From the NCBI RefSeq assembly GCF_000621845.1, contig NZ_JHXF01000009.1:1-64000 (forward strand): a stretch of 64,000 bases of DNA, read 5' to 3'. A program made the translations under genes and the position numbers. The notes under the pieces are model-generated. The model had not been told where the DNA came from and searched no databases. It worked only from the letters and a program-made list of their open reading frames with translations. Positions 1-64,000 of this stretch are shown here, piece by piece. Each line of letters begins with the position of its first letter. The stretch's first letter is position 1. This DNA is from Ruminococcus flavefaciens MA2007. Its GTDB lineage: Bacteria > Bacillota > Clostridia > Oscillospirales > Ruminococcaceae.

Positions 1-6
1 AATATA

Positions 7-363
7 CAGCCCTACGTGAATAACCATAATACCCATGTAGAAATTTTATGCTTAATATTGAGAGAACCCCTTTTGAAAAAGGGGCTTCTCTCAAACTCTC
101 TCCCTAAAACTTTCGTTTTGTTTTTTCACAGATAGGGCGCACCTGCATTTTTGCAGGTCTTTTTTTATTTAAGAAGCGCCCTATCTGCGAAAAAACCAGA
201 TAAAAGTCTTTGGAAAGGGGTATGGGGGTGACTCCCCGCAGTGCGGGGAGATGTCACGCAGTGACAGAGGGGCGCGCCTCCGTCAGAGGAACCTTTCTTC
301 AGAAAGGTTTCCCCCATAATTAACTATAAGCTTCTATATAAGTACTATGGTTACGTAGGGCTG
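7..363. repeat. MITE-like palindromic repeat, copy 1
   Basis: The ends form terminal inverted repeats: CAGCCCTACGT at 7-17 pairs with ACGTAGGGCTG at 353-363, and similarity continues about 30 bp inward. Inside are a GAGAGAACCCC...GGGGCTTCTCTC hairpin and a long stem pairing AGATAGGGCGC with GCGCCCTATCT. A second copy lies at 36057-36340. Copy 1 has about 60 extra bases (229-289) made of three small palindromes. There is no coding capacity, so it fits a miniature inverted-repeat element. No target duplication could be assigned. Confidence 0.75.
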
Positions 364-370
364 GTTTTAT

Positions 371-410
371 GCAAAAAAAGATGCTGTCTGCGGGGGGAAT
401 TGCAGACAGC
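371..410 (-). terminator. Rho-independent terminator of the MATE gene
   Basis: On the minus strand GCTGTCTGC pairs with GCAGACAGC (402-410 with 383-391) around a C-rich loop and is followed by a run of T. It lies 50 bp past the stop codon of the MATE gene. Confidence 0.8.
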
Positions 411-459
411 GGAGGATAGAGGAATGGTGATATAGAACAGATCGCGTATCGATCTTGGA

Positions 460-1824
460 TCAGGCTGCGTGACTGAGCTTCTCAGGCATAGCCCGCGGAG
501 CTGCCATGTTTTTTTTGAGTGTGTGCTCAAAAGCGGTCATGTTGAGGAGAAGTGCTCCTATCCATGCCGAGGCTTCTGCATAAGCAGTAGCGCGGAATCC
601 GATGACAGGTATGAACAGGGCGATAACGCCTATTCTCAGTGCCATTTCAGCGATTCCCGATATCATTGGTATCATAGGCTTTCCAAAGCCCTGATTGCCG
701 TTGCGGAAGATGAAGAGGAAGTCAACTGCAAAGAGGAATATTCCGCATATTGGGAGATAAGTCTTTGCTATGGCTATGGGCTCTGAACCGCTTACCATTA
801 TCTTTGCAAGATATGTGGGCAGGAATACCATTACAGAGCCGAGTACCACATAGGCGATAGTAGCTATTGTAAGGCATACGTGAAGTCCCTCGCGGATACG
901 GTCAAATCTGCGTGCGCCGTAGTTCTGGCTGCTGAATGCAGACATTGCAAAGCCTGCTGTGCAAGCCGGCTGCATAAAGAGGTTGATGAACTTGCTGCAA
1001 GCGGAATATGCAGTAGTATAGGCAACTCCCAGACCGTTTACGAAATACTGGATTACCATGCAGCCAACAGCTGTAATGGAGTTCATAAGCGCCATTGGCA
1101 GACCGTTGCTGAAAAGCTCGCCGTAGAGAGCTCCGTTGCCGCGGAAGTCCTCTTTTGTGATGTTGAGGACATCTATCTTGCGGATACGTCTGAAGCATAT
1201 TGCCGCAGATACTATCTGTGAGAAGATAGTTGCTATTGCAGCTCCCTCAACGCCTGTTTTCAGCACGAATATGCAGAATGTATCGAGGAAGATGTTGACT
1301 ATGGTCGATATGATTATAGCTACAAAGGGTGTTTTGCTGTCACCCAGTGCGCGGAGTATGCAGGAGCAGAGATTGTATGCGATAGTGGCGATAAGTCCGC
1401 CGAAGATGAAGTAGCCGTATACAAGACCGTCGTGCATTATAGCTTCGTCTGTGCGGAGCAGGTGGAGTACGGGCTTTAAAAAGGCTGTGCTCAGCGCTGT
1501 CAGTGCCGCTGCTATGATAAAGCAGAGTATTGCCGATGAAGCAACGGAGCGGCGGAGCTTTGAGTAGTCCTTTGCGCCGAAGCTCTGTGCGGTGATCACC
1601 GAGAAGCCGTTGGCAAGTCCCATTGAAAAGCCGAATATAAGAAATGTAAGTGAGGACATATTGCCTACCGCTGCAAGAGCGTTGTCGCCCAGTCCTTTGC
1701 CGACTATGGCTGTATCAGCGATATTGTACATCTGCTGAAGCATATTTGTCAGCAGCATGGGGAAGTAGAATTTGAGAATGAGGGAGCTTACTTTTCCCTG
1801 TGTGAGGTCGTTTGCCTTTGCCAT
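460..1824 (-). CDS. MATE family efflux transporter
   Basis: A polytopic membrane protein of about 454 residues with the usual MATE/NorM length. The N-terminus matches the family: a short cytoplasmic stretch, then the first helix region with PMLLTNMLQQMYNIADTAIVG, and many hydrophobic segments follow. Such proteins export drugs or metabolites using a Na+ or H+ gradient; the substrate cannot be read from sequence. The ATG at 1824 is preferred over the ATG at 1830 because GGGGGT lies 7 bases before it and directly abuts the other. It is divergent from an AraC-type regulator 160 bp away, which may control it. A strong terminator follows. Confidence 0.88.
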   Translation of the reverse strand: MAKANDLTQGKVSSLILKFYFPMLLTNMLQQMYNIADTAIVGKGLGDNALAAVGNMSSLTFLIFGFSMGLANGFSVITAQSFGAKDYSKLRRSVASSAILCFIIAAALTALSTAFLKPVLHLLRTDEAIMHDGLVYGYFIFGGLIATIAYNLCSCILRALGDSKTPFVAIIISTIVNIFLDTFCIFVLKTGVEGAAIATIFSQIVSAAICFRRIRKIDVLNITKEDFRGNGALYGELFSNGLPMALMNSITAVGCMVIQYFVNGLGVAYTTAYSACSKFINLFMQPACTAGFAMSAFSSQNYGARRFDRIREGLHVCLTIATIAYVVLGSVMVFLPTYLAKIMVSGSEPIAIAKTYLPICGIFLFAVDFLFIFRNGNQGFGKPMIPMISGIAEMALRIGVIALFIPVIGFRATAYAEASAWIGALLLNMTAFEHTLKKNMAAPRAMPEKLSHAA

Positions 1825-1992
1825 ATCCATACCCCCTTGAAGCTTTGGTCCTTTGTGTTGTTTTCTGACTCTATTATAATCAAAACTCTCAGTAAATTAT
1901 ATCAGAACTATTGCTTTTATATCAAAAATAGGATATAATAGAATCAAAGCAACATATGAAAATAATATCGCAATTTCTGAAGGGGGGAGTTT

Positions 1993-2760
1993 ATGAAAAC
2001 AGACCGTGACCTTAACTACAGGCTGTATATCCAGCGCAGCGACGGCTTTACGCGGAATCCGTTCCAGAATGAGCTGAGCTATTACAGAACTATACAGGCA
2101 GGGGATGTGGAGGGCGTAAAACGACGCTTTGAGACAGTACGGAAGAATTTTTTTGCAGGCAAGGGAATTCTTTCTGACGATCCTGTGCGAAATATAGTCT
2201 ATCATTTTGTAACGGCAGTAGCACTTGTGTGCCGTTTTTGCGTTGAGGGAGGACTGCCCCATGATACGGCTTATACTCTCAGCGATATTTATATACAGCG
2301 AGCCGATAAGCTCAAAGACGTGGAAAAGGTGATAGACCTCTTTCTCGAAATGCAGCTGGATTTTGCGGAACGAATGAGAGTCCTCAAAAAGGAAAACGTC
2401 ATATCTATCCATGTGCGCAGATGTATCGACTACATATATGAGCACTTGCATGAGGAGCTGACGCTGAGTGTCCTTGCGGAATATGTAGGCTTGAATCAGT
2501 CGTACCTTTCCAAACTCTTTTCAAAGGAAACAGGAATGAGTGTGAAGTCCTTTGTCACTAAGGCGAAGATTTCAACAGCGGAGAACCTGCTGAAAAATTC
2601 GGATTTCACCTGCCTTGATATATCACTTGCACTTGGTTTTTCCTCCCAGAGCGCCTTTATCAGCGTTTTCAGAAAGGTCAACGGCATGACTCCGAAGAAG
2701 TACAGGGAAATGCACTATATGGACGTCATCGAAGCCGACAAAAAGGAGCAGAAGCGCTGA
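1993..2760 (+). CDS. AraC family transcriptional regulator
   Basis: 255 aa. The C-terminal third is an AraC/XylS double helix-turn-helix domain: ISIHVRRCIDYIYEHLHEEL, then LTLSVLAEYVGLNQSYLSKLF and a second HTH with DISLALGFSSQSAFISVFRK, ending in the hallmark GMTPKKYRE. The N-terminal ~140 residues are a helical sensor region of unknown ligand and not a clear cupin. An RBS (AAGGGGGG) lies upstream of the ATG. It is divergent from the MATE exporter and immediately followed by sfsA (TGA-ATG), so it may regulate the exporter and be co-transcribed with sfsA-dgt. Confidence 0.88.
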   Translation: MKTDRDLNYRLYIQRSDGFTRNPFQNELSYYRTIQAGDVEGVKRRFETVRKNFFAGKGILSDDPVRNIVYHFVTAVALVCRFCVEGGLPHDTAYTLSDIYIQRADKLKDVEKVIDLFLEMQLDFAERMRVLKKENVISIHVRRCIDYIYEHLHEELTLSVLAEYVGLNQSYLSKLFSKETGMSVKSFVTKAKISTAENLLKNSDFTCLDISLALGFSSQSAFISVFRKVNGMTPKKYREMHYMDVIEADKKEQKR

Positions 2761-3468
2761 ATGAAGTACAAAAATATTAAGGCGGCGGAGTTCATATCCC
2801 GTCCCAACAGATTTATTGCTAAGGTGCGTATAGACGGAAACGAGGAGACTGTTCACGTTAAGAATACGGGCAGATGCAGAGAGCTCCTTACAGAGGGCTG
2901 TACCGTTTATCTTGAAGAGTCGGACAATCCAAACCGTAAGACAAGATACGACCTTGTTGCTGTGGAAAAGCTGAGAAGCGGCAAGTCGCCACTGCTGGTG
3001 AATATGGACTCCCAGATACCCAATGCCGCAGCTGAGGAATGGCTGAGAAAAGGGGAGCTCTTTTCAAAGCAGGCTGAGATTCGCCGCGAGTTTACATACG
3101 GGGAGTCTCGTTTCGATTTCCGCATAGAGGACGGGGGAAAGGTCTCGTTCCTTGAAGTCAAGGGAGTTACCCTTGAAAACGACGGTACAGCAAGCTTTCC
3201 CGACGCTCCCACTGAGCGCGGTGTGAAGCATATCCACGAGCTTATCCGCGCACATAAAGAGGGCTTCGGCGCATATATCCTATTTGTGGTACAGATGAAA
3301 GAGATTCGGGAGCTTCGCCCCAATGACGCTACACACAGAGCATTCGGCGACGCTCTGAGGCTTGCAGAGCGTGAGGGCGTTAAGATACTTGCATACGACT
3401 GTATAGTTACTCCCGACAGCATGACTATAGATAAACCAATTCCCATAAGAACGGAGCTGAATATATGA
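2761..3468 (+). CDS. sfsA: Sugar fermentation stimulation protein homolog SfsA
   Basis: 235 aa, the normal SfsA length. Family features include the N-terminal OB-like domain (FIAKVRIDGNEETVHVKNTGR) and the nuclease-like domain with RFDFRIE...FLEVKGVTLE and the downstream FPDAPTERGVKHIHEL segment; the D/E-x-K pattern resembles PD-(D/E)XK nucleases. SfsA proteins bind DNA, and a nuclease activity has been proposed. The start abuts the stop of the AraC gene and the stop overlaps the dgt start (ATGA), so the three genes are probably translationally coupled. Confidence 0.92.
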   Translation: MKYKNIKAAEFISRPNRFIAKVRIDGNEETVHVKNTGRCRELLTEGCTVYLEESDNPNRKTRYDLVAVEKLRSGKSPLLVNMDSQIPNAAAEEWLRKGELFSKQAEIRREFTYGESRFDFRIEDGGKVSFLEVKGVTLENDGTASFPDAPTERGVKHIHELIRAHKEGFGAYILFVVQMKEIRELRPNDATHRAFGDALRLAEREGVKILAYDCIVTPDSMTIDKPIPIRTELNI

Positions 3469-4889
3469 ACTGGAAAGAACTGCTTTGCGAAAAAAGACGC
3501 AGGAGCTACTCGACATCGGCTGTCAGCGCCGATCCGAGAAACGAATTTCAGAAAGACTACCACAGAATTATCGGCAGCGCTTCATTCCGACGTTTGCAGG
3601 ACAAGACGCAGGTATTCCCACTTGACAGGGGAGACTTCGTCCGTACTCGTCTCACTCATTCGCTGGAGGTCTCATCATTTGCAAAATCCCTTGGACAGAT
3701 GATATTCCGTAATATACTGCAATACAAAAAGGACAGCGAGCTTCAGGAGTCCGATATTGAGAAGATATGCAGTATTCTCGAATGTGCAGGACTTGTACAC
3801 GATATCGGAAATCCTCCCTTCGGTCATTTCGGCGAGGACTACGTCCGTGACTGGTTCAGGAGAAATCTCCCGAAAATGGAGTTTGACGGCAAGAAGCTTG
3901 ACGAGCTACTCACGCCGCAGATGATGGGAGACCTGTGCAATTTCGAGGGCAATGCGCAGGCGCTGAGACTGCTGACAAAGCTGCATTTTCTCGTTGACGG
4001 CAACGGCATGAACCTGACCTATCCGCTGCTCAATACTATTATAAAGTACCCCGTGCCGTCCACAGGGATAAACAAGAAAAGCGGCAATATCAAGGACAAG
4101 AAAATGGGCTATTACTACGCAGACAGGGAGATATTCGAGGATATCGTGAGCTCCACGGGAGCAGTGGACTGCCGTCACCCTTTGGCGTTTATCCTTGAAG
4201 CCGCCGACGATATCGCATACAAGACTGCCGATACCGAGGACGCTGTGAAAAAGGGCTTTATCAGCTATTCCCAGCTTCTTTATGAGCTGAAAAATACCTA
4301 TATGGACAAGTGTGCCGACGAGGGCGAGCACGAGGAGTACCGCAGAGCTGTTGAAAAGCTTGAATCCTACTATGCACAGGCGTTGGAGAACGGTTTGTCA
4401 TCTCCCGAGCAGAATGCAGTCCAGCGCTGGATAATCTATGTGCAGGGCGTTCTGCTGAGATGTGCCGCTTACGGCTTCACCAGCAACTACAGCGCTATCA
4501 TGGAGGGAACTTTCCCCAAGGAGATAATCGCAGTCTCTTACGGAAGCACTCTTGCCTATGCGCTGGGCGATATGGCTTACCGCTTCGTGTTTAAATCTAA
4601 GGAGATATACAAGCTTGAAGTGGCGGCAGGGGAGATATACGAATTTCTCCTTGACAAGTTCACCCGTGCGGCTGTGCTTTACGATACGGAGCTTGAAAGC
4701 TCTGCCATTGAACAGCGCGTCATGCGGCTCATATCCGAGAACTATATCCGCGCCTACAAGGTCAGCGCCGAGGGAAAGTCCGAGGCTGAGAAGCTCTATC
4801 TCCGCCTTATGCTTGTGACAGACTACATCTGCGGCATGACCGACGGCTACGCGAGAAAACTTTACAGGGAGCTGAGCGGAATTGAGTGA
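3465..4889 (+). CDS. dgt: Deoxyguanosinetriphosphate triphosphohydrolase (dGTPase)
   Basis: 474 aa HD-domain phosphohydrolase that hydrolyses dGTP (or other dNTPs) to the nucleoside and triphosphate. The N-terminal signature for dGTPases is present (FRRLQDKTQVFPL, then TRLTHSLEVSS). The HD motif is in LVHDIGNPPFGHFGE, a metal-binding aspartate is in LEAADDIAYKTADTED, and NFEGNAQALRLLTKL matches the family. The length resembles the enterobacterial-type Dgt group. It overlaps sfsA by 4 bp and the channel gene by 8 bp. Confidence 0.92.
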   Translation: MNWKELLCEKRRRSYSTSAVSADPRNEFQKDYHRIIGSASFRRLQDKTQVFPLDRGDFVRTRLTHSLEVSSFAKSLGQMIFRNILQYKKDSELQESDIEKICSILECAGLVHDIGNPPFGHFGEDYVRDWFRRNLPKMEFDGKKLDELLTPQMMGDLCNFEGNAQALRLLTKLHFLVDGNGMNLTYPLLNTIIKYPVPSTGINKKSGNIKDKKMGYYYADREIFEDIVSSTGAVDCRHPLAFILEAADDIAYKTADTEDAVKKGFISYSQLLYELKNTYMDKCADEGEHEEYRRAVEKLESYYAQALENGLSSPEQNAVQRWIIYVQGVLLRCAAYGFTSNYSAIMEGTFPKEIIAVSYGSTLAYALGDMAYRFVFKSKEIYKLEVAAGEIYEFLLDKFTRAAVLYDTELESSAIEQRVMRLISENYIRAYKVSAEGKSEAEKLYLRLMLVTDYICGMTDGYARKLYRELSGIE

Positions 4890-5853
4890 CAAGACAAGAA
4901 AAAGCGCAAAGAAGCGCATTTTTGACATTATCCAGATAGGCAACAGAAACGACCTGCCCAGCCTGCTGTTCGATTACTTCATAGTGGCGGTCATATTGCT
5001 GAACATCACCATAGTCTTTCTCGGTACATTTGACGAGCTTTCGGGCTATTCCACGCTGTTTCGAGCCGTTGAGACCGTTACCGTGGGAGTTTTCTGTATC
5101 GAGTATATCCTGCGTATCTGGACTGCCGACCTGCTCTATCCCAAGAAAAGTCCAATGGGTGCAAGGCTGTGTTTTCTACGCTCCTTTGACGGTATCGTTG
5201 ACCTGCTGACCATACTGCCGTTTTTCTTCCTCAGCGGATTTATCGTGTTCCGTATGCTGAGAGTTGTGCGGATACTTCATCTGTTCAGAGTAAACGCCCA
5301 TTACGACTCGTTCCACGTCATAACCACGGTTCTTGTGGAGAAAAAGAACCAGATAATATCATCGGTATTTATAATAATCGTGCTTATGCTGGCTTCGTCG
5401 CTGGGTATCTACAGCGCCGAGCATGATGCTCAGCCGGGAGTGTTCAAAAACGCCTTTTCGGGTATATGGTGGAGCGTTTCCACGCTTCTCACCGTGGGCT
5501 ACGGAGATATCTATCCCGTGACAGCCATAGGCAAGATAATGGCTATCCTCAGCGCCTTTCTCGGCGTGGGAGCAGTTGCTGTCCCTACAGGTATCATCAG
5601 TGCAGGTTTCGTTGAGCAGTACACCAAGAAGCAGTACTCCGACGTGCGTTTCAGCGACATTGACGAAGTCGGGGAGGTCCTTGTTGATAAGGAAAGTGCA
5701 TTCAGGGGACTGACAGTTGTGGAGGCTGACGAGAGGTTCAACGTCCGTATCCTTGTGATCCTCCGCGGAGAGCTGACCATAATGCCTGTGGACGACTTAC
5801 GTATCAAGCAAAATGATATACTTATTGTGCGCAGTGATAAGATAGTTAAGTGA
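4882..5853 (+). CDS. Voltage-gated-type potassium channel with C-terminal TrkA-C (RCK) domain
   Basis: 323 aa. Residues ~25-220 hold six predicted membrane segments with an S4-like helix (FRMLRVVRILHLFR, reduced positive charge) and a pore loop carrying the K+ selectivity filter LTVGYGDIYP. The C-terminal ~70 residues (FRGLTVVEADERFNVRILVI...DILIVRSDK) match a TrkA-C regulatory domain. It starts with TTG at 4882, reading S-D-K-T-R, inside the end of dgt (8-bp overlap); no better ATG precedes the first helix. A role in K+ efflux or potential control is inferred. Confidence 0.85.
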   Translation: MSDKTRKSAKKRIFDIIQIGNRNDLPSLLFDYFIVAVILLNITIVFLGTFDELSGYSTLFRAVETVTVGVFCIEYILRIWTADLLYPKKSPMGARLCFLRSFDGIVDLLTILPFFFLSGFIVFRMLRVVRILHLFRVNAHYDSFHVITTVLVEKKNQIISSVFIIIVLMLASSLGIYSAEHDAQPGVFKNAFSGIWWSVSTLLTVGYGDIYPVTAIGKIMAILSAFLGVGAVAVPTGIISAGFVEQYTKKQYSDVRFSDIDEVGEVLVDKESAFRGLTVVEADERFNVRILVILRGELTIMPVDDLRIKQNDILIVRSDKIVK

Positions 5854-5920
5854 ATTTTTTACATAAATATAAAATAAGGTGCAATATTTGTTAAGAATCT
5901 CCAAATAATGCTTCCCCTTA

Positions 5921-5949
5921 TTGACATTAGTGAATATAAATGTTATAAT
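5921..5949 (+). promoter_or_regulatory. Sigma-A type promoter of a candidate small RNA
   Basis: TTGACA (5921-5926), a 17-bp spacer, then TATAAT (5944-5949): a perfect housekeeping consensus. No annotated gene follows on this strand, so it drives a free-standing transcript. Confidence 0.85.
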
Positions 5950-5955
5950 ATACTT

Positions 5956-6089
5956 GCGAAAATAATTGGGTTATTATTTGAGCGTGACCAAAGTCGGCTA
6001 TCTGCACAACAGCTGTACGGAGGTAATTTCTTTGTAATGGACAAATCAGAGGAGCTGTATTCATAGGCGAATACAGCTTTTGTCCTTTT
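5956..6089 (+). ncRNA. Candidate small RNA (~130 nt) containing a 9-codon ORF
   Basis: Transcript predicted between the perfect promoter above and a strong terminator-like hairpin at 6039-6085, in which GGACAAA pairs with TTTGTCC and AGCTGTATTC with GAATACAGCT, followed by TTTT. A mini-ORF starts at 6037 (Met-Asp-Lys-Ser-Glu-Glu-Leu-Tyr-Ser, stop), 12 bases after GGAGGT, and lies inside the hairpin. No riboswitch or RNA family was recognised. The next gene downstream is convergent, so it is not a leader of a same-strand gene. Confidence 0.5.
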
Positions 6090-6108
6090 ATGGCGGATAA
6101 TAAAAGTA

Positions 6109-6132
6109 AAAGGTCTCCCGAGGGAGACCTTT
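6109..6132. terminator. Bidirectional terminator
   Basis: AAGGTCTCCC and GGGAGACCTT form a perfect stem separated by two bases. It sits 8 bp past the stop of the anti-sigma-like gene and can also stop transcription from the left. Confidence 0.75.
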
Positions 6133-6139
6133 CGTGTTT

Positions 6140-7270
6140 TTATGAACCGCAGAACAGCTCGTAGAGTCTGTCGGGCATTGGAGCATCACCACAGTCAGTT
6201 CCGTCTGTTCCATACCTCATTACCCATTTATGTTCAAAGTTAAGTGCGTATACTCTGTTGTTATCATTGCTATCTATGAGATAAGTATTTGGTGCTTCAT
6301 ATTCGGTTACCGCAAATTCAGCTGCGGTGATTTGTCTGTATTGGATGCTTCTGAGTATCTCAAACATTTCTGGACACTGGTACGAACGCCATGTTACATT
6401 TGAAGCTTTGGTACATGGCAGATGTATTACCCAAGGCTCTGTTGTATCGGGAGTTTCTTCTTCCTGATAGTACCTTGTAGGCTGCATATTGATAGAGTTG
6501 ATATTTTCAGTCAACCAGTTAATTATATCGTCTGGCAGAACAGCTTCTGCATCAATACCGTTTTTCCATATATATTTGCCATGTAAATTGATCCAGTATA
6601 TCTGTCCGTCATCAGTTGTCAGCTTATACTCGGGAAGTCCGTCACAGGTAATGGGAATATAGTTAAGGTTTGCAAGTCTTGCAAATATTTCGGACTTTGA
6701 TGTGTTTGTTTTTGTTTCGGCAACAGTTGTGACAGTGCTCGTTGACGCTTTTTTAGTCGTAATCTTAGTTGTTGTCTGAGGAAAGGTGCCTTTTTCTGAA
6801 ACTGTTGACTTCTTTTCATCGGTAGCGGATTGGGAGTCCACAACAGCAGGCTTTTTCTCCTCATTTGCATTAGTTGTGGGAGCTGTATTTGTGCTTTCCT
6901 TTGTTTCTTTCTCTTTATCCTTTTCTTTCTTGGTTGCAGCTTCGGTGCTTTCCGTCTGCTTATCTTCGGCTGCCGTGGTACTTTCCGTAGCAGGAGGTAT
7001 CACTACCTCAGACGGCTCGATATGCCTTGTGGGACGGTGCTTGTGTAGCAGAGCTCCTATACCGCCGAAGCCTGCTATAAGTATGAATGCCGAGGCGAGA
7101 GCGGCTATGCGCTGCCACCTTATACCGCTGCGGACTTCAACTCCTGATACAGTAATAGCAGACTCATCTTCTGTGGAGCGTTTTGTCGATGTTTCGGAGC
7201 TTATCTCGGCTTCTCTGATAAGGTCGTCGTCGATGAGGTCAATGGCTTCAAATAATTTCATTTTATTCAT
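6140..7270 (-). CDS. Membrane anti-sigma-like protein with Thr-rich linker (pair 4)
   Basis: 376 aa. Residues 1-50 are cytoplasmic and acidic, with LIDDDLIREAE. One membrane helix follows at about residues 53-73 (IAALASAFILIAGFGGIGALL), then a ~110-residue extracytoplasmic linker rich in Thr, Lys and Glu, then a C-terminal ~170-residue domain without a recognised family. The start overlaps the stop of the sigma gene by 8 bp, the usual arrangement for an ECF sigma and its membrane anti-sigma. ATG 7270 follows AGAGGG by 8 bases. The anti-sigma role is inferred from context and topology; no zinc-binding HxxxCxxC motif is visible. Confidence 0.65.
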   Translation of the reverse strand: MNKMKLFEAIDLIDDDLIREAEISSETSTKRSTEDESAITVSGVEVRSGIRWQRIAALASAFILIAGFGGIGALLHKHRPTRHIEPSEVVIPPATESTTAAEDKQTESTEAATKKEKDKEKETKESTNTAPTTNANEEKKPAVVDSQSATDEKKSTVSEKGTFPQTTTKITTKKASTSTVTTVAETKTNTSKSEIFARLANLNYIPITCDGLPEYKLTTDDGQIYWINLHGKYIWKNGIDAEAVLPDDIINWLTENINSINMQPTRYYQEEETPDTTEPWVIHLPCTKASNVTWRSYQCPEMFEILRSIQYRQITAAEFAVTEYEAPNTYLIDSNDNNRVYALNFEHKWVMRYGTDGTDCGDAPMPDRLYELFCGS

Positions 7271-7817
7271 GCTCGAAACCCTCTTTCTTCAAAAATTCCT
7301 TTAGCTTCTTTCTTGTCCGAAAAAGATATGTGGCAACTGTTTTCTCGTTCATGCTGAAATACTCGGCTATCTTTGAAAGGCTGTCGCCGTACCAGTAGCG
7401 CCGCACGAAAATTTTGCGGTGACGCTCGTCCTGAGTTCGCAGGAAGCGGCTTATGACCTCCGCCAGTTTCTTTGCGGACATATCGTCCTGCTGTTTGTCG
7501 GGGATACACTCGGCAAGCTCGTCCAGCGATACGCTCAGCTGTGAGCTGCGCTTGGCTGCGGTGTTGTATTTCAGGCGGTCTATAGCCTTGTTCTTGACTA
7601 TTCGGCACAGATATGTTTTCAGGTCGTCAGGCTCGTCGGGCGGTACCCTGTTCCATATGTCATAATAGGCGGTGTTTATGCACTCCTCTATGTCCTCGCG
7701 CTGGGAAAGGATATTGCCTGCGATATGACAGCATAATCTGTCGTATTTCAGCTTTAGCTCGGTAATTGCCTGTTCATCTCTGTTTCGGAAAAGTTCGATT
7801 ATACTTTTATCATTCAT
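7263..7817 (-). CDS. RNA polymerase sigma factor, ECF type (pair 4)
   Basis: 184 aa with regions 2 and 4 of sigma-70. Region 2 spans about residues 10-90 (EDIEECINTAYYDIWN, LKTYLCRIVKNKAIDRLK); region 4 contains RHRKIFVRRYWYGDSLSKIAEYFSMNEKTVATYLFRTRKKLKEFL. The start is the ATG at 7817 behind AAAGGAGGAG. An upstream extension to 7919 would run into the tRNA terminator hairpin and is not used. It is co-transcribed with the membrane anti-sigma-like gene. Its sequence differs from the three mutually similar sigma factors nearby, so it probably reads a different promoter. Confidence 0.88.
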   Translation of the reverse strand: MNDKSIIELFRNRDEQAITELKLKYDRLCCHIAGNILSQREDIEECINTAYYDIWNRVPPDEPDDLKTYLCRIVKNKAIDRLKYNTAAKRSSQLSVSLDELAECIPDKQQDDMSAKKLAEVISRFLRTQDERHRKIFVRRYWYGDSLSKIAEYFSMNEKTVATYLFRTRKKLKEFLKKEGFEHE

Positions 7818-7896
7818 GTGTGCTCCTCCTTTCGGGAGGTTGAGGTCCCTCTTGCTTATATAGTCGATTTTGGCAGGGAGATATTTCACTTTTGGG

Positions 7897-7932
7897 CAAA
7901 AAAATCCGCGCTCCACCAAAAAGTGAAGCGCG
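7897..7932 (-). terminator. Terminator of tRNA-Leu
   Basis: On the minus strand CGCGCTTCAC pairs with GTGGAGCGCG (7907-7932) and is followed by a T-run, 16 bp past the tRNA 3' end. Confidence 0.85.
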
Positions 7933-7947
7933 AACCCTCATTATAAG

Positions 7948-8031
7948 TGCGGATAACAGGACTTGAACCTGCATGAACTTGCGTTCATATGGACCTGAAC
8001 CATACGCGTCTGCCAATTCCGCCATATCCGC
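7948..8031 (-). tRNA. tRNA-Leu (CAG anticodon)
   Basis: 84-nt class II tRNA. The 7-bp acceptor stem GCGGATA/TATCCGC with A discriminator, the D-arm, an anticodon stem TATGG/CCATA with loop TTCAGGT (anticodon CAG), a variable arm and a TTCAAGT T-loop are all visible on the minus strand. CCA is not encoded. It has its own promoter and terminator. Confidence 0.93.
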
Positions 8032-8057
8032 ATATGTCTGAAATTTTTCACACGGCA

Positions 8058-8144
8058 CAGACTTACCGAGGCGGACTGTAAAACCAGTAGCTCCGCAGTA
8101 CCATAATATTTTATCACAAAACGGAGAGCTTGTCAAGCTTTTTT
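8058..8144 (-). repeat. Promoter-leader repeat, copy 1 (functional, before tRNA-Leu)
   Basis: This 87-bp segment recurs without gaps at 18683-18769 with nine differences. It comprises the promoter and a leader hairpin in which GCGGA pairs with TCCGC, with an inner CTG/CAG stem. Here it directly precedes tRNA-Leu on the minus strand. Confidence 0.8.
8108..8136 (-). promoter_or_regulatory. Promoter of tRNA-Leu
   Basis: On the minus strand TTGACA (8136-8131), a 17-bp spacer, then TAAAAT (8113-8108). Transcription would start near 8100, giving a ~70-nt leader before the tRNA. Confidence 0.85.
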
Positions 8145-8265
8145 AGAAAAATATTTTGTGATTGTTTTAGAAACTTATAAATACTTGGTTTATTACTGTA
8201 AAAAGTTATTGAAATGACTATAAAACCGTGATAAAATGGTTAAAAATAAAAAATATCTTCGATGA

Positions 8266-8298
8266 CTTAGAGTTTTGATGAAAAAAAGGTACTAATAA
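8266..8298 (+). promoter_or_regulatory. Candidate ECF promoter, module 1
   Basis: CTTAGAGTTTT (8266-8276) followed 26 bases from its start by CTAATAAGTGAAGG. The same pair of blocks (CTTAGTGTTTT ... CTAATAAGT, 27 bases) lies before the sigma gene of module 2. This suggests an autoregulated ECF promoter. The spacing and sequences are read directly; the function is inferred. Confidence 0.5.
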
Positions 8299-8337
8299 GT
8301 GAAGGGATAAATAATATCCCTGAGAGGAGGAACCCAC

Positions 8338-8889
8338 ATGGATAACGGTGCCCGTAGCTACCGCCGTTTTCTTGCGGGCGACAGAGAAGGACTGCGCGAG
8401 ATAATATGTGAATATCGTGTGGGCTTGATGTTGTATTTGAACAGCTTTGTACAAAATATCCATACAGCCGAAGACCTGACGGAGGAGACTTTTACGGTCA
8501 TTGCAATAAAAAAGCCGAAATTTTCGGAAAAGTCGTCCTTTAAAACGTGGCTCTATGCAATTGGCAGGAATACTTCCGTTACATATCTTCGCAAAAATAC
8601 AAAACTTGATGTCGTACCGTTGGAATCACAGGAATATTTTGCTGACGAAAAGAATATTGAAGATGAATACCTGAAAAGCGAGCAAAAGCAGGTCTTGCAC
8701 AAGGCTATGCATGATCTTAAACTGGAGTACAGACAGGTGCTGTATCTGACGTTTTTTGAGGGATTTAGCAATGAAGAAGCTGCTTCAATTATGAAAAAGT
8801 CAAGACGGCAGATAGAAAATCTGCTCTATAACGCCAAGGCTTCATTAAAGACTGAGCTTGAAAGGAGGGGCTTTGCATATGAAGAATAA
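8338..8889 (+). CDS. ECF-type RNA polymerase sigma factor (module 1)
   Basis: 183 aa. Region 2 includes AEDLTEETF and FKTWLYAIGRN; region 4 includes EYRQVLYLTFFEGFSNEEAASIMKKSRRQIENLLYNAK. The N-terminus shares SYRRFL.GD with the sigma factors at 13493-14047 and 15314-15868, so the three are paralogs. The ATG follows GAGAGGAGG. Its end overlaps the downstream membrane protein by 11 bp, indicating coupled translation with its presumed anti-sigma. A shared upstream motif suggests positive autoregulation. Confidence 0.9.
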   Translation: MDNGARSYRRFLAGDREGLREIICEYRVGLMLYLNSFVQNIHTAEDLTEETFTVIAIKKPKFSEKSSFKTWLYAIGRNTSVTYLRKNTKLDVVPLESQEYFADEKNIEDEYLKSEQKQVLHKAMHDLKLEYRQVLYLTFFEGFSNEEAASIMKKSRRQIENLLYNAKASLKTELERRGFAYEE

Positions 8890-10540
8890 TGACGAGATGT
8901 ATCAAAGCGTCCTCGCAAAATTAGACGCTCATTTAGAGCGGCAAGAGCGTAAAAAGCTTTATCTGAAACGCATTGCTCCTGTAGCTTTGAGCTTATGCTT
9001 TGGCATTGCGGTATGCTTTGCATCAGTAAAAAACAAAAAGCCTGTAGATTTTCCGAATAACGATAATGTTATCGTAAGTGCAACGACATCTGCAAGCGTA
9101 ATGACTCTGGCGAAGACCTCCACAGAGACGGCAGTGACCGCAGTATCATCGACTGCGGCTGAAAAGTCGGCGACCACCGCAAAGACTCAGACCACCACAG
9201 CCGTCAAAACAAACCCAAACCGCACAGCAAAGGCAACAGGGCAGGCAGGAACAACAGTCAAGCCGCCTATCACTACTGCGGCTGTGACGACAACAACCAT
9301 TTATGAAGAAGTAGAAGGGAGTGTTACTATGAAAAAAATGATAGCTTTTTTATCTGCTATGGGAATAGCAGCTACAGCAAACCCGACAGGCGTATATGCT
9401 GCAAACGAGACCAGATTGGAACACATATTTAGGGAGATGTATTATTATAGTCTCTGGAAGGTCAACCATTGGTATTATGATGTTAATGATGACGGCGAGT
9501 TTGATGTAAAGGACATTTTTGAAATTGAGCTTTATGCTGAACACGATGAGGAGTGCAGAGAAAAATACGGTTGGTTTGCGAAGGATTTCAAAAATTATAA
9601 AGAAATTTTTGAGCTTTACGACGAAGAAGCGTTAATGAACATATACGCTGGTCTTGATCTTAATCCAGATGAGCGTGAAAATAGGCGTGAAAAGAAAGTT
9701 GAAGACAAAAGCCAGCTTGTGAGACATCTCGATGTTGAAATTGACGCAAAAAACGTAGCAAGGTATTATCTCTATCTGAACGGCGAATATCCCACAAATG
9801 ATGAAATAAGAGAAATATTGAGAGACTACGACTTTTTGACCGTTGAAGGTCCTGATCATGTTGAAAGGTTCATCGAGTTTATGGAAGAACTCAGAAACGA
9901 AACTATAGATGAAGCTTATACAGAGGAACAGCTTGAAGTATTCAGACATCTTGACAGCGATGATGTTGAAAAAGATTTGAACGGCGACGGAGAGTTCAAT
10001 TTTTATGACAGCTACGATCTTTTGTATTACATTGCTTACGCACAAGATGTAGCTAAGGGTGTAAAGTCTGAGGACATATTGCCGGCTGAGGTAAGCGAAA
10101 GAATAAAGCAGTATGGTGATATTGACCTTAACGGAAAAATTGATGAAGATGATTTGCTGAATCTTATGCTTTATCTTGATAAGATAGGTGTTAGACCGCT
10201 TAGTTATTTCCGTTACTGTGCTGAAGAAAGACTAATGAGAGTTAACAGTCCAAATGTTGATGGCATGATAAAGAAATACATTACAGGTGAAAACGCACTC
10301 GGCGACGTTGACAATAGCGGCAAAGTAAATGCCATAGACGCTTCTTTGGTTCTGGAGCATTATTCAAAAGTTTCTACAGGTCAGAGCACAAGCCTTGACG
10401 AGACACAGAAAAAGTCAGCCGACGTCAACAAAGACGGCAGCATAAACGCCGTTGACGCGTCACAGATACTTTCCTACTATGCCTACACAGCAACAGCAAA
10501 TGGTGATGTTATGACACTGGAAGAATATTTACAGCATTAA
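8879..10540 (+). CDS. Anti-sigma-like membrane protein fused to a dockerin/EF-hand protein
   Basis: 553 aa from ATG 8879, behind AGGAGG. Residues 1-35 are cytoplasmic and charged, followed by one membrane helix (~32-48) and a Thr/Ala-rich linker to ~145. At residue 151 (ATG 9329) a second, complete signal-peptide-like segment begins (KKMIAFLSAMGIAATANP...AYA-type end), preceded in the DNA by GAAGGGAG 7 bases upstream. The remainder holds five Ca-loop motifs (DVNDDGEFDVKD, DLNGDGEFNFYD, DLNGKIDEDD, DVDNSGKVNAID, DVNKDGSINAVD); the last two form a C-terminal dockerin. It replaces the separate anti-sigma and dockerin genes seen in modules 2 and 3. It may be one tethered protein, or two products through the internal start (403 aa). 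Confidence 0.75.
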   Translation: MKNNDEMYQSVLAKLDAHLERQERKKLYLKRIAPVALSLCFGIAVCFASVKNKKPVDFPNNDNVIVSATTSASVMTLAKTSTETAVTAVSSTAAEKSATTAKTQTTTAVKTNPNRTAKATGQAGTTVKPPITTAAVTTTTIYEEVEGSVTMKKMIAFLSAMGIAATANPTGVYAANETRLEHIFREMYYYSLWKVNHWYYDVNDDGEFDVKDIFEIELYAEHDEECREKYGWFAKDFKNYKEIFELYDEEALMNIYAGLDLNPDERENRREKKVEDKSQLVRHLDVEIDAKNVARYYLYLNGEYPTNDEIREILRDYDFLTVEGPDHVERFIEFMEELRNETIDEAYTEEQLEVFRHLDSDDVEKDLNGDGEFNFYDSYDLLYYIAYAQDVAKGVKSEDILPAEVSERIKQYGDIDLNGKIDEDDLLNLMLYLDKIGVRPLSYFRYCAEERLMRVNSPNVDGMIKKYITGENALGDVDNSGKVNAIDASLVLEHYSKVSTGQSTSLDETQKKSADVNKDGSINAVDASQILSYYAYTATANGDVMTLEEYLQH

Positions 10541-10572
10541 AAAACAGCCGTGCATTAAGCACGGCTGTTTCC
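10541..10572. terminator. Bidirectional terminator
   Basis: AAACAGCCGTGC and GCACGGCTGTTT form a perfect stem between two convergent genes, with A-run and T-run flanks. Confidence 0.85.
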
Positions 10573-10584
10573 TTGCCATTTTAT

Positions 10585-12585
10585 TTACAGCTCTAAGGAT
10601 ATTATGGTATCCATTATCTCGTTGATATCGGTGTCCTTATCGAATATGGCGCGATAGCCAAGTCCGCCCATATCGGTCGGATAATAGCCGATATATATCT
10701 TTCCGTCTGTGCCTGAATCCTGTTCTTCAACAAATATCCTGCCCTTGTATTCATACTGTTTTACACCGTTATCAGCTATTTTTCCTGCCGATCTGTCCTG
10801 ATCTGCGATATAGACGAGTCCATTCTCAAATTCGTATGTCAGGTCAAGGCAGAAAGCCTCCTTGGAGTCGGTTTTTTCGTTTTGACTGACTATTCCGACT
10901 TTATAGCCGAGGAAATCGCTTCTTGTGCACTCCTCTATAGGATAGCCGAAGCGTTCTTTTGCTTCGTCATAGCTTACGCTTAAATTTGTATGAACTGCAT
11001 TTGGAACGGCAGGCTTTGCAGAAGAAACTGCGCCTGTTTTTTCGCTTTCGTCAGCTGTTATGCCATATTTCTCAATTATTTTGCGGCGCATTATGCAGAA
11101 ATCAAAGGAATCCAGCACTCCGTCCTCACAGAAGTCGGCAGCCTCCCAGTTTGCGAGGGGAGTATCGGAAATACCGTAAAGCCACTTTTTAAATGTGACA
11201 ACATCGGCAATAGTGAATTTGCCGTCGCCGTTTACATCGCCTTTTACCTGTACTGCGGGAGCAACTCTACAACCAAGATAATCGTAATGTAAGCTGACAA
11301 AGTATGGACTGAGCTGAACATAATTCAGTGCAGCAGCCAGAAGCTTTTCAGTATCGGAGCTGTTTGCAGCCTTAGCGTTTATATTACACGAGCAGTATTT
11401 GCCATTATTATCACCGATGCCTATGCGAACAGGTGTGTTTTGTTTGAACTCAAACAACTCTTTAGGAAGCCCCAGTGCCGAAGCAAATCTGTCGTCCTCC
11501 CAGCATACCTTATAGCTGTCAGCAATTTCGGGATTTGATACGGGGAACGGATTGGGTTTAAGAATCACCCATATTGCTTCATGCCCCACTTCATCATTGA
11601 TATTTTCCTCTGTCCACAGCCTGTAGTACATTGAATCGGTCAAGCCCTTTTCCTCGAACATAGCCTTTACCTCGTCCTCGGTGAGCTTGCTGAATTCTTC
11701 AAAGCTGATCCCGACAACGGATTCGTTCTGCTTTGAAAAGCTGCCCGAAACACCTGTTTTTACAAGGTCGGGATCGATCTTTCTGTCTTTGATGTATGCC
11801 GCAAGCTTCTCGGGAATATCGGTCTTTTCCGCAGTGTACTCCACGTACAGAGCATTGCTGCCAAGACCGTCAAGAAGCTCAAATTCGGGAACTATCCCTG
11901 CATTCAGTTTATTCTCGGAGATATACCAGTTGATAAGCCTTTTTATAACGTCTATATCTTCAATAAGACCGTCCTTTTCATGATCTTCCTTTACAAAATT
12001 GACCAATTGCGGATCGAATCCTTTTTTTTCGACCTGATTTATGATGTCAAGGGGGATATTCTCGTTTTTGCGATAATACCCTATGAATATTATACCGTTA
12101 GGCGTAGACTCTTTATCGTATATCCATGCATCGATATTATTATCATTTATATAATTTGTGAGCATGAAACGCAGTGCAGCTTCCTGTGTGCTGTCACTGG
12201 AGGGAAGTTCATCAAAATAAGTGCCTGTAAGCTGTTCCTCCTCTTCGTCAATAACATACATTATCAGTTCTTCGTTGATAGCATTTGCCTTTACATATTC
12301 TTTCACAGCTTCAATAACAGCTGGTTCAACGCTGTGTACCTCAATTGTTTTATGATCCGAATTCAAAGCTGTATAGGCGTTTATATTTCTTGTATTTGTC
12401 TCACTGTCCCAAAGAAAAGCATTTATTGCCTTATCAGTGCTTATAGTATCATCGGAGAGTATAAGCGACGAATCATAAACATTGTCTCTGTTTTCGCCGT
12501 CAGCCATAACAGGCATTACAGCCGATGAAGCCGCTGTCATTACTGCCGCCATTAAAGCAGCTAAACATTTTTTGGTTTTTCTCAT
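10585..12585 (-). CDS. Secreted dockerin-containing protein (module 2)
   Basis: 666 aa from ATG 12585, which follows AAAGGGTG; a GTG three codons earlier is less well placed. Signal peptide at residues ~1-28 (KCLAALMAAVMTAASSAVMPVMA). A dockerin-like pair of Ca-binding repeats lies at ~455-515 (GDVNGDGKFTIADVV ... FCEDGVLDSFDFCIMRRKI), and a further ~100-residue domain follows it. The N-terminal ~440 residues have no recognised catalytic family. The segment before the dockerin is homologous to the protein at 16202-18571 (LAAALNYVQ and AMFEEKGLT...YRLWTEE/AIFAGKGMT...YRVWTAE). It is the third gene of the sigma/anti-sigma operon, 24 bp after the anti-sigma gene. Confidence 0.75.
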   Translation of the reverse strand: MRKTKKCLAALMAAVMTAASSAVMPVMADGENRDNVYDSSLILSDDTISTDKAINAFLWDSETNTRNINAYTALNSDHKTIEVHSVEPAVIEAVKEYVKANAINEELIMYVIDEEEEQLTGTYFDELPSSDSTQEAALRFMLTNYINDNNIDAWIYDKESTPNGIIFIGYYRKNENIPLDIINQVEKKGFDPQLVNFVKEDHEKDGLIEDIDVIKRLINWYISENKLNAGIVPEFELLDGLGSNALYVEYTAEKTDIPEKLAAYIKDRKIDPDLVKTGVSGSFSKQNESVVGISFEEFSKLTEDEVKAMFEEKGLTDSMYYRLWTEENINDEVGHEAIWVILKPNPFPVSNPEIADSYKVCWEDDRFASALGLPKELFEFKQNTPVRIGIGDNNGKYCSCNINAKAANSSDTEKLLAAALNYVQLSPYFVSLHYDYLGCRVAPAVQVKGDVNGDGKFTIADVVTFKKWLYGISDTPLANWEAADFCEDGVLDSFDFCIMRRKIIEKYGITADESEKTGAVSSAKPAVPNAVHTNLSVSYDEAKERFGYPIEECTRSDFLGYKVGIVSQNEKTDSKEAFCLDLTYEFENGLVYIADQDRSAGKIADNGVKQYEYKGRIFVEEQDSGTDGKIYIGYYPTDMGGLGYRAIFDKDTDINEIMDTIISLEL

Positions 12586-12609
12586 AAAAGTCACCCTTTC
12601 ATAATAAAA

Positions 12610-13506
12610 TCAGGTTTCAAGAGGCGGAATAATCTTCATTAAACTGTACAAATCAGTTTTATCTGTGTGATACAGATAATATTCATCATGTCCGTCGAAT
12701 TTGATCGCCACAATATCATCATCACTGAATCCGTTTATATAATACGCCTCTGCTTTGCAGCGCTTTACCTCTCCGTCAACATAATACTGACTTTTCATAT
12801 CTGCGCTGCTGATATGTTTTCCTATCAGCTCGGGGGATATTGGATATCCGCTGCGGTATATCGGAGTCAGTTCAGCTACATAGCCCTCCAGAAAGGCATT
12901 ATAATACTGCCTGTGAACAGGCATATCATACCACGGATTATGGGCACTGCCTGTCGTTGTCCCACATCCGGGCGGCTGAGTTGATTTTGCAGGCGGATTG
13001 CCCGTCATTTCGGTATCAGTCGTAGTAGTTGTTACCGTCTGCGTTAGAGTCGTTGTTGATGTTGCGCGGACTGTAGTTGACGATGTGGTATCAGTGGCTG
13101 GTTTCGATGTTGTCGGCGGAGGAGCAGTTTCGGTTTTTGCAGCTGTTGTCACCATATTTGTGGTCACATATGCTTTTGTAGAAGACGCAGCCGCTGTTGT
13201 CGTTGTATTTGCGTCTGTTTTTGCTGTCACAGCTGATGCTGTCACAGCAGTTGTCATTGCTTTTTGCGTAGTCTGTGCAGTTGAAGCTATTGCTGTAGTT
13301 TCACTCTCAACGACAGTGCTTGGAGTCGGCAGCATATCAGGTCTCCTGTAGTTATTCCACAATCCAAAACCTATGATAAAAGCTCCTATAACTCCCGCAA
13401 AAGCAGGAACTGCTCTTTTTGCGATATATATTTTTCTCTTTCTTTTCTTCTCGTGTTCATCGCGGACTTCAAGCACGTATTTTGCCATTTCATCATATGT
13501 TTTCAT
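12610..13506 (-). CDS. Membrane anti-sigma-like protein (module 2)
   Basis: 298 aa from ATG 13506, behind GGGGGG. Cytoplasmic residues 1-32 (YDEMAKYVLEVRDEHEKKRKRK) are followed by a membrane helix (~34-51), a ~100-residue linker almost wholly of Thr, Ala and Val, and a C-terminal ~110-residue domain ending in VAIKFDGHDEYYLYH. This last motif recurs in the module 3 protein as VAVRLNDTDEYYLFR, so both share an outer domain. Its start overlaps the sigma stop by 14 bp. The role as membrane anti-sigma or sensor is inferred from topology and pairing. Confidence 0.7.
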   Translation of the reverse strand: MKTYDEMAKYVLEVRDEHEKKRKRKIYIAKRAVPAFAGVIGAFIIGFGLWNNYRRPDMLPTPSTVVESETTAIASTAQTTQKAMTTAVTASAVTAKTDANTTTTAAASSTKAYVTTNMVTTAAKTETAPPPTTSKPATDTTSSTTVRATSTTTLTQTVTTTTTDTEMTGNPPAKSTQPPGCGTTTGSAHNPWYDMPVHRQYYNAFLEGYVAELTPIYRSGYPISPELIGKHISSADMKSQYYVDGEVKRCKAEAYYINGFSDDDIVAIKFDGHDEYYLYHTDKTDLYSLMKIIPPLET

Positions 13507-14047
13507 AGCTGAAGCCCCCCTTTTCGAGTTCTGTTCTAAGCGCCTTCCTTGCATTGTACAGGAGATTCTCTGTCTGTTTCCTTGATTTTCCCATTATCCT
13601 TGCAGTTTCATCGTTGCTGAAGCCCTCAAAATAAGTCAGGTAAAGCACCTGCTGATATTCCTCCTTGAGACTTTGCATTGTGTGACGAAGATTTATTTTC
13701 TGTTCGCTTACCAGATAAGATCTTTCAAGATCGGCTTCATCAGCAATGGGAGCCTGATCGTCCAGTGAGACGTTCCTGTTTCGCTTGTCACGCCTGCGGT
13801 GATCAGCCGCGATGTTTCTTCCTATTGTATAAAGCCATGTCTTGAATGAGCTTTTTCCGCTGAACTTGGGTTTCTTTACTGCAAGTCTGATAAATGTGTC
13901 CTGTACACAGTCTTCTGCATCGCTGATATTATGGGTATAGCTTTGCAGATACAGCATAAGTCCGTCTCTGAACTCATGCACCAGCTCAACCATACCGCTG
14001 TCATCGCCTGCAAGGAAACGGCGGTAGCTACTTTCACCGTTGCCCAT
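13493..14047 (-). CDS. ECF-type RNA polymerase sigma factor (module 2)
   Basis: 184 aa with sigma region 2 (AEDCVQDTFIRLAVKKPKF, FKTWLYTIGRNIAADHRR) and region 4 (EYQQVLYLTYFEGFSNDETARIMGKSRKQTENLLYNARK). It is clearly paralogous to the sigma factors at 8338 and 15868. RBS GAAAGGAG. It leads a three-gene operon: sigma, membrane anti-sigma, secreted dockerin protein. A candidate autoregulatory promoter lies 40 bp upstream of the start. Confidence 0.9.
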   Translation of the reverse strand: MGNGESSYRRFLAGDDSGMVELVHEFRDGLMLYLQSYTHNISDAEDCVQDTFIRLAVKKPKFSGKSSFKTWLYTIGRNIAADHRRRDKRNRNVSLDDQAPIADEADLERSYLVSEQKINLRHTMQSLKEEYQQVLYLTYFEGFSNDETARIMGKSRKQTENLLYNARKALRTELEKGGFSYENI

Positions 14048-14085
14048 TATTCAGACTCCTTTCGCACATGATCCTGTGTTCTTAC

Positions 14086-14119
14086 TTATTAGACGTAATT
14101 TCCGCCGAAAAACACTAAG
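14086..14119 (-). promoter_or_regulatory. Candidate ECF promoter, module 2
   Basis: On the minus strand CTTAGTGTTTT starts at 14119 and, 27 bases from its start, CTAATAAGT follows. It resembles the module 1 upstream region in both blocks. Assignment as the sigma's own promoter is inference. Confidence 0.5.
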
Positions 14120-14197
14120 TATATTTCAAGTTAAAATAAAAAAATATATCAACTGTAATTTAACGTCTACAGGAAATACCGGCAATAGATATGTTAT

Positions 14198-14323
14198 AAA
14201 AAAAGCTCCGCAAGGGGAGCCCCCTCTGGCGGATTCGCAGGTTACTAAATATGAGCCGTAAGTTTACGGCTCGGTAGCCCACTTTTTCCGTTAAGGGGAG
14301 CAGCCTAAGGCAGAGCTTTTTTT
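14198..14323. repeat. 126-bp palindrome-bounded structured element
   Basis: Bounded by an 11-bp perfect terminal inverted repeat, AAAAAAAGCTC (14198-14208) and GAGCTTTTTTT (14313-14323). Inside is a perfect hairpin GAGCCGTAA GT TTACGGCTC (14253-14272) and GC-rich arms. It lies just past the stop of the module 3 anti-sigma gene and may act as its terminator. No RNA family was recognised, and no second copy was seen in the window. Confidence 0.5.
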
Positions 14324-14337
14324 GTATTTTCAAAGGT

Positions 14338-15327
14338 TTATTCGTCCTCATCTTTTTTATAGGATATATTCCTGAACAGGTAATACTCATCTGTATCGTT
14401 AAGCCTTACTGCTACAGCTTCTTCCGTATCGATATTATCTATCAGATATGATTTCATTACAGCCTTTATCTCTTGCCTCTTATTCACGATATGCATATCG
14501 ACTCTGCGGAAGTATTCGCCTACGCTTTCAGCCTCCACAATAGTCTGCTTTTCGTAGCGAATACCGTTCATCTTGAAATAAGACGGATTTGCACGGAATA
14601 CGTCCTGTAGGCTTGTTGTCGTGGTCGTCATGTGATTGCCGTCGCCCATTGACGCACTTGTCGGTACTGTAGTAGTAATAACATATGCCGTTTCCTGATG
14701 AACATAACTGGTGGTAACCGGACCATCTTCGTTTTGGGCAGTAGTAGTTATTCGTGCTGATTCCTCGCCTGTATTTCCTGAATTGCCTTCAGGTGATACA
14801 GGTCTCAGCGTGGTAGTTACAGGGACAGGCGCATCTGTAACAATAGTCGTTACAGGAGCTTTGGTATCAGCTGTCTCATTTGTTTGGCTTCTCGTTGTAG
14901 TTGCGGATACATTGCTTGCCTTTGCAGAAGTTGTCTGCAAAGCTGCTGTTGTTCTTGGAGCTGTTGTAGAAGCTTGCTTAGCTGATGTTGTTTCGCTGTT
15001 TTTCTTGTCTGTAGTCACAGCCGTTGTCTTGACTGCCGCTGTTGTCTTTTCGGCTGTAGTGGTGACCGCCGCTGTTATCTCGGAAGCCGTTGTGTTTTCT
15101 GTAACAATTTCTGTTGCGGGCACTATACCCGAGCCATTGAAGCCGTCATCGGGCTTCTTAATATTTGCGGCTATATGCCATACGCCTATGCCTGCTATGG
15201 CAGCGGCGCACATACCCGAGACAGCATAGGAGGTATGTCTTATCTTTGCAGCTCTGACTTTTCTTTTCTCTATGAGCTTGTTGCCGCGCTCCATTATTCT
15301 GTTGGAAATATCTTCATAGCTCCTCAT
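14338..15327 (-). CDS. Membrane anti-sigma-like protein (module 3)
   Basis: 329 aa from ATG 15327 (AAAGGAGGG about 9 bases upstream; a TTG two codons earlier is closer). Cytoplasmic residues 1-30 are basic, then a membrane helix (~32-52) and a ~190-residue Thr/Ser/Val-rich linker. The C-terminal ~90-residue domain contains AVAVRLNDTDEYYLFRN, matching the outer domain of the module 2 protein. The start lies inside the sigma gene's end. Anti-sigma function is inferred from pairing and topology. Confidence 0.7.
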   Translation of the reverse strand: MRSYEDISNRIMERGNKLIEKRKVRAAKIRHTSYAVSGMCAAAIAGIGVWHIAANIKKPDDGFNGSGIVPATEIVTENTTASEITAAVTTTAEKTTAAVKTTAVTTDKKNSETTSAKQASTTAPRTTAALQTTSAKASNVSATTTRSQTNETADTKAPVTTIVTDAPVPVTTTLRPVSPEGNSGNTGEESARITTTAQNEDGPVTTSYVHQETAYVITTTVPTSASMGDGNHMTTTTTSLQDVFRANPSYFKMNGIRYEKQTIVEAESVGEYFRRVDMHIVNKRQEIKAVMKSYLIDNIDTEEAVAVRLNDTDEYYLFRNISYKKDEDE

Positions 15328-15868
15328 ACTCAAAGCCCTCCTTTTCCAGTGTTTTCTTTAGCGACGCCTTTGCGCGGTACAGAAGATTATATATCTGCCG
15401 TTCGCTTTTATGCATTATCTCAGCCGTTTCGGCAACTCCGAAATTCTCAAAATATACCAGATACAGTATCTGCCTGTAGTCAGCGTGCAAGCTCTCCATA
15501 GCGTTGTACAGGAGCTTCTTGTTTTCATCGTGTATGTGGTTACGCTCTATATCTTCCCTGTCCGAAACATCGTAGAAATCATCGAGAGGCGTTTCGTGGG
15601 CTTTGCGCCGTTTCCTCAGCATATTCAGCACGGTATTGCGCCCGATAGCATAAAGCCACGTCTTGAAGGAGCTCTTCTCCGAGAACTGTGGCCTGTCCGC
15701 ATAGAGCTTGAGAAAGACCTCCTCGGCGAATTCCTCGGCTTCGGTAATGCTGTCGGTAAAACTTGAAAGATATAGAGTAAGACCGTCCCAGTACTCTGTG
15801 ACCAGTTCGGTAAAAGAATTTCTGTCACCATCAAGGAAACGGCGGTAGCTACTTGCACCGTTATCCAT
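15314..15868 (-). CDS. ECF-type RNA polymerase sigma factor (module 3)
   Basis: 184 aa. Region 2 has AEEFAEEVFLKLYADRPQF and FKTWLYAIGRNTVLNML; region 4 has DYRQILYLVYFENFGVAETAEIMHKSERQIYNLLYRAK. The N-terminus (MDNGASSYRRFLDGD) is nearly the same as in the other two modules. RBS AAAGGAG. It is divergent from the secreted dockerin protein at 16202; the 333-bp intergenic region carries the same promoter-like sequence in both orientations. Confidence 0.9.
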   Translation of the reverse strand: MDNGASSYRRFLDGDRNSFTELVTEYWDGLTLYLSSFTDSITEAEEFAEEVFLKLYADRPQFSEKSSFKTWLYAIGRNTVLNMLRKRRKAHETPLDDFYDVSDREDIERNHIHDENKKLLYNAMESLHADYRQILYLVYFENFGVAETAEIMHKSERQIYNLLYRAKASLKKTLEKEGFEYEEL

Positions 15869-15923
15869 AGACAGCTCCTTTCATTGAAAAGTATAAATTA
15901 TCCGTAAAAATATCCTTCTATAT

Positions 15924-15956
15924 TATTAGTACCATTTTTATGCGTTTTTTCTCACC
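15924..15956 (-). promoter_or_regulatory. Candidate ECF promoter of the module 3 sigma gene
   Basis: On the minus strand GGTGAGAAAAA begins at 15956 and CTAATA follows exactly 27 bases from its start (15929-15924). The same two blocks at the same spacing occur facing the other way at 16116-16148. Confidence 0.65.
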
Positions 15957-16115
15957 TTGATTATAAAGTTTTTTTGAATAATTGTCAACAAAGGATATGT
16001 TGATCAATAGTTTCCGATTTGTTAATGGACTTTTTTGAAAAAAAGCTTATAATGAAGGTATGAAATGACAGCGTTGCGGAAAAATTTTAGTCAACAAAAA
16101 ATTTTTTTGAAAACA

Positions 16116-16148
16116 GGTGAGAAAAACACAGAAAAAATGTGTCTAATA
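16116..16148 (+). promoter_or_regulatory. Candidate ECF promoter of the module 3 dockerin protein
   Basis: GGTGAGAAAAA at 16116-16126 and CTAATA at 16143-16148, 27 bases apart from start to start, identical in layout to the divergent sigma promoter. It lies 54 bp before the ATG of the dockerin protein. Confidence 0.65.
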
Positions 16149-16201
16149 TAGTGAAAGGTAAAAATTATCCGTTCTTACCCTTAAAAAAAGGAGATGATAC
16201 T

Positions 16202-18571
16202 ATGAAAAAGCTTATAAGTATATTACTTACTGCTGCCATGCTGACGGGCAATGCTGCAATGCCCTTTACAGCTGCAGCTGCCGATACGGCGGCTGATGAA
16301 GTACAAAACACCGCTGCGAGGGAGACATACTGCAAACACATGGAGATAGACGAGCTCTATAATCTGTCAAAGAAGCCATTGAACGTGGATATACACGATT
16401 ACGAGGACTTTACTCTGGAGCAGGTGCTCGCAAAACTCTGCGGCGGTGAATACGCAGGAGTCTCATCATATGGAGATTATTATGTACATCAAGGTACTGA
16501 CCGCTGTTTTTTCATGGATAAAAACGGCAAGATACATTTTCTACATATTCTGTATCCCGAGATAGTTGTAAAGCTGAAAGAGGGAGCGGATATCCCTGTG
16601 GCAGATATCAGGGAAGAGCTTGCGGAAAAGGGATACAAGGAAGTACCATCAAGTATCAGTGAGGATAGGAGGATATTCCGCTTATACGGCTGCACATCAA
16701 AATCACAGTTCGATATCGTTCTGGGAATGCTGAAAAAAATCCCGGGTGCGGAATCCATAACAGGTCATATCGCACTTTATGAGGACACCGTCAATTATGC
16801 GTCAGCACCCAATGAAATACGCATTATTTCGCCGTCGGGCACAGGCGCAGACGGCGATGAGAATAAGGAACTCATGGATCTGGCTTTATCGCTGGGCTTT
16901 AAATCAGGACCAAGTGCGGATTATCAGGGAGCTCCTATAGGAGATTATGATATTATCATATCAAAAGCCGACAGCCACGACGACACAAATCCCTATGAGC
17001 TTTTTAAGTACCTTGCTGACAATGGTTACAGGTACTCAACTTCTATAATTACCACCGAGATGGCACAGTCGGAAGGTCTGGTATACTTCTGCAATATCCC
17101 ATATCAGCTGACAAAAAGCGATAATACCGCTTCCGATAAGACTTCCGATGAGATACCCGACCTTACAAAGGGCACAAAGACCATGACTCTCGACGATGTT
17201 AAGGCGATAGCCCAAAAACGTCAGAATATAACATGGTCTGACTTCGCAGACTATAAATGCGAGTGGACAGATTCAGACGCGTATACTCATACAGGCAGAT
17301 TCGACCTTGAGGACGGATATTACCTTGTCGTTGCAGGCAATCCTCCCAAAAAGCCCGATATGGCAAGGCTTTACAACAAGGACGCCGCTGATTTCATTGA
17401 CCTGCGCTATCATAATGTAAAAAACTTCCTCAATGATAACTTCTTCAAGAGTATCCTCAACGGCAGCGAGGAGGAGCTGAATGCCATATTCGCAGGAAAG
17501 GGCATGACCGCGGAAAAGGGCTACAGAGTATGGACTGCGGAATCAGCGTCAAAGGCTCTTGAAAACTATTATATCTCATTCCTTGTAAATATTCCCGAGG
17601 AAACTGCGAATAACCTGTCCAATACGCATGAAGAGGACGAATTTGTACAGAAGCTCAGCATTTATCTGCAAGGTCTCGACACCGATATCTGCTCGCTCTG
17701 CGCTCTTGACGGACACTACCGCTACATAAATGAAGGCGAAAAAACGGCGCAATACATACAGATAGAGATAAACGGCAGGGTAGGCAGTAAGTTTACCCGT
17801 GACGAAGCAAACAAAAAGCTCGCAGCAGCTCTCAACTACGTTCAGTTCGATGAGCAGTTCGCAGGCTTTGAATATGACAGCAGGATACCCTGCTACGGCG
17901 CAGACGACAAGGGTACGCTGAAAGGCGACGCAAACCACGACGATCAAGTGGATATGTCCGACGTTGTACTGGTAATGCAGTCCCTTGCAAATCCCGACAA
18001 ATACGCTCTCTCAGAAGCAGGCAAGGCAAATGCCGATATCAACGGTGACGGTGTGACAGTGGGCGACGCTCAGGCAATACAGAAGCGGCTCCTCGGTATC
18101 ATCGACTATATCACAGACCTTGATACCATAAGGAAGATGACAACGGCTCACTGCGCAGACCAGAACGTAAACTTCACTGTCGTTCCTAAGGATAAAATGC
18201 CCGAGCAGTTTGCGGACAAGTATGTATTTGTAAGAAAATACGGCGCAAATCACAGTGATTATTCAAGCTTTGACCACTATTTGCAGAAGCAGGACATTGA
18301 TACCTCACTTTTCAGGCGCATACCATACGATATCAACGACGATTCCGAGCTTAATTCCATAAGAGAGAAGCTATTCTGCTATATCCTTGAAAGCGGTGTA
18401 AGATTGTCAGTAAACAATACCGACAAGGAACAGGACGCAATAAACAAAAAGGTAATAATCATCTATAATTGGCATACTCCAGAGGAAGACATACAGAAGA
18501 TGAAGGGCTTTATGGAAGAGAATGGTATCAGCTCAGAGCTTGTTGAATTCAGAGACACAGGTGAATGCTGA
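16202..18571 (+). CDS. Secreted dockerin-containing protein (module 3)
   Basis: 789 aa from ATG 16202, behind AAAGGAGATG. Signal peptide at residues ~1-28 (LISILLTAAMLTGNAAMPFTAAA). The middle region (~400-570) is homologous to the module 2 dockerin protein. A type I-like dockerin follows at ~578-640 with two loops (DANHDDQVDMSDVV and DINGDGVTVGDAQ), then another ~140-residue domain. No glycoside hydrolase family was recognised, so the role may be structural or sensory. The dockerin should attach it to a cellulosomal scaffoldin. It shares its promoter motif with the divergent sigma gene. Confidence 0.75.
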   Translation: MKKLISILLTAAMLTGNAAMPFTAAAADTAADEVQNTAARETYCKHMEIDELYNLSKKPLNVDIHDYEDFTLEQVLAKLCGGEYAGVSSYGDYYVHQGTDRCFFMDKNGKIHFLHILYPEIVVKLKEGADIPVADIREELAEKGYKEVPSSISEDRRIFRLYGCTSKSQFDIVLGMLKKIPGAESITGHIALYEDTVNYASAPNEIRIISPSGTGADGDENKELMDLALSLGFKSGPSADYQGAPIGDYDIIISKADSHDDTNPYELFKYLADNGYRYSTSIITTEMAQSEGLVYFCNIPYQLTKSDNTASDKTSDEIPDLTKGTKTMTLDDVKAIAQKRQNITWSDFADYKCEWTDSDAYTHTGRFDLEDGYYLVVAGNPPKKPDMARLYNKDAADFIDLRYHNVKNFLNDNFFKSILNGSEEELNAIFAGKGMTAEKGYRVWTAESASKALENYYISFLVNIPEETANNLSNTHEEDEFVQKLSIYLQGLDTDICSLCALDGHYRYINEGEKTAQYIQIEINGRVGSKFTRDEANKKLAAALNYVQFDEQFAGFEYDSRIPCYGADDKGTLKGDANHDDQVDMSDVVLVMQSLANPDKYALSEAGKANADINGDGVTVGDAQAIQKRLLGIIDYITDLDTIRKMTTAHCADQNVNFTVVPKDKMPEQFADKYVFVRKYGANHSDYSSFDHYLQKQDIDTSLFRRIPYDINDDSELNSIREKLFCYILESGVRLSVNNTDKEQDAINKKVIIIYNWHTPEEDIQKMKGFMEENGISSELVEFRDTGEC

Positions 18572-18586
18572 TACGGCAATATATGG

Positions 18587-18614
18587 AAAAGCTCCGCATA
18601 CAGCGGAGCTTTTC
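18587..18614. terminator. Terminator after the module 3 dockerin gene
   Basis: GCTCCGC and GCGGAGC (18591-18609) form a stem flanked by AAAA and TTTT. It also fits termination from the minus strand. Confidence 0.8.
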
Positions 18615-18726
18615 TATAATAACAGATAGTTATTATAGAAAACGGTCTCACATAACAGTGAGACCAATATTTTTTTACATTTCAGACTTATCGAGGCGGA
18701 CTGTAAAGCCGGCAGCTCCGCAGTAC
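18587..18726 (-). ncRNA. Candidate orphan RNA from a tRNA-type promoter
   Basis: Downstream of the second copy of the tRNA-Leu promoter/leader there is no tRNA. Instead the minus strand holds the conserved leader hairpin and then three hairpins: GGTCTCAC/GTGAGACC, TTTTCTATAATAAC/GTTATTATAGAAAA and GCTCCGC/GCGGAGC with a T-run. The promoter elements have drifted (TTGACC, TAAAAC), so this could be a weakly expressed RNA or the remains of a lost tRNA unit. Confidence 0.35.
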
Positions 18727-18769
18727 AATAATGTTTTATCACAAAACGTAGAGTTGGTCAAGCTTTTTT
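18683..18769 (-). repeat. Promoter-leader repeat, copy 2 (orphan)
   Basis: 87 bp aligned without gaps to 8058-8144, with nine mismatches. The hairpin in the leader is conserved by compensating differences (CTG/CAG in copy 1; altered inner loop here), while both promoter boxes carry changes. No tRNA follows. Confidence 0.75.
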
Positions 18770-18879
18770 GAAAACTGAGAAAAAGCTGCAGTGATATAGC
18801 AGATAATGTATGAAAGCAAAAAGTATAAAAAGAAATCTCCGCTATAATGGAAAGCGGAGAATAAAGAGCAGTCTTTTTA

Positions 18880-18926
18880 CCCTTTTAAGAGGCGATGTCG
18901 ATATAAAACTCTTATAGGGCTTTTTT
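18880..18926 (+). terminator. Possible plus-strand terminator in a gene-free stretch
   Basis: CCCTTTTAAGAG (18880-18891) pairs imperfectly with CTCTTATAGGG (18909-18919) and is followed by CTTTTTTG. A second hairpin (CTCCGCT/AAGCGGAG) precedes it near 18840. No gene was seen here. The remainder of 18770-19025 shows nothing else I can assign except the tmRNA 3' flank with a TAGCGGC/GCCGCTA hairpin. Confidence 0.35.
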
Positions 18927-19025
18927 GCCCCACCCGTTTAACGAGTGGGGGATTGATTTGGCATCAAACCAAAATAGTAGCGGCAGATCCGCCGCTATAG
19001 AAATAAAGTTTGTTTAATACCACTT

Positions 19026-19395
19026 TGGTGGAGGCGGCGAGAATTGAACTCGCGTCCGAAAGCTCATTCATGCAACTTTCTACGAGCGTATTTTACCTAT
19101 TATGATTCCCTGTGATCACCGCCGATAAACGGGCTGAAAAAACAGGTAGTCCGTATACAATTGACGGACACGGACACTTCCGCCAATCGTTCACCGCTCA
19201 TCGATGCCCAAGCGAGAGCCGCGGTACTCCCTCGGTGGACAGAAGCTGACTTAAGCAGCTACCAGTTCGCTATTTCTAGAAACTGTAATGTTATTTCTTG
19301 CGTTTATATTTAAACGTGGCGCAGGTTATGGAGATCACGCCATTCTCCGCTCGCTTATCACACTTCAAAACCCCCGTCGAAACCTTTACGCCCCC
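19026..19395 (-). ncRNA. ssrA: Transfer-messenger RNA (tmRNA)
   Basis: 370 nt. The 5' end GGGGGCG pairs with the 3' CGCCTCC of the tRNA-like acceptor; CCA is encoded at 19028-19026. The T-arm segment GAGTTCAATTCTC and the 5' GTAAAGGTTTCGACGGGG are typical. The tag frame, read back from the stop, gives ARNNITVSRNSELVAA, ending in the protease-recognised LVAA type. It rescues stalled ribosomes together with SmpB, whose gene lies 1.9 kb upstream on the same strand. Confidence 0.95.
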
Positions 19396-19441
19396 ATATC
19401 AATGAGGGTACAGGTTGGGGAGCTGTAGTGCTCCGAATAAT

Positions 19442-19470
19442 ATTATAACTTGTTTTGGAAGATTTGTCAA
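19442..19470 (-). promoter_or_regulatory. Promoter of ssrA
   Basis: On the minus strand TTGACA (19470-19465), a 17-bp spacer and TATAAT (19447-19442): a perfect consensus, about 47 bp before the mature tmRNA 5' end. A GGAGC/GCTCC hairpin lies in the precursor. Confidence 0.9.
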
Positions 19471-19543
19471 CTGCTAAAAATGACGAACCGTGTCTTTTCA
19501 GGCAATTAGCTTGTAGAGGCGCACAGTGTTTGCCCGTCGGATA

Positions 19544-20665
19544 TCATAGCAAGGTAATTTCTTGATTTTCAGCGTCAATGTGAGCCATAGCTCCGTAGGG
19601 GAGTATAGCTCTCGGAGTTCCGTGACCGAAGTTCACATTATAGAGTATGGGGAGCTCTGCGTTATTTACCGCATCGCGCCAGACGTCCTTGTATTCCTCG
19701 TAATATTTCTCGTTCATGGGCTTGCCGATGATAATGCCGTTGATATTGTCGAAAACGCCCTTGTTTTTCAGGGCTTCAAGGTATTCTCTCAGCATTTCGG
19801 GAGTCGGCATTACCTCGCTTGTTTCAGCAAAGAGTATCTTGCCGCACCATTCCTCGGCAGTGGGGAAGATATTGTATCTTCGGGTTATTTCGTTCTGTTT
19901 TGCGAAGTCCTCTTTAAGCTGCGGACATATCTCAAATTCATTGGCAAGTAGCTCAGCGAATCTGTCGGCGTTGCCCGCAATGAGCATTTCACCCATGCTG
20001 TCTATACAGCCGCCGAGGAGCTCGCCCTCGAATACGGGAGCCCCCTGCAAAAGCTCATATCCGTGCTCCTCTTTATGAGAGTCAGGCATAGTTCCTACAG
20101 CGGCGGCAGAGAAGTCTGTTCTGTCCTCATACCACACATCTGAGGAAGTAATCTTCCTGCCGTGATATGGCTTGAAGCAGCTCTCATACTGCGCCTTTGA
20201 GTAGGGGAGCATATCACCTGAGAGCTCCGCCAAGTCGCACATGAGAGCCTGACCGTAGAAGGTCTGCAAGCCCAGTCTGCGGAGCATGAAATGGTTATTT
20301 GTTGTATCCGAAAATCCCAGAAAGAACTTAGGGTGCTGACGGACTGCGTTTATGAACTCCTCGTCCTCCATGAGATAGGGGAAAGTACGGAATGTTTCGA
20401 TACCGCCGATAGCGGTTACTATACCCTTTACGGAGTCGTCGAGAAAGGCGGATTTCAGGTCTGCGGCGCGAGCCTCGGGGTGACAAAGGATATAGTCCCT
20501 GCCCATGAGGGCGTGTTCGGTGAAAACGGGTTCGAGACCGAATTTACGGAGCATTTTTAAGCCCAGCTCTTTTTCGTGAGCGCAGTATGGCTCGCCGATA
20601 ATTCCGCTTGAAAGGCATATTACAGCGACCTTATCGCCTTTTTTCAGTGGCTGTGGGTATATCAT
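19544..20665 (-). CDS. S66 family peptidase (LD-carboxypeptidase/MccF-like)
   Basis: 373 aa. Family S66 features: the N-terminal LKKGDKVAVICLSSGI strand, the nucleophile elbow in FFLGFSDTTNNHFML (Ser of GFSD), and the C-terminal GHGTPRAILPYG with the catalytic His; a Glu of the triad is expected between them. The family includes muramoyl-tetrapeptide LD-carboxypeptidases that trim peptidoglycan peptides and MccF, which inactivates microcin C. This length and the missing signal peptide fit the cytoplasmic MccF-like or LdcA group. The substrate cannot be assigned. Confidence 0.87.
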   Translation of the reverse strand: MIYPQPLKKGDKVAVICLSSGIIGEPYCAHEKELGLKMLRKFGLEPVFTEHALMGRDYILCHPEARAADLKSAFLDDSVKGIVTAIGGIETFRTFPYLMEDEEFINAVRQHPKFFLGFSDTTNNHFMLRRLGLQTFYGQALMCDLAELSGDMLPYSKAQYESCFKPYHGRKITSSDVWYEDRTDFSAAAVGTMPDSHKEEHGYELLQGAPVFEGELLGGCIDSMGEMLIAGNADRFAELLANEFEICPQLKEDFAKQNEITRRYNIFPTAEEWCGKILFAETSEVMPTPEMLREYLEALKNKGVFDNINGIIIGKPMNEKYYEEYKDVWRDAVNNAELPILYNVNFGHGTPRAILPYGAMAHIDAENQEITLL

Positions 20666-20680
20666 AGGGAAGCCCCTCCA

Positions 20681-21229
20681 TTAGCAGAAAATCTTGATAG
20701 ATCTTATTTTGTCACCGTTAAAACTGAATACGACCTGTTTATCTGAGTTTTCGCCGTAAATTAATGTTTCTTCTGTTTGGTCAGTCGGTTCTCCATAAGC
20801 TTGAAGAATATCATCTTTGAATGAGTCATAACCGATACCGCAGATACTGAAATCGCTGCTTGGAACATCATTGTCAATGTATAATCCGTGCAGCTCGTTG
20901 TTTGCGGAGAGGTCAGCAAAGCCTATATTCTTTTCTTTGTAGTATAGCTTATATAGTGCTATATCAGTTCCTTCATAAGGGATAGGCTCAGCCGCAGTAT
21001 AATCATCTGAGAGCAAGTCGAATGACGAAGGTAATGAGAGCTTTTCGCCGTAAACGATAACATTATCAAGCATTTTGAGAACAATATCCTGTTTATCAGC
21101 ATAAGTTGTCCTGATTATTTCAGATGTAGTATCAATATTGCTGTTATTTGCAGACGGCTTTATATCTTGTCCGCAACCGACCGATAATGTAGCAGTTGCG
21201 ATAAATATTGTTAGAAAAGATTTTCTCAT
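20681..21229 (-). CDS. Putative lipoprotein of unknown function
   Basis: 182 aa. Residues 1-20 form a lipoprotein signal ending in LSVGC, with cysteine ~20 as the lipidation site, followed by a Ser/Asn-rich spacer. The mature part contains GIGYDSFKDDILQAYGEPTDQ, a pattern seen in small secreted domains that compare successive states, but no family could be named. It lies between smpB and the S66 peptidase, 15 bp before the latter on the same strand, so it is probably co-transcribed. Confidence 0.65.
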   Translation of the reverse strand: MRKSFLTIFIATATLSVGCGQDIKPSANNSNIDTTSEIIRTTYADKQDIVLKMLDNVIVYGEKLSLPSSFDLLSDDYTAAEPIPYEGTDIALYKLYYKEKNIGFADLSANNELHGLYIDNDVPSSDFSICGIGYDSFKDDILQAYGEPTDQTEETLIYGENSDKQVVFSFNGDKIRSIKIFC

Positions 21230-21255
21230 AAAAAATATTGCCTCGCAGAAATACG

Positions 21256-21720
21256 TTACTTATTGCGTGATTTGAGATTACGGTCTATCTCGCGATTAGC
21301 GTCGCGCTTTGCTATATCAGCTCGCTTGTCGTACAGCTTCTTGCCCTTGCAGAGCCCTACCTGCACCTTTACACGGGAGTCCTTGAAGTAAAGGCTAAGC
21401 GGAATGAGGGAAAGTCCCTCCTGTTTAAGAGTTCCGTAGAGTTTATTTATCTCTCGCTTGTGCATGAGAAGCTTTCTCACTCTCAGCGGATCACGGTTGA
21501 AGATATTGCCCTTTTCGTATGGGGAGATATGCATACCGCGGACGAAAAGCTCGCCCTTATCTATAGAGCACCATGAGTCTTTAAGGTTCACTCCGCCCTG
21601 ACGGATAGATTTTACCTCGGTGCCCACAAGCTCGATGCCTGCTTCGTAGGTCTCAAGTACGAAATAATCATGTCTTGCCTTGCGGTTTTCGGCAATAGTT
21701 TTAGTACCTTTTGAGCGCAT
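21256..21720 (-). CDS. smpB: SsrA-binding protein SmpB
   Basis: 154 aa, the normal length. Family motifs: [24 protein letters not shown] at the N-terminus, [18 protein letters not shown], and the basic C-terminal tail ([21 protein letters not shown]) that enters the ribosomal mRNA channel. It binds tmRNA and delivers it to stalled ribosomes. It has its own consensus promoter. Confidence 0.96.
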
Positions 21721-21745
21721 TTTATCATCTCCTGTTCATGTAAAA

Positions 21746-21774
21746 ATTATACACTATCGCAGAAAAAAAGTCAA
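21746..21774 (-). promoter_or_regulatory. Promoter of smpB
   Basis: On the minus strand TTGACT (21774-21769), a 17-bp spacer and TATAAT (21751-21746), 25 bp before the smpB start. Confidence 0.8.
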
Positions 21775-21784
21775 CATGAAGAGC

Positions 21785-21813
21785 TTGAAATCCGAGGGGA
21801 AATATGATATAAT
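21785..21813 (+). promoter_or_regulatory. Promoter of the 107-aa gene
   Basis: TTGAAA (21785-21790), a 17-bp spacer and TATAAT (21808-21813), 46 bp before the ATG at 21859. Confidence 0.7.
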
Positions 21814-21858
21814 ATATCATATTCGCTGAATTCAAAACATGAAACAGGGAGAAAAGCA

Positions 21859-22182
21859 ATGGGATTATTTGATTTTTTCAGCAGCCTTTCGCGGGCAGAG
21901 GAAGGACTTCGTGATAATATCCGCCGCCGCAATAAGAACAGGTCAACATACAGAAAAGAGGAACTTATAGAGGATGTATTCGACAAGGATATAAGCGGTC
22001 AGCACAGTCTTGATTTTGCCAAGCATCTCAAAGCTGAGATGGAGCAGGAAAAGGCATATGCAGAACGTGCGGAGCAGCTGATGCGTGAGAAGTACAAGAG
22101 TACAGCAAGTATGTACGGCTCTACCCGTCCGCAGAAAACATATGACGACTTGTTCCCGAATAAAAAAAAGAACATGAAATAA
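21859..22182 (+). CDS. Hypothetical protein, charged and helical
   Basis: 107 aa. It begins GLFDFFSSLSR, a short amphipathic helix, followed by a strongly charged helical stretch (EEGLRDNIRRRNKNRSTYRKEELIED is the basic part; KAEMEQEKAYAERAEQLMREKY the second). No family was recognised. It has its own promoter, an RBS (AGGGAG) and a terminator shared with nadE, so it is a genuine single gene. Confidence 0.7.
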   Translation: MGLFDFFSSLSRAEEGLRDNIRRRNKNRSTYRKEELIEDVFDKDISGQHSLDFAKHLKAEMEQEKAYAERAEQLMREKYKSTASMYGSTRPQKTYDDLFPNKKKNMK

Positions 22183-22185
22183 TGA

Positions 22186-22214
22186 AAAGCCCGAGATGTC
22201 TCGGGCTTTGTTTT
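22186..22214. terminator. Bidirectional terminator
   Basis: AAAGCCCGAG and CTCGGGCTTT form a perfect stem between the convergent 107-aa gene and nadE, with A-run and T-run flanks. Confidence 0.85.
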
Positions 22215-22221
22215 ATAGCTG

Positions 22222-22971
22222 TTATTTGTTCTGCTCGTACTTTGGCATGAGCTGTAACTTATGGAGATTAGCTCTGTGCATACGGTCTATCTTTTCCTTT
22301 ATCTCGGGAACTGAGCTCAGGTCGTCAAGACCGCGGATATACTTGTCCAGCATAGCGTATGTGAAGCCGAGATTCTCCTCGTCTGTCTTGCCGCAGAGAC
22401 CGTCTATAGGTGTTTTGTGGACAAGCTCATTTGGAAGTCCCAGATATTCGCCAACCTGCAATACCTCGGTAACTGTCAGGTCTGAAAGGGGAGAGAAGTC
22501 TCCTGCCGCGTCGCCGAATTTAGTGGAATAGCCCACCCAGTCCTCGGAGAGGTTGCAGGTATTTACAACTCTGCCGTTATGACTTGCTGCAACTGCATAG
22601 AGAGTAGTCATTCTGATTCGTGCCGGAGTATTCACAACAGCCTGATTTGAGGGCTCCATGTGCTTTTTCAGCTCGTTCATGAATGTGGAAACTGTTTCAC
22701 CGATATTGATAGTGTAGCTCTTTATGCCGAGAGTATCCACCAGCAGACGGCTGTATGCGATGTCAGCCTGTTCGCCCTGAGGCATGAGGACGCCGATAAC
22801 TCTGTCCTTGCCGAGAGCCTTTACGCATACCGCAGCAGCTACGGAGCTGTCCTTGCCGCCTGATATACCGATAACTGCCTTTGTCTGCGGAGTTGCCGTC
22901 CTCTCAAAGAGGTCGCGTATCCACTGTACTATTTCATTTGTGACCTTTTCAGCGTTGAAACTATAGCTCAT
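22222..22971 (-). CDS. nadE: NAD+ synthetase (ammonia-dependent)
   Basis: 249 aa. The PP-loop ATP site is GISGGKDSSVAA. RVIGVLMPQGEQAD, NTCNLSEDWVGYSTKFGDAAGDFSP and the C-terminal helix match NadE. It amidates nicotinate adenine dinucleotide to NAD+. The short length with no nitrilase domain indicates the NH3-dependent form. It lies directly downstream of the nicotinamidase-like gene, fitting NAD salvage; nadD lies at the far end of the window. Confidence 0.94.
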   Translation of the reverse strand: MSYSFNAEKVTNEIVQWIRDLFERTATPQTKAVIGISGGKDSSVAAAVCVKALGKDRVIGVLMPQGEQADIAYSRLLVDTLGIKSYTINIGETVSTFMNELKKHMEPSNQAVVNTPARIRMTTLYAVAASHNGRVVNTCNLSEDWVGYSTKFGDAAGDFSPLSDLTVTEVLQVGEYLGLPNELVHKTPIDGLCGKTDEENLGFTYAMLDKYIRGLDDLSSVPEIKEKIDRMHRANLHKLQLMPKYEQNK

Positions 22972-22987
22972 ATTTATACGCTCCTAT

Positions 22988-23515
22988 CTATTCAACTATC
23001 ATCTGAACGACCTTCATTGCGTTCAGAGCATTTTCGTGGCTTTCGGGAGAAACTCCTGCACAGCAGTCCGAGATTACCCTAACGGGTATCTCGGGATATG
23101 CAGCCTTGATTATCATAGCGTTTGAAATTACGCAGATATCGGTGCATACGCCGATGAACTGAAACTCCTCGATATCCTTGCCGTCACCTATTATCTCAGG
23201 CAGGTTTATTGCGCCGAAGGTAGGCTTCTCCACGATAGTGCAGTCCTTGCCGAGAGCCTTTTCCACCTCGGGAACGAGCTTCCAGCCCTCAGAGCCGCGG
23301 ATACAGTGGGGAACAGGGAGATTCTTTCCCTCCTGAGTATTCATGTAGTCCTCGGTGTGAGTATCAAGGGTAGCGATTATGCGTCCGTCCTTTTCTGACT
23401 TGCGGAACTCGTTTATCTTCTTAACGACATTTGCCGTAACAGCGGCAGTCTGGGGATTGCCCAGAACTCCTGTGGTGAAGTCGTTCTGCATATCAATGAC
23501 GATAAGTACTTTCAT
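22988..23515 (-). CDS. Cysteine hydrolase, nicotinamidase-like (isochorismatase superfamily)
   Basis: 175 aa. The catalytic Asp is in VIDMQNDFTTG and the nucleophile Cys in FIGVCTDICVISNA. A cis-peptide region and metal-site residues appear in LDTHTEDY and PVPHCIRGSEGW (Asp/His ligands as in PncA). These enzymes convert nicotinamide to nicotinate. Its position 16 bp before nadE on the same strand supports the nicotinamidase assignment over other isochorismatase-fold activities. Confidence 0.85.
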   Translation of the reverse strand: MKVLIVIDMQNDFTTGVLGNPQTAAVTANVVKKINEFRKSEKDGRIIATLDTHTEDYMNTQEGKNLPVPHCIRGSEGWKLVPEVEKALGKDCTIVEKPTFGAINLPEIIGDGKDIEEFQFIGVCTDICVISNAMIIKAAYPEIPVRVISDCCAGVSPESHENALNAMKVVQMIVE

Positions 23516-23563
23516 GGGGGTAGCCTCCTTTAGATAAAGTTTTTGGACTGTATGGGAATGGTC

Positions 23564-24166
23564 TCAGACCATTGCCTTTTTGATAGCTGCAAGGAGCTCG
23601 TCGTAGGTCTCGAAAGCAGGGAGCTCAGGGTGATCCTTCTTTATCTGCTCTGTGCTTCTGAAGAGGAAGCCAGCCTTGCTTGCCTCTATCATGCCGAGGT
23701 CGTTGTAGCTGTCGCCGCTTGCGATAGTATCGTAGCCGATAGACTGGAGAGCCTTTACTGTGGTGAGCTTGGACTTCTCACAGCGCATCTTGAAGCCTGT
23801 TATCTCGCCGTTGGGAGCAACTTCAAGGGAATTGCAGAAAATTGTAGGCCAGCCCAGCTTCTTCATAAGAGGAGCTGCGAACTGTGTGAATGTATCGCTG
23901 ATGATGATTACCTGACCAAGCTCGCGGAGCGCGTCGAGAAACTCCTTAGCACCCTCCATAGGCTCGATCTTAGCGATAGTGTCCTGTATTTCTTTAAGTC
24001 CGAGGCCGTGCTCCTTGAGGACGCCGAGACGCCAGTTCATGAGCTTGTCGTAGTCGGGCTCGTCACGGGTAGTCTTTTTGAGTTCGGGAATGCCGCTTGC
24101 CTCAGCAAAAGCGATCCAGATCTCAGGTACGAGAACTCCTTCAAGGTCGAGACAGGTTATATACAT
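23564..24166 (-). CDS. thrH: ThrH-type phosphoserine phosphatase/phosphoserine:homoserine phosphotransferase
   Basis: 200 aa HAD-family enzyme. The motif I start CLDLEGVLVPEIW uses D-x-E rather than the usual D-x-D of SerB, which is diagnostic for ThrH. Motif II is VIIISDTF, motif III has CEKSKLTTV, and motif IV is ASGDSYNDLGMIEAS. It can dephosphorylate phosphoserine or transfer the phosphate to homoserine. It has its own promoter; the nicotinamidase-like gene 48 bp downstream may be read through. Confidence 0.88.
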   Translation of the reverse strand: MYITCLDLEGVLVPEIWIAFAEASGIPELKKTTRDEPDYDKLMNWRLGVLKEHGLGLKEIQDTIAKIEPMEGAKEFLDALRELGQVIIISDTFTQFAAPLMKKLGWPTIFCNSLEVAPNGEITGFKMRCEKSKLTTVKALQSIGYDTIASGDSYNDLGMIEASKAGFLFRSTEQIKKDHPELPAFETYDELLAAIKKAMV

Positions 24167-24199
24167 AATAAATTCCTCCGTTTAATAAGATATACTCAT

Positions 24200-24228
24200 A
24201 TTATACTACTTTTGTAGTTATTTGTAAA
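24200..24228 (-). promoter_or_regulatory. Promoter of thrH
   Basis: On the minus strand TTTACA (24228-24223), a 17-bp spacer and TATAAT (24205-24200), 33 bp before the start codon. A GGAACGCC/GGCGTTCC hairpin lies just upstream at 24241-24262. Confidence 0.7.
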
Positions 24229-24266
24229 GTCCCAATGTAGGGAACGCCGCCCTCGGCGTTCCGCTA

Positions 24267-24384
24267 AGTTGAGAGTTGAGAATTGAGAGTTAAGAGTTAT
24301 GGTGTCTCCTGCGGAGACATTATTTAAATAATGTGAGCAGAGCGAACACCTAAACTCTCAACTCTACACTCTCAACTCTCAACT
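24267..24384. repeat. 118-bp inverted-repeat element
   Basis: Ends AGTTGAGAGTTGAGA... and ...TCTCAACTCTCAACT are near-perfect inverted repeats about 35 bp long, built from repeated TTGAGAGT units. The centre holds GTCTCC/GGAGAC and ATTATTTAAATAAT palindromes. There is no ORF. It is a MITE-like element inserted between thrH and the small exporter gene. Confidence 0.7.
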
Positions 24385-24385
24385 A

Positions 24386-24415
24386 AAAAAGCGCAGCTTT
24401 GCGCTGCGCTTTTTG
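24386..24415 (-). terminator. Terminator of the small exporter gene
   Basis: AAAAGCGCAGC and GCGCTGCGCTTTT form a strong stem immediately after the stop codon of the 24417-24890 gene. Confidence 0.8.
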
Positions 24416-24416
24416 C

Positions 24417-24890
24417 TTATTTTACTGCGGTAAATGCTGCAACACCGCAAAGTGTAGCAACAGTTATGATGGCTGCTGCGAGAACAACACCGCAGGCAAC
24501 TGCGACAATGCTCTTCTTGAAGTCAATTTCAAGGAAGCTTGCTGCAAGAGTGCCTGTCCATGCGCCAGTACCGGGGAGCGGAATGCCAACAAAGAGGAGA
24601 AGTGCCCAGAACATACCCTTTCCTGCCTTTTCTTTGAGCTTTTCGCCGCCGCTGTGTCCCTTTTTAAGGCACCATGTAAAGAACTTGCCGATAACGGGCT
24701 TGTCAGCGCCCCATTCAAGGACCTTTCTTGCAAAAAGGTAAATAAACGGTACAGGTATCATATTGCCTATCATACAGATAATAACAGCGTGATACCATTT
24801 TACTCCCATGCTCACGCCGAATGGGATACCGCCTCTGAGTTCTACGATAGGGATCATTGAAATAAGAAATGTCAAAAGATATTTTAACAT
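24417..24890 (-). CDS. Small multidrug-export-type membrane protein (COG2426-like)
   Basis: 157 aa with about four membrane segments. The N-terminus (LLTFLISMIPIVELRGGIPFG) and the segment ALLLFVGIPLPGTGAWTGTLAA are typical of the small multidrug export protein family (PF06695-like). Transport function in this family is poorly established. It is a single gene with its own terminator. Confidence 0.8.
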   Translation of the reverse strand: MLKYLLTFLISMIPIVELRGGIPFGVSMGVKWYHAVIICMIGNMIPVPFIYLFARKVLEWGADKPVIGKFFTWCLKKGHSGGEKLKEKAGKGMFWALLLFVGIPLPGTGAWTGTLAASFLEIDFKKSIVAVACGVVLAAAIITVATLCGVAAFTAVK

Positions 24891-24990
24891 AATATAACTC
24901 GCTTTCTTAAAAATTCACAAGTCTTATTATCGCATATTTTTTGTCTGTAGTCAAGCTTTTTCGGGATTTTTTTATTTTTTCTGCGGACAG

Positions 24991-25019
24991 TTGACGAAAT
25001 CACGGCTATAGTATATAAT
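24991..25019 (+). promoter_or_regulatory. Promoter of the first PBP gene
   Basis: TTGACG (24991-24996), a 17-bp spacer and TATAAT (25014-25019), 41 bp before the ATG. The second PBP gene has the same TTGACG-N17-TATAAT arrangement. Confidence 0.8.
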
Positions 25020-25060
25020 ATTATTGTTTGAAAATTTATGATAACAAAGGAAAGTTTATT

Positions 25061-26515
25061 ATGAAAATAAGAAAAATAACGGCTCTTGCCGCTTCACTTA
25101 CAATGCTTGCAGGCTTTTCTTCCTGCTCTTCAAAATCAGTGGGAAAGATAGAGGGCGCAGACGGTCCTGCCGAGAAAACAACGGCTGCCGAGGTGACTAC
25201 AGCTCCCGTGACAACAACTACAGGCAAAGCTGAAACAACTACAGTACCGCAGTCAGCAGGTGCAAAGGGAAATATCTACGACGCAAAGGGACATCTTCTC
25301 GTTTCAACTTCCGAGGACGGCAAGCGCAGAGTATTTGCCGACGAGTATGCGGTATCCTTTGCCAATATCCTCACCACCATGTCCGAGGGCTACGATACAG
25401 CCTTTGAGGATATACTTACAAAGACTTCCCCGAGCGGAAGTCCGCAGGCAATAAAGCTGACGCTGGACGGCGACGTGCAGAACCAGATATACAGCTACAT
25501 GGAGAGCAATAACATCGTGGGCGCGGTTGTAGTTCTCCGCACAGACGGCTCTATCATGGCGCAGGTAAGCTATCCCTCATACGATCCTAATGCAGTTGCC
25601 GACCAGAAATACGACGAGGACCTTGCATGGGGCGACGTGGGAAACAAGGCTTTCAGCAACTATGAGCCCGGCTCATGCTTCAAGATAATGTCCGAGGTCA
25701 TCTCAGACAAGCACGGCGTTTATTCCCTTCATGACGACGGAACATGGGATTTCGGCAACGACCACCCCATTGTAAACTGGGATCACGAGACCAACAAGGC
25801 AAGCTACCCTATGGAGCGCTCACTCAGCTCCGCATTTATAAACTCCAGCAATATCTTCTTTGCAAAGGCTTTCGATAATATCGGCGAGGACGCTGTTCTC
25901 AGCGATTTAAAGACCATTTTTCACTTCGGAGCTGATGATTCCGACGATATCAAGTGCGATTTCGGAGTTTTGAGCAATAATATCGAAATTGAGGACGTTG
26001 ACGATCTCCGCAGAAGCGCGTTCGGTCAGTCAAAAGTCCTGACCTGTCCCATATTCCTCACCGCTCTGGGCAGAGAGGCTGTATTCGGCGATATGGTAAC
26101 TCCGTTCGTGCTGAAGGACATCGTTGACAGCAGCGATCCCAATACAAAGATAGGGGACGGCTCAAAGGCTTACGACGTTATAGCTTCAATTCCGCCCGAG
26201 TGCCGCGATAATCTGCTTAACGGCATGAGAGGAGTAGGTTCTGATATCGGCGTTTACGTGGCAGGAAACTACAGCTTCTATGCTAAAACAGGAACAGCCG
26301 AGGGCTGGCGCGGCGATTATCTCTACATAACAGGCTGCGCTAAGAACAACAGCGACAACGGCTCACAGACTTATGAAAACTATGATAACTACGGTGAAAC
26401 AGGCTCTTATGTAGTTGTTATGGAGATACAGAACCCCGCAGACCACGGTTTTGAGTTTGCATCACAGTCCGCAGGACTCTATAACGGTATCATGAATATC
26501 GTTGCAGGTAAATAA
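25061..26515 (+). CDS. Lipoprotein penicillin-binding protein, class B transpeptidase (copy 1)
   Basis: 484 aa from ATG 25061, behind AAAGGAAAG. Lipoprotein signal with lipobox GFSSC (Cys ~23), then a Thr-rich linker. GNIYDAKGHLLVS matches the N-terminal box of class B PBPs. The transpeptidase domain has all three motifs: SCFK (SxxK) in EPGSCFKIMSE, SSN (SxN) in INSSNIFFAKAF and KTG in YAKTGTAEG. The enzyme should crosslink peptidoglycan or bind beta-lactams at the outer membrane face. It is shorter than FtsI or MrdA, and most of the pedestal domain is missing. It is a tandem paralog of the next gene. Confidence 0.86.
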   Translation: MKIRKITALAASLTMLAGFSSCSSKSVGKIEGADGPAEKTTAAEVTTAPVTTTTGKAETTTVPQSAGAKGNIYDAKGHLLVSTSEDGKRRVFADEYAVSFANILTTMSEGYDTAFEDILTKTSPSGSPQAIKLTLDGDVQNQIYSYMESNNIVGAVVVLRTDGSIMAQVSYPSYDPNAVADQKYDEDLAWGDVGNKAFSNYEPGSCFKIMSEVISDKHGVYSLHDDGTWDFGNDHPIVNWDHETNKASYPMERSLSSAFINSSNIFFAKAFDNIGEDAVLSDLKTIFHFGADDSDDIKCDFGVLSNNIEIEDVDDLRRSAFGQSKVLTCPIFLTALGREAVFGDMVTPFVLKDIVDSSDPNTKIGDGSKAYDVIASIPPECRDNLLNGMRGVGSDIGVYVAGNYSFYAKTGTAEGWRGDYLYITGCAKNNSDNGSQTYENYDNYGETGSYVVVMEIQNPADHGFEFASQSAGLYNGIMNIVAGK

Positions 26516-26522
26516 ATGTCGA

Positions 26523-26556
26523 AAAATCCCTTTTGCAGCCGCGAAAGGGATTTTTT
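26523..26556 (+). terminator. Terminator of the first PBP gene
   Basis: AAATCCCTTT and AAAGGGATTT form a stem followed by T-run, 7 bp past the stop codon. Confidence 0.85.
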
Positions 26557-26587
26557 ATCATTATTTTTTAATATTTTTTAAAACGTA

Positions 26588-26616
26588 TTGACGAATTAAG
26601 GAAATAAATGTATAAT
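26588..26616 (+). promoter_or_regulatory. Promoter of the second PBP gene
   Basis: TTGACG (26588-26593), a 17-bp spacer and TATAAT (26611-26616). Confidence 0.8.
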
Positions 26617-26685
26617 AATAGTAGACTTTCCGCGCTGCGGTCTGCGGCGCTAAGCACACATATCAATTTAGGACGGTAATCAGTA

Positions 26686-28155
26686 ATGATAATCAGGGGA
26701 AAAAGACTTATGCCGCTGTTAATAGCAGCAGCAGCAGCGGCGCTGTCGTTTCCGTCCTGTTCAGCAGAGGTAGGACAGTTTGAAGTCCACAATGATAAAA
26801 GCTCCCGCTCGGCAAGGCAAGAAACTACAGAAGAGACAGCTGCTCCCGAAATCACTGTAACTACTACAACTGAATTCGTATATAGGGGGAACATATACGA
26901 TACCAATCACAGGCTTCTGACCTATGGCACATATGCCTATGAAAACGAGGATCAGCGCTATTACGGCGAGGACTGCGGTTATTCATTCGGTAATATAATC
27001 AGTGTGGCTTCGTCAGGTCTTGACGAGGCACTTAAAGACCTGCTCTGCACCAAGAATCCAACCCCTGTTAATGAGAGCAATAATGTTGGCGAGTCGGTAA
27101 GACTTACCATTGACGCAGATAAGCAGAACGAATTATGTACATATATGGCTAATATGGGTATGGCAGGCTCCATAGTCGTGCTGAGAACGGACGGCTCCAT
27201 AATGGCGGAGGCTTCTTACCCTAACTACGATCCCGAGCTGTTCTACTCCGATACGGAGTACAGCAGCAATCTCTACAGCGGCACATTGCAGAACAAGGCG
27301 TTCCAGAACGCTTCACCGGGTTCGTGCTTCAAGATAATGTCCGAGGTCATTGCCGACAAGAACGGCATACACACCGTCTATGACGACGGCGAGTGGTTCG
27401 ACAGCGGCGCTACTATCGTGAACTGGGATCACGATTCGGGTATGTATCCTATCCCCGAAAGAACTCTCAGCTCTGCGTTTGTGGGTTCCAGCAATATCTT
27501 CTTCGCAAAGGTTTTCGACCAGCTTGGCTCGGAAAAAGTCCTTGAAGAGCTTGGCAGCATTTTCCACTTCTGCGATCCCATAGACTGCGATTTCGGAACA
27601 ATCCAGAACAATATCGAGATATACTGCCTTGACGACCTGCGCAGGAGCGCATTCGGTCAGTCCTATGTAAAGACCTGCCCGATATATCTTGCGGCTCTTG
27701 GCAGAGAGGCTGTTTTCGGCGATATGGTAAAGCCCTTTGTGGTACAGCAGATAGTTGATACCACCGATCCCAACAAGGAGTGCGCAAAGGGAAGCGCTCC
27801 CTATGAAGTTATTGCAAGCATACCAAAGGAGTACCGACAGAATCTTCTTGATGGCATGAGGGGCGTTGCAAACAATATAGGCGTTTACGTTCCCGAAAAC
27901 TATGAATTCTTCGCCAAAACAGGAACTGCGGAGACAGGAGCAGGGGACTTCCTGTATATCACAGGCTGTCTCAGGAACGTTGCCGACAAGTCGGCTGAAA
28001 AGCCTGTTTACAGTGATTACAGCAATTACGCTCAGGACGGCTCATACATAATCGTTATGCAGCTTCAGAATCCTGCGGATTTCGGCTTTAATTTCGCCAG
28101 TGAGACAGGTTTCCTTTATCAGGGCATTGTTAATATCGTGCTTTCGGAATATTGA
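26686..28155 (+). CDS. Lipoprotein penicillin-binding protein, class B transpeptidase (copy 2)
   Basis: 489 aa. Lipoprotein signal with lipobox FPSC (Cys ~25). The architecture matches the upstream paralog: GNIYDTNHRLL box, SCFK in SPGSCFKIMSE, SSN in VGSSNIFFAKVF and KTG in FAKTGTAETG, with the intact RRSAFGQS segment in both. The two differ mainly in the linker and in the box 1 region. Separate promoters and terminators suggest independent control. Roles in wall synthesis or beta-lactam tolerance are possible; neither is shown by sequence. Confidence 0.85.
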   Translation: MIIRGKRLMPLLIAAAAAALSFPSCSAEVGQFEVHNDKSSRSARQETTEETAAPEITVTTTTEFVYRGNIYDTNHRLLTYGTYAYENEDQRYYGEDCGYSFGNIISVASSGLDEALKDLLCTKNPTPVNESNNVGESVRLTIDADKQNELCTYMANMGMAGSIVVLRTDGSIMAEASYPNYDPELFYSDTEYSSNLYSGTLQNKAFQNASPGSCFKIMSEVIADKNGIHTVYDDGEWFDSGATIVNWDHDSGMYPIPERTLSSAFVGSSNIFFAKVFDQLGSEKVLEELGSIFHFCDPIDCDFGTIQNNIEIYCLDDLRRSAFGQSYVKTCPIYLAALGREAVFGDMVKPFVVQQIVDTTDPNKECAKGSAPYEVIASIPKEYRQNLLDGMRGVANNIGVYVPENYEFFAKTGTAETGAGDFLYITGCLRNVADKSAEKPVYSDYSNYAQDGSYIIVMQLQNPADFGFNFASETGFLYQGIVNIVLSEY

Positions 28156-28168
28156 TAATACAAAAGTT

Positions 28169-28200
28169 AAAGCCATAGTACATGATGTGCTATGGCTTTC
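28169..28200 (+). terminator. Terminator of the second PBP gene
   Basis: AAAGCCATAG and CTATGGCTTT form a perfect stem just after the gene, followed by a pyrimidine-rich stretch. Confidence 0.75.
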
Positions 28201-28221
28201 TTGGTATAACAGGAGTTTTTT

Positions 28222-30219
28222 ATGGACATTTTTAAGAAAAGAACTGTGATAATAACGGCTGCCGCTTTATGCTCATTCGGTATCCATATGTATGCATATG
28301 CGGCTGATGAGCCATACTACACTGTTAAAGCTCCGCAGAGTGAGGAGAACGGAGTCCTGACTCTTGAAGACGGACAGAAATGGTACAAAGTCAACGGCTT
28401 TGAGGATGAAAACGACTACATCATCTGCGTAAAGGGCAGCGACGGCGAACAGAAGATATTCACTGCCAAGGACAGCCGCAGCAGCGAGTATATCTGGCAT
28501 TATTTCAGAAGAACTATCGTCACCAGCGTTGCTCCGAAGTATACCACGCTGTCGTCAAGTTCATTCCGCCTTACATACCATGAGGGGCAGCTTTATACCT
28601 CCGCAGACTGGTGGACTGAAGGCGACAATGTGTGGGATTACAGCGGCGGTACTCTGAACTTCAGCGAAAACGGCAGTATCCATTATCTGAAATACACCGA
28701 GGACAGCAATGAGCCTTTTTCCTGCACTGATAATGCGGCAGAGGCGGCTCAGGTCTGTATTTACGCAAAGGGCGGGCAGCTTAGCCGCTGTATAGGGAAA
28801 CAGCCTGCCGCGGAGAGCTACGTCATAGAGGGCAGCGGCTATGCCGCACCGAAATTCTCGGTGGAGCTGTCTGATAAAAACATCATCACGGACAGCGTGA
28901 AATGGTTCGTGGACGGCGAAGAGCAGGACTGCGCAAAGCTTACATTCACGGCAGATTCTCTGACGGGCAAGCCTGTGGGAGTTCATCGCGTGGGCTGTCT
29001 TATCGAGGGACACGATGCCGACGGCGTTCACTACAGGGAGCGCTCTGCGGACGCGGCTTTTGTCATTGCAAAGGGAGTTCTGCCAGATTCATTCATGTCG
29101 TTCTCGGATATCCATGAGCAGTATGAGTTCATAGACCGCGCCGTTGAGAAGATAATGGAGAGCACAGGCGGCTATATCCCGTCACTGGTGGTCTGCACAG
29201 GCGACCTTGTAAACGGTCCTACAGCGGACAAGGACAGAATGCTGAACAGGTATTACCCTCAGATAGTGTCCCATTTAGGCGGCCTTGACACGGTGTTCGT
29301 CTCGGGAAATCATGACTCGGGAGAGGCGGCTTCTGTAATGTCACTCAGGGCAGGTCTTGGAGCTGATAAGGATAACGGCTTCGGCGGCGGACAGGTTTTC
29401 CGCGGTATGTCCGAGGCTGCGAAAGCAAAGGGCAGAAACAGTAAATATGCCAAGGGCATCACGGTATACGGACTGAACTTCGAGAATGCTCTTTACAAAA
29501 ATGGCAATGAATTTACTTATTCTTACGACAGAACGCTGAAAGACCTTGACGGCTTCCTGAAAAAGACAGCCGAAAGCTACAACGGCGAGCTTGTGGTGAT
29601 ATCGGCACATTCGGGACTTCATGTTCTGGGACTTCAGCCTGAATCAGTCAATGCAAACGGCTGGTCTGTCGGCAAATGGATAGGTGAGAATCAGTACAAT
29701 GTCGACTATTCCTACGAGCTGGCGAAGCTTATCAACAGCTATGCCGAAAAGTACGATATGGATATAATGTACCTGTTCGGTCACGACCACTCACGTGGAG
29801 AGACAGAGTTCATACTCAGTGACGGCGATACTCTCATAAGCACCGAAAAATACGCCGATTCAAGCTATAATTCGCAGAAACTCAGCTTCACTTACGGCAA
29901 TTCGGGATTTCTGTCAACGACAATAGGCAGTGCAAATGCACGTTTCAGTTTGATTTACCGTGACGGAGACCATTATTCCTACAATATCATGAACCTTGAC
30001 GGCGAGACCGTCCGTCACAGGGATATCAAGGCAAAAAGTGAATTCATCGAGCCTGCTGTGACAACAACAGCGGCAAGCGTTACCACAGCACTGTCAGCTG
30101 CAAAGGCAAAGAACTCCGCAGACAGTCCGAAAACAGGGGACAGGTCGGGAGCTGTGTTTGCGGCTGTGCCCATAGCTGTATTTGCCTTTCTTATGAGCAG
30201 AAAGAGAAAAAATAAGTGA
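28222..30219 (+). CDS. Surface-anchored metallophosphoesterase
   Basis: 665 aa. Signal peptide at residues ~1-28. An N-terminal beta-rich region (~30-270) of unknown fold precedes a calcineurin-like phosphoesterase domain with the family metal ligands in order: FSDIHEQYEF, CTGDLVNG, VSGNHDSGE, ISAHSGLH and FGHDHSRGE. The C-terminus has SPKTGD, a hydrophobic helix and RKRKNK, a sortase signal variant with Ser in place of Leu. The substrate is unknown; secreted members act on nucleotides, phospholipids or phosphodiesters. The RBS (AACAGGAG) fits the ATG. Confidence 0.82.
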   Translation: MDIFKKRTVIITAAALCSFGIHMYAYAADEPYYTVKAPQSEENGVLTLEDGQKWYKVNGFEDENDYIICVKGSDGEQKIFTAKDSRSSEYIWHYFRRTIVTSVAPKYTTLSSSSFRLTYHEGQLYTSADWWTEGDNVWDYSGGTLNFSENGSIHYLKYTEDSNEPFSCTDNAAEAAQVCIYAKGGQLSRCIGKQPAAESYVIEGSGYAAPKFSVELSDKNIITDSVKWFVDGEEQDCAKLTFTADSLTGKPVGVHRVGCLIEGHDADGVHYRERSADAAFVIAKGVLPDSFMSFSDIHEQYEFIDRAVEKIMESTGGYIPSLVVCTGDLVNGPTADKDRMLNRYYPQIVSHLGGLDTVFVSGNHDSGEAASVMSLRAGLGADKDNGFGGGQVFRGMSEAAKAKGRNSKYAKGITVYGLNFENALYKNGNEFTYSYDRTLKDLDGFLKKTAESYNGELVVISAHSGLHVLGLQPESVNANGWSVGKWIGENQYNVDYSYELAKLINSYAEKYDMDIMYLFGHDHSRGETEFILSDGDTLISTEKYADSSYNSQKLSFTYGNSGFLSTTIGSANARFSLIYRDGDHYSYNIMNLDGETVRHRDIKAKSEFIEPAVTTTAASVTTALSAAKAKNSADSPKTGDRSGAVFAAVPIAVFAFLMSRKRKNK

Positions 30220-30223
30220 TATG

Positions 30224-30265
30224 AGTCCGGATACGTAACTTGTTTGCGTGTCCGGACTTTTCTTT
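30224..30265 (+). terminator. Terminator of the metallophosphoesterase gene
   Basis: AGTCCGGATACG pairs with CGTGTCCGGACT (imperfect) and is followed by TTTTCTTTTG. Confidence 0.75.
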
Positions 30266-30288
30266 TGTAACCCCGTCGGTTCCTTTTT

Positions 30289-30296
30289 CATAGTAT
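30289..30296 (+). promoter_or_regulatory. Possible mother-cell (SigE/SigK-like) -10 box of cotJ
   Basis: CATAGTAT resembles the CATA-type -10 of SigE/SigK promoters and lies 57 bp before cotJA. No clear -35 was found. cotJ operons are known to be SigE-dependent in Bacillus; the assignment here is tentative. Confidence 0.35.
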
Positions 30297-30352
30297 GTAA
30301 TGTGCGGAGGACATCTGCACTTGTTCTCCGCGCAGGAAAGGAGGACATATCA

Positions 30353-30616
30353 ATGAAATTGGATCTTTTTGACGATATGGACGGCTTGATTCTCCATGAG
30401 CGTGAAAATTCCCTCGGCGCTATGGAAATGAAGGTCAACATTACCAATAAAGGGCAGGATAACGTATCCCGTTTCCCTGCAAGCACTCCTCTTGCAATGG
30501 CTTACGTGCCGTATCAGCAGTGGGGAGAGACCTACGGCGACGATGAAGCGCTCAGCAGAGGAACGCTTTTCCCCGAGCTTGACTTACCCTTTTCGGGAGG
30601 AGGCGACAGCAGATGA
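30353..30616 (+). CDS. cotJA: Spore coat associated protein CotJA
   Basis: 87 aa from ATG 30353, behind AGGAAAGGAGG; upstream in-frame sequence belongs to the intergenic region. The C-terminal half carries the CotJA hallmark AYVPYQQWGETYGDDEAL followed by GTLFPELDLPF. CotJA is an inner spore-coat component made in the mother cell and interacts with CotJC. It is the first gene of the cotJABC operon; its stop overlaps the cotJB start (ATGA). Confidence 0.9.
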   Translation: MKLDLFDDMDGLILHERENSLGAMEMKVNITNKGQDNVSRFPASTPLAMAYVPYQQWGETYGDDEALSRGTLFPELDLPFSGGGDSR

Positions 30617-30861
30617 ATGAACAGAAAATGCTTCTCGGCAAGATAAAAAAATACGATTTTACTCTCAAGGAGCTGAATCTCTATCTTGATACTCACCCGA
30701 ACTGCCGCCGCGGTCTGGCTATGTTCCAGAAGTACAGGAAACTCCGTGAGAATGCCGTTGACGAGTATACACGGAAATTCGGACCGCTGACACCCGAGCA
30801 GGTCATCAGCAGCGAGCGCTGGATATGGACAGACGATCCGTGGCCGTGGGAAAGGAGATAA
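30613..30861 (+). CDS. cotJB: Spore coat protein CotJB
   Basis: 82 aa. Typical CotJB sequence: a helical start (LLGKIKKYDFTLKELNLYLD), the THPNCRRGLAMFQKYRKLR segment and the Trp-rich end WIWTDDPWPWE. It is the second gene of the spore-coat operon, coupled to cotJA and followed 3 bp later by the first codons of cotJC. Confidence 0.92.
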   Translation: MNEQKMLLGKIKKYDFTLKELNLYLDTHPNCRRGLAMFQKYRKLRENAVDEYTRKFGPLTPEQVISSERWIWTDDPWPWERR

Positions 30862-30864
30862 TTT

Positions 30865-30886
30865 ATGTGGCAGTATGAGAAAAAAT
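30865..30886 (+). CDS. cotJC: cotJC 5' segment (gene interrupted at codon 8)
   Basis: The ATG at 30865, behind AAAGGAG, encodes Met-Trp-Gln-Tyr-Glu-Lys-Lys, the normal beginning of CotJC. From codon 8 the reading enters the inserted element and loses similarity (it continues to a stop at 31053). The rest of the gene starts at 38199. Joining the two at the shared AAAT gives MWQYEKK-LQYPVKIKTPN, an uninterrupted 203-residue CotJC. Confidence 0.9.
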
Positions 30887-30909
30887 CATCGTATCCATGT
30901 TGTACATAT
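30883..30909 (+). other. Left attachment site (attL)
   Basis: Core AAAT at 30883-30886, then 12 bases, then the arm GTTGTACATAT at 30899-30909, the exact reverse complement of the right inner arm at 38174-38184. Confidence 0.85.
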
Positions 30910-31079
30910 GCTGTGAGATCATGCTCTTTTTATAATGCTTTTAGCCACTTGCACAAAATGTTATATTTATGGCATTGTAAGTTATTTGCAAGCTTGTCAA
31001 TTTTTACAGTTTTGAATGTACGTGCTTATACAATGTGCCAAAGTTTTGACTAAAATAAACAAAAAAGCCAGATAATCTA

Positions 31080-31108
31080 TTGACACGAGCAGTAAACCTG
31101 TGTAAAAT
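31080..31108 (+). promoter_or_regulatory. Promoter of the sugar transporter operon
   Basis: TTGACA (31080-31085), a 17-bp spacer and TAAAAT (31103-31108). A palindrome TGTTATAACA at 31124-31133, between the promoter and the RBS, could be an operator for a LacI- or ROK-type regulator, which is not encoded nearby. Confidence 0.75.
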
Positions 31109-31190
31109 GTTTACATAAGCATTTGTTATAACATAATGTAAGGCAACAATTTTTTCACAAATTAAATTTAACATAAGGAGGATTATTATC

Positions 31191-32414
31191 ATGAAAAAGT
31201 TTCTTGCAGTACTCTCTACACTGGTGATGGTAGGCACACTCGCTTCATGCGGCGGAACATCTTCTTCCGACAACGGCGCCGGTGCAAACACAAACTCAAA
31301 CACTGAATCCAAAACAGACGCTAAACCTGCCGATGATTCATCTTCAAAGACAGACGATTCTTCAAGCAGCAGCGGCGGAAAGACTGTTGGTATCGCTATG
31401 CCTACAAAGTCTCTCGAGCGCTGGAACCGTGACGGTGAATACCTCAAGGCACAGTTCGAGGAGGCAGGCTACAAGGTTGAGCTGAAGTATTCAGACAACG
31501 ATACAAACCAGCAGAACAATGATATCCAGGGCATGATCGCCGATAAGGTAGACCTTCTCCTTATCGCTGCTATCGACGGCAACACCCTCTCACAGACTCT
31601 TGCCGATGCTAAGGATGCAGGTATCTCTGTAATTGCTTACGACCGTCTTATCATGAATACAGACGCAGTTTCATACTACGTTTCATTCGATAACTACACA
31701 GTTGGTAAGCTTCAGGGCGAATACGTTATCGACGCTCTTGACCTCAAGAACAGCGACGGTCCTTTCAATATCGAATTTACCGCAGGCGATCCTGCTGATA
31801 ATAACGCAGGCTACTTCTTCAACGGCGCTTACGACGCTCTCAAGGATTATATCGATGCAGGCAAGCTCAAGATCCCGTCGGGCAAGACTAAGTTCGAGCA
31901 GGTTGCTACAGACAGCTGGTCAACAGACAAGGCTCTTGAGAATATGCAGAACACTCTTGCTTCTTACTACACAAGCACACAGCTCGACGTTGCACTCTGC
32001 TCCAACGACTCAACAGCTCTTGGTGTAGCTCAGGCTATCTCTTCCGACTACAGCGGTAAGAATACTCCTATCGTAACAGGTCAGGACGGCGATATCGCTA
32101 ACCTCAAGAACATCGTTGACGGCAAGCAGTCAATGACAGTTTACAAGAACGTAAATGACGAGGCAGCTGCAACTCTCGAAGTTTCCAAGGCTATCCTTTC
32201 AGGTCAGACTCCTGACGCAAGTCTTGTAAGCTCACTTTCTGCTGAGGCTACATACGATACAGAGTCATACGACAACGGTGTAAAGGTAGTTCCTTCATAC
32301 CTCCTCGTTCCTTATGTTATCACAAAGGATAAGCTCGATGTTCTCGTAGATACAGGTCTCTATAAGTGGGACAGCGACAATAAGTATCTTGAGTCAACAG
32401 CTAAGACCACTTGA
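31191..32414 (+). CDS. chvE: Multiple-monosaccharide ABC transporter substrate-binding protein (ChvE-like)
   Basis: 407 aa lipoprotein with lipobox LASC (Cys ~20) and a ~40-residue Ser/Asp/Thr-rich spacer. The periplasmic-binding fold starts at VGIAMPTKSLERWNRDG, with IAAIDGNTLSQTL, VIAYDRLI and GQDGD motifs typical of the ChvE/XylF group that binds xylose, arabinose, galactose or glucose. RBS AAGGAGG. It is the first gene of the transporter operon inside the cotJC element. A terminator after it should keep its expression above that of the membrane parts. Confidence 0.88.
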   Translation: MKKFLAVLSTLVMVGTLASCGGTSSSDNGAGANTNSNTESKTDAKPADDSSSKTDDSSSSSGGKTVGIAMPTKSLERWNRDGEYLKAQFEEAGYKVELKYSDNDTNQQNNDIQGMIADKVDLLLIAAIDGNTLSQTLADAKDAGISVIAYDRLIMNTDAVSYYVSFDNYTVGKLQGEYVIDALDLKNSDGPFNIEFTAGDPADNNAGYFFNGAYDALKDYIDAGKLKIPSGKTKFEQVATDSWSTDKALENMQNTLASYYTSTQLDVALCSNDSTALGVAQAISSDYSGKNTPIVTGQDGDIANLKNIVDGKQSMTVYKNVNDEAAATLEVSKAILSGQTPDASLVSSLSAEATYDTESYDNGVKVVPSYLLVPYVITKDKLDVLVDTGLYKWDSDNKYLESTAKTT

Positions 32415-32442
32415 TGACGAATAATACTGCTATATTGTCTGT

Positions 32443-32472
32443 AAAAGGGCGGGCTCTGCCCGCCCTTTTCTG
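32443..32472 (+). terminator. Intercistronic terminator/attenuator between chvE and gguA
   Basis: AAAAGGGCGGG and CCCGCCCTTTT form a very stable stem with a T-run. Its position between the binding-protein gene and the ATPase gene fits differential expression within one operon. Confidence 0.8.
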
Positions 32473-32526
32473 AATATTCAGGCATATTCGGAACAGCATG
32501 ACAGACAGGATAAAGGAGGGATATAC

Positions 32527-34062
32527 TTGGCAGAATATATTCTCGAAATGAAAAACATAACAAAGGAATTCCCCGGTGTAAAGGCTCTCGATAACGTTAA
32601 TCTGCAAGTCAAGCCAGGTGAGATACACGCTCTCGTAGGAGAAAACGGAGCAGGCAAATCCACTCTAATGAACGTACTCAGCGGAACCTATCCTTTCGGT
32701 TCGTATACAGGTGATATCATATACAACGGCGAGGAGTGCAAATTCAAGACTCTCCATGACAGTGAGGAAAAGGGCATAGTTATCATTCATCAGGAGCTTG
32801 CGCTCATTCCTGAACTTTCTATAGGCGAAAATATGTTTCTTGGCAATGAACGCAAGGGACTTCTTGGTATTGACTGGGACAGGACTTACCACGAGGCAAG
32901 CGAACATATGCAGCAGGTAGGTCTTAAAGAAGAGGCAACTACTCTTATCAAGGACATCGGTACAGGCAAGCAGCAGCTGGTTGAGATAGCAAAGGCTCTC
33001 AGCAAGGACGTTAAGCTGCTTATCCTCGACGAGCCTACTTCGTCGCTGAACGAAGAGGACTCAAAGATGCTCCTTGACCTGCTCATAAGCTTCAAGCAGA
33101 AGGGCATGACCTCTATCATTATTTCCCATAAGCTCAACGAGATATCATATGTTGCGGATAAGATAACTGTTATTCGTGACGGTTCGACTATCGAGACCAT
33201 AGACAACGCAGACCACAATGTGGACGAGGCGCGTATCATCAGCGGAATGGTCGGACGTGAGCTCAGTGACCGCTATCCATCACGCGAGCACAATATCAGC
33301 GACAAGGTCGGCATGGAGGTCAAGGGCTGGACAGTTCACCACCCGTTATATACGGAGAAAAAGGTTGTCGACAACGTTTCCTTCAACGTTCACCGCGGCG
33401 AGATAGTAGGCTTCTCGGGACTTCAGGGCGCAGGACGCACTGAGCTTGCAATGTCTATTTTCGGCAGGTCTTACGGCTCGGATATCAGCGGAGAACTCAA
33501 GATAGACGGTGAGACGAAGGAACTGAAAAATGTTCGTGACGCTATCAAGGCAGGACTTGCATATGTTACTGAGGACAGAAAGGGCAATGGTCTTATACTT
33601 GCAGACAGCATTGCCAAGAATGTAACAATGTCGCGCCTTGAAAAGGTTTGCAGCAAGGGTATCATAAATATTGACAAAGAAAATGCTGTGGCAGAAGAAT
33701 ACAGGGAAAAGCTCAGAACAAAGACTCCTTCTGTACAGCAGGCTGTTGGAAATCTCTCGGGCGGAAATCAGCAGAAGGTACTGCTTTCAAAGTGGATGTT
33801 TGCTGATCCTGAGGTGCTTATTCTCGACGAGCCCACAAGAGGTATCGACGTAGGTGCAAAGTATGAGATATACTGCATCATGAACGACCTTGTGGCACAG
33901 GGAAAGTCCGTGGTAATGATATCCTCGGAAATGCCCGAGCTTCTCGGTATGTGTGACCGTATCTACGTTATGAACGAGGGCAAAATGGTCGCCGAGATGC
34001 CTGCTTCCGAAGCAACGCAGGAGAAGATAATGGCGGCTATCCTACAGTCTGATAAAAAATAA
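32527..34062 (+). CDS. gguA: Multiple-monosaccharide ABC transporter ATP-binding protein
   Basis: 511 aa with two tandem ABC cassettes, the standard form for sugar importers of this class. Cassette 1: Walker [11 protein letters not shown], Walker [13 protein letters not shown]. Cassette 2: degenerate Walker A ([12 protein letters not shown]), signature LSGGNQQKV, Walker [17 protein letters not shown]. The start is TTG at 32527 behind AAAGGAGGG; the next downstream ATG would remove the first strand. It pairs with ChvE and GguB. Confidence 0.9.
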
Positions 34063-34081
34063 ATGATCGAAGGAGTATAAT

Positions 34082-35242
34082 ATGAACGTCAAAACATTCG
34101 TAAAAAAATACACCATGGTCATTGCATTGGTCGTGGTATTCATATTCTTTTCATTCTGGACAGATGGCAAGCTCCTGCTTGCGCAGAATATGTCGAATCT
34201 TCTGCTCCAGAATGCATACGTGCTCGTAATGGCCTGCGGTATGCTTTTATGTATACTTACAGGCGGTAACATCGACCTTTCGGTAGGCTCAACGGTCTGC
34301 CTTATCGGAGCCATAGCGGCGCAGCTCATGTCGAAGCATAATATGAACGCCTATGCGGTCATAATACTTTGTCTGCTTCTGTCTGTCGTTATTGGTATGT
34401 GGCAGGGCTTCTGGATAGGATATATCCACATACCGCCCTTTATCTGTACTCTCGCGGGAATGTTCCTGTTCAGAGGTATAGGTCGTGCTATACTTGAGTC
34501 AAAGACCATAGCTATCAACAACAAGACATTCCTCGATACCTTTGCTTCTTATATCGAGATACCGGGGCTTGACAAGGACGTTAAATGGTCGGCGTTTATC
34601 GCAGGTATAGCTGTTGCCTGCATACTTGTTGTCGTAACAGCCTTCAATCGTATAAAGAAGGCAAAGAAGGGCTACAAGCAGGCTTCTGCTGTATCACAGT
34701 TCGCTAAGATAGCTGTTATCGACCTTCTGGTCATCGCTTACACATGGAAGCTTGCACACTACAAGGGCATTCCTGTAATGGCTCTGTGGGTACTTGCTAT
34801 TGTATTCATCTATGCATTCATTACCTCAAAGACAGCATTCGGACGCTACTTCTATGCAGTCGGCGGAAACGAAAAGGCTACAAAGCTTTCAGGTATCAAC
34901 ACAAACAAGGTCTACTTCTTAGCTTATACCTCAATGTCGCTCCTTGCAGGTCTTTCGGGACTTCTTATCGGCGCTCGTATCGGTTCTATCAACGGCGATA
35001 CAGGTAACTCCTTTGAAATGGACGCTATCGGCTCATGCTTCATAGGCGGTGCTTCTGCATACGGCGGAAGCGGTACTGTCGGAGGCGTTGTAGTCGGAGC
35101 TATCCTCCTCGGCGTTATCAATCAGGGTATGTCTATCAAGGGACTTGACAACAACTGGCAGTACGTAGTCAAGGGTGCAGTTCTTCTTGTAGCTGTTATC
35201 TTTGACGTTGTATCCAACAAAAAGACCGGTAAGGCAGGTTAA
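34082..35242 (+). CDS. gguB: Multiple-monosaccharide ABC transporter permease
   Basis: 386 aa polytopic membrane protein. Family motifs include LLCILTGGNIDLSVGSTV, GMFLFRGIGRAIL, and near the C-terminus GSCFIGGASAYGGSGTVGG with GAILLGVINQGMS. It resembles the XylH/GguB branch. It is 19 bp after gguA with its own RBS (GAAGGAG). It ends the transporter operon. Confidence 0.9.
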   Translation: MNVKTFVKKYTMVIALVVVFIFFSFWTDGKLLLAQNMSNLLLQNAYVLVMACGMLLCILTGGNIDLSVGSTVCLIGAIAAQLMSKHNMNAYAVIILCLLLSVVIGMWQGFWIGYIHIPPFICTLAGMFLFRGIGRAILESKTIAINNKTFLDTFASYIEIPGLDKDVKWSAFIAGIAVACILVVVTAFNRIKKAKKGYKQASAVSQFAKIAVIDLLVIAYTWKLAHYKGIPVMALWVLAIVFIYAFITSKTAFGRYFYAVGGNEKATKLSGINTNKVYFLAYTSMSLLAGLSGLLIGARIGSINGDTGNSFEMDAIGSCFIGGASAYGGSGTVGGVVVGAILLGVINQGMSIKGLDNNWQYVVKGAVLLVAVIFDVVSNKKTGKAG

Positions 35243-35256
35243 GCTGATACCATGTG

Positions 35257-35290
35257 CGGCTCGGGACAGTTCTGTGCTCCGAGCCGCAGT
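35257..35290 (+). other. Stable hairpin after gguB
   Basis: GCGGCTCGG pairs with CCGAGCCGC without a following T-run. It could protect the transporter mRNA 3' end or weakly terminate before the small genes downstream. Confidence 0.45.
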
Positions 35291-35311
35291 TTATAATGGA
35301 AAGGGATCTTA

Positions 35312-35608
35312 ATGATGAACGGTATAAAATACGATATGGCAAAGCGTACAAAGGCAGGAAAGGGTGCGCTCCTCAGGGCAATTGTGGGAGCATATATCGC
35401 ATATCTTGCATTCAAGATATTTTTTGCCGAGGATACTACCATGAGCGTTACATTATGCAGAATAATCGGAATAGTTTTCATAGCGGCAGATATTGCCTTT
35501 ATTGTGTATTCATATAATCTCTTTCAGAGAGAGATGAAGGACGCTGTTATCACCGAGGAAGCTCCCGAAGCTATAGAAGGATCCGACGACAGCGAGGAAG
35601 AGGAATGA
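35312..35608 (+). CDS. Small membrane protein of unknown function
   Basis: 98 aa with two predicted membrane helices (~22-40 and ~47-66), a basic N-terminus and an acidic C-terminal tail (SDDSEEEE). No family was recognised. Its stop overlaps the start of the next gene by 4 bp, so the two are a pair. It lies within the cotJC element. Confidence 0.65.
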   Translation: MMNGIKYDMAKRTKAGKGALLRAIVGAYIAYLAFKIFFAEDTTMSVTLCRIIGIVFIAADIAFIVYSYNLFQREMKDAVITEEAPEAIEGSDDSEEEE

Positions 35609-36030
35609 TACTGAATGATATTCGCGCAGTCTATGAGGAGTACACTTCACAGGTAGCAAAGCTTGAGGGCGAGAGAAAGGCTTGGGACGGTTTTTTAGGA
35701 ATGGGGAAGAAGCTCTCTGATGATCCCTGCCATGACCGCTTTTACGAGGAGCTTGAAAAGCTCCTTAAAGCTTTTGCGGAGGAGAAGCCTTCCTCTGAGG
35801 ATATACGTGCTGTACTGGACTTCATGTACCGTGTGCCCTGCGATGAGGAGCAGCCACAGAGCGCTGTAATGCCGATGAATGCAGTTCACAGCCTTACATT
35901 GGAGCTGGCGGAAAGGCTTTCGGCAGGAGACGCCGAAGCGCTCCTTGAACAGTACAAAAAGGATTATCCGAGAAGCAGGAGATTCCCTGTCCATAAGAAC
36001 GTGATAAAAGCTCTTGAACGCGCCCGTTAA
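35605..36030 (+). CDS. Hypothetical protein (141 aa)
   Basis: 141 aa, soluble and mostly helical (DIRAVYEEYTSQVAKLEGE, FYEELEKLLKAFAEEK), with no signal peptide. No family was recognised. It is translationally coupled to the small membrane protein upstream. It lies inside the cotJC element, before the MITE-like repeat. Confidence 0.65.
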   Translation: MILNDIRAVYEEYTSQVAKLEGERKAWDGFLGMGKKLSDDPCHDRFYEELEKLLKAFAEEKPSSEDIRAVLDFMYRVPCDEEQPQSAVMPMNAVHSLTLELAERLSAGDAEALLEQYKKDYPRSRRFPVHKNVIKALERAR

Positions 36031-36056
36031 AAAGTATGAACATCTAAAAAAGTATC

Positions 36057-36340
36057 ACGTTTAACCATAGTGCTTATACAGAAGTTTTATGCTTATTATT
36101 GAGAGAACCCCTTTTGAAAAAGGGGCTTCTCTCAAACTCTCTCCCTAAAACTTTCAGTTTTATTTTTTCTCATATAGGGCTCGCTCTGTATTATTACAGG
36201 GCTTTTTTATTTTAGGCGAGCCCTATATGAGAAAAAATCAGCTAAAAAAGTCTTTGGAAAGGGGTATGGGGGAAAGCCTTTCTTCAGAAAGGTTTCCCCC
36301 ATAATTAACTATAAGCTTCTATATGAGTATTGCGGTTAAC
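36057..36340. repeat. MITE-like palindromic repeat, copy 2
   Basis: About 284 bp closely matching 7-363 over the GAGAGAACCCC hairpin, the long central stem (TATAGGGCTCG with CGAGCCCTATA, which keeps pairing despite base changes) and the right end. The ~60-bp three-palindrome insertion of copy 1 is absent. It lies in the cotJC element, so the element has itself been a target. Nothing else is seen in the 36031-36359 gap. Confidence 0.75.
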
Positions 36341-36359
36341 CTCGGGACTTTTTTTCAGT

Positions 36360-36620
36360 TCAGTCTATAAGTATCTCCATATTTTTTATATGTGATATGT
36401 CCTGACCTGTGCAGGCTATCTGCATAAGCGCATATGTAATGTCTGCTGCGAGCTTTTCTTCCTCTTCCTTAGTGTGCTTTGGAATGCGGCAGGTGACCGT
36501 TGTGCCGCTGTATCGTGTGCGCAGAACGGCGATTAGTTCGGTGCCATTCTCGGTCTCGCTTATCACATCATATTCAGAGCGCTCCCACAAAGAGGGGAGG
36601 GCTTTTTTCTTTTTGTTCAT
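36360..36620 (-). CDS. Small protein divergent from the recombinase
   Basis: 86 aa, basic N-terminus (MNKKKKALPSLW), a beta-rich middle and a helical segment (KEEEEKLAADITYALMQIA). RBS GAAAGGAGGG. No family was recognised. Its position back to back with the recombinase, with an 89-bp shared upstream region, makes it a candidate accessory or directionality factor or regulator; this is inference from position and size only. Confidence 0.6.
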   Translation of the reverse strand: MNKKKKALPSLWERSEYDVISETENGTELIAVLRTRYSGTTVTCRIPKHTKEEEEKLAADITYALMQIACTGQDISHIKNMEILID

Positions 36621-36709
36621 AATTACCCTCCTTTCAGTGAATTATATGCGGTATTACTTGTACTATACTTGTGTTACCGGTAATATAATAGCACGAAAGG
36701 AGGACAAAA
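36621..36709. promoter_or_regulatory. Shared control region of the recombinase and the small divergent gene
   Basis: Contains an inverted repeat TATTAC...GTAATA, two ACTTGT half-sites, a TATAAT on the plus strand and CATATAAT (SigE-like or SigA-like) on the minus strand. Both genes have strong RBSs at its edges. The sigma factor used cannot be decided by eye. Confidence 0.45.
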
Positions 36710-38170
36710 ATGAAAGAATACTGTATGTACCTGCGAAAGTCGAGAGCTGATGTTGAAGCCGAGGCAAGAGGCGAGGGCGAAACTCTGGCCCGTCATCAGA
36801 ATATGCTCATTGAGCTTGCAAAAAGGCAGAAGCTCAGCGTAGTTAAGATATATAAGGAGATAGTCAGCGGAGACAGTATAGCTGCCCGTCCGCAAATGCA
36901 GGCTTTGCTTGCGGACGTCACTCAGGGGAAATATGCAGGAGTCCTCGTTGTGGAGATCGAGCGTCTTGCCCGTGGTGATACCATTGACCAAGGCATAGTA
37001 GCTCAGGCGTTTCGGGAGTCCTCGACTAAGATAGTTACTCCTGTAAAGACATACGATCCTGATAATGAATTTGATGAGGAATACTTCGAGTTCTCGCTGT
37101 TTATGAGCCGACGCGAGTACAAGACTATCAAGCGCCGTATGCAGGTCGGCAGACTTGCTTCTGTCAAAGAGGGAAATTATATAAGTGCGTCAGCGCCCTA
37201 TGGCTACCGCAAAATCAATCCCGAGCCGAAGGTGCATACCCTTGAAGTTGTTCCCGAAGAAGCCGAAATAATCAGACTTATATACAGGCTTTATCTCGAC
37301 GGACACGGCGCAAAGTTCATCGCAAACGAGTTGAACCGTATGGGCGTCAGTCCGCAAAAGAGCGCATTCTGGGAGCCGCCGAGCATTAAGAAGATACTCT
37401 CAAATCCGCTGTACTGCGGATTTGTTGGCTGGAAAAGCAAGTCCAACGGCGATACTCTCTACAAGGGAATTCATGAGCCGATAATCAGTGAGGAAACTTT
37501 CAACAACGCTCAGCAGAAAAAGCGCACAGCTCCTGCGGTTCAGCTGCGCCCAAATGCCAAGCTGAAAAATTACTATCACAGTATCCTTTACTGCAAAAAC
37601 TGCGGACATCAGCTGAAACGCCGCCTCATTGCAAGCAGCGGTCAAGAGCATATGCTTTGCGTACATAGTGAGTGCCGAGGTAAGATAGTCAGCTCCGCTA
37701 TTGAAGCTGTTGACGAGGCTGTGATAGCTGCATTACGCTATCGTATCAAGCAGTTTGAAAATCTAAAATGCAAAGGCACCAGCGAGTTCGGCAGCCAGCC
37801 TAATATAAAAGCTGCGCTTGCGGCGGAGCTGGAAAAGGCAAGACGTCAGCTTTTAAGGCTGTATGACCTGCTGGAACAGGAGGTCTACGATAAGGAAACG
37901 TTCATTGAACGCTCGGAAATAGTAAATGACAGAATAAAAATGCTCGAAGCGGCTGTCATGGAAGCTGAAAGAGAACAAAAGCCTGCGCTGCTGCCTGATA
38001 AAGCCGTCAAACGGCTGCAATACGTCATAGATAATTTTGAAAGCTCAGACGCCGAAGAAAAAAACAGACTGCTTCATACAGCTGTCAGGAAGATATACTA
38101 TTGCAAGACCGAGAGAATGTGCAGAAATAAGCCATTCTCAGACCTTTCGCTGAGTGCGGACTTCTTGTGA
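36710..38170 (+). CDS. Large serine recombinase (SpoIVCA-like)
   Basis: 486 aa. An N-terminal resolvase catalytic domain (1-~140) with nucleophile Ser in MYLRKSRADVE and arginines in RPQMQALLADV and ERLARGDTI. The recombinase domain (~160-270) has SAPYGYRK and the DNA-binding helices. Then a zinc ribbon (LYCKNCGHQLKRR ... CVHSECRGK, four cysteines plus His), a coiled-coil stretch (~365-440) and a C-terminal helix. The length and layout match SpoIVCA and phage integrases of this class. RBS AAAGGAGG. Its stop is 3 bp from the right arm of the att site. It should catalyse excision of the element from cotJC. Confidence 0.93.
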   Translation: MKEYCMYLRKSRADVEAEARGEGETLARHQNMLIELAKRQKLSVVKIYKEIVSGDSIAARPQMQALLADVTQGKYAGVLVVEIERLARGDTIDQGIVAQAFRESSTKIVTPVKTYDPDNEFDEEYFEFSLFMSRREYKTIKRRMQVGRLASVKEGNYISASAPYGYRKINPEPKVHTLEVVPEEAEIIRLIYRLYLDGHGAKFIANELNRMGVSPQKSAFWEPPSIKKILSNPLYCGFVGWKSKSNGDTLYKGIHEPIISEETFNNAQQKKRTAPAVQLRPNAKLKNYYHSILYCKNCGHQLKRRLIASSGQEHMLCVHSECRGKIVSSAIEAVDEAVIAALRYRIKQFENLKCKGTSEFGSQPNIKAALAAELEKARRQLLRLYDLLEQEVYDKETFIERSEIVNDRIKMLEAAVMEAEREQKPALLPDKAVKRLQYVIDNFESSDAEEKNRLLHTAVRKIYYCKTERMCRNKPFSDLSLSADFL

Positions 38171-38173
38171 TCT

Positions 38174-38202
38174 ATATGTACAACAAAGATATTGTAATAA
38201 AT
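38174..38202 (+). other. Right attachment site (attR)
   Basis: Arm ATATGTACAAC at 38174-38184, 14 bases, then core AAAT at 38199-38202. Joined with the left inner half it makes a 52-bp attP whose symmetry centre falls on the AA of the core. Confidence 0.85.
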
Positions 38203-38792
38203 TACAGTACCCTGTTAAGATAAAAACACCCAACGCAAAGCTGGCAAAGGTCATTATTTCACAGCTTGGAGGTCCTGACGGCGAGCTTGCTGCGTCCCTG
38301 CGCTATCTCAACCAGCGATATGCAATGCCCTACGGCGAAGTAAAGGGGCTTCTGACCGATATCGGAACTGAGGAGCTGGCTCACTTCGAGATGATATCAG
38401 CTATACTTTATCAGCTTACCAAGGACCTTTCCATGGAAGAGATAAAGAAAAGCGGCTTTGACACTTATTTTGTAGACCATACCACAGGCATTTATCCTGT
38501 AGCGGCTTCGGGAACTCCCTTTACTGCAACTTATTTCCAGTCAAAGGGCGATATCATAACCGATCTTTCCGAGGATATGGCTGCCGAGCAGAAGGCGAGA
38601 ACCACCTATGACAATATCCTCAGACTTGCTGACGATCCCGATGTACGCGATCCTATCCGTTTCCTCCGCGAACGCGAGATAGTTCATTATCAGCGCTTTG
38701 GAGAAGCTCTGAGGATAGCGCAGGATAAGCTGAACTCCAAGAACTTCTATGCCTGCAATCCTTCTTTCGATAAAAACTGCGGCAAAGTTTGA
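38199..38792 (+). CDS. cotJC: cotJC 3' segment, manganese-catalase-like spore coat protein
   Basis: Encodes CotJC from residue 8 to the stop (196 residues): LQYPVKIKTPNAKLAKVIISQ and GGPDGELAASLRYL are the conserved start. It carries ferritin-like metal ligands in IGTEELAHFEMI, MAAEQKARTTYDNI and REIVHYQRFGEAL. There is no start codon or RBS for this part on its own; in-frame sequence upstream belongs to the element. After excision it would join codons 1-7 at 30865. The reading frame is fully intact, with no decay, arguing against a dead gene. Confidence 0.9.
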   Translation, partial: KLQYPVKIKTPNAKLAKVIISQLGGPDGELAASLRYLNQRYAMPYGEVKGLLTDIGTEELAHFEMISAILYQLTKDLSMEEIKKSGFDTYFVDHTTGIYPVAASGTPFTATYFQSKGDIITDLSEDMAAEQKARTTYDNILRLADDPDVRDPIRFLREREIVHYQRFGEALRIAQDKLNSKNFYACNPSFDKNCGKV

Positions 38793-38925
38793 TACCGCTG
38801 GGTAATACTTTATATTTGATTTACTGCGCGTATAAATGATGGCTTCTTATTTCGTTATAATATATAAAAAGAACGCTTGTGTTTAGCTGAAACAGCGAAA
38901 TAATGCAAAAACCTCCAATTTATGC

Positions 38926-38954
38926 TTGACTTACTGAGAGTATTATGTTATAAT
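38926..38954 (+). promoter_or_regulatory. Promoter of the LRR protein leader
   Basis: TTGACT (38926-38931), a 17-bp spacer and TATAAT (38949-38954). It drives a leader of nearly 300 nt. The preceding stretch 38793-38925 shows nothing I can name. Confidence 0.8.
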
Positions 38955-38960
38955 GTATAC

Positions 38961-39240
38961 AAGAAAAGTACTTGACTTATCCGATGCCTGAACATCGGAA
39001 ATGAAAAGTATAGATGGGGAATCGAAAGAGGATAATGAAGCTGCCGATTTTTGTCGGCAGCTTCGTGCGTTTACGACGGCTTTTGCGGGAATAATTCGGG
39101 AGGAACCGACTTTTTTTACCTGAATAAGCTGTTTCTGAATGCTGAGAAATGTCCGAACCCACAGAAAAAAAGGATAATGCGGCGGAAAATGTTGAGAATA
39201 ATTGCTTTGCAGGCAGCTCCCGAGCTGTTATACTTGCTTT
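38961..39240 (+). promoter_or_regulatory. Long structured 5' leader of unknown class
   Basis: Between the promoter and the RBS at 39242 are ~280 non-coding bases with a CCGATG/CATCGG hairpin (38981-38998), a strong GAAGCTGCCGA/TCGGCAGCTTC stem (39038-39064) and a TCGG/CCGA stem followed by CTTTTTTT near 39100-39117, which could be an attenuator. It was not matched to a riboswitch class by inspection. Confidence 0.4.
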
Positions 39241-39256
39241 AAAAGGAGTGAGTGAA

Positions 39257-40147
39257 GTGAAAAGGATTCTTTTCGGCATTTTTGCCGCTGTTTTTTTGCT
39301 TATGACCGCAGTTTTCAAAGCTTACGGAGCGGAAAAAGATGATCTTGAATATTCCATTATCGGCGGCGAAGCGGTGATAGTCGGCTTCAAGGGGGAGCCG
39401 ACAGAGGTCGAAATCCCCGATTTTATCGGCTGTTACCCCGTTACTGAGATACGTGACAACGCATTCTGTAATTGTACGTCGCTGAAACGCATGACTCTGC
39501 CCGACACTCTTATGAAGATAGGACATCACAGCTTTTATGGCTGTTATTCACTGAAAAGTGCGGAACTTCCTGAGGGACTTGCCGAGATTGGCGAGGGCTG
39601 CTTCTGCGGCTGTACGGGACTGACGTCTGCGTCGATACCCGATACTCTGGAGATACTGCCCGATTCCTGCTTTCGAGCCTGCACATCGCTTAGGGAGATA
39701 AAGCTGCCAAATCAGCTGAAAGAGATAGGAAATTTCTGCTTTGCAGGCTGCACCTCCATTGAAAAAGCCGAGACAGGGGAGGAACTGCTTTCAGTCGGGG
39801 AGAGGGCTTTTTTTATGTGCGGCAGGCTTAAAAGCCTTTACATTCCGCCTGTTTGCAAGCAAATTGGCTCTCAGGCTGTTGGCTATACCTGTGACGGGAA
39901 TATAGTGCTTCGTCAGCGGGAGCTCCTCGTAAAGGGGAGTAAAGGTTCTGTCGCGGAGCGCTATGCCGAAGAAAACGGTTTTCGCTTTTATGAAGCAGAA
40001 AAGGCTTCGGAGGCATTTTCGGTGACGGGAACTGATAATGGGACTGAGGGAAACCGCTTATGTGAGGTGTTTGTGGGAGCTGTTATAGTTTTGATACTGA
40101 TATTATCCTTTCTGAGAATTGTTTTTACTGATTGGTCAGACCAATAG
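39257..40147 (+). CDS. BspA-type leucine-rich-repeat membrane-anchored protein
   Basis: 296 aa from GTG 39257, behind AAAGGAG with 8-base spacing; longer in-frame sequence lacks an RBS. Signal peptide at ~1-23. About six 23-residue Treponema/BspA-type repeats follow (IRDNAFCNCTSLKRMTLPDT; IGHHSFYGCYSLKSAELPEG and so on), then a C-terminal membrane helix (VFVGAVIVLILILSFLRIVF). Such repeats mediate protein or cell-surface interactions. It precedes two cellulosomal enzymes; a role in surface or fibre contact is plausible but unproven. Confidence 0.8.
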   Translation: MKRILFGIFAAVFLLMTAVFKAYGAEKDDLEYSIIGGEAVIVGFKGEPTEVEIPDFIGCYPVTEIRDNAFCNCTSLKRMTLPDTLMKIGHHSFYGCYSLKSAELPEGLAEIGEGCFCGCTGLTSASIPDTLEILPDSCFRACTSLREIKLPNQLKEIGNFCFAGCTSIEKAETGEELLSVGERAFFMCGRLKSLYIPPVCKQIGSQAVGYTCDGNIVLRQRELLVKGSKGSVAERYAEENGFRFYEAEKASEAFSVTGTDNGTEGNRLCEVFVGAVIVLILILSFLRIVFTDWSDQ

Positions 40148-40235
40148 CTTAAATAATTAACGCTTACAGCGGCTCTGACCATAAATTGCGCTTTGTAAAA
40201 TGCTTACCATTTTGAGGAATATTTGCAGAAATAGC

Positions 40236-40264
40236 TTGCTTTTTCTGTAAAAATATGCTATGAT
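40236..40264 (+). promoter_or_regulatory. Promoter of the GH26-GH9 genes
   Basis: TTGCTT (40236-40241), a 17-bp spacer and TATGAT (40259-40264), about 94 bp before the GH26 start. Confidence 0.6.
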
Positions 40265-40357
40265 ATATATGTGTGTATGCGTTAAGTCCGATATTTAAGA
40301 TTAGGCACTTAAATTATCGGTTTAATAAATATTATACAATGATCTGGAGGGATCAAA

Positions 40358-42361
40358 TTGAAGAAAGAAAAACTAAAGCGGTCCGTGAGCACTGTAGCGG
40401 CTGCTGTCATCGCTGCGGCGGCGATGAGCCTTCCCTCTGCGCCGAAAGCTCCTGCGAGAGTATCGGCTGCCGACAATGTCCTCAAATATGAGTTCGAGGA
40501 CGGCAAGACCAGCGGAGGAAAGATCCATTCAAACGGAGTTTCAGACGTAAAGCTTGGCGACTTCCCCGAAGATACCGACCTTAGCGGATACTCGGGAAAA
40601 GGCTTTGCTTACCTCGACCAGAAGGGTACTACCCTCAGCGTTGAGGTCGATGTGCCCGAGGCAGGTCTCTATGAGCTGACCATTTGCTACTGCGAGCCCA
40701 GCGATCCGCGCAAGAAGGTGCAGTACCTCAATGTCAACGGCGTCAATCAGGGAGAGCTGACCTGTCCCTACACCAACAAGTTCGCCGAGACCTCAGGCGG
40801 CGTGGTAAACCTCAAAAAAGGCAAGAACACCATTGAGCTCAAGGCTTACTGGGGCTATACCTTCTTTGATTACCTTACCCTGAAGCCTGCTTCCGAGAAG
40901 CTGACAAATCTCTCACCTACGAGAGAGCTCTGCAACCCAAAGGCTTCCGAGTCAACAAAGAGGCTTTACAGCTACCTCTGCGACGTCTACGGAAAGCACG
41001 TCATCTCAGGTCAGCAGGAGTACTGCGGCGACCACAACTACAATCTGTGGAACAGTCCCGATGTGTTCATCAAGGACAATGAGGCGGAGTTCGAGTACAT
41101 CAAGGAAAAGACAGGCAAGCAGCCTGCTATCCGCGGTATCGACTTCCTTGCCTACAACACCTCTTCGGACTGGCGCGACCACGCTCCAGAGCGTGTTATC
41201 GAGTGGGTAAACAAGTACCACGGCATCGCAACTGTCTCATGGCACTGGAACGTGCCCTGCGAAAAGGGAAGCGACGACGTTGCATTTTATGTTGAATCTG
41301 CAAATCCAAAGTTTACTACATTCAGTATTTCCAAGGCTCTCGAAGAGGGAACATGGGAAAACGAAGTCATAATGAAGGATATCGAGCTCATAGCAGGCGA
41401 GTTCAAAAAGCTCAAGGACGCCGATGTTCCTGTACTTTTCAGACCTCTCCACGAGGCTGAGGGCGCATGGTTCTGGTGGGGAGCTGAGGGACCTGAGCCC
41501 TGCAAGAAGCTCTACCGTCTCCTCTATGACAAGCTGACCAACGAGTATGGTCTGGATAATATCATCTGGATATGGACAAGCTCAACTTCACCTGCCGCAA
41601 AGGACTGGTATCCCGGCGATGATGTTGTGGATATCCTCGGCTGCGACAAGTACAACTGCGCTGACGGTGTAGCAAATCTAAGCTCGCTGTCGTCCACATT
41701 CTACAGCATGGTACAGATAACCGACTGTGAGAAAATGGTGACCATGTCCGAGAACGACTCTATACCGTCACTTGAAAATCTCGTGAATGACAAGGCTGCA
41801 TGGCTTTACTTCTGCCCGTGGTACATGAACTACCTCACCAGCGAGCAGAACAATCCTGTTGACAACCTTATCGAGATATACCAGAGCGACTACTGTATCA
41901 CTCTTGACGAGCTGCCCGACTTAAAGAAGTATCCTATAAGCGGCGGCGGTGAGACAGTTGTTTCGGGAACTACCACTGCAAAGCCTGTTGTTACGACTAC
42001 AACTGCCACAACAGCAAAGCCTGTCAGTAGTACAACTACTACAGCAGTTACCACAACAGCTCCTAAGCCGACTTCAACAACTTCTTCAGCGGTTACCACT
42101 ACAACAGTGAAGCCCACTGACGGAAAGTATAAGAAGGGCGACGCAAACTGCGACGGCTCAGTTGATATGGGCGACGTTGTACTGGTAATGCAGTCTCTGG
42201 CAAATCCCAATAAATTCGGCACAAGCGGCTCCGACGCAAAACACATCACTGTGCTGGGCGCGGAAAACGCCGATGTTGACACCACAAGCAAAGGACTCAC
42301 TTCAAACGACGCTCTGGAGATACAGAAGTATCTTCTCGGTCTTTCAAAGTGGGATAAATAA
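40358..42361 (+). CDS. GH26 beta-mannanase with carbohydrate-binding module and dockerin
   Basis: 667 aa, secreted (signal at ~1-38). Residues ~42-178 form a CBM35-like module (YEFEDGKTSGGKI...NTIELKAYWGYTFFDYLTLKP). Residues ~180-520 form a GH26 catalytic domain with HVISGQQEYCG, TVSWHWNVPC and the acid/base Glu in VLFRPLHEAEGAWFWWG; the nucleophile is probably the Glu in TMSENDS. A Thr-rich linker and a dockerin follow (GDANCDGSVDMGDVVLVMQ and DVDTTSKGLTSNDALEIQ). It should cut mannan or glucomannan while docked to a scaffoldin. The next gene is a GH9 cellulase 36 bp away, so the two are probably an operon. Confidence 0.9.
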   Translation: MKKEKLKRSVSTVAAAVIAAAAMSLPSAPKAPARVSAADNVLKYEFEDGKTSGGKIHSNGVSDVKLGDFPEDTDLSGYSGKGFAYLDQKGTTLSVEVDVPEAGLYELTICYCEPSDPRKKVQYLNVNGVNQGELTCPYTNKFAETSGGVVNLKKGKNTIELKAYWGYTFFDYLTLKPASEKLTNLSPTRELCNPKASESTKRLYSYLCDVYGKHVISGQQEYCGDHNYNLWNSPDVFIKDNEAEFEYIKEKTGKQPAIRGIDFLAYNTSSDWRDHAPERVIEWVNKYHGIATVSWHWNVPCEKGSDDVAFYVESANPKFTTFSISKALEEGTWENEVIMKDIELIAGEFKKLKDADVPVLFRPLHEAEGAWFWWGAEGPEPCKKLYRLLYDKLTNEYGLDNIIWIWTSSTSPAAKDWYPGDDVVDILGCDKYNCADGVANLSSLSSTFYSMVQITDCEKMVTMSENDSIPSLENLVNDKAAWLYFCPWYMNYLTSEQNNPVDNLIEIYQSDYCITLDELPDLKKYPISGGGETVVSGTTTAKPVVTTTTATTAKPVSSTTTTAVTTTAPKPTSTTSSAVTTTTVKPTDGKYKKGDANCDGSVDMGDVVLVMQSLANPNKFGTSGSDAKHITVLGAENADVDTTSKGLTSNDALEIQKYLLGLSKWDK

Positions 42362-42397
42362 AAAATAAATATTGGTTCACATTAAAAGGGAGGAATT

Positions 42398-45127
42398 ATG
42401 ATGAATCACAAAAAACTGACCGCAGCGTTACTTAGTATCGTTACTGCGGCAACTTCACTGTGCTCGGTGATATCGCCTGTAAATGCGGTAGACGCTGACA
42501 CTACTGAGGAGCAGCAGTTCTGCGCTCCCATAAGCGAGGTCGTTAAGGACTCGGGACTTGATATCGACTATGCCCGTGCACTTCAGTACTCGCTCTATTT
42601 CTACGACGCAAATATGTGCGGAGAATTCAAAGAAAACGAGAACAGGCTCTCATGGCGCGGCAGCTGCCACACCTATGACGCTCATGTTCCTATGATAGAG
42701 TGGGACGGCGTTACTACAAAGACCAGCACAGGCGGTACTAACCTTTCAGCAGAATTCATGTCCAAGTATAAGGACATTCTCGATCCTGACGGTGACGGTA
42801 CTATCGACGTTGCAGGCGGCTTCCACGACGCAGGCGACCACGTTGAGTTCGGTATGCCTGAGAACTACACAGCTGCTACTCTCGGCTGGGAATACTATGA
42901 GTACGGCGACGTATTCAAGAAGCTCAAGCAGGACGAACACATGGAGACTATTCTCCGCCACTTCAACGATTATCTTATGAAGTGTACATTTATCGACGAT
43001 GACGGCAAGGTCATCGCTCACTGCTATCAGGTAGGCGAGGGTAACATAGACCACGCGATCTGGAACAGCCCTGAGGTTGATACTATGCCTCGTCCGGCAT
43101 TCTTCCTTACAGCTGAGAAGCCGCAGATCGATTATGTTGTTTCAGCCTGTGCTTCACTGGCTATCAACTACCTCAACTTCAAGGAGAGCGATCCCGATTA
43201 CGCAGCCAAGTCGCTGAAATACGCAAAGGCTCTCTGGAAGTTTGCGAACGACGCTATCGAAGAGTACGGTCCTACAAGCACAAAGGACAAGGATATGCTT
43301 ATCTCAGATAACGCTGACGGTCCTGTACAGTTCTACAAGTCAAGCAAGTGGGAAGACGACTACTGCTGGGCTGCTGCATGGATGTATATTGTAACAGAGG
43401 ACGAGAAGTCTTTCGATTACGCTGTTAAGATATTCGATTACTACGCTCCTTCGGGCTGGTGCTACTGCTGGAACGATATGTGGAGCGGTGCAGGCGTTAT
43501 GTGGGCTATAGTAAACCAGCAGCACCCTGAGCTCGACCTCGTTCAGAAGGTCAGAGACGCACAGGGCAAGAACCAGTATGTTTTCGACAACTTCTGGGAC
43601 GACGACTGCGTAGGCAAGTGCCTCAAGGCATGGAAGCAGAAGGAGACTCCCGGCGGATTTGCTCACCTTGACACATGGGGCAGCTGCCGTTACAATACTG
43701 CTATGCAGTTCATCTGCCTCATCTATGATAAGTACGTAAATGACAGCAAGCCAAGCGAGTGGAGCGAATGGGCTAAGAAGCAGATGGATTACGTTCTCGG
43801 AAAGAACGATATCAAGTACAAGGAAGATGCCAAGTACGCAGTTCTTGCAGGCAAGAACGGTACTCACGGTCCAAGAGCATTCGTTGTCGGCTATAATGAC
43901 AGCGCTGTAAAGAATCCTCATCACCGTGCAGCTTCAGGACTCCTCATGGCTGAGGATCCCCGTGAGCAGAAGCACATTCTCTGGGGCGCTCTTGCAGGCG
44001 GTCCTGACGCAAGCGACGGACATGACGACGCTACAAAGGACTGGACAGAGAACGAGGTAACTATCGACTATAACGCTTGTCTCCCGGGTGCAGCAGCAGC
44101 TCTCTATGCTGTATACGGCACTCCAGAAATGGCTATAACTCCAAACTTCCCACCTGAGGACGAGAAGAGAGTTTACGGCACAAACGGCGGCGACGGCGGC
44201 GGAAGCGGCTACTGGATAGAGGCTATCGGCGTTGACAAGCCAAACCTCAACGGCGACGGTTCAGGTACAACACAGGTATCCTTCAAGGTCCTCTCAGGCG
44301 AGAGCAATCCTTCAAAGAAGACATCAGTACGTTACTTCTTCAATGTAAGCGAAATGGCTAAGGGCATCGACGGCCTCGGCGAGGTTCGCGAGCTCTACGA
44401 TCAGTCAAGCACTGAGGACGGAGCTATCGGCGCTGACGGTAAGCTCACAGGTCCTTTCAAGTACGACAAGGTCGCTGATACCTACTATGTTGAGATAACA
44501 TGGGAGGACTACGTTATCGCAAACTCAGGAAAGAAGTACCAGTTCGATCTCGGTATGTACTACGGCGACGTATGGGATCCTAAGAACGACTGGAGCTACA
44601 AGGATCTTAAAATAGGCGACAGTACAGACTTCTTCGCAGTTGACGATCCGCCGGAGCAGCGCACAGACTATATCTGCGTATACGACGACGGCGTTCTCGT
44701 AGGCGGTACCGAGCCTGACGGAACAAAGCCCGCTGCTAAGGAAGAGGACAAGACCACAACTACTACAAAGCCAAAGACTGTTACAACTACCACAACAAAG
44801 AGCGGCACAACAACTACAGCCAAGACTACCACAACTGCAGGTCCTACAACAGTTACAACAACTGCAAGCGGCAAGCCGAACAGCGATGTCAAGGTAACAA
44901 AGGCCGGCGATGCTAACTGCGACGGACAGGTAGATATGTCAGACGTTGTTCTTATCATGCAGGCTCTTGCAAACCCCAACAAGTACGGTCTTGAGGGCAG
45001 CGAAAAGAAGCGCCTTACCGAGCAGGGCTCTGCAAATGCAGACGTTGATACAAAGGTAAAGGGACTCACAGCAAACGACGCTCTTATGATACAGGAATTC
45101 CTTCTCGGCAAGGTAAAAACTCTGTAA
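42398..45127 (+). CDS. GH9 endoglucanase with CBM3c-like module and dockerin
   Basis: 909 aa, secreted (signal at ~1-30). The GH9 catalytic domain spans ~40-590, with GGFHDAGDHVEFG (catalytic Asp pair) and the proton donor in DWTENEVTIDYNACLPGA. A CBM3c-like module follows at ~605-770 (SVRYFFNVSEM...YYVEITWEDY...NDWSY), the GH9-CBM3c arrangement of processive endoglucanases. A Thr-rich linker and a dockerin (GDANCDGQVDMSDVVLIMQ and DVDTKVKGLTANDALMIQ) end the protein. The dockerin is nearly the same as that of the GH26 enzyme, suggesting the same cohesin partner. RBS AAAGGGAGG. Confidence 0.92.
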   Translation: MMNHKKLTAALLSIVTAATSLCSVISPVNAVDADTTEEQQFCAPISEVVKDSGLDIDYARALQYSLYFYDANMCGEFKENENRLSWRGSCHTYDAHVPMIEWDGVTTKTSTGGTNLSAEFMSKYKDILDPDGDGTIDVAGGFHDAGDHVEFGMPENYTAATLGWEYYEYGDVFKKLKQDEHMETILRHFNDYLMKCTFIDDDGKVIAHCYQVGEGNIDHAIWNSPEVDTMPRPAFFLTAEKPQIDYVVSACASLAINYLNFKESDPDYAAKSLKYAKALWKFANDAIEEYGPTSTKDKDMLISDNADGPVQFYKSSKWEDDYCWAAAWMYIVTEDEKSFDYAVKIFDYYAPSGWCYCWNDMWSGAGVMWAIVNQQHPELDLVQKVRDAQGKNQYVFDNFWDDDCVGKCLKAWKQKETPGGFAHLDTWGSCRYNTAMQFICLIYDKYVNDSKPSEWSEWAKKQMDYVLGKNDIKYKEDAKYAVLAGKNGTHGPRAFVVGYNDSAVKNPHHRAASGLLMAEDPREQKHILWGALAGGPDASDGHDDATKDWTENEVTIDYNACLPGAAAALYAVYGTPEMAITPNFPPEDEKRVYGTNGGDGGGSGYWIEAIGVDKPNLNGDGSGTTQVSFKVLSGESNPSKKTSVRYFFNVSEMAKGIDGLGEVRELYDQSSTEDGAIGADGKLTGPFKYDKVADTYYVEITWEDYVIANSGKKYQFDLGMYYGDVWDPKNDWSYKDLKIGDSTDFFAVDDPPEQRTDYICVYDDGVLVGGTEPDGTKPAAKEEDKTTTTTKPKTVTTTTTKSGTTTTAKTTTTAGPTTVTTTASGKPNSDVKVTKAGDANCDGQVDMSDVVLIMQALANPNKYGLEGSEKKRLTEQGSANADVDTKVKGLTANDALMIQEFLLGKVKTL

Positions 45128-45134
45128 AATACCG

Positions 45135-45164
45135 AAAGCTGCACTGAAAAGTGCAGCTTTTTTT
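45135..45164 (+). terminator. Terminator of the GH9 gene
   Basis: AAAGCTGCAC and GTGCAGCTTT form a perfect stem followed by TTTT. Confidence 0.88.
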
Positions 45165-45181
45165 ATGCCAACATTTACTTG

Positions 45182-45210
45182 TTGTTTTCGATTTTTGTGT
45201 ATGTTATAAT
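45182..45210 (+). promoter_or_regulatory. Promoter of the FtsH-like gene
   Basis: TTGTTT (45182-45187), a 17-bp spacer and TATAAT (45205-45210). Confidence 0.7.
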
Positions 45211-45242
45211 TTTACCGTAATCCATAAAGGAGTTGAGCATAC

Positions 45243-46685
45243 ATGAAAAACAGAAGATACGGCTTGTTCGGGAGCTTCGGCAATGCCATGGCTTTCGGGA
45301 AAAGCAGTGCGAAGATATACGTCAAGGCTCAGACGGGCAGGACATTTGCCGATGTGGCAGGGCAGGACGAGGCGAAAGAGGCTCTTGCGGAGATAGTGGA
45401 TTTTCTCCACTGTCCCGAAAAATACGCGGATATCGGCGCGAAGCTGCCCAAGGGAGCTCTTCTCGTGGGACCTCCGGGCACAGGAAAGACACTCCTCGCA
45501 CAGGCTGTGGCAGGGGAGGCGAATGTGCCGTTTTTCTCCATATCGGGCTCGGAGTTCGTGGAGATGTTCGTGGGAGTTGGCGCGGCAAAGGTTCGGGACT
45601 TGTTCAGACAGGCTGCGGAAAAAGCGCCCTGTATCGTGTTTATCGACGAGATAGATACTATCGGCAAGAAGCGCGGCGGACAGTCGGGCAGCAGCGATGA
45701 GCGCGAGCAGACGCTGAATCAGCTTCTCACGGAAATGGACGGCTTCGACGGCAACAAGGGCGTGGTGATACTGGCTGCGACAAATCGTCCCGATTCCCTC
45801 GATGCTGCGCTGCTGCGCCCGGGACGTTTCGACAGGCGCATACCCGTGGAGCTCCCAGACCTTGCAGGCAGAGAAGCTATTCTCCGCGTTCACGCCAAAA
45901 AGGTGAAGCTGAGCGGCGATATCGACTTCGGCGCCATTGCAAGGGCTACCGCAGGAGCTTCGGGTGCTGAGCTTGCCAACATTATAAATGAAGCGGCACT
46001 GAGAGCTGTACGCAGTGGGCGGAGCTCTGTGGAGCAGTCCGACTTTGAAGAGAGCGTTGAAGTTGTGATCGCAGGTTATCAGCGTAAAAACGCAGTCATA
46101 TCCCCAAAGGAAAAGGAGATCATAGCCTATCACGAGATAGGACACGCACTTGTGGCGGCAATGCAGAAGGACTCCGCACCAGTACATAAGATAACCATAA
46201 TCCCAAGAACATCGGGAGCTCTGGGCTACACCATGCAAGTGGACGAGAATGAGCGGTTCCTGCTGTCAAAGGAGGAGGCTCTTGCAAAAATAGCTGTTCT
46301 CACGGGTGGACGCTCTGCGGAGGAGCTTGTTTTCAACACCTGTACCACTGGAGCGGCAAACGACATCGAAAAGGCGACCAAGCTTGCCCGTGCAATGGTA
46401 ACTCGTTACGGAATGAGCGAGCGCTTTGATATGACGGCACTGGAAACTCTGAACAACCGATATTTAGGCGGTGATACTTCGCTTGTATGCTCTGCGGAGA
46501 CTGCGGCAATGGTTGACGAAGAGGTGAGGAGTACTATAAAAAGTGCACATGAAAAAGCACTGAAAATACTTTCCGACAAAAGGGAAAAGCTCCATGAGCT
46601 GGCACAGTATCTTCTTGAACGCGAGACCATAACGGGCGAGGAGTTTACGGCGATACTTGACAAAAAAGCCGCAATTGCTGTATAA
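45243..46685 (+). CDS. FtsH-like AAA+ zinc metalloprotease without membrane anchor
   Basis: 480 aa. The AAA+ domain has Walker [13 protein letters not shown], the pore loop [12 protein letters not shown], Walker [13 protein letters not shown] and the SRH with [20 protein letters not shown]. The peptidase domain has the zinc motif HEIGH and a distal ligand in [12 protein letters not shown]. Ordinary FtsH has two N-terminal membrane helices; here only ~30 residues precede the AAA+ domain and none is hydrophobic, so the protein should be soluble. RBS AAAGGAG. Followed 42 bp later by spoIIR on the same strand. Confidence 0.88.
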
Positions 46686-46727
46686 TCAGGACAGTATCTG
46701 CCAATTATAGCTCCTGAGGTGATATTT

Positions 46728-47387
46728 ATGAGAAAACAGGTGGGAGCTGTCATGGCGGCAGGTCTGATACTGGCTATACTTATTTCTAATATCGGAAGTT
46801 TTATCAGTGACGGGCGAAAGCTTGACGAGCTTCGGGGGAGTGTGCTCCGACTGCATATCCTTGCCAATTCCGACAGTGAGCAAGACCAGCGGCTGAAGCT
46901 CATGGTGCGTGATAAGCTGCTTGAAAGCGGCCTGTTTGAGTCGGCGGAGAGCCTTTCTCAAGCCGAAGCTATAGCAGAGGAAAAGCTTGATAAGATAACT
47001 GATATTGCGGAGAGAGTTCTCCGCGAAAACGGCTGTAACCACAAGGTGACCGCGGAGCTTGCGGACGTTGACTTCGGCGACAGGACATACGGCGATATCA
47101 CCATGCCTGCGGGGAGATACCGCGCTCTGCGCATTAAAATAGGAAGCGCTCAGGGACATAACTGGTGGTGCGTCATGTATCCGCCGCTGTGTCTGCCAGC
47201 CGCCTGTGAAGCAGAGGACGGAGTAGGTGAGGACGAGTCCGCGGCAGAGGCGAACTTTGACGAAAAAGAACTGGATATACTTCACAAACCGAGAAAATAC
47301 AAGGTTAGATTTGCAATTTGGGACAAAATAAAAAGTATTATCAGCGATGATGATGTGCAAAATGCCAAAAATCAAGAGACGCCTTGA
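46728..47387 (+). CDS. spoIIR: Stage II sporulation protein R
   Basis: 219 aa from ATG 46728, behind GAGGTGA. An N-terminal membrane or signal helix (~7-24) is followed by the SpoIIR domain: LRLHILANSDSEQDQRLKLMVRDKLL and, toward the C-terminus, PAGRYRALRIKIGSAQGHNWWCVMYPPLC. SpoIIR is made in the forespore and signals SpoIIGA to activate pro-SigE in the mother cell. Together with cotJABC it shows that the organism has a sporulation programme or its remains. The stop codon overlaps the -35 box of infC. Confidence 0.92.
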   Translation: MRKQVGAVMAAGLILAILISNIGSFISDGRKLDELRGSVLRLHILANSDSEQDQRLKLMVRDKLLESGLFESAESLSQAEAIAEEKLDKITDIAERVLRENGCNHKVTAELADVDFGDRTYGDITMPAGRYRALRIKIGSAQGHNWWCVMYPPLCLPAACEAEDGVGEDESAAEANFDEKELDILHKPRKYKVRFAIWDKIKSIISDDDVQNAKNQETP

Positions 47388-47412
47388 CAATTACAGGAAA
47401 AGGGTATATAAT
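47384..47412 (+). promoter_or_regulatory. Promoter of infC-rpmI-rplT
   Basis: TTGACA (47384-47389), a 17-bp spacer and TATAAT (47407-47412), a perfect consensus. The -35 box includes the spoIIR stop codon. Confidence 0.9.
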
Positions 47413-47417
47413 ATTTG

Positions 47418-47565
47418 AGTAAACAAAGCAGAACTATGCGTTCTCACCGTCGGGCTATGCTGAAACGGTCAATATGTATCGGTAATCGGGCTGTTCTTGC
47501 GGCAGCTGTGATATATCAGTGTGTATTGGTGAGTGCGGATAATTTCTGCACTCATTTTTGTTTTT
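47418..47565 (+). promoter_or_regulatory. L20-type autoregulatory leader of infC-rpmI-rplT
   Basis: About 150 nt between the promoter and the infC RBS, ending in a terminator (GAGTGC/GCACTC at 47531-47553 followed by TTTTT). In Firmicutes, ribosomal protein L20 binds such leaders and favours the terminator, and the position matches. The exact L20-binding fold was not verified. Confidence 0.75.
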
Positions 47566-47593
47566 AAATTATATTGCTTGGAGGTGCTTGACT

Positions 47594-48112
47594 ATTAGCA
47601 AACAGGAACTGCAGATCAACGAAGAGATAAGAGACAAGGAAGTTCTCGTAATCGACGCTGACGGAAAAAAGCTCGGCGTACTGTCCGCCAAAGAGGCTCA
47701 GCAGATTGCATTCGATCAGGATCTGGATCTCGTAAAGATCGCTCCGCAGGCAACACCGCCCGTATGCCGCATCATGGACTACGGTAAGTATTGCTTCGAG
47801 CAGGCTAAGCGTGAGAAGGAAGCAAGAAAAAATCAGAAGGTCGTTTCTATCAAGGAGATCAGAATGTTCTCCACTATCGACACTCACGATTTTGAGACGA
47901 AGGTAAATCAGGCTGTCAAATTTTTAGAGGGCGGCGACAAGCTCAAGGTATCCGTAAGATTCCGTAAAAGAGCTATTGCACATCCCGAACTTGGCAACGA
48001 ACTTCTTGATCGCTTCAAGGAGGCAGTTTCTGCGGCAGGCACTGTGGATAAGCCGGCTAAAATGGAGGGACGCAGCATAGTAATGTTCGTTTCACCAAAG
48101 GCCGCTAAGTAA
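47594..48112 (+). CDS. infC: Translation initiation factor IF-3
   Basis: 172 aa starting at the rare codon ATT (47594), 9 bases after GGAGG; AUU starts are conserved in infC and allow IF-3 to limit its own synthesis. The N-domain begins with [16 protein letters not shown] and the linker has [16 protein letters not shown]. The C-domain has [19 protein letters not shown] and [12 protein letters not shown]. It is the first gene of the infC-rpmI-rplT operon. Confidence 0.95.
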
Positions 48113-48125
48113 GGAGGATAATATA

Positions 48126-48329
48126 ATGGCAAAGGTAAAGGTTAAAACTCATTCGGGCGCTAAGAAGCGTTTTAAGATTACAGGAAGCGGTAAGGTAAAG
48201 TACCAGCACACCAACAAGAGACACAGACTTACTCAGAAGGATACAAAGCGCAAGAGAATCGCTCGTAACGCAGGTGTTGCTGACTGCACAAATGCACCTA
48301 CAATCAAGAAGCTCGTTCCTTATATGTAA
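48126..48329 (+). CDS. rpmI: Ribosomal protein bL35
   Basis: 67 aa with the typical [20 protein letters not shown] start and [14 protein letters not shown] large-subunit protein; RBS AAGGAGG. Between infC and rplT as in most Firmicutes. Confidence 0.97.
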
Positions 48330-48396
48330 TCTGTGCGGTGTATCCGCAAAGTTTTGAGCTAATTCCCGTAATTTTAATATTTGGAGGTAAAAGACT

Positions 48397-48750
48397 ATGG
48401 CACGTATTAAAGGTGCAATGATGACTCGTAAGAGAAGAAACAAGACTTTAAAGCTTGCTAAGGGCTACTGGGGTTCAAAGAGCAAGCACTTCAAGATGGC
48501 TAAGCAGGCCGTAATGAAGTCAGGCAACTATGCATACATCGGAAGAAAGCAGAAGAAGAGACAGTTCAGACAGCTCTGGATCACAAGAATCTCAGCTGCT
48601 GCTAAGCTCAACGGCATGAACTACTCAACATTCATGAACGGCTGTAAGAAGGCTGGTATCTCTCTCAACAGAAAGATGCTCTCCGAGATCGCTATCACAG
48701 ACGCAGCTGGTTTCACAGCAATTGCTGACAAGGCAAAAGCTGCTCTTTAA
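48397..48750 (+). CDS. rplT: Ribosomal protein bL20
   Basis: 117 aa. Basic N-terminal helix ([21 protein letters not shown]) and [21 protein letters not shown] match L20. It binds 23S rRNA early in assembly and represses its own operon through the leader upstream of infC. RBS TTGGAGG. Followed by a strong terminator. Confidence 0.97.
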
Positions 48751-48762
48751 TTCAAGAAAATA

Positions 48763-48798
48763 AACACGCTTCTTAATTACATTAAGAGCGTGTTTTTG
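48763..48798 (+). terminator. Terminator of infC-rpmI-rplT
   Basis: AACACGCTTCTTAAT pairs with ATTAAGAGCGTGTT and is followed by TTTG. Confidence 0.85.
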
Positions 48799-48872
48799 TT
48801 AATTCGTGATCCGTGATATGCGGCGGAGCTTCGCGCTCTGACCGCATACATACGGTCTGAACAGGCGGTGTT

Positions 48873-49667
48873 GTGCTATTGGAAAACATCATCACTTCAA
48901 AAGATAATCCCACAGTCAAGCTGTATCAGAAGCTTTCCTCATCGAAAAAAGAAAGGCTTCAGTACGGCTTATTCGTGTTGGAGGGGCTCAGGATAGTCAC
49001 AGACGCACTCCGTGAGGACAGCGGCATAACACAGCTGATACTTACCCAGAAAGCGCAGGAGCGTTTCGGCGAGGAGCTTTTGCAGGCTGATTTGAGAAAC
49101 ACAAGGACAATTGTCATTTCAAATGAGCTTGGTAACAAAATCGCTTCTACAGACACCACTCAGGGAGTATTCGCCATGTGCAGGATACCTGCGGCACGGA
49201 ATGTCGGCAGCATAATGAAAAGCGGCGGAAAGTATCTTGTGCTTTTCGGCTTGCAGGACCCCGGAAATGTGGGCATGATGATAAGAACTGCCGACGCTCT
49301 CGGCATAGACGGCGTTATCATGTCTGGCAGCTGCGACCTGTACAGTCCAAAGGTGATACGCTCGACTATGGGCTCGGTTTTCAGAATGAAAATAGCTGTT
49401 GAAAACGACGCAGATGTGCTCTTTGAGGAGCTTGATTCGGCAGGAGCCGTTACATCTGCCGCTGTGATTGACAAGGACGCGCAGCCTGTTACTGATTGCA
49501 GCTTTGACGGCACGCAGGCAGTATTCATCGGCAACGAGGGCAACGGACTTCCTGCCGATATCGCACAGCGCTGTACGCGCCGCGTTATCATACCTATGCA
49601 CGGAAATATTAACTCCCTCAACGCTGCTATGGCGGCAGGTATTCTTATGTGGGAGCTCAGCAAGTAA
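48873..49667 (+). CDS. TrmH/SpoU-family RNA 2'-O-methyltransferase
   Basis: 264 aa. An N-terminal substrate-binding domain (ITSKDNPTVKLYQKLSSSKKE and FVLEGLRIVTDAL) precedes the knotted SPOUT domain with motif 1 GLQDPGNVGMMIRTADALGID, motif 2 VFIGNEGNGLP and motif 3 IPMHGNINSLNAAMAAGI. It transfers methyl from SAM to a ribose in rRNA; the site (RlmB- or TsnR-like) cannot be fixed. The start is GTG 48873 or TTG 48879; GTG is given. Confidence 0.88.
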   Translation: MLLENIITSKDNPTVKLYQKLSSSKKERLQYGLFVLEGLRIVTDALREDSGITQLILTQKAQERFGEELLQADLRNTRTIVISNELGNKIASTDTTQGVFAMCRIPAARNVGSIMKSGGKYLVLFGLQDPGNVGMMIRTADALGIDGVIMSGSCDLYSPKVIRSTMGSVFRMKIAVENDADVLFEELDSAGAVTSAAVIDKDAQPVTDCSFDGTQAVFIGNEGNGLPADIAQRCTRRVIIPMHGNINSLNAAMAAGILMWELSK

Positions 49668-49704
49668 ATTTTATTTGACGTTTTGGCAAAAGGGGGGCTT
49701 TGCT

Positions 49705-50925
49705 ATGGAGGAGACTAAATACTGGGTGTGGCTGAATATGGTATTCGGCACGGGAAATCACCGTATCTGGGAGATAATGAGCTTTTTCCGCACGGCTGAA
49801 AAGGCGTATCTTTCACTGAGTACGGACAGCTCCGTAGTGAGTCTCAACGAGAACGAAAACAAAAATGTCCACTCGGTACAGCTGCGTCATGCAGAGGTAT
49901 TCCTTGCCAACTGCTCAAAGCGCGGTATCGGAGTCATATCCATAACAAGTCCCGAATATCCTGAGCAGCTGCGGCATATATATAATCCGCCGTCGGTGCT
50001 GTATTACAAGGGCAATATCGGCTGCCTGCAAACTGAGCTGACTGTTACGGCTGTCGGTACGCGAAAGGCTTCTGCCTACAGCCTTAAAGCCGCAAAGGAG
50101 ATATGCTCGGAGCTTTCCGCTCGGGGAGCTGTTATAATCAGCGGCTTTGCAGTAGGTATCGACCTTGCTTGCAGCATGGCTGCCGTTGATATGGGACGTC
50201 CTACCGTATGCGTAATGGGCTGCGGTGTGGACGTGGACTACCCGAAACAGAATTTTGCCTACAGAGACGCCATAATATCCGCAGGAGGAGTGTTTATATC
50301 CGAATTTCCGCCTGCAACTCCGCCTAATTCGCCTAATTTTCCAAAGCGAAACCGAATACTTGCAGCACTGGGAAAGGCTGCGGTAGTATTTCAGGCAGGA
50401 GCCAAGAGCGGTTCGCTGATAACCGCTAATCTTGCCGCAGGACAGGGGAGAGACGTACTGTGTCTGCCGCCTGCCGACATATTCAGCGGCGATTATGCAG
50501 GCAATATAAAGCTGCTCCGCGACGGTGCTGTTCCAATGTATGACGCTTCCGATGTCATAGAATGCATAACGGGCAAAAAGGCTGTTTCAGCGCCTGTGCC
50601 TGTAGTTAAAAGAGAAGCTGAAAAGCCTGAGATACAGGCGGATATCAGTGAAGCCGAGATAGCTTCGGCTATGGAACACCTTAATATTTTCGCGGACGAT
50701 GTCCGTGAGGAAAAAGCCTCAGATGATGATTTTGAGCTGCCCAACGACCTGACCGAGCAGCAGAGGCGTATTTCGGAAGAACTTCTCAGCGGCGCTATGC
50801 ACGCAGACGAGCTTGCTGCACGCCTTGAAATAGATTCCTCGGAGCTTATGACGGAGCTCACAGAGCTGGAGATATTCGGTATCGTCCGTTCGCTCCCCGG
50901 AAAAATGTATGAACTTATCAGATAA
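49705..50925 (+). CDS. dprA: DNA-processing protein DprA
   Basis: 406 aa from ATG 49705, behind AAAGGGGGG; upstream in-frame sequence overlaps the methyltransferase gene. The Rossmann-fold DprA domain (~95-300) has TAVGTRKASAYSL, ISGFAVGIDLACSMAAV, VMGCGVDVDYP and FPKRNRILAALGKAAVVFQ. A C-terminal winged helix (~335-406) starts near EQQRRISEELLSG. DprA loads RecA on incoming single-stranded DNA during transformation. It is followed by topA and trmFO, a conserved Firmicutes order. Confidence 0.92.
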   Translation: MEETKYWVWLNMVFGTGNHRIWEIMSFFRTAEKAYLSLSTDSSVVSLNENENKNVHSVQLRHAEVFLANCSKRGIGVISITSPEYPEQLRHIYNPPSVLYYKGNIGCLQTELTVTAVGTRKASAYSLKAAKEICSELSARGAVIISGFAVGIDLACSMAAVDMGRPTVCVMGCGVDVDYPKQNFAYRDAIISAGGVFISEFPPATPPNSPNFPKRNRILAALGKAAVVFQAGAKSGSLITANLAAGQGRDVLCLPPADIFSGDYAGNIKLLRDGAVPMYDASDVIECITGKKAVSAPVPVVKREAEKPEIQADISEAEIASAMEHLNIFADDVREEKASDDDFELPNDLTEQQRRISEELLSGAMHADELAARLEIDSSELMTELTELEIFGIVRSLPGKMYELIR

Positions 50926-50937
50926 GGGGAACTATAA

Positions 50938-53019
50938 ATGTCAGATTTAGTTATAGTAGAGTCGCCTGCAAAGGCAAAAACTATTCAGAAATACCTTGGA
51001 CAGGGCTATGAGGTAATAGCCTCAATGGGACACGTCCGCGACCTGCCAAAGTCCAAAATGGGCGTGGACAAAGATAACGATTTCAAGCCTCAGTACACAG
51101 ATATGAAGGGCAAGGAAGACGTTATCAGAGAACTGAAAAAACGCGCCAAGAAGTGCGACAAGATATATCTCGCAACCGACCCTGACCGCGAGGGAGAAGC
51201 TATATCATGGCATATAGCACAGATGCTGAAGCTTGATATGAACGACGACAACCGCGTGGCATTCAATGAAATTACAAAAACAGGCGTAAAGAACGGCATG
51301 AGCCACCCTCACAAGATAGACGTTGACCTTGTGAACGCTCAGCAGGCTCGCCGTATCCTTGACCGTCTGGTAGGCTACGAGCTCAGTCCTTTCCTGTGGA
51401 AAAAGGTCAAGAGAGGTCTGTCCGCTGGCCGTGTACAGTCAGTCGCTGTACGTCTTGTAGTTGACCGCGAGAACGAGATAAGAGCTTTCGTTCCCAAGGA
51501 ATACTGGTCTATCGACGCCAAGTTCACAGCTCCGTCGTCGAGAAAGGTATTCGACGCAGCGCTGGTAGCCGTTGACGGCGAAAAGCTGGAGATACCCAAT
51601 CAGGCAGAAGCAGACGGGCTTCTGAAAAGACTGGAGAACGCCGAATACACAGTAACCTCTGTAAAGAAGCGTGTTACCAAGAAGCAGCCTGCACCTCCTT
51701 TCATTACATCAACATTGCAGCAGGAAGCCTCACGTAAGCTCAGCTTCAGCGCAAAGCGTACCATGAAGGCTGCACAGGAGCTTTACGAAGGTGTTGACGT
51801 ACAGGGCGTTGGCGCAGTAGGTCTTATCACATACATGAGAACCGACAGCCTGCGTATATCCGACGAGGCTAAAAAGGCTGCCGCTGAATATATCGGAACT
51901 GTTTACGGCAGCGATTATCTGCCGCCCGAGCCAAGAAACTTCAAGACCAAGAGCAACGCTCAGGACGCCCACGAAGCTATTCGTCCGTCAACTCCCGAGC
52001 TCACTCCCGAAAGAGTAAAGTCCAGTCTCAGCTCCGACCAGTATAAGCTCTACAAGCTAATCTGGGAGCGCTTCATTGCAAGTCAGATGGCAAACGCTCT
52101 CCTTGATACAGTTTCTGCCGATATCGAAGCAAACGGCTGTACATTCAGAGCTTCGGGATATTCTGTAAAGTTCGACGGCTTTATGGCACTGTATGTTGAG
52201 TCTACAGACTCCGAGGACGGCAGCAAGAAGATGCTGCCCGAGCTAAAAAACGACGACAAGCTCAAATTAAAGTCTATAGCAGGCAATCAGCACTTTACAC
52301 AGCCACCTCCGCGATACACAGAGGCTTCACTTATCAAGGCTCTTGAAGAAAACGGCATAGGCAGACCAAGTACCTATGCTCCTACAATAACAACCATTAC
52401 TTCACGCCGCTATGTGGAGCATGAGGGTAAGGCTCTCAAGCCAACAAATCTCGGCGAGGTCATCACCGAGCTTATGAAGGACCACTTCAAGAAGATAGTT
52501 GACGCAAAGTTCACAGCGGAAATGGAAAACAATCTCGATGAAGTCGAGCACGGCGAAAAGGACTGGGTAAGCACTCTCCGCGAGTTCTACGATGACTTTT
52601 CCGAAACGCTGAAAAAAGCCGAGGAGGCTATGGACGGCAAGCGCGTAAAGGTACCCGACGAGGAGACCGACGTGGTCTGCGAGCTCTGCGGCAGGAACAT
52701 GGTCATCAAGTACAGCAAGTACGGAAAATTCCTTGCCTGCCCGGGATTCCCCGAGTGCAAGAACACCAAGAAGATAGTTACCGAGACTGAGGGCAGCTGC
52801 CCGAGATGCGGCAAAAAGATGCTTCTCAAAAAGTCCAAGAAGGGCAGAAGCTTCTACGGCTGCGAGGGCTTCCCCGATTGCAGCTTCATGACATGGAACG
52901 TCCCAACAAAGGAGCTTTGTCCACAGTGCGGCAAGAGTCTCTTTATGAAGGGCGGAAAATCCGGCAAGCTCGTTTGTGAGAGCGAGGGCTGCGGCTATGA
53001 AAGAGAGCTGAAAAAATGA
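50938..53019 (+). CDS. topA: DNA topoisomerase I
   Basis: 693 aa type IA topoisomerase. The N-terminal Toprim domain has VIVESPAKAKTIQKYLG and ATDPDREGEAISWH. The catalytic Tyr is in GLITYMRTDSLRIS. Three C-terminal four-cysteine zinc ribbons begin at ~CELCGRNM, CPRCGKKM and CPQCGKSL. It relaxes negative supercoils. The stop overlaps the trmFO start by 4 bp. Confidence 0.97.
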   Translation: MSDLVIVESPAKAKTIQKYLGQGYEVIASMGHVRDLPKSKMGVDKDNDFKPQYTDMKGKEDVIRELKKRAKKCDKIYLATDPDREGEAISWHIAQMLKLDMNDDNRVAFNEITKTGVKNGMSHPHKIDVDLVNAQQARRILDRLVGYELSPFLWKKVKRGLSAGRVQSVAVRLVVDRENEIRAFVPKEYWSIDAKFTAPSSRKVFDAALVAVDGEKLEIPNQAEADGLLKRLENAEYTVTSVKKRVTKKQPAPPFITSTLQQEASRKLSFSAKRTMKAAQELYEGVDVQGVGAVGLITYMRTDSLRISDEAKKAAAEYIGTVYGSDYLPPEPRNFKTKSNAQDAHEAIRPSTPELTPERVKSSLSSDQYKLYKLIWERFIASQMANALLDTVSADIEANGCTFRASGYSVKFDGFMALYVESTDSEDGSKKMLPELKNDDKLKLKSIAGNQHFTQPPPRYTEASLIKALEENGIGRPSTYAPTITTITSRRYVEHEGKALKPTNLGEVITELMKDHFKKIVDAKFTAEMENNLDEVEHGEKDWVSTLREFYDDFSETLKKAEEAMDGKRVKVPDEETDVVCELCGRNMVIKYSKYGKFLACPGFPECKNTKKIVTETEGSCPRCGKKMLLKKSKKGRSFYGCEGFPDCSFMTWNVPTKELCPQCGKSLFMKGGKSGKLVCESEGCGYERELKK

Positions 53020-54338
53020 TAGTAAATGTTATCGGCGCAGGACTTGCAGGCTGCGAAGCCGCATGGGCTGTTGCCGAAGCAGGCATAAACGTAAGGCTTT
53101 ATGAGATGAAGCCCGAGAAGTTTTCTCCTGCTCATAAATACGGCGGATTTGCGGAGCTTGTATGCTCCAATTCGCTGAAAGCCGCAAGACTTGAATCTGC
53201 TGCGGGACTTCTGAAATACGAAATGGAGCTTCTCGGTTCGCTGACAGTGCCCTGCGCTAAGGCAAACGCTGTTGAAGCAGGCGGCGCTCTTGCAGTAGAC
53301 CGTGAGAAGTTCTCCGACGCAGTTACGGAAAAGATAAAGAGCCACCCCCTTATTGAAGTTATAGGCGGCGAGGTGACCGAGCTGCCCGAGGGTACGACCA
53401 TTATCGCTACAGGTCCTCTTACACAGGGCGCTATGGCTGATATAATAAAGGAGCTCTGCGGCGAGGGACTAAGCTTTTATGACGCGGCTGCGCCTATTGT
53501 TACTGCCGAGAGCATAGATATGGATAGAGCCTTCTATGCTTCGCGCTATGACAGAGGCGACGCAGATTACGTCAACTGTCCCATGAACAAAGAAGAATAC
53601 CTTGCATTTTATGAAGCGCTTATCGGCGCTGAAAAGGTGCAGCTGAAGGACTTCGAGACACATCCCTTCAGCGTATACGAGGGCTGTATGCCTATCGAGG
53701 AGCTTGCCTCCCGAGGTGTGGACACCATGCGCTTCGGACCTATGAAGCCCGTGGGTATCGACGATCCACGAACAGGCAGAAGACCGTATGCAGTTGTACA
53801 GCTCCGCAAGGAGAACCGCGAGGGTACGCTTTTCAACCTTGTAGGATTCCAGACAAATCTGAAATTCGGCGAGCAGAAGCGTGTATTCTCAATGATAACG
53901 GGACTTGAAAATGCCGAGTTCATGCGCTACGGCGTAATGCACAGAAATACCTTTATCAACAGCCCCGAGCTTCTCAACTCCGATTTCTCCATGAGGAGCC
54001 GTCCCGAGATATATTTCGCAGGACAGATAACAGGCGTTGAGGGCTACATGGAATCGGCGGCAAGCGGACTTATAGCAGGTATCGCCGCTGCAAGAAAGCT
54101 GAAAGGACTGGAGCCGCTGAAGCTCCCGAGAGATACGATGACAGGCGCTCTTTCAGGCTATATAAGCGATCCGTTCAACAGCGGCAGCTTCCAGCCTATG
54201 GGTGCGAATATGGGTGTATTACCCGACATCGGCGTTAGGATAAAGGACAAAAAGGAACGCTACGGCGCATATGCCCAGCGTGCAGTAAACTCGCTGAGAG
54301 GAGAGCTTGAAAGAATTGGCTGTAAGAGTTATAGTTGA
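53016..54338 (+). CDS. trmFO: Methylenetetrahydrofolate-tRNA-(uracil-54) methyltransferase TrmFO
   Basis: 440 aa FAD-dependent enzyme. The N-terminal dinucleotide site VIGAGLAGCEAAWAVAEAG, then FAELVCSNSLKA, IIATGPLTQG and the C-terminal GQITGVEGYMESAASGLIAGI. It makes m5U54 in tRNA using methylene-THF. Start coupled to topA; it overlaps plsX by 32 bp if the TTG start of plsX is right. Confidence 0.96.
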   Translation: MIVNVIGAGLAGCEAAWAVAEAGINVRLYEMKPEKFSPAHKYGGFAELVCSNSLKAARLESAAGLLKYEMELLGSLTVPCAKANAVEAGGALAVDREKFSDAVTEKIKSHPLIEVIGGEVTELPEGTTIIATGPLTQGAMADIIKELCGEGLSFYDAAAPIVTAESIDMDRAFYASRYDRGDADYVNCPMNKEEYLAFYEALIGAEKVQLKDFETHPFSVYEGCMPIEELASRGVDTMRFGPMKPVGIDDPRTGRRPYAVVQLRKENREGTLFNLVGFQTNLKFGEQKRVFSMITGLENAEFMRYGVMHRNTFINSPELLNSDFSMRSRPEIYFAGQITGVEGYMESAASGLIAGIAAARKLKGLEPLKLPRDTMTGALSGYISDPFNSGSFQPMGANMGVLPDIGVRIKDKKERYGAYAQRAVNSLRGELERIGCKSYS

Positions 54339-55323
54339 CGCCTTCGGAGGAGATAACGCTCCTCTGGAGGTTATCCGAGGATGTGAAAGAGCAGTCAGAG
54401 AGCTTGGCGTGAGCATAGTGCTCACAGGCAGAGAGCCCGAGATAAGGGCTTGTGCAGAGAAGAACGGACTCAGCCTTGACGGCATGGAGATAGTTCATAC
54501 CGATGATATTTTTGATATACATGAGGAACCGAAGGAGATAATCAAGTCAGGGAAGAATACTTCCATGGCTGTTGGTCTCAGTCTGCTGGCAGAGGGCAAG
54601 GGCGACGCCTTTGTATCCGCAGGCAGCACAGGCGCTCTCGTTATGGGAGCCTCCTTCATCGTCAAGCGTATCAAAGGTATCAAGCGTATAGCTCCGTCAC
54701 CTGTTATGCCTGCCGACAAGGGCAGCTTCGTGCTTGTGGACGCAGGTGCAAATACCGAGTGCCGTGCGGATATGCTGCTGCAATTCGCTGTTATGGGCAG
54801 CGCTTACATGGAAAAGGTCATGGGAGTAAAGTCTCCCAAGGTAGCCCTGCTGAATATCGGAGCTGAGGAGACCAAGGGCAGAGACTTGGAGATAGAAGCA
54901 TATAAGCTCTTACAGGAGTCCGAGCTCAATTTCGCAGGCAATATCGAGGCAAGAGATATGCCGAAGGGCGAGGTGCAGGTAGTCGTTACCGACGGATTCA
55001 CAGGCAATATCGCACTTAAACTCTACGAGGGCATGGGCAGCTTCTTCTCAAAGAAGCTGAAATGGTTCTTCTCGGGAGCAGGCAAGATAGGCGCTCTTTT
55101 TGCAATGAGCAAGATAAACACATTCCGAAAGCAAATGGATTACAAGGAAGTGGGCGGTTCGGCGCTTTTAGGCGTAAGAAAGCCCGTTATAAAAGCACAC
55201 GGCAGCTCTGACGGTACGGCGTTCTTCAATGCCGTAAGGCAGGCTAAACGCTGTGTGGACGGCAATGTCGCAGGCGTAATAGAGGGCTATGTTGCCCGTA
55301 TGTCAGCCGCAGACAAGGAGTGA
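54307..55323 (+). CDS. plsX: Phosphate acyltransferase PlsX
   Basis: 338 aa. Typical start VRVIVDAFGGDNAPLEVIRG, then DAFVSAGSTGALVMGA and VLVDAGANTECRADML. It converts acyl-ACP to acyl-phosphate for phospholipid synthesis. The start is TTG 54307 behind GAGAGGAGAG, within the end of trmFO; TTG 54316 is an alternative. The usual fabD-fabG-acpP genes between plsX and rnc are absent. Confidence 0.94.
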   Translation: MKELAVRVIVDAFGGDNAPLEVIRGCERAVRELGVSIVLTGREPEIRACAEKNGLSLDGMEIVHTDDIFDIHEEPKEIIKSGKNTSMAVGLSLLAEGKGDAFVSAGSTGALVMGASFIVKRIKGIKRIAPSPVMPADKGSFVLVDAGANTECRADMLLQFAVMGSAYMEKVMGVKSPKVALLNIGAEETKGRDLEIEAYKLLQESELNFAGNIEARDMPKGEVQVVVTDGFTGNIALKLYEGMGSFFSKKLKWFFSGAGKIGALFAMSKINTFRKQMDYKEVGGSALLGVRKPVIKAHGSSDGTAFFNAVRQAKRCVDGNVAGVIEGYVARMSAADKE

Positions 55324-55328
55324 TTAAA

Positions 55329-56018
55329 ATGAAAGACCTTTCAAGTTTTGAAGAAGTTTTAGGATATAAATTCAAGGATATCGAGCTGCTCAAGCAGGCT
55401 TTGTCTCACTCGTCATATGCAAATGAAAGAAAGCGTCCCAACGGCAGCAACGAGCGCCTTGAATTTCTCGGCGACAGCGTACTGTCAATAGTAGTATCGG
55501 ACTTTTTATACAAGAACCTCAACGTTGCAGAGGGCGAGCTCACAAAAATGAGAGCCTCTCTGGTATGCGAGAAGTCCCTGCATATCTTCGCACAGCAGAT
55601 AGGACTGGGAGATTATCTGCTCCTCGGCAAGGGCGAGGAGAACACAGGCGGACGTCAGCGTCCTTCAATACTTGCAGACGCCTTTGAAGCAGTTATCGCG
55701 GCTATATATCTTGACGGCGGCATAGAGCCTGCTTCAAAGCACATACTCCGCTTCATGCCAAAGGATATACAGCACGCAAAGAAGCCTGTTTTCAACGACT
55801 TCAAGACAGTTTTGCAGGAGATAGTCCAGCAGAATCCCGAGGAAAAGGTGGAGTACGTCCTCATCGGCGAGGAAGGTCCCGACCACAATAAGAGCTTCGT
55901 AGTTGAGGTATGTCTCAACGATCAGGTAATAGGCAAGGGCAGAGGCAAGAGCAAAAAGGAAGCCGAGCAGCTTGCAGCAAAGGAAGCGCTTGAGCTTATG
56001 GGCTATGAAGCACAGTAA
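55329..56018 (+). CDS. rnc: Ribonuclease III
   Basis: 229 aa from ATG 55329, behind AAGGAGTG. The RNase III domain has signature ERLEFLGDSVLSIVVSDFLY and the second acidic site in ADAFEAVIAAIYLDGG. A double-stranded RNA-binding domain forms the C-terminal ~70 residues (FKTVLQEIVQQNPEEKVEYV...GKGRGKSKKEAEQLAAKEAL). It processes rRNA and structured mRNAs. Its end overlaps the next start by 14 bp. Confidence 0.97.
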   Translation: MKDLSSFEEVLGYKFKDIELLKQALSHSSYANERKRPNGSNERLEFLGDSVLSIVVSDFLYKNLNVAEGELTKMRASLVCEKSLHIFAQQIGLGDYLLLGKGEENTGGRQRPSILADAFEAVIAAIYLDGGIEPASKHILRFMPKDIQHAKKPVFNDFKTVLQEIVQQNPEEKVEYVLIGEEGPDHNKSFVVEVCLNDQVIGKGRGKSKKEAEQLAAKEALELMGYEAQ

Positions 56019-57003
56019 TATTTCCATATTCATTCCCCATATCGGCTGCCCTCATATGTGCAGCTTCTGCGACCAGCGCACTATCAGCGGAGCACAGCAC
56101 GCTCCTACAGGAGACGAGGTCAGGGAGATATGCGAAAGGGCTGTCCGTGAGGTAAAAGAGCCCGAAAACGCTGAGATAGCCTTTTTCGGCGGCAGCTTCA
56201 CCGCAATTCCACGTGATTATATGGTGGAGCTCCTTGAAGCGGCGCATGAGTTTATAGGCGAGGGAAAGTTCAGCGGTATACGCTGTTCCACACGTCCCGA
56301 CTGCATAGATTTTGAAGTTTTGCAGCTCCTAAAAGAGTACGGCGTCACCGCCATAGAGCTGGGAGCGCAATCACTTGACGACGAGGTGCTTACCCTTAAC
56401 GAGCGCGGACATACCGCACAGGACGTTGAGGACGCCTGTCAGCTTATAAGAGCATTCGGCTTTGAGCTGGGCTTGCAGATGATGATAGGGCTCTACGGCA
56501 GCACTCCAGAAAAGGAGTGGGCGACCATTGAGCGTATAATTGCTCTCAGCCCCGATACGGTCCGTATCTATCCCGTAGTTGTGCTGAAAAGCACCCGTCT
56601 GGGAGAGCTTTTGCTGTCGGGAGAATACAAGCCTTTCAGCTTTGACAAGGCGGTGGAGATGGCCGCTTCTGCAATGGCTATGTTCGAGGACAGCGGCATA
56701 AGAGTAATAAAATGCGGACTTCACGCCAGCGAATTCGTTGAGCATGACATGGTTGGCGGATTTTACCACCCTGCTTTCAGAGAGCTGTGTGAAGCGCTTA
56801 TTTACCGCCATAATATGGAATTTGAGCTGAAAAGCGCAGGCGAAATGCCAAAAACTGCTGTAATTGCAGTGAATCCGTCCTGTATCAGCAAGGCAACAGG
56901 ACAGAAAAAGTCAAATATCATCTATTTCAAGAATCTTGGAACAGATATCAAGATAATCGGAGACGAAAGCGTCCCGAAATACAGATGTATGCTGAGGAGG
57001 TGA
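56005..57003 (+). CDS. Radical SAM protein, Elp3-like radical SAM domain
   Basis: 332 aa from ATG 56005, within the end of rnc. The 4Fe-4S cluster motif CPHMCSFC is near the N-terminus, followed by IAFFGGSFTAIP, RCSTRPDCID and IELGAQSLDDEVL, all typical of the Elp3/YhcC-type radical SAM group. No acetyltransferase domain follows, unlike true Elp3. The substrate is not known; it is conserved in this rnc-smc position in several Clostridia. Confidence 0.85.
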   Translation: MKHSNISIFIPHIGCPHMCSFCDQRTISGAQHAPTGDEVREICERAVREVKEPENAEIAFFGGSFTAIPRDYMVELLEAAHEFIGEGKFSGIRCSTRPDCIDFEVLQLLKEYGVTAIELGAQSLDDEVLTLNERGHTAQDVEDACQLIRAFGFELGLQMMIGLYGSTPEKEWATIERIIALSPDTVRIYPVVVLKSTRLGELLLSGEYKPFSFDKAVEMAASAMAMFEDSGIRVIKCGLHASEFVEHDMVGGFYHPAFRELCEALIYRHNMEFELKSAGEMPKTAVIAVNPSCISKATGQKKSNIIYFKNLGTDIKIIGDESVPKYRCMLRR

Positions 57004-57007
57004 GCGA

Positions 57008-60000
57008 ATGTACCTGAAATCACTGGAAATACAGGGCTTTAAGTCCTTTCCCGATAAGATAAGTCTGACCTTTGACAAGGGACTTACCGCAGTTGTCGGT
57101 CCTAACGGAAGCGGCAAGAGCAATATCGGCGACTCAGTGCGCTGGGTACTGGGCGAGCAGTCCACAAAAACGCTCCGAGGCAACAAAATGGAGGACGTCA
57201 TCTTCTCGGGTACTGTTGCGAGAAAGCCAATGGGCTTTGCGGCAGTTACGCTGAATATCGACAACTCCGACAAGACTCTCCCCGATATGGACGATGAGGT
57301 GGCTATCACCCGTAAGCTCTACCGAAGCGGCGAGAGCGAGTACATGATATGCGGCAAGCCCTGCCGTCTCAAGGATATCAACGAGCTCTTCATGGACACA
57401 GGTCTGGGACGTGACGGCTACTCCATTATCGGACAGGGACGTATCGCCGAGATAGTCGGCGCAAAGAGCTCCGAGCGCCGTGACATATTCGAGGAAGCGG
57501 CAGGTATCTCAAAGTTCCGCTACAAGAAACTGGAGGCTGAGAGAAAGCTCACCGCCGCACAGGAAAACCTGCTTCGTCTGACGGATATCCTGTCAGAATT
57601 AGAGGGAAGAGTTGAGCCTCTCCGCATACAGTCGCAAAAGGCTGAGAAGTTCATAAAGCTTGCCGAGGAGCGCAAGAAGCTGGAAATTTCCGTCTGGGTG
57701 ACAAAGCTGGACGAGATGAAGATAAAGCTTGACGAGATAGAGAGCAAGATACTCGTCAGCAAGAACGAGTACGAGAATATCGAGAACGATATCCAGCGCG
57801 AGGAGCAGAAGATAGCTGACGGTATCAGAAAGATGCAGGAGAGCACCATGCGTGCTGACGAGCTCCGCCGCAAAATGCTGGAGGAAGAGCAGACCTCATC
57901 TGAAATGAAGTCTGGTATCGCCGTTCTCGAAAACGATATAAAGCACTGCAACGAGGCAGTTGAAGCTGCTCAGAAGAACATCGACAGCTCAGAAGAAGCC
58001 AAGAAAGCTCTGGAGCAGGAGCGCAAGGCTGCTCTTGACGGACTTGCAGAGCTTGAAGCAAAGAAAAAGGCTCTTGAGGCCGAGATAAAGGCTGCCGAGG
58101 AGAGCTTCGAGAAAGCCGAGAGCGAGAGCTCAAAGCTGGGCGACTCCGTTGACAAGGCAGGCAGCGAGATAAACGCTATGTACATCAGGCAGAGCGAGCA
58201 CCGCTTCACTATCGAGTCCTCAAAGGCGACCATAGAGGAGCAGACCGCCCGTCTTGCCGAGCTCCGCGAGAGCAGCGGCGATATCAGCCGCAAGCTAAGC
58301 GAGTATCAGAGTCAGGCTGCCGAGATAAAGGCAGAAAAGGAAAAGAATGCAGCGAGAGCCGAGGAGCTCCGCAACAAGCTCAGCGGACTTGAAAGGCTTT
58401 ACAAGTCGCGCCGCGAGGGCTTCGAGCAGGCTAAGAACGACTTCGAGCGGGCGCTATATGAGCTGAAAGACAAGCAGCAGCGACGCAAGATACTCACCGA
58501 CCTTGAAAACAATATGGAGGGTTTCGCAGGCAGCGTAAAGCAGGTTCTGAAAGCCTCCAAGCAGGGACGAATCGGCGGAGTAATGGGCACTGTAGCTCAG
58601 AATATAGGCGTTGAGCCAAAGTACGCAGTAGCAGTTGAGACTGCGTTGGGCGGCGCAATGCAGAACATCATCGTCGAAAACGAGGACATCGCAAAGCGCT
58701 GTATCCGTTTCCTTAAAGAGCAGAAGGGCGGACGTGCCACATTCCTGCCTATCACATCTGTAAAGGGCTACGAGCTCCGCGAGCAGGGGCTTGAAAACTG
58801 CGAGGGCTTCGTGGCAAATGCCAACAAGATAGTGACCTATGACCAGAAATTCAGCGGCATAATCGCTTCACTTCTGGGACGCATAGTCATCGCAGAGGAT
58901 ATCGACACCGCAACTCTTATAGCCAAGAAATACGGCTACAAGTTCAAGATAGTAACTCTCGACGGACAGGTCATCAACGCAGGCGGTTCCTTCACAGGCG
59001 GTTCCGCACAGCGTTCGGGCGGTATCATAACCCGTAAGAACGAGATAGACACTCTCGACGCCGAGATAGTAAAGCTGGAATCAGAGCGGGACTCTCTCCG
59101 CGAAAGAGCAGAGAAGCTCCGCGCCGAATCCGAGAAGCTCCGCTTTGATACGGAGGCTGCAAAGGAAGAACAGGCACAGTGTGAGGCTGACAGAGTCCGC
59201 ATTGGAGCAGAGCTCAACAGTCTTGCTTCACTGGAGGAGCAGTTCCGCGCACAGTCGGAGAACTCCGAGAAAGCAGCAGCAGAGATACAGCAGCGCATAG
59301 CTGCCGCAAAGCAGAGCATAGTCGATTCTGAAAAGGCTCTTGCCGATACCGACGCCGAGATAAAGGCGGCTGAGGAAAAGCTTGCACAGGGACAGGATAT
59401 CCGTGAAAAGCTGAGATTACAGCGTGCGGAGCTGTCCGATAAGCTGTCAGAGCTGAAGATAAAGGGTATGGAGCTTGCAAAGGACGTGCAGGCTCAGGAG
59501 CTGGAGCTCTCCCGTATCGACCGCAGAGAGGAAGAACTGAAATACGGCGCTCACCGCTTCGAGGAGGAGATATTCCGCCAGAAGGAGATAATCTCACAGA
59601 AGCAGGCTGAGATAGATGAACTGAAAAAACAGCTCTCCGATTTCAAGGACAATACCGAGACATACAATGCCGAGATACAGCGCTGTCACGCAACTCATAC
59701 AGAGCAGAACCGTCTCGTAAATGAGATGCAGAATGGCTTGAAAACTATCAACGAAGCAAAGGAAAAGCTGTCAGCAGATATCACCCGTCTTGAAGAGCGC
59801 AAGGAGACAGTCTGCCGCGATACCGACAATATCATCAGACAGCTCATGGAGGTCTACGAGCTGACGCGCTCCGAGGCTGTTGCCATGGCTGAGAAGATAG
59901 ACGATATGATAGCCGCACAGGCAGAGCTCACCACCATAAAGAACAAGATACGCGCCCTCGGAAGCGTAAACGTTGACGCTATCGAGGAGTACAAGGAAGT

Positions 60001-60580
60001 ATCCGAGCGTTATCAGTTCATGTCCGAGCAGATAGCCGACGTGCAGAAGTCCAAGACAGAGCTCGAAAAGATAATCACAGACCTTACATCGGAGATGTGC
60101 AGGATATTCTCCGAGAGCTTTGAGATAATAAATTCAAACTTCAAGAGCATATTCGTGGAGCTCTTTGGCGGCGGCAAGGCTGAGCTGATACTCACCGATC
60201 CCGAGAACGTTCTGGAATCGGGTATCGAGATAAGCGTAGCGCCTCCCGGTAAGGTCATCAAGAACCTTATCTCACTGTCGGGAGGAGAGCAGTCCTTCGT
60301 AGCTATAGCTATCTATTTCGCTATACTCAAGCTGAGACCTGCGCCTTTCTGTATTCTTGACGAGATAGACGCGGCTCTCGATGAGGTAAACGTAAGAAAG
60401 TACGCACAGTACCTCAAAAAGTTCACTGATACCACTCAGTTCGTGCTTGTTACCCACAGACGAAGCGCTATGGAAGAAGCCAACGTTCTCTACGGTGTCA
60501 CCATGCAGGAGGACGGTATTTCCAAGCTTCTGAAAATGGAGCAGGTGGACTTCCAGGAGGACGTTGCGGATATTCAATAA
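57008..60580 (+). CDS. smc: Chromosome segregation protein SMC
   Basis: 1190 aa. N-terminal Walker A VGPNGSGKSNIGDSVRWVLG; long coiled coils flank a hinge at ~515-670 (GGVMGTVAQNIGVEPKYAVAVETALG ... GGSFTGGSAQRSGG). The C-terminal ABC signature is LSLSGGEQSFVAIAIYFAIL, followed by Walker B FCILDEIDAALDEVN. It is the core of the bacterial condensin with ScpA and ScpB. Four bases separate it from the radical SAM gene. Confidence 0.97.
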   Translation: MYLKSLEIQGFKSFPDKISLTFDKGLTAVVGPNGSGKSNIGDSVRWVLGEQSTKTLRGNKMEDVIFSGTVARKPMGFAAVTLNIDNSDKTLPDMDDEVAITRKLYRSGESEYMICGKPCRLKDINELFMDTGLGRDGYSIIGQGRIAEIVGAKSSERRDIFEEAAGISKFRYKKLEAERKLTAAQENLLRLTDILSELEGRVEPLRIQSQKAEKFIKLAEERKKLEISVWVTKLDEMKIKLDEIESKILVSKNEYENIENDIQREEQKIADGIRKMQESTMRADELRRKMLEEEQTSSEMKSGIAVLENDIKHCNEAVEAAQKNIDSSEEAKKALEQERKAALDGLAELEAKKKALEAEIKAAEESFEKAESESSKLGDSVDKAGSEINAMYIRQSEHRFTIESSKATIEEQTARLAELRESSGDISRKLSEYQSQAAEIKAEKEKNAARAEELRNKLSGLERLYKSRREGFEQAKNDFERALYELKDKQQRRKILTDLENNMEGFAGSVKQVLKASKQGRIGGVMGTVAQNIGVEPKYAVAVETALGGAMQNIIVENEDIAKRCIRFLKEQKGGRATFLPITSVKGYELREQGLENCEGFVANANKIVTYDQKFSGIIASLLGRIVIAEDIDTATLIAKKYGYKFKIVTLDGQVINAGGSFTGGSAQRSGGIITRKNEIDTLDAEIVKLESERDSLRERAEKLRAESEKLRFDTEAAKEEQAQCEADRVRIGAELNSLASLEEQFRAQSENSEKAAAEIQQRIAAAKQSIVDSEKALADTDAEIKAAEEKLAQGQDIREKLRLQRAELSDKLSELKIKGMELAKDVQAQELELSRIDRREEELKYGAHRFEEEIFRQKEIISQKQAEIDELKKQLSDFKDNTETYNAEIQRCHATHTEQNRLVNEMQNGLKTINEAKEKLSADITRLEERKETVCRDTDNIIRQLMEVYELTRSEAVAMAEKIDDMIAAQAELTTIKNKIRALGSVNVDAIEEYKEVSERYQFMSEQIADVQKSKTELEKIITDLTSEMCRIFSESFEIINSNFKSIFVELFGGGKAELILTDPENVLESGIEISVAPPGKVIKNLISLSGGEQSFVAIAIYFAILKLRPAPFCILDEIDAALDEVNVRKYAQYLKKFTDTTQFVLVTHRRSAMEEANVLYGVTMQEDGISKLLKMEQVDFQEDVADIQ

Positions 60581-60643
60581 TTTTTTTGTCACAAATTCGT
60601 TTTTCATTTCGATATGTATAATAGACCATGTTTGGAGGATATA

Positions 60644-62026
60644 ATGGGACTTTTTTCTAAAATTGCCAGCGGTCTCAAAAAGACCAAGGATTTTCTTTTC
60701 GGCGGTATCCAGAGGGTACTGAATCAGTTTACCGTCATTGACGAAGACCTCTTCGACGAGCTCGAGGAGCAGATGATAATGAGCGATATCGGCGTTGAGA
60801 CCTCCGAGGAGATATGCGACAGGCTCCGCAAGAAGATAAAGGAGCGCGGTATCACCGATCCAAAGGAGATAATGGGACTTATCCATGAGGTCATCTCAGA
60901 GATAATGGGCAACGACACAGGACTTGACCTGTCTGTATCTCCCGCAGTTATCATGGTCATCGGCGTAAACGGCGCAGGCAAGACCACAACTATCGGCAAG
61001 CTTTGTCACCAGTTCAAGCAGGAGGGCAAAAAAGTCCTCGTTGCCGCCGCGGATACATTCCGTGCAGCAGCTATCGACCAGCTTGAAGTATGGACGCAGA
61101 GAGCAGGAGTTGACATCGTAAAGCACGCCGAGGGCTCAGATCCGGGTGCGGTAGTATACGACGCTCTCGAAGCTGCAAAGGCAAGAGAGTGCGACGTTGT
61201 AGTTATCGACACCGCAGGACGTCTCCACAACAAGAAGAACCTTATGGAGGAGCTCAAAAAGATAAACCGTATCATCGACACAAAGGCAGGGGACTGCTCT
61301 CGTGAGGTGCTCCTTGTACTTGACGCTACAACAGGTCAGAATGCGGTAAATCAGGCTAAGCTTTTCAGCGAGACTGCACCTATCACGGGTATAGTTCTCA
61401 CAAAGCTCGACGGTACAGCCAAGGGCGGTATCGTTATCTCCATAAAGAACGAGCTGGGCATACCTGTAAAGCTCATTGGCGTAGGCGAGAAGATAGACGA
61501 CTTACAGCCGTTTGACAGCAATATGTTCGTTGACGCTCTCTTTGCAAGTCCTGAGCAGCTTGAAGAGCTTGCCGCTGAGGAGGACGAGGAGAACGAGTCC
61601 GAGGGCTACACTGAGGATACCGAGTACGAAGAGGACGAGGATACCGTTGAGATAGACGGCGTAAAGGGCTATTACAACGAGTACGGCGCATTCGTTGCCT
61701 ATGAGGAAGACGAAGAAGCCGATGAAGCAGAGCCTGAGTATGAGGAAGAGGAGGACTACGAAGAAACCGAGAGCGAAGAGGCTGAGTCTGAGGACAATAC
61801 CGAGGACGAGGCAGAAGCTGACGAGGACACAGAGGCAGAGGAAAGCGAGCTGACTGAGGGAGCAGATTATGAGTCCGATAAGGAAGAATCCGATAACGAC
61901 GAGGATACTGACGAAGCTGATGAAGAAGAGACAGCTGAGGAAGAAACAGAGACTGCTGCCGAGCCCGAAAAGAAGAAAAAGCGCGGCTTCTTCAGCAGAC
62001 TGTTCGGAGGTAAGGACAATGATTAA
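60644..62026 (+). CDS. ftsY: Signal recognition particle receptor FtsY with acidic C-terminal tail
   Basis: 460 aa from ATG 60644, behind TTGGAGG. It starts [17 protein letters not shown], an amphipathic membrane-binding helix. The NG domain (~25-305) has [47 protein letters not shown] and [12 protein letters not shown]. After the NG domain comes ~150 residues composed mostly of Glu and Asp, ending with a basic-hydrophobic [19 protein letters not shown]. In E. coli the acidic region is N-terminal; here it is C-terminal and capped by a second membrane-helix-like motif. The stop overlaps rdgB by 8 bp. Confidence 0.94.
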
Positions 62027-62600
62027 GCAGCTTGTAATGGCTACAAACAACGCAAACAAGCTCCGCGAGGCAAGAGAGATACTTGCGCCTCTCGGGATAG
62101 AGGTCCTCTCACAGCGCGAAGCAGGAGCAAACTGCGATCCCGAGGAAAACGGCGCTACCTTTGCCGAGAACGCACTTATCAAGGCAAAAGCAGTTTACGA
62201 AGCTGTAAAGCTCCCGACTATCGCAGACGACAGCGGTCTATGCGTTGACGCTATGGACGGCGGACCAGGGGTATACTCCGCAAGATATGCTCCCGAGGGA
62301 CAGCACTGCGTGAAGCTCCTTGAGGAAATGAAGAACGTTCCCGACGGTAAGCGCGGAGCTGCATTTGAGTGTACTATCGCGTACATCGACGAAAGCGGCA
62401 GCCACACCATGACAGGGGAGTGCAGAGGCGCTATCGGACATGAGCAGCGCGGCACCAACGGCTTTGGTTACGATCCCGTTTTCATGGTAGGCGAGCGCAC
62501 AATGGCGGAGCTCACTGCAGATGAAAAGAACGCTATAAGCCACAGAGGTGCGGCTCTCAGGGAGCTGTACAAGTATCTGAAAGAAAGATTTGGTGAATGA
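62019..62600 (+). CDS. rdgB: XTP/dITP diphosphatase (RdgB/HAM1 family)
   Basis: 193 aa from ATG 62019, behind GGAGG. Family motifs: MATNNANKLREAREIL at the start, catalytic IADDSGLCVDAMDGGPGVYSARY, and GTNGFGYDPVFMVGE with SHRGAALREL near the end. It removes non-canonical purine nucleotides (XTP, dITP, dHAPTP). It is coupled to ftsY and to the YhbY gene. Confidence 0.95.
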   Translation: MIKQLVMATNNANKLREAREILAPLGIEVLSQREAGANCDPEENGATFAENALIKAKAVYEAVKLPTIADDSGLCVDAMDGGPGVYSARYAPEGQHCVKLLEEMKNVPDGKRGAAFECTIAYIDESGSHTMTGECRGAIGHEQRGTNGFGYDPVFMVGERTMAELTADEKNAISHRGAALRELYKYLKERFGE

Positions 62601-62601
62601 T

Positions 62602-62904
62602 ATGCTTACAAGCAAACAGAGAGCGTACCTGCGCGGTATCGCTTCCACATATGAGACTATCTATCAGGTAGGCAAGGGCGGCGTTACCGAGGCTATGTGC
62701 AAGGACATCGAAGCTGCTCTTACAAAAAGAGAGCTTATAAAGCTGAGAGTTCTTGACAATTCGGGCTGGACAGCAAGAGAGGCTGCCGACGCTATCGCAG
62801 AGCAGACAGGCGCCGATGTAGTACAGGTCATCGGCAGCAAGTTCGTGCTTTTCAAGCGAAACGAGAAAGAACCTGTTATCGAGAATATCCCAAAGGCTAA
62901 GTAA
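62602..62904 (+). CDS. yhbY: YhbY family RNA-binding protein (CRM domain)
   Basis: 100 aa. Typical LTSKQRAYLRGIASTYETIYQVGKGG start, ELIKLRVLDN and the GADVVQVIGSKFVLFK end of the CRM fold. The family associates with pre-50S ribosomal particles. The start is ATG 62602, next to the rdgB stop; a TTG or GTG slightly upstream is possible. Confidence 0.9.
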   Translation: MLTSKQRAYLRGIASTYETIYQVGKGGVTEAMCKDIEAALTKRELIKLRVLDNSGWTAREAADAIAEQTGADVVQVIGSKFVLFKRNEKEPVIENIPKAK

Positions 62905-62907
62905 GTC

Positions 62908-63603
62908 ATGAAGGTTCTTATAATAAGCGGCACAAACCACAAGGGCTCAACCTACAATATCGGGCGTATCATGGCTGAGAAGCTGACCAAGCCCGAGGAT
63001 ATCAGAGAGGTGTTCCTGCCCCGTGATTTTGATGAGTTCTGCTGCGGCTGCACAAGCTGCTTCACAAAAGGAGAGGACAAATGCCCTCATGCTGCGAAAC
63101 TAAGTTCCATAACGGAGCTTATTGACAGCTCGGAAGTTATCATACTGACATCACCTGTGTACGTTTATCACTGTACGGGACAGATGAAAGCGCTCCTCGA
63201 CCATTACGGCTGGCGCTGGATGGCGCACCGCCCCGAGGAGAAAATGTTCAGCAAGCAGGCGGTAGTGGTTGCAACAGCTGCGGGAGCAGGCGTGAAGTCC
63301 ACTATGAAGGACATGGCGGACAGCTGCTTCTTCTGGGGAATACCTCAGACCTATAAGCTGGGCAGAGCTGTTGCGGCAGTTGACTGGCAGAGCGTAAAGC
63401 CGAAGATAAAGGACGAAATCAATAAAAAAGCCGACAGTATCGCAAAAAAGATACTGAAAAGGCAGGAAAAGGTACCTGTTTCACTGAAAACAAAGGTTTT
63501 TTTCAAGATAATGAGCCTTTTGCAGAAAAACGGCTGGAACAAAGCCGACGTGGACTACTGGAAGGAAAAGGGCTGGACAGAAGGCAAGCGTCCGTGGAAA
63601 TGA
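62908..63603 (+). CDS. Flavodoxin-like NAD(P)H-dependent FMN oxidoreductase family protein
   Basis: 231 aa. The N-terminal FMN phosphate loop is SGTNHKGSTYNIGR; LTSPVYVYHCTGQMKALLDHYG is the second FMN-contacting region. A CCGCTSCFTKGEDKCPH cluster of cysteines is typical of the iron-sulfur-flavoprotein-like members, though the spacing for a 4Fe-4S site is not certain. The substrate is unknown. The start is 3 bp after yhbY and 13 bp before nadD. Confidence 0.85.
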   Translation: MKVLIISGTNHKGSTYNIGRIMAEKLTKPEDIREVFLPRDFDEFCCGCTSCFTKGEDKCPHAAKLSSITELIDSSEVIILTSPVYVYHCTGQMKALLDHYGWRWMAHRPEEKMFSKQAVVVATAAGAGVKSTMKDMADSCFFWGIPQTYKLGRAVAAVDWQSVKPKIKDEINKKADSIAKKILKRQEKVPVSLKTKVFFKIMSLLQKNGWNKADVDYWKEKGWTEGKRPWK

Positions 63604-63616
63604 ATGGAGTGATGAA

Positions 63617-64000
63617 ATGCGCATAGGAATATACGGCGGAAGCTTCAATCCCGTACATAACGGTCATATACATCTTGCGCAGACGGCGCTCCGCGATTTT
63701 TCTCTCGACAGGCTTTATTTGGTGCCGTCGAAGAAGTCTCCCCACCGCTCCATTGCGGAGTACGCTCCCGACGAGGACAGACTTGAAATGCTCAGACTTG
63801 CCTGCAAGACGGACGAAAGGCTTTTTGTCAGCGATTATGAGATAAAAAGTGACCGCGTGAGCTATACTATATACACGGTGGAACACTTCCGCGCCGAATT
63901 TCCCGAGGCAGAGCTTTTCCTCATGGTGGGAAGCGATATGCTCATGTGCTTCGATACATGGCACCGTTTTGAGGAGATACTGGCACAGGTAACATTATGT
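63617..64000 (+). CDS. nadD: Nicotinate-nucleotide adenylyltransferase, truncated by the window end
   Basis: The first 128 residues are present. The nucleotidyltransferase start GIYGGSFNPVHNGHIHLAQ with the HxGH motif, and VPSKKSPHRS, match NadD. The C-terminal ISxTxxR motif lies beyond the window. It adenylates nicotinate mononucleotide, the step before NadE. RBS TGGAGTG before ATG 63617. Confidence 0.93.
   Translation, partial: MRIGIYGGSFNPVHNGHIHLAQTALRDFSLDRLYLVPSKKSPHRSIAEYAPDEDRLEMLRLACKTDERLFVSDYEIKSDRVSYTIYTVEHFRAEFPEAELFLMVGSDMLMCFDTWHRFEEILAQVTLC

Follow-up and report, generated by a model that had tools for sequence, protein, structure and literature searches.

A probable excisable element in codon 7 of the spore-coat gene cotJC of Ruminococcus flavefaciens, and recurrent breaks of cotJC in Clostridia

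A sporulation gene broken after codon 7

A sporulation gene, cotJC, has its coding frame interrupted after codon 7 in the window (the whole 64,000-nucleotide stretch of Ruminococcus flavefaciens MA2007 DNA that was analysed). Is the gene dead, or could its two pieces be joined again and, if so, in which cells? A sequence-only reading of this DNA had claimed that cotJC is split by a recombinase-bearing element of ∼7.3 kb able to restore the gene exactly. The features around the break are as follows.

30353..30616, + strand: cotJA (PF11007, 70 bits)
30613..30861, + strand: cotJB (PF12652, 103 bits)
30865..30885, + strand: cotJC left piece, codons 1-7 (MWQYEKK), from the sequence; start identical in 20 intact relatives
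30883..30885, no strand: AAA core, left copy (attL), from junction comparison
30886..30911, no strand: left attP-like arm, pairing imperfectly with the right arm as an inverted repeat (18/25 pair; equalled by 2/5000 shuffles)
30886..38201, no strand: entire intervening element, 7,316 bp, right core copy included, delimited by the empty site in genome G152 (locus L067)
38173..38198, no strand: right attP-like arm, from the inverted-repeat test
38199..38201, no strand: AAA core, right copy (attR), from junction comparison
38202..38792, + strand: cotJC right piece, codons 8-203 and stop (PF05067, 180 bits)

Among the ORFs of the window, cotJB lies immediately 5′ of the left piece, and the right piece is open and in frame; the coordinates given earlier for the two pieces (30865 and 38202-38792, open and in the same frame) hold, and the distance between the cores was measured as 7,316 bp. 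Joined in silico, cotJC has its sole stop at the 3′-end and encodes a 203-aa product in which all residues equal those of the uninterrupted CotJC of G152, with 10 nucleotide differences in 612; joining the flanks at the shared core would restore the full protein, as had been proposed. A search of the window's own genome found no joined copy of cotJC and detected the right-hand piece alone. The split is beyond chance, because the same codon is cut beside homologous recombinases in many relatives.

Empty site and ends of the element

An uninterrupted cotJC at the same locus of a relative, which the sequence-only reading had advised looking for, was found in the nearly identical genome G152. Locus L067 of this genome aligns to window positions 22217-30886 at 95.7% and then to 38196-48234 at 98.0%, with the gap between them empty; it is a clean empty site for the window element.

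The shared tetramer AAAT, named earlier as the point of joining, is indeed present at 30883-30886 and 38199-38202. In comparison with other elements, AAA (codon 7) was the part common to 8/8 junction pairs examined at this site (site A below), the T not being shared in several. Considering 22 left/right junction pairs, we saw that codon register was kept in all and that the core was uninterrupted at the site in most; weak cores were observed at site C of locus L082 and in L046/L047.

Around the AAA core of the window element, 18 of 25 arm positions pair. A comparison made without register shift gave 4/24 and looked negative; the repeat appears at shift 1 once shifts are allowed, and the shuffled controls, of which 2 in 5000 were as good, were given the same shift freedom as the real arms. 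An attP-like inverted repeat was observed at the ends of 7/7 site-A elements tested, with the six non-window elements pairing at 14-21 of 25 positions. In the site-A element of L082 the letters differ in both arms and pairing is still 21/25; 25 of 5000 shuffles did as well as the weakest repeat, that of L069 (14/25). By their letters, the ends of the window element resemble the attP of a serine integrase, an imperfect inverted repeat around a core.

Recombinase and divergent ORF

Two genes of the element could be related to its movement.

36710..38170, + strand: large serine recombinase, 486 aa (PF00239 and PF07508; site-A clade)
36360..36620, - strand: 86-aa ORF divergent from the recombinase, candidate directionality factor (10 site-A element loci; 98 homologues)

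A large serine recombinase had been placed at the right end of the element, and its gene does end there, 31 bp 5′ of codon 8. The serine of the YLRKS motif, which we take to be the catalytic serine, is invariant in 11 aligned site-A recombinases. Six more large serine recombinases are encoded on contigs C10, C12 and C13 of the window's genome (G000).

Homologues of the 86-aa ORF were found at 10 site-A element loci, and at 24 of the 80 recombinase loci from named genomes; a protein search found 98. Eight of 11 site-A recombinase loci have a homologue, with none in L033, L034 and L038 within the stretch examined; the site-C insert of L082, at 1.5 kb, is too small to contain such an ORF. The predicted structure of the protein has a mean pLDDT of 79 and a pTM of 0.48, and its predicted fold had no PDB match at E ≤ 0.001. 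Small ORFs adjacent to recombinases are conserved by site: the 86-aa family is common to sites A and C, and the counts at the other sites are 8/8 (E), 6/7 (F), 4/7 (B) and 0/3 (D). By their position next to site-specific recombinases such ORFs are candidates for directionality factors, and the 86-aa protein may be the recombination directionality factor of the window element.

A -10-like box, CATA, is located 5′ of the 86-aa ORF in 8/10 loci, where it coincides in part with a TATAAT-like sigma-A -10 and lacks a convincing -35; a CATA-like box is also present upstream of cotJA in many loci. CATA -10 boxes can be read as sigma-E-like. Since the -35 parts vary and the sigma-A reading fits too, we did not take the boxes as proof of sigma-E control.

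Cargo

The remaining ORFs of the window element are listed below.

31191..32414, + strand: sugar-binding lipoprotein (Peripla_BP_4, PF13407); 99% identical protein elsewhere in G152
32527..34062, + strand: ABC transporter ATPase (PF00005)
34082..35242, + strand: ABC transporter permease (PF02653)
35312..35608, + strand: ORF without Pfam match (ORF list, Pfam)
35605..36030, + strand: ORF without Pfam match; 35606-36018 aligns with the ABC locus of G152

No phage structural genes are present in the window element; its contents are the ABC operon, two unassigned ORFs, the 86-aa ORF and the recombinase. Window positions 30994-36018 (the ABC operon and one more gene) match locus L087 of G152, located outside cotJC, at 92% and 81%, and from this match we infer that a host sugar-ABC operon moved into the element. 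No second close copy of the operon was found in G000, where the former neighbourhood of the operon lies, rearranged, on contig C9. The notion that the element's purpose is to be a mobile ABC transporter was rejected, as relatives carry the same operon outside cotJC; a self-splicing intron (group I or II) was rejected as well, since an Rfam search of 30000-39500 gave nothing at gathering score.

Other elements have other contents. Dockerin-bearing enzymes are encoded in two further site-A elements (polysaccharide deacetylase in L070, pectate lyase in L035). The site-C element of genome G177 (L076/L077), with terminase, portal, head, tape measure and Dit genes, is an apparent siphophage prophage; the site-C insert of L082 (∼1.5 kb) has one recombinase gene only.

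Recurrence of cotJC breaks

In a survey of the genus, 125 genomes were searched, 106 matched and 100 were tabulated; the six matching genomes left out of the table had weak, paralogous or unlisted matches. We excluded rows with 33-38% identity, which belong to a Mn-catalase paralogue, together with a few short rows at the right end. In 80 of the 100 tabulated genomes cotJC was seen in pieces only (in two of these, G079 and G006, a contig end interrupts the gene), and in the other 20 genomes, codons 1 to ∼202 were unbroken. The breaks recur at six sites: A, codon 7; B, codons 30-31; F, 61-62; C, 64-65; D, ∼134-136; E, 176-177. Some site labels are uncertain: label D of G053 and G044 reflects alignment overrun into the recombinase frame, and G049 is B+F, not A+F.

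On the basis of profile boundaries, cotJC is broken at least twice in no fewer than 26 genomes. Junctions were inspected in 18 genomes with two or more breaks, G007 and G067 having earlier been labelled with one. In L082 (an 11.8-kb MAG contig of G037), sites A, B and C are complete, E is represented by its left end, and cotJC is thus in five pieces. The site-A element is carried by the R. flavefaciens isolates YRD2003, Y1 and ATCC 19208; cotJC is also split in the single-contig genomes G289 and G330.

Several observations stand apart from these six sites. In genome G372 (L266/L267) cotJC has an extra break near codon 113; the pieces are separated by 107 kb, and a recombinase adjoins the right one. 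In L040 (G029, contig C9), the cotJC 3′ piece is followed downstream, on the opposite strand, by cotJB and codons 1-7, as if the segment between att sites had been inverted or the contig misjoined. Another gene, spoIIID (encoding a mother-cell regulator), is in two pieces in 9/125 genomes of the genus, with the break near profile position 34-42; in the three genomes inspected, G171 (L258), G064 (L259/L260) and G029 (L261), VHKD/VHMD in the helix-turn-helix is common to the pieces, with a recombinase nearby.

A scan of named-genome contigs with site-A recombinases gave 80 loci. Among the 49 with recombinase identity of at least 51%, 37 were within 400 bp of a cotJC border and 12 had no border that close; among the 31 below 51%, 19 were within 400 bp of a cotJC border, at codons near 61-68, and 12 again had none that close. 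The 19 include loci of Sedimentibacter acidaminivorans DSM 24004, Anaerovorax odorimutans SL.3.17, Hominisplanchenecus faecis CLA-AA-H246 and Ruminococcus sp. Marseille-P6503. In a class-wide sample 125 of 195 genomes match CotJC and, among the matches listed, at least 28 genomes have a CotJC row starting at codons 52-65, some of them near contig ends. Six of these were inspected (L262-L265, L268 and L269); five have a recombinase within the stretch examined, and at the split-like cotJC of L269 (G303) the recombinase queries matched none. Locus L263 (G289; single contig, 4.07 Mb) contains three cotJC pieces and two recombinases.

An IMG/VR contig, IMGVR_UViG_3300018495_002670 (L139), carries a site-A recombinase, a member of the 86-aa family and cotJC codons 8-65; its presence in a viral collection means that such cotJC elements are catalogued as viruses.

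Recombinase clades

Recombinases of the first set (11 from site A, 7 from B, 7 from C, 3 from D and 8 from E) formed one clade per site, with support of 100/97 or better. In a larger set, those of A (12), B (8), D (4), E (8) and F (8) each formed a single clade; those of C (9) did not, since one of them, L132 (from a different family of the order), falls beside A. Its position points to an origin of the site-A family among the recombinases of site C.

Selection on cotJC pieces

Relatives sharing a decayed cotJC, which the sequence-only reading had named as the sign of a fixed insertion, were not what we saw: the pieces show no decay, and 0/71 genomes had stops in unmasked cotJC codons. The median dN/dS was 0.038 for split cotJC, with a maximum of 0.144 (45 usable pairs from 51 genomes), and that of intact cotJC was 0.040, with a maximum of 0.074 (9 usable pairs from 20 genomes), most pairs having been dropped with silent sites saturated. 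Pooled by region, pN/pS was 0.10-0.14 for split and 0.12-0.13 for intact genes, and inside single sites it was 0.03-0.18. Even pieces of 24-33 codons flanked by two elements (L038, L039, L082 and L263) are conserved. Pieces of cotJC unable to function singly are maintained like a working gene and, being stop-free and constrained like intact genes, are very likely to be rejoined.

Explanations of the split gene

We consider it probable that cotJC has in its codon 7 a site-specific recombination element that is cut out by its own recombinase, likely in the mother cell only. The serine recombinase would excise the element precisely at the AAA core, and the 86-aa divergent protein likely assists as directionality factor; with excision likely limited to the mother cell, CotJC would become available for the spore coat and the spore chromosome would retain the element. 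Recombinase-driven rejoining, as claimed earlier, is strongly supported by the relative with an empty site, the attP-like ends, the clade dedicated to the site and purifying selection. Confinement of excision to the mother cell during sporulation is suggested by the known mother-cell regulon of cotJC (in B. subtilis the gene is listed under sigma-E control, PMC3416734) and by the precedents of skin, gin and spsM.

The window's genome has SpoIVA and SpoIIID, and its SigK-like gene scores 277 bits, under the curated cut-off of 298.65. R. bromii is described as a spore former (PMC5814915); literature searches found no report on sporulation of R. flavefaciens-type strains. The circle (attP) junction had 0 matches in viral_contigs, searched with a degenerate pattern built from the ends of the window element and its relatives, and 0 in the 125 genus genomes at up to 2 mismatches, although in assemblies of vegetative cells one would not expect to see it.

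Excision could be real and yet not developmental, a low-rate loss in growing cells (by induction, stress or chance) with selection keeping the minority that has an intact gene. Some relatives' elements do look like complete prophages (L076/L077), the yin element of C. botulinum was reported integrated and excised in one culture at every time point (PMC10747680), and a chromosome free of the element exists (G152). We nevertheless find this explanation rather unlikely: split copies are under selection as strong as intact ones, and L082 would need four independent simultaneous excisions, which a low random rate would make rare.

A fixed insertion, with cotJC dead or its right piece expressed alone from an internal start, could draw on the right piece of the window, whose frame can be extended upstream to a GTG start at 38154, for 212 aa in all. 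However, L032 and L049 have a stop four codons before codon 8 and no start codon between, the conserved pieces of 24-33 codons are non-functional alone, and the stop-free codons of all 71 genomes speak against decay; we regard this account as very improbable. Still harder to credit is an assembly artefact or chimeric contig, even though the genomes include many drafts and MAGs and the ABC operon is elsewhere in G152, with its former neighbourhood rearranged in G000: the ends of the element agree with those in other species, the three named isolates carry it, and cotJC is split in the single-contig genomes G289 and G330.

Returning to excision in the mother cell, the window element would be one of several families housed in cotJC, whose contents appear to vary from a siphophage prophage to the 1.5-kb insert with a recombinase only, that of the window being a carrier of a host sugar-transport operon. 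A mother-cell coat gene would be a safe home, since the excising cell dies, and selection for good spores would preserve both the pieces and the excision machinery. We lean, with some reserve, toward a broader picture, in which cotJC of Ruminococcus and other Clostridia is a gene kept in DNA pieces, with at least six homing sites in 203 codons and a dedicated recombinase family for each; the mother cell would splice its chromosome one to four times before coat assembly, and the segments would be safe storage for prophages and for the host's own genes of fibre and sugar use.

Developmental DNA splicing in spore formers, so far a matter of isolated examples, would then become a regular feature of one coat gene across Clostridia, and the 600 bp of this gene would be the shared target of several independent recombinase families. 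The question raised is why cotJC, and whether order or timing of excision governs coat assembly in gut bacteria rarely considered spore formers. Joined cotJC in cultured R. flavefaciens isolates would mark mother-cell fate at the DNA level. Also, a set of recombinases would be gained, each with its native site and a candidate directionality factor, and in annotation cotJC will appear missing or broken in many genomes though it is probably functional.

Comparison with known systems

Sporulation genes reported as split include sigK, spoVFB, spoVR, spsM, gerE and kamA (PMC6957869), as well as yabG (PMC10747680); our literature searches of open-licence papers found no report of a split cotJC. The gin element in gerE of Bacillus cereus ATCC10987, as described in PMC5595907, is similar in being a non-phage element in a mother-cell gene, with a large serine recombinase, a short shared core with inverted repeats and a small partner protein (GirX, 42 aa), for which the 86-aa protein would be the candidate counterpart. 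Unlike the cotJC element, gin has 28.6 kb, three recombinases and a single insertion, in gerE; its excision was demonstrated by PCR, Southern blot and in vitro (PMC5595907), whereas that of the cotJC element is predicted.

The skin elements in sigK of C. difficile and B. subtilis share with the cotJC element a small directionality factor (in cotJC the candidate 86-aa protein) and, in C. difficile, a recombinase gene adjoining the 3′ piece; they differ in that sigK encodes a regulator and cotJC a coat protein, and in being prophage-like, with one element per gene (PMC5025042). The SPβ prophage in spsM of B. subtilis likewise has an integrase and RDF unit (the RDF of the cotJC element being a candidate), and the spsM site, like cotJC, holds full prophages as well as short remnants (4-20 kb in B. 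amyloliquefaciens); however, the accounts of SPβ give one site in spsM (PMC4191935, PMC6957869) as against six in cotJC, with a recombinase clade per site. Interruption elements of heterocyst cyanobacteria are alike in cutting developmental genes with excisable DNA, the Rivularia nifD carrying four, and unlike in host phylum, cell fate and genes (PMC4874684). Excisable elements in sporulation genes are thus of a known kind (skin, gin, SPβ-spsM); the housing of several dedicated elements in one coat gene was not found in the literature searched.
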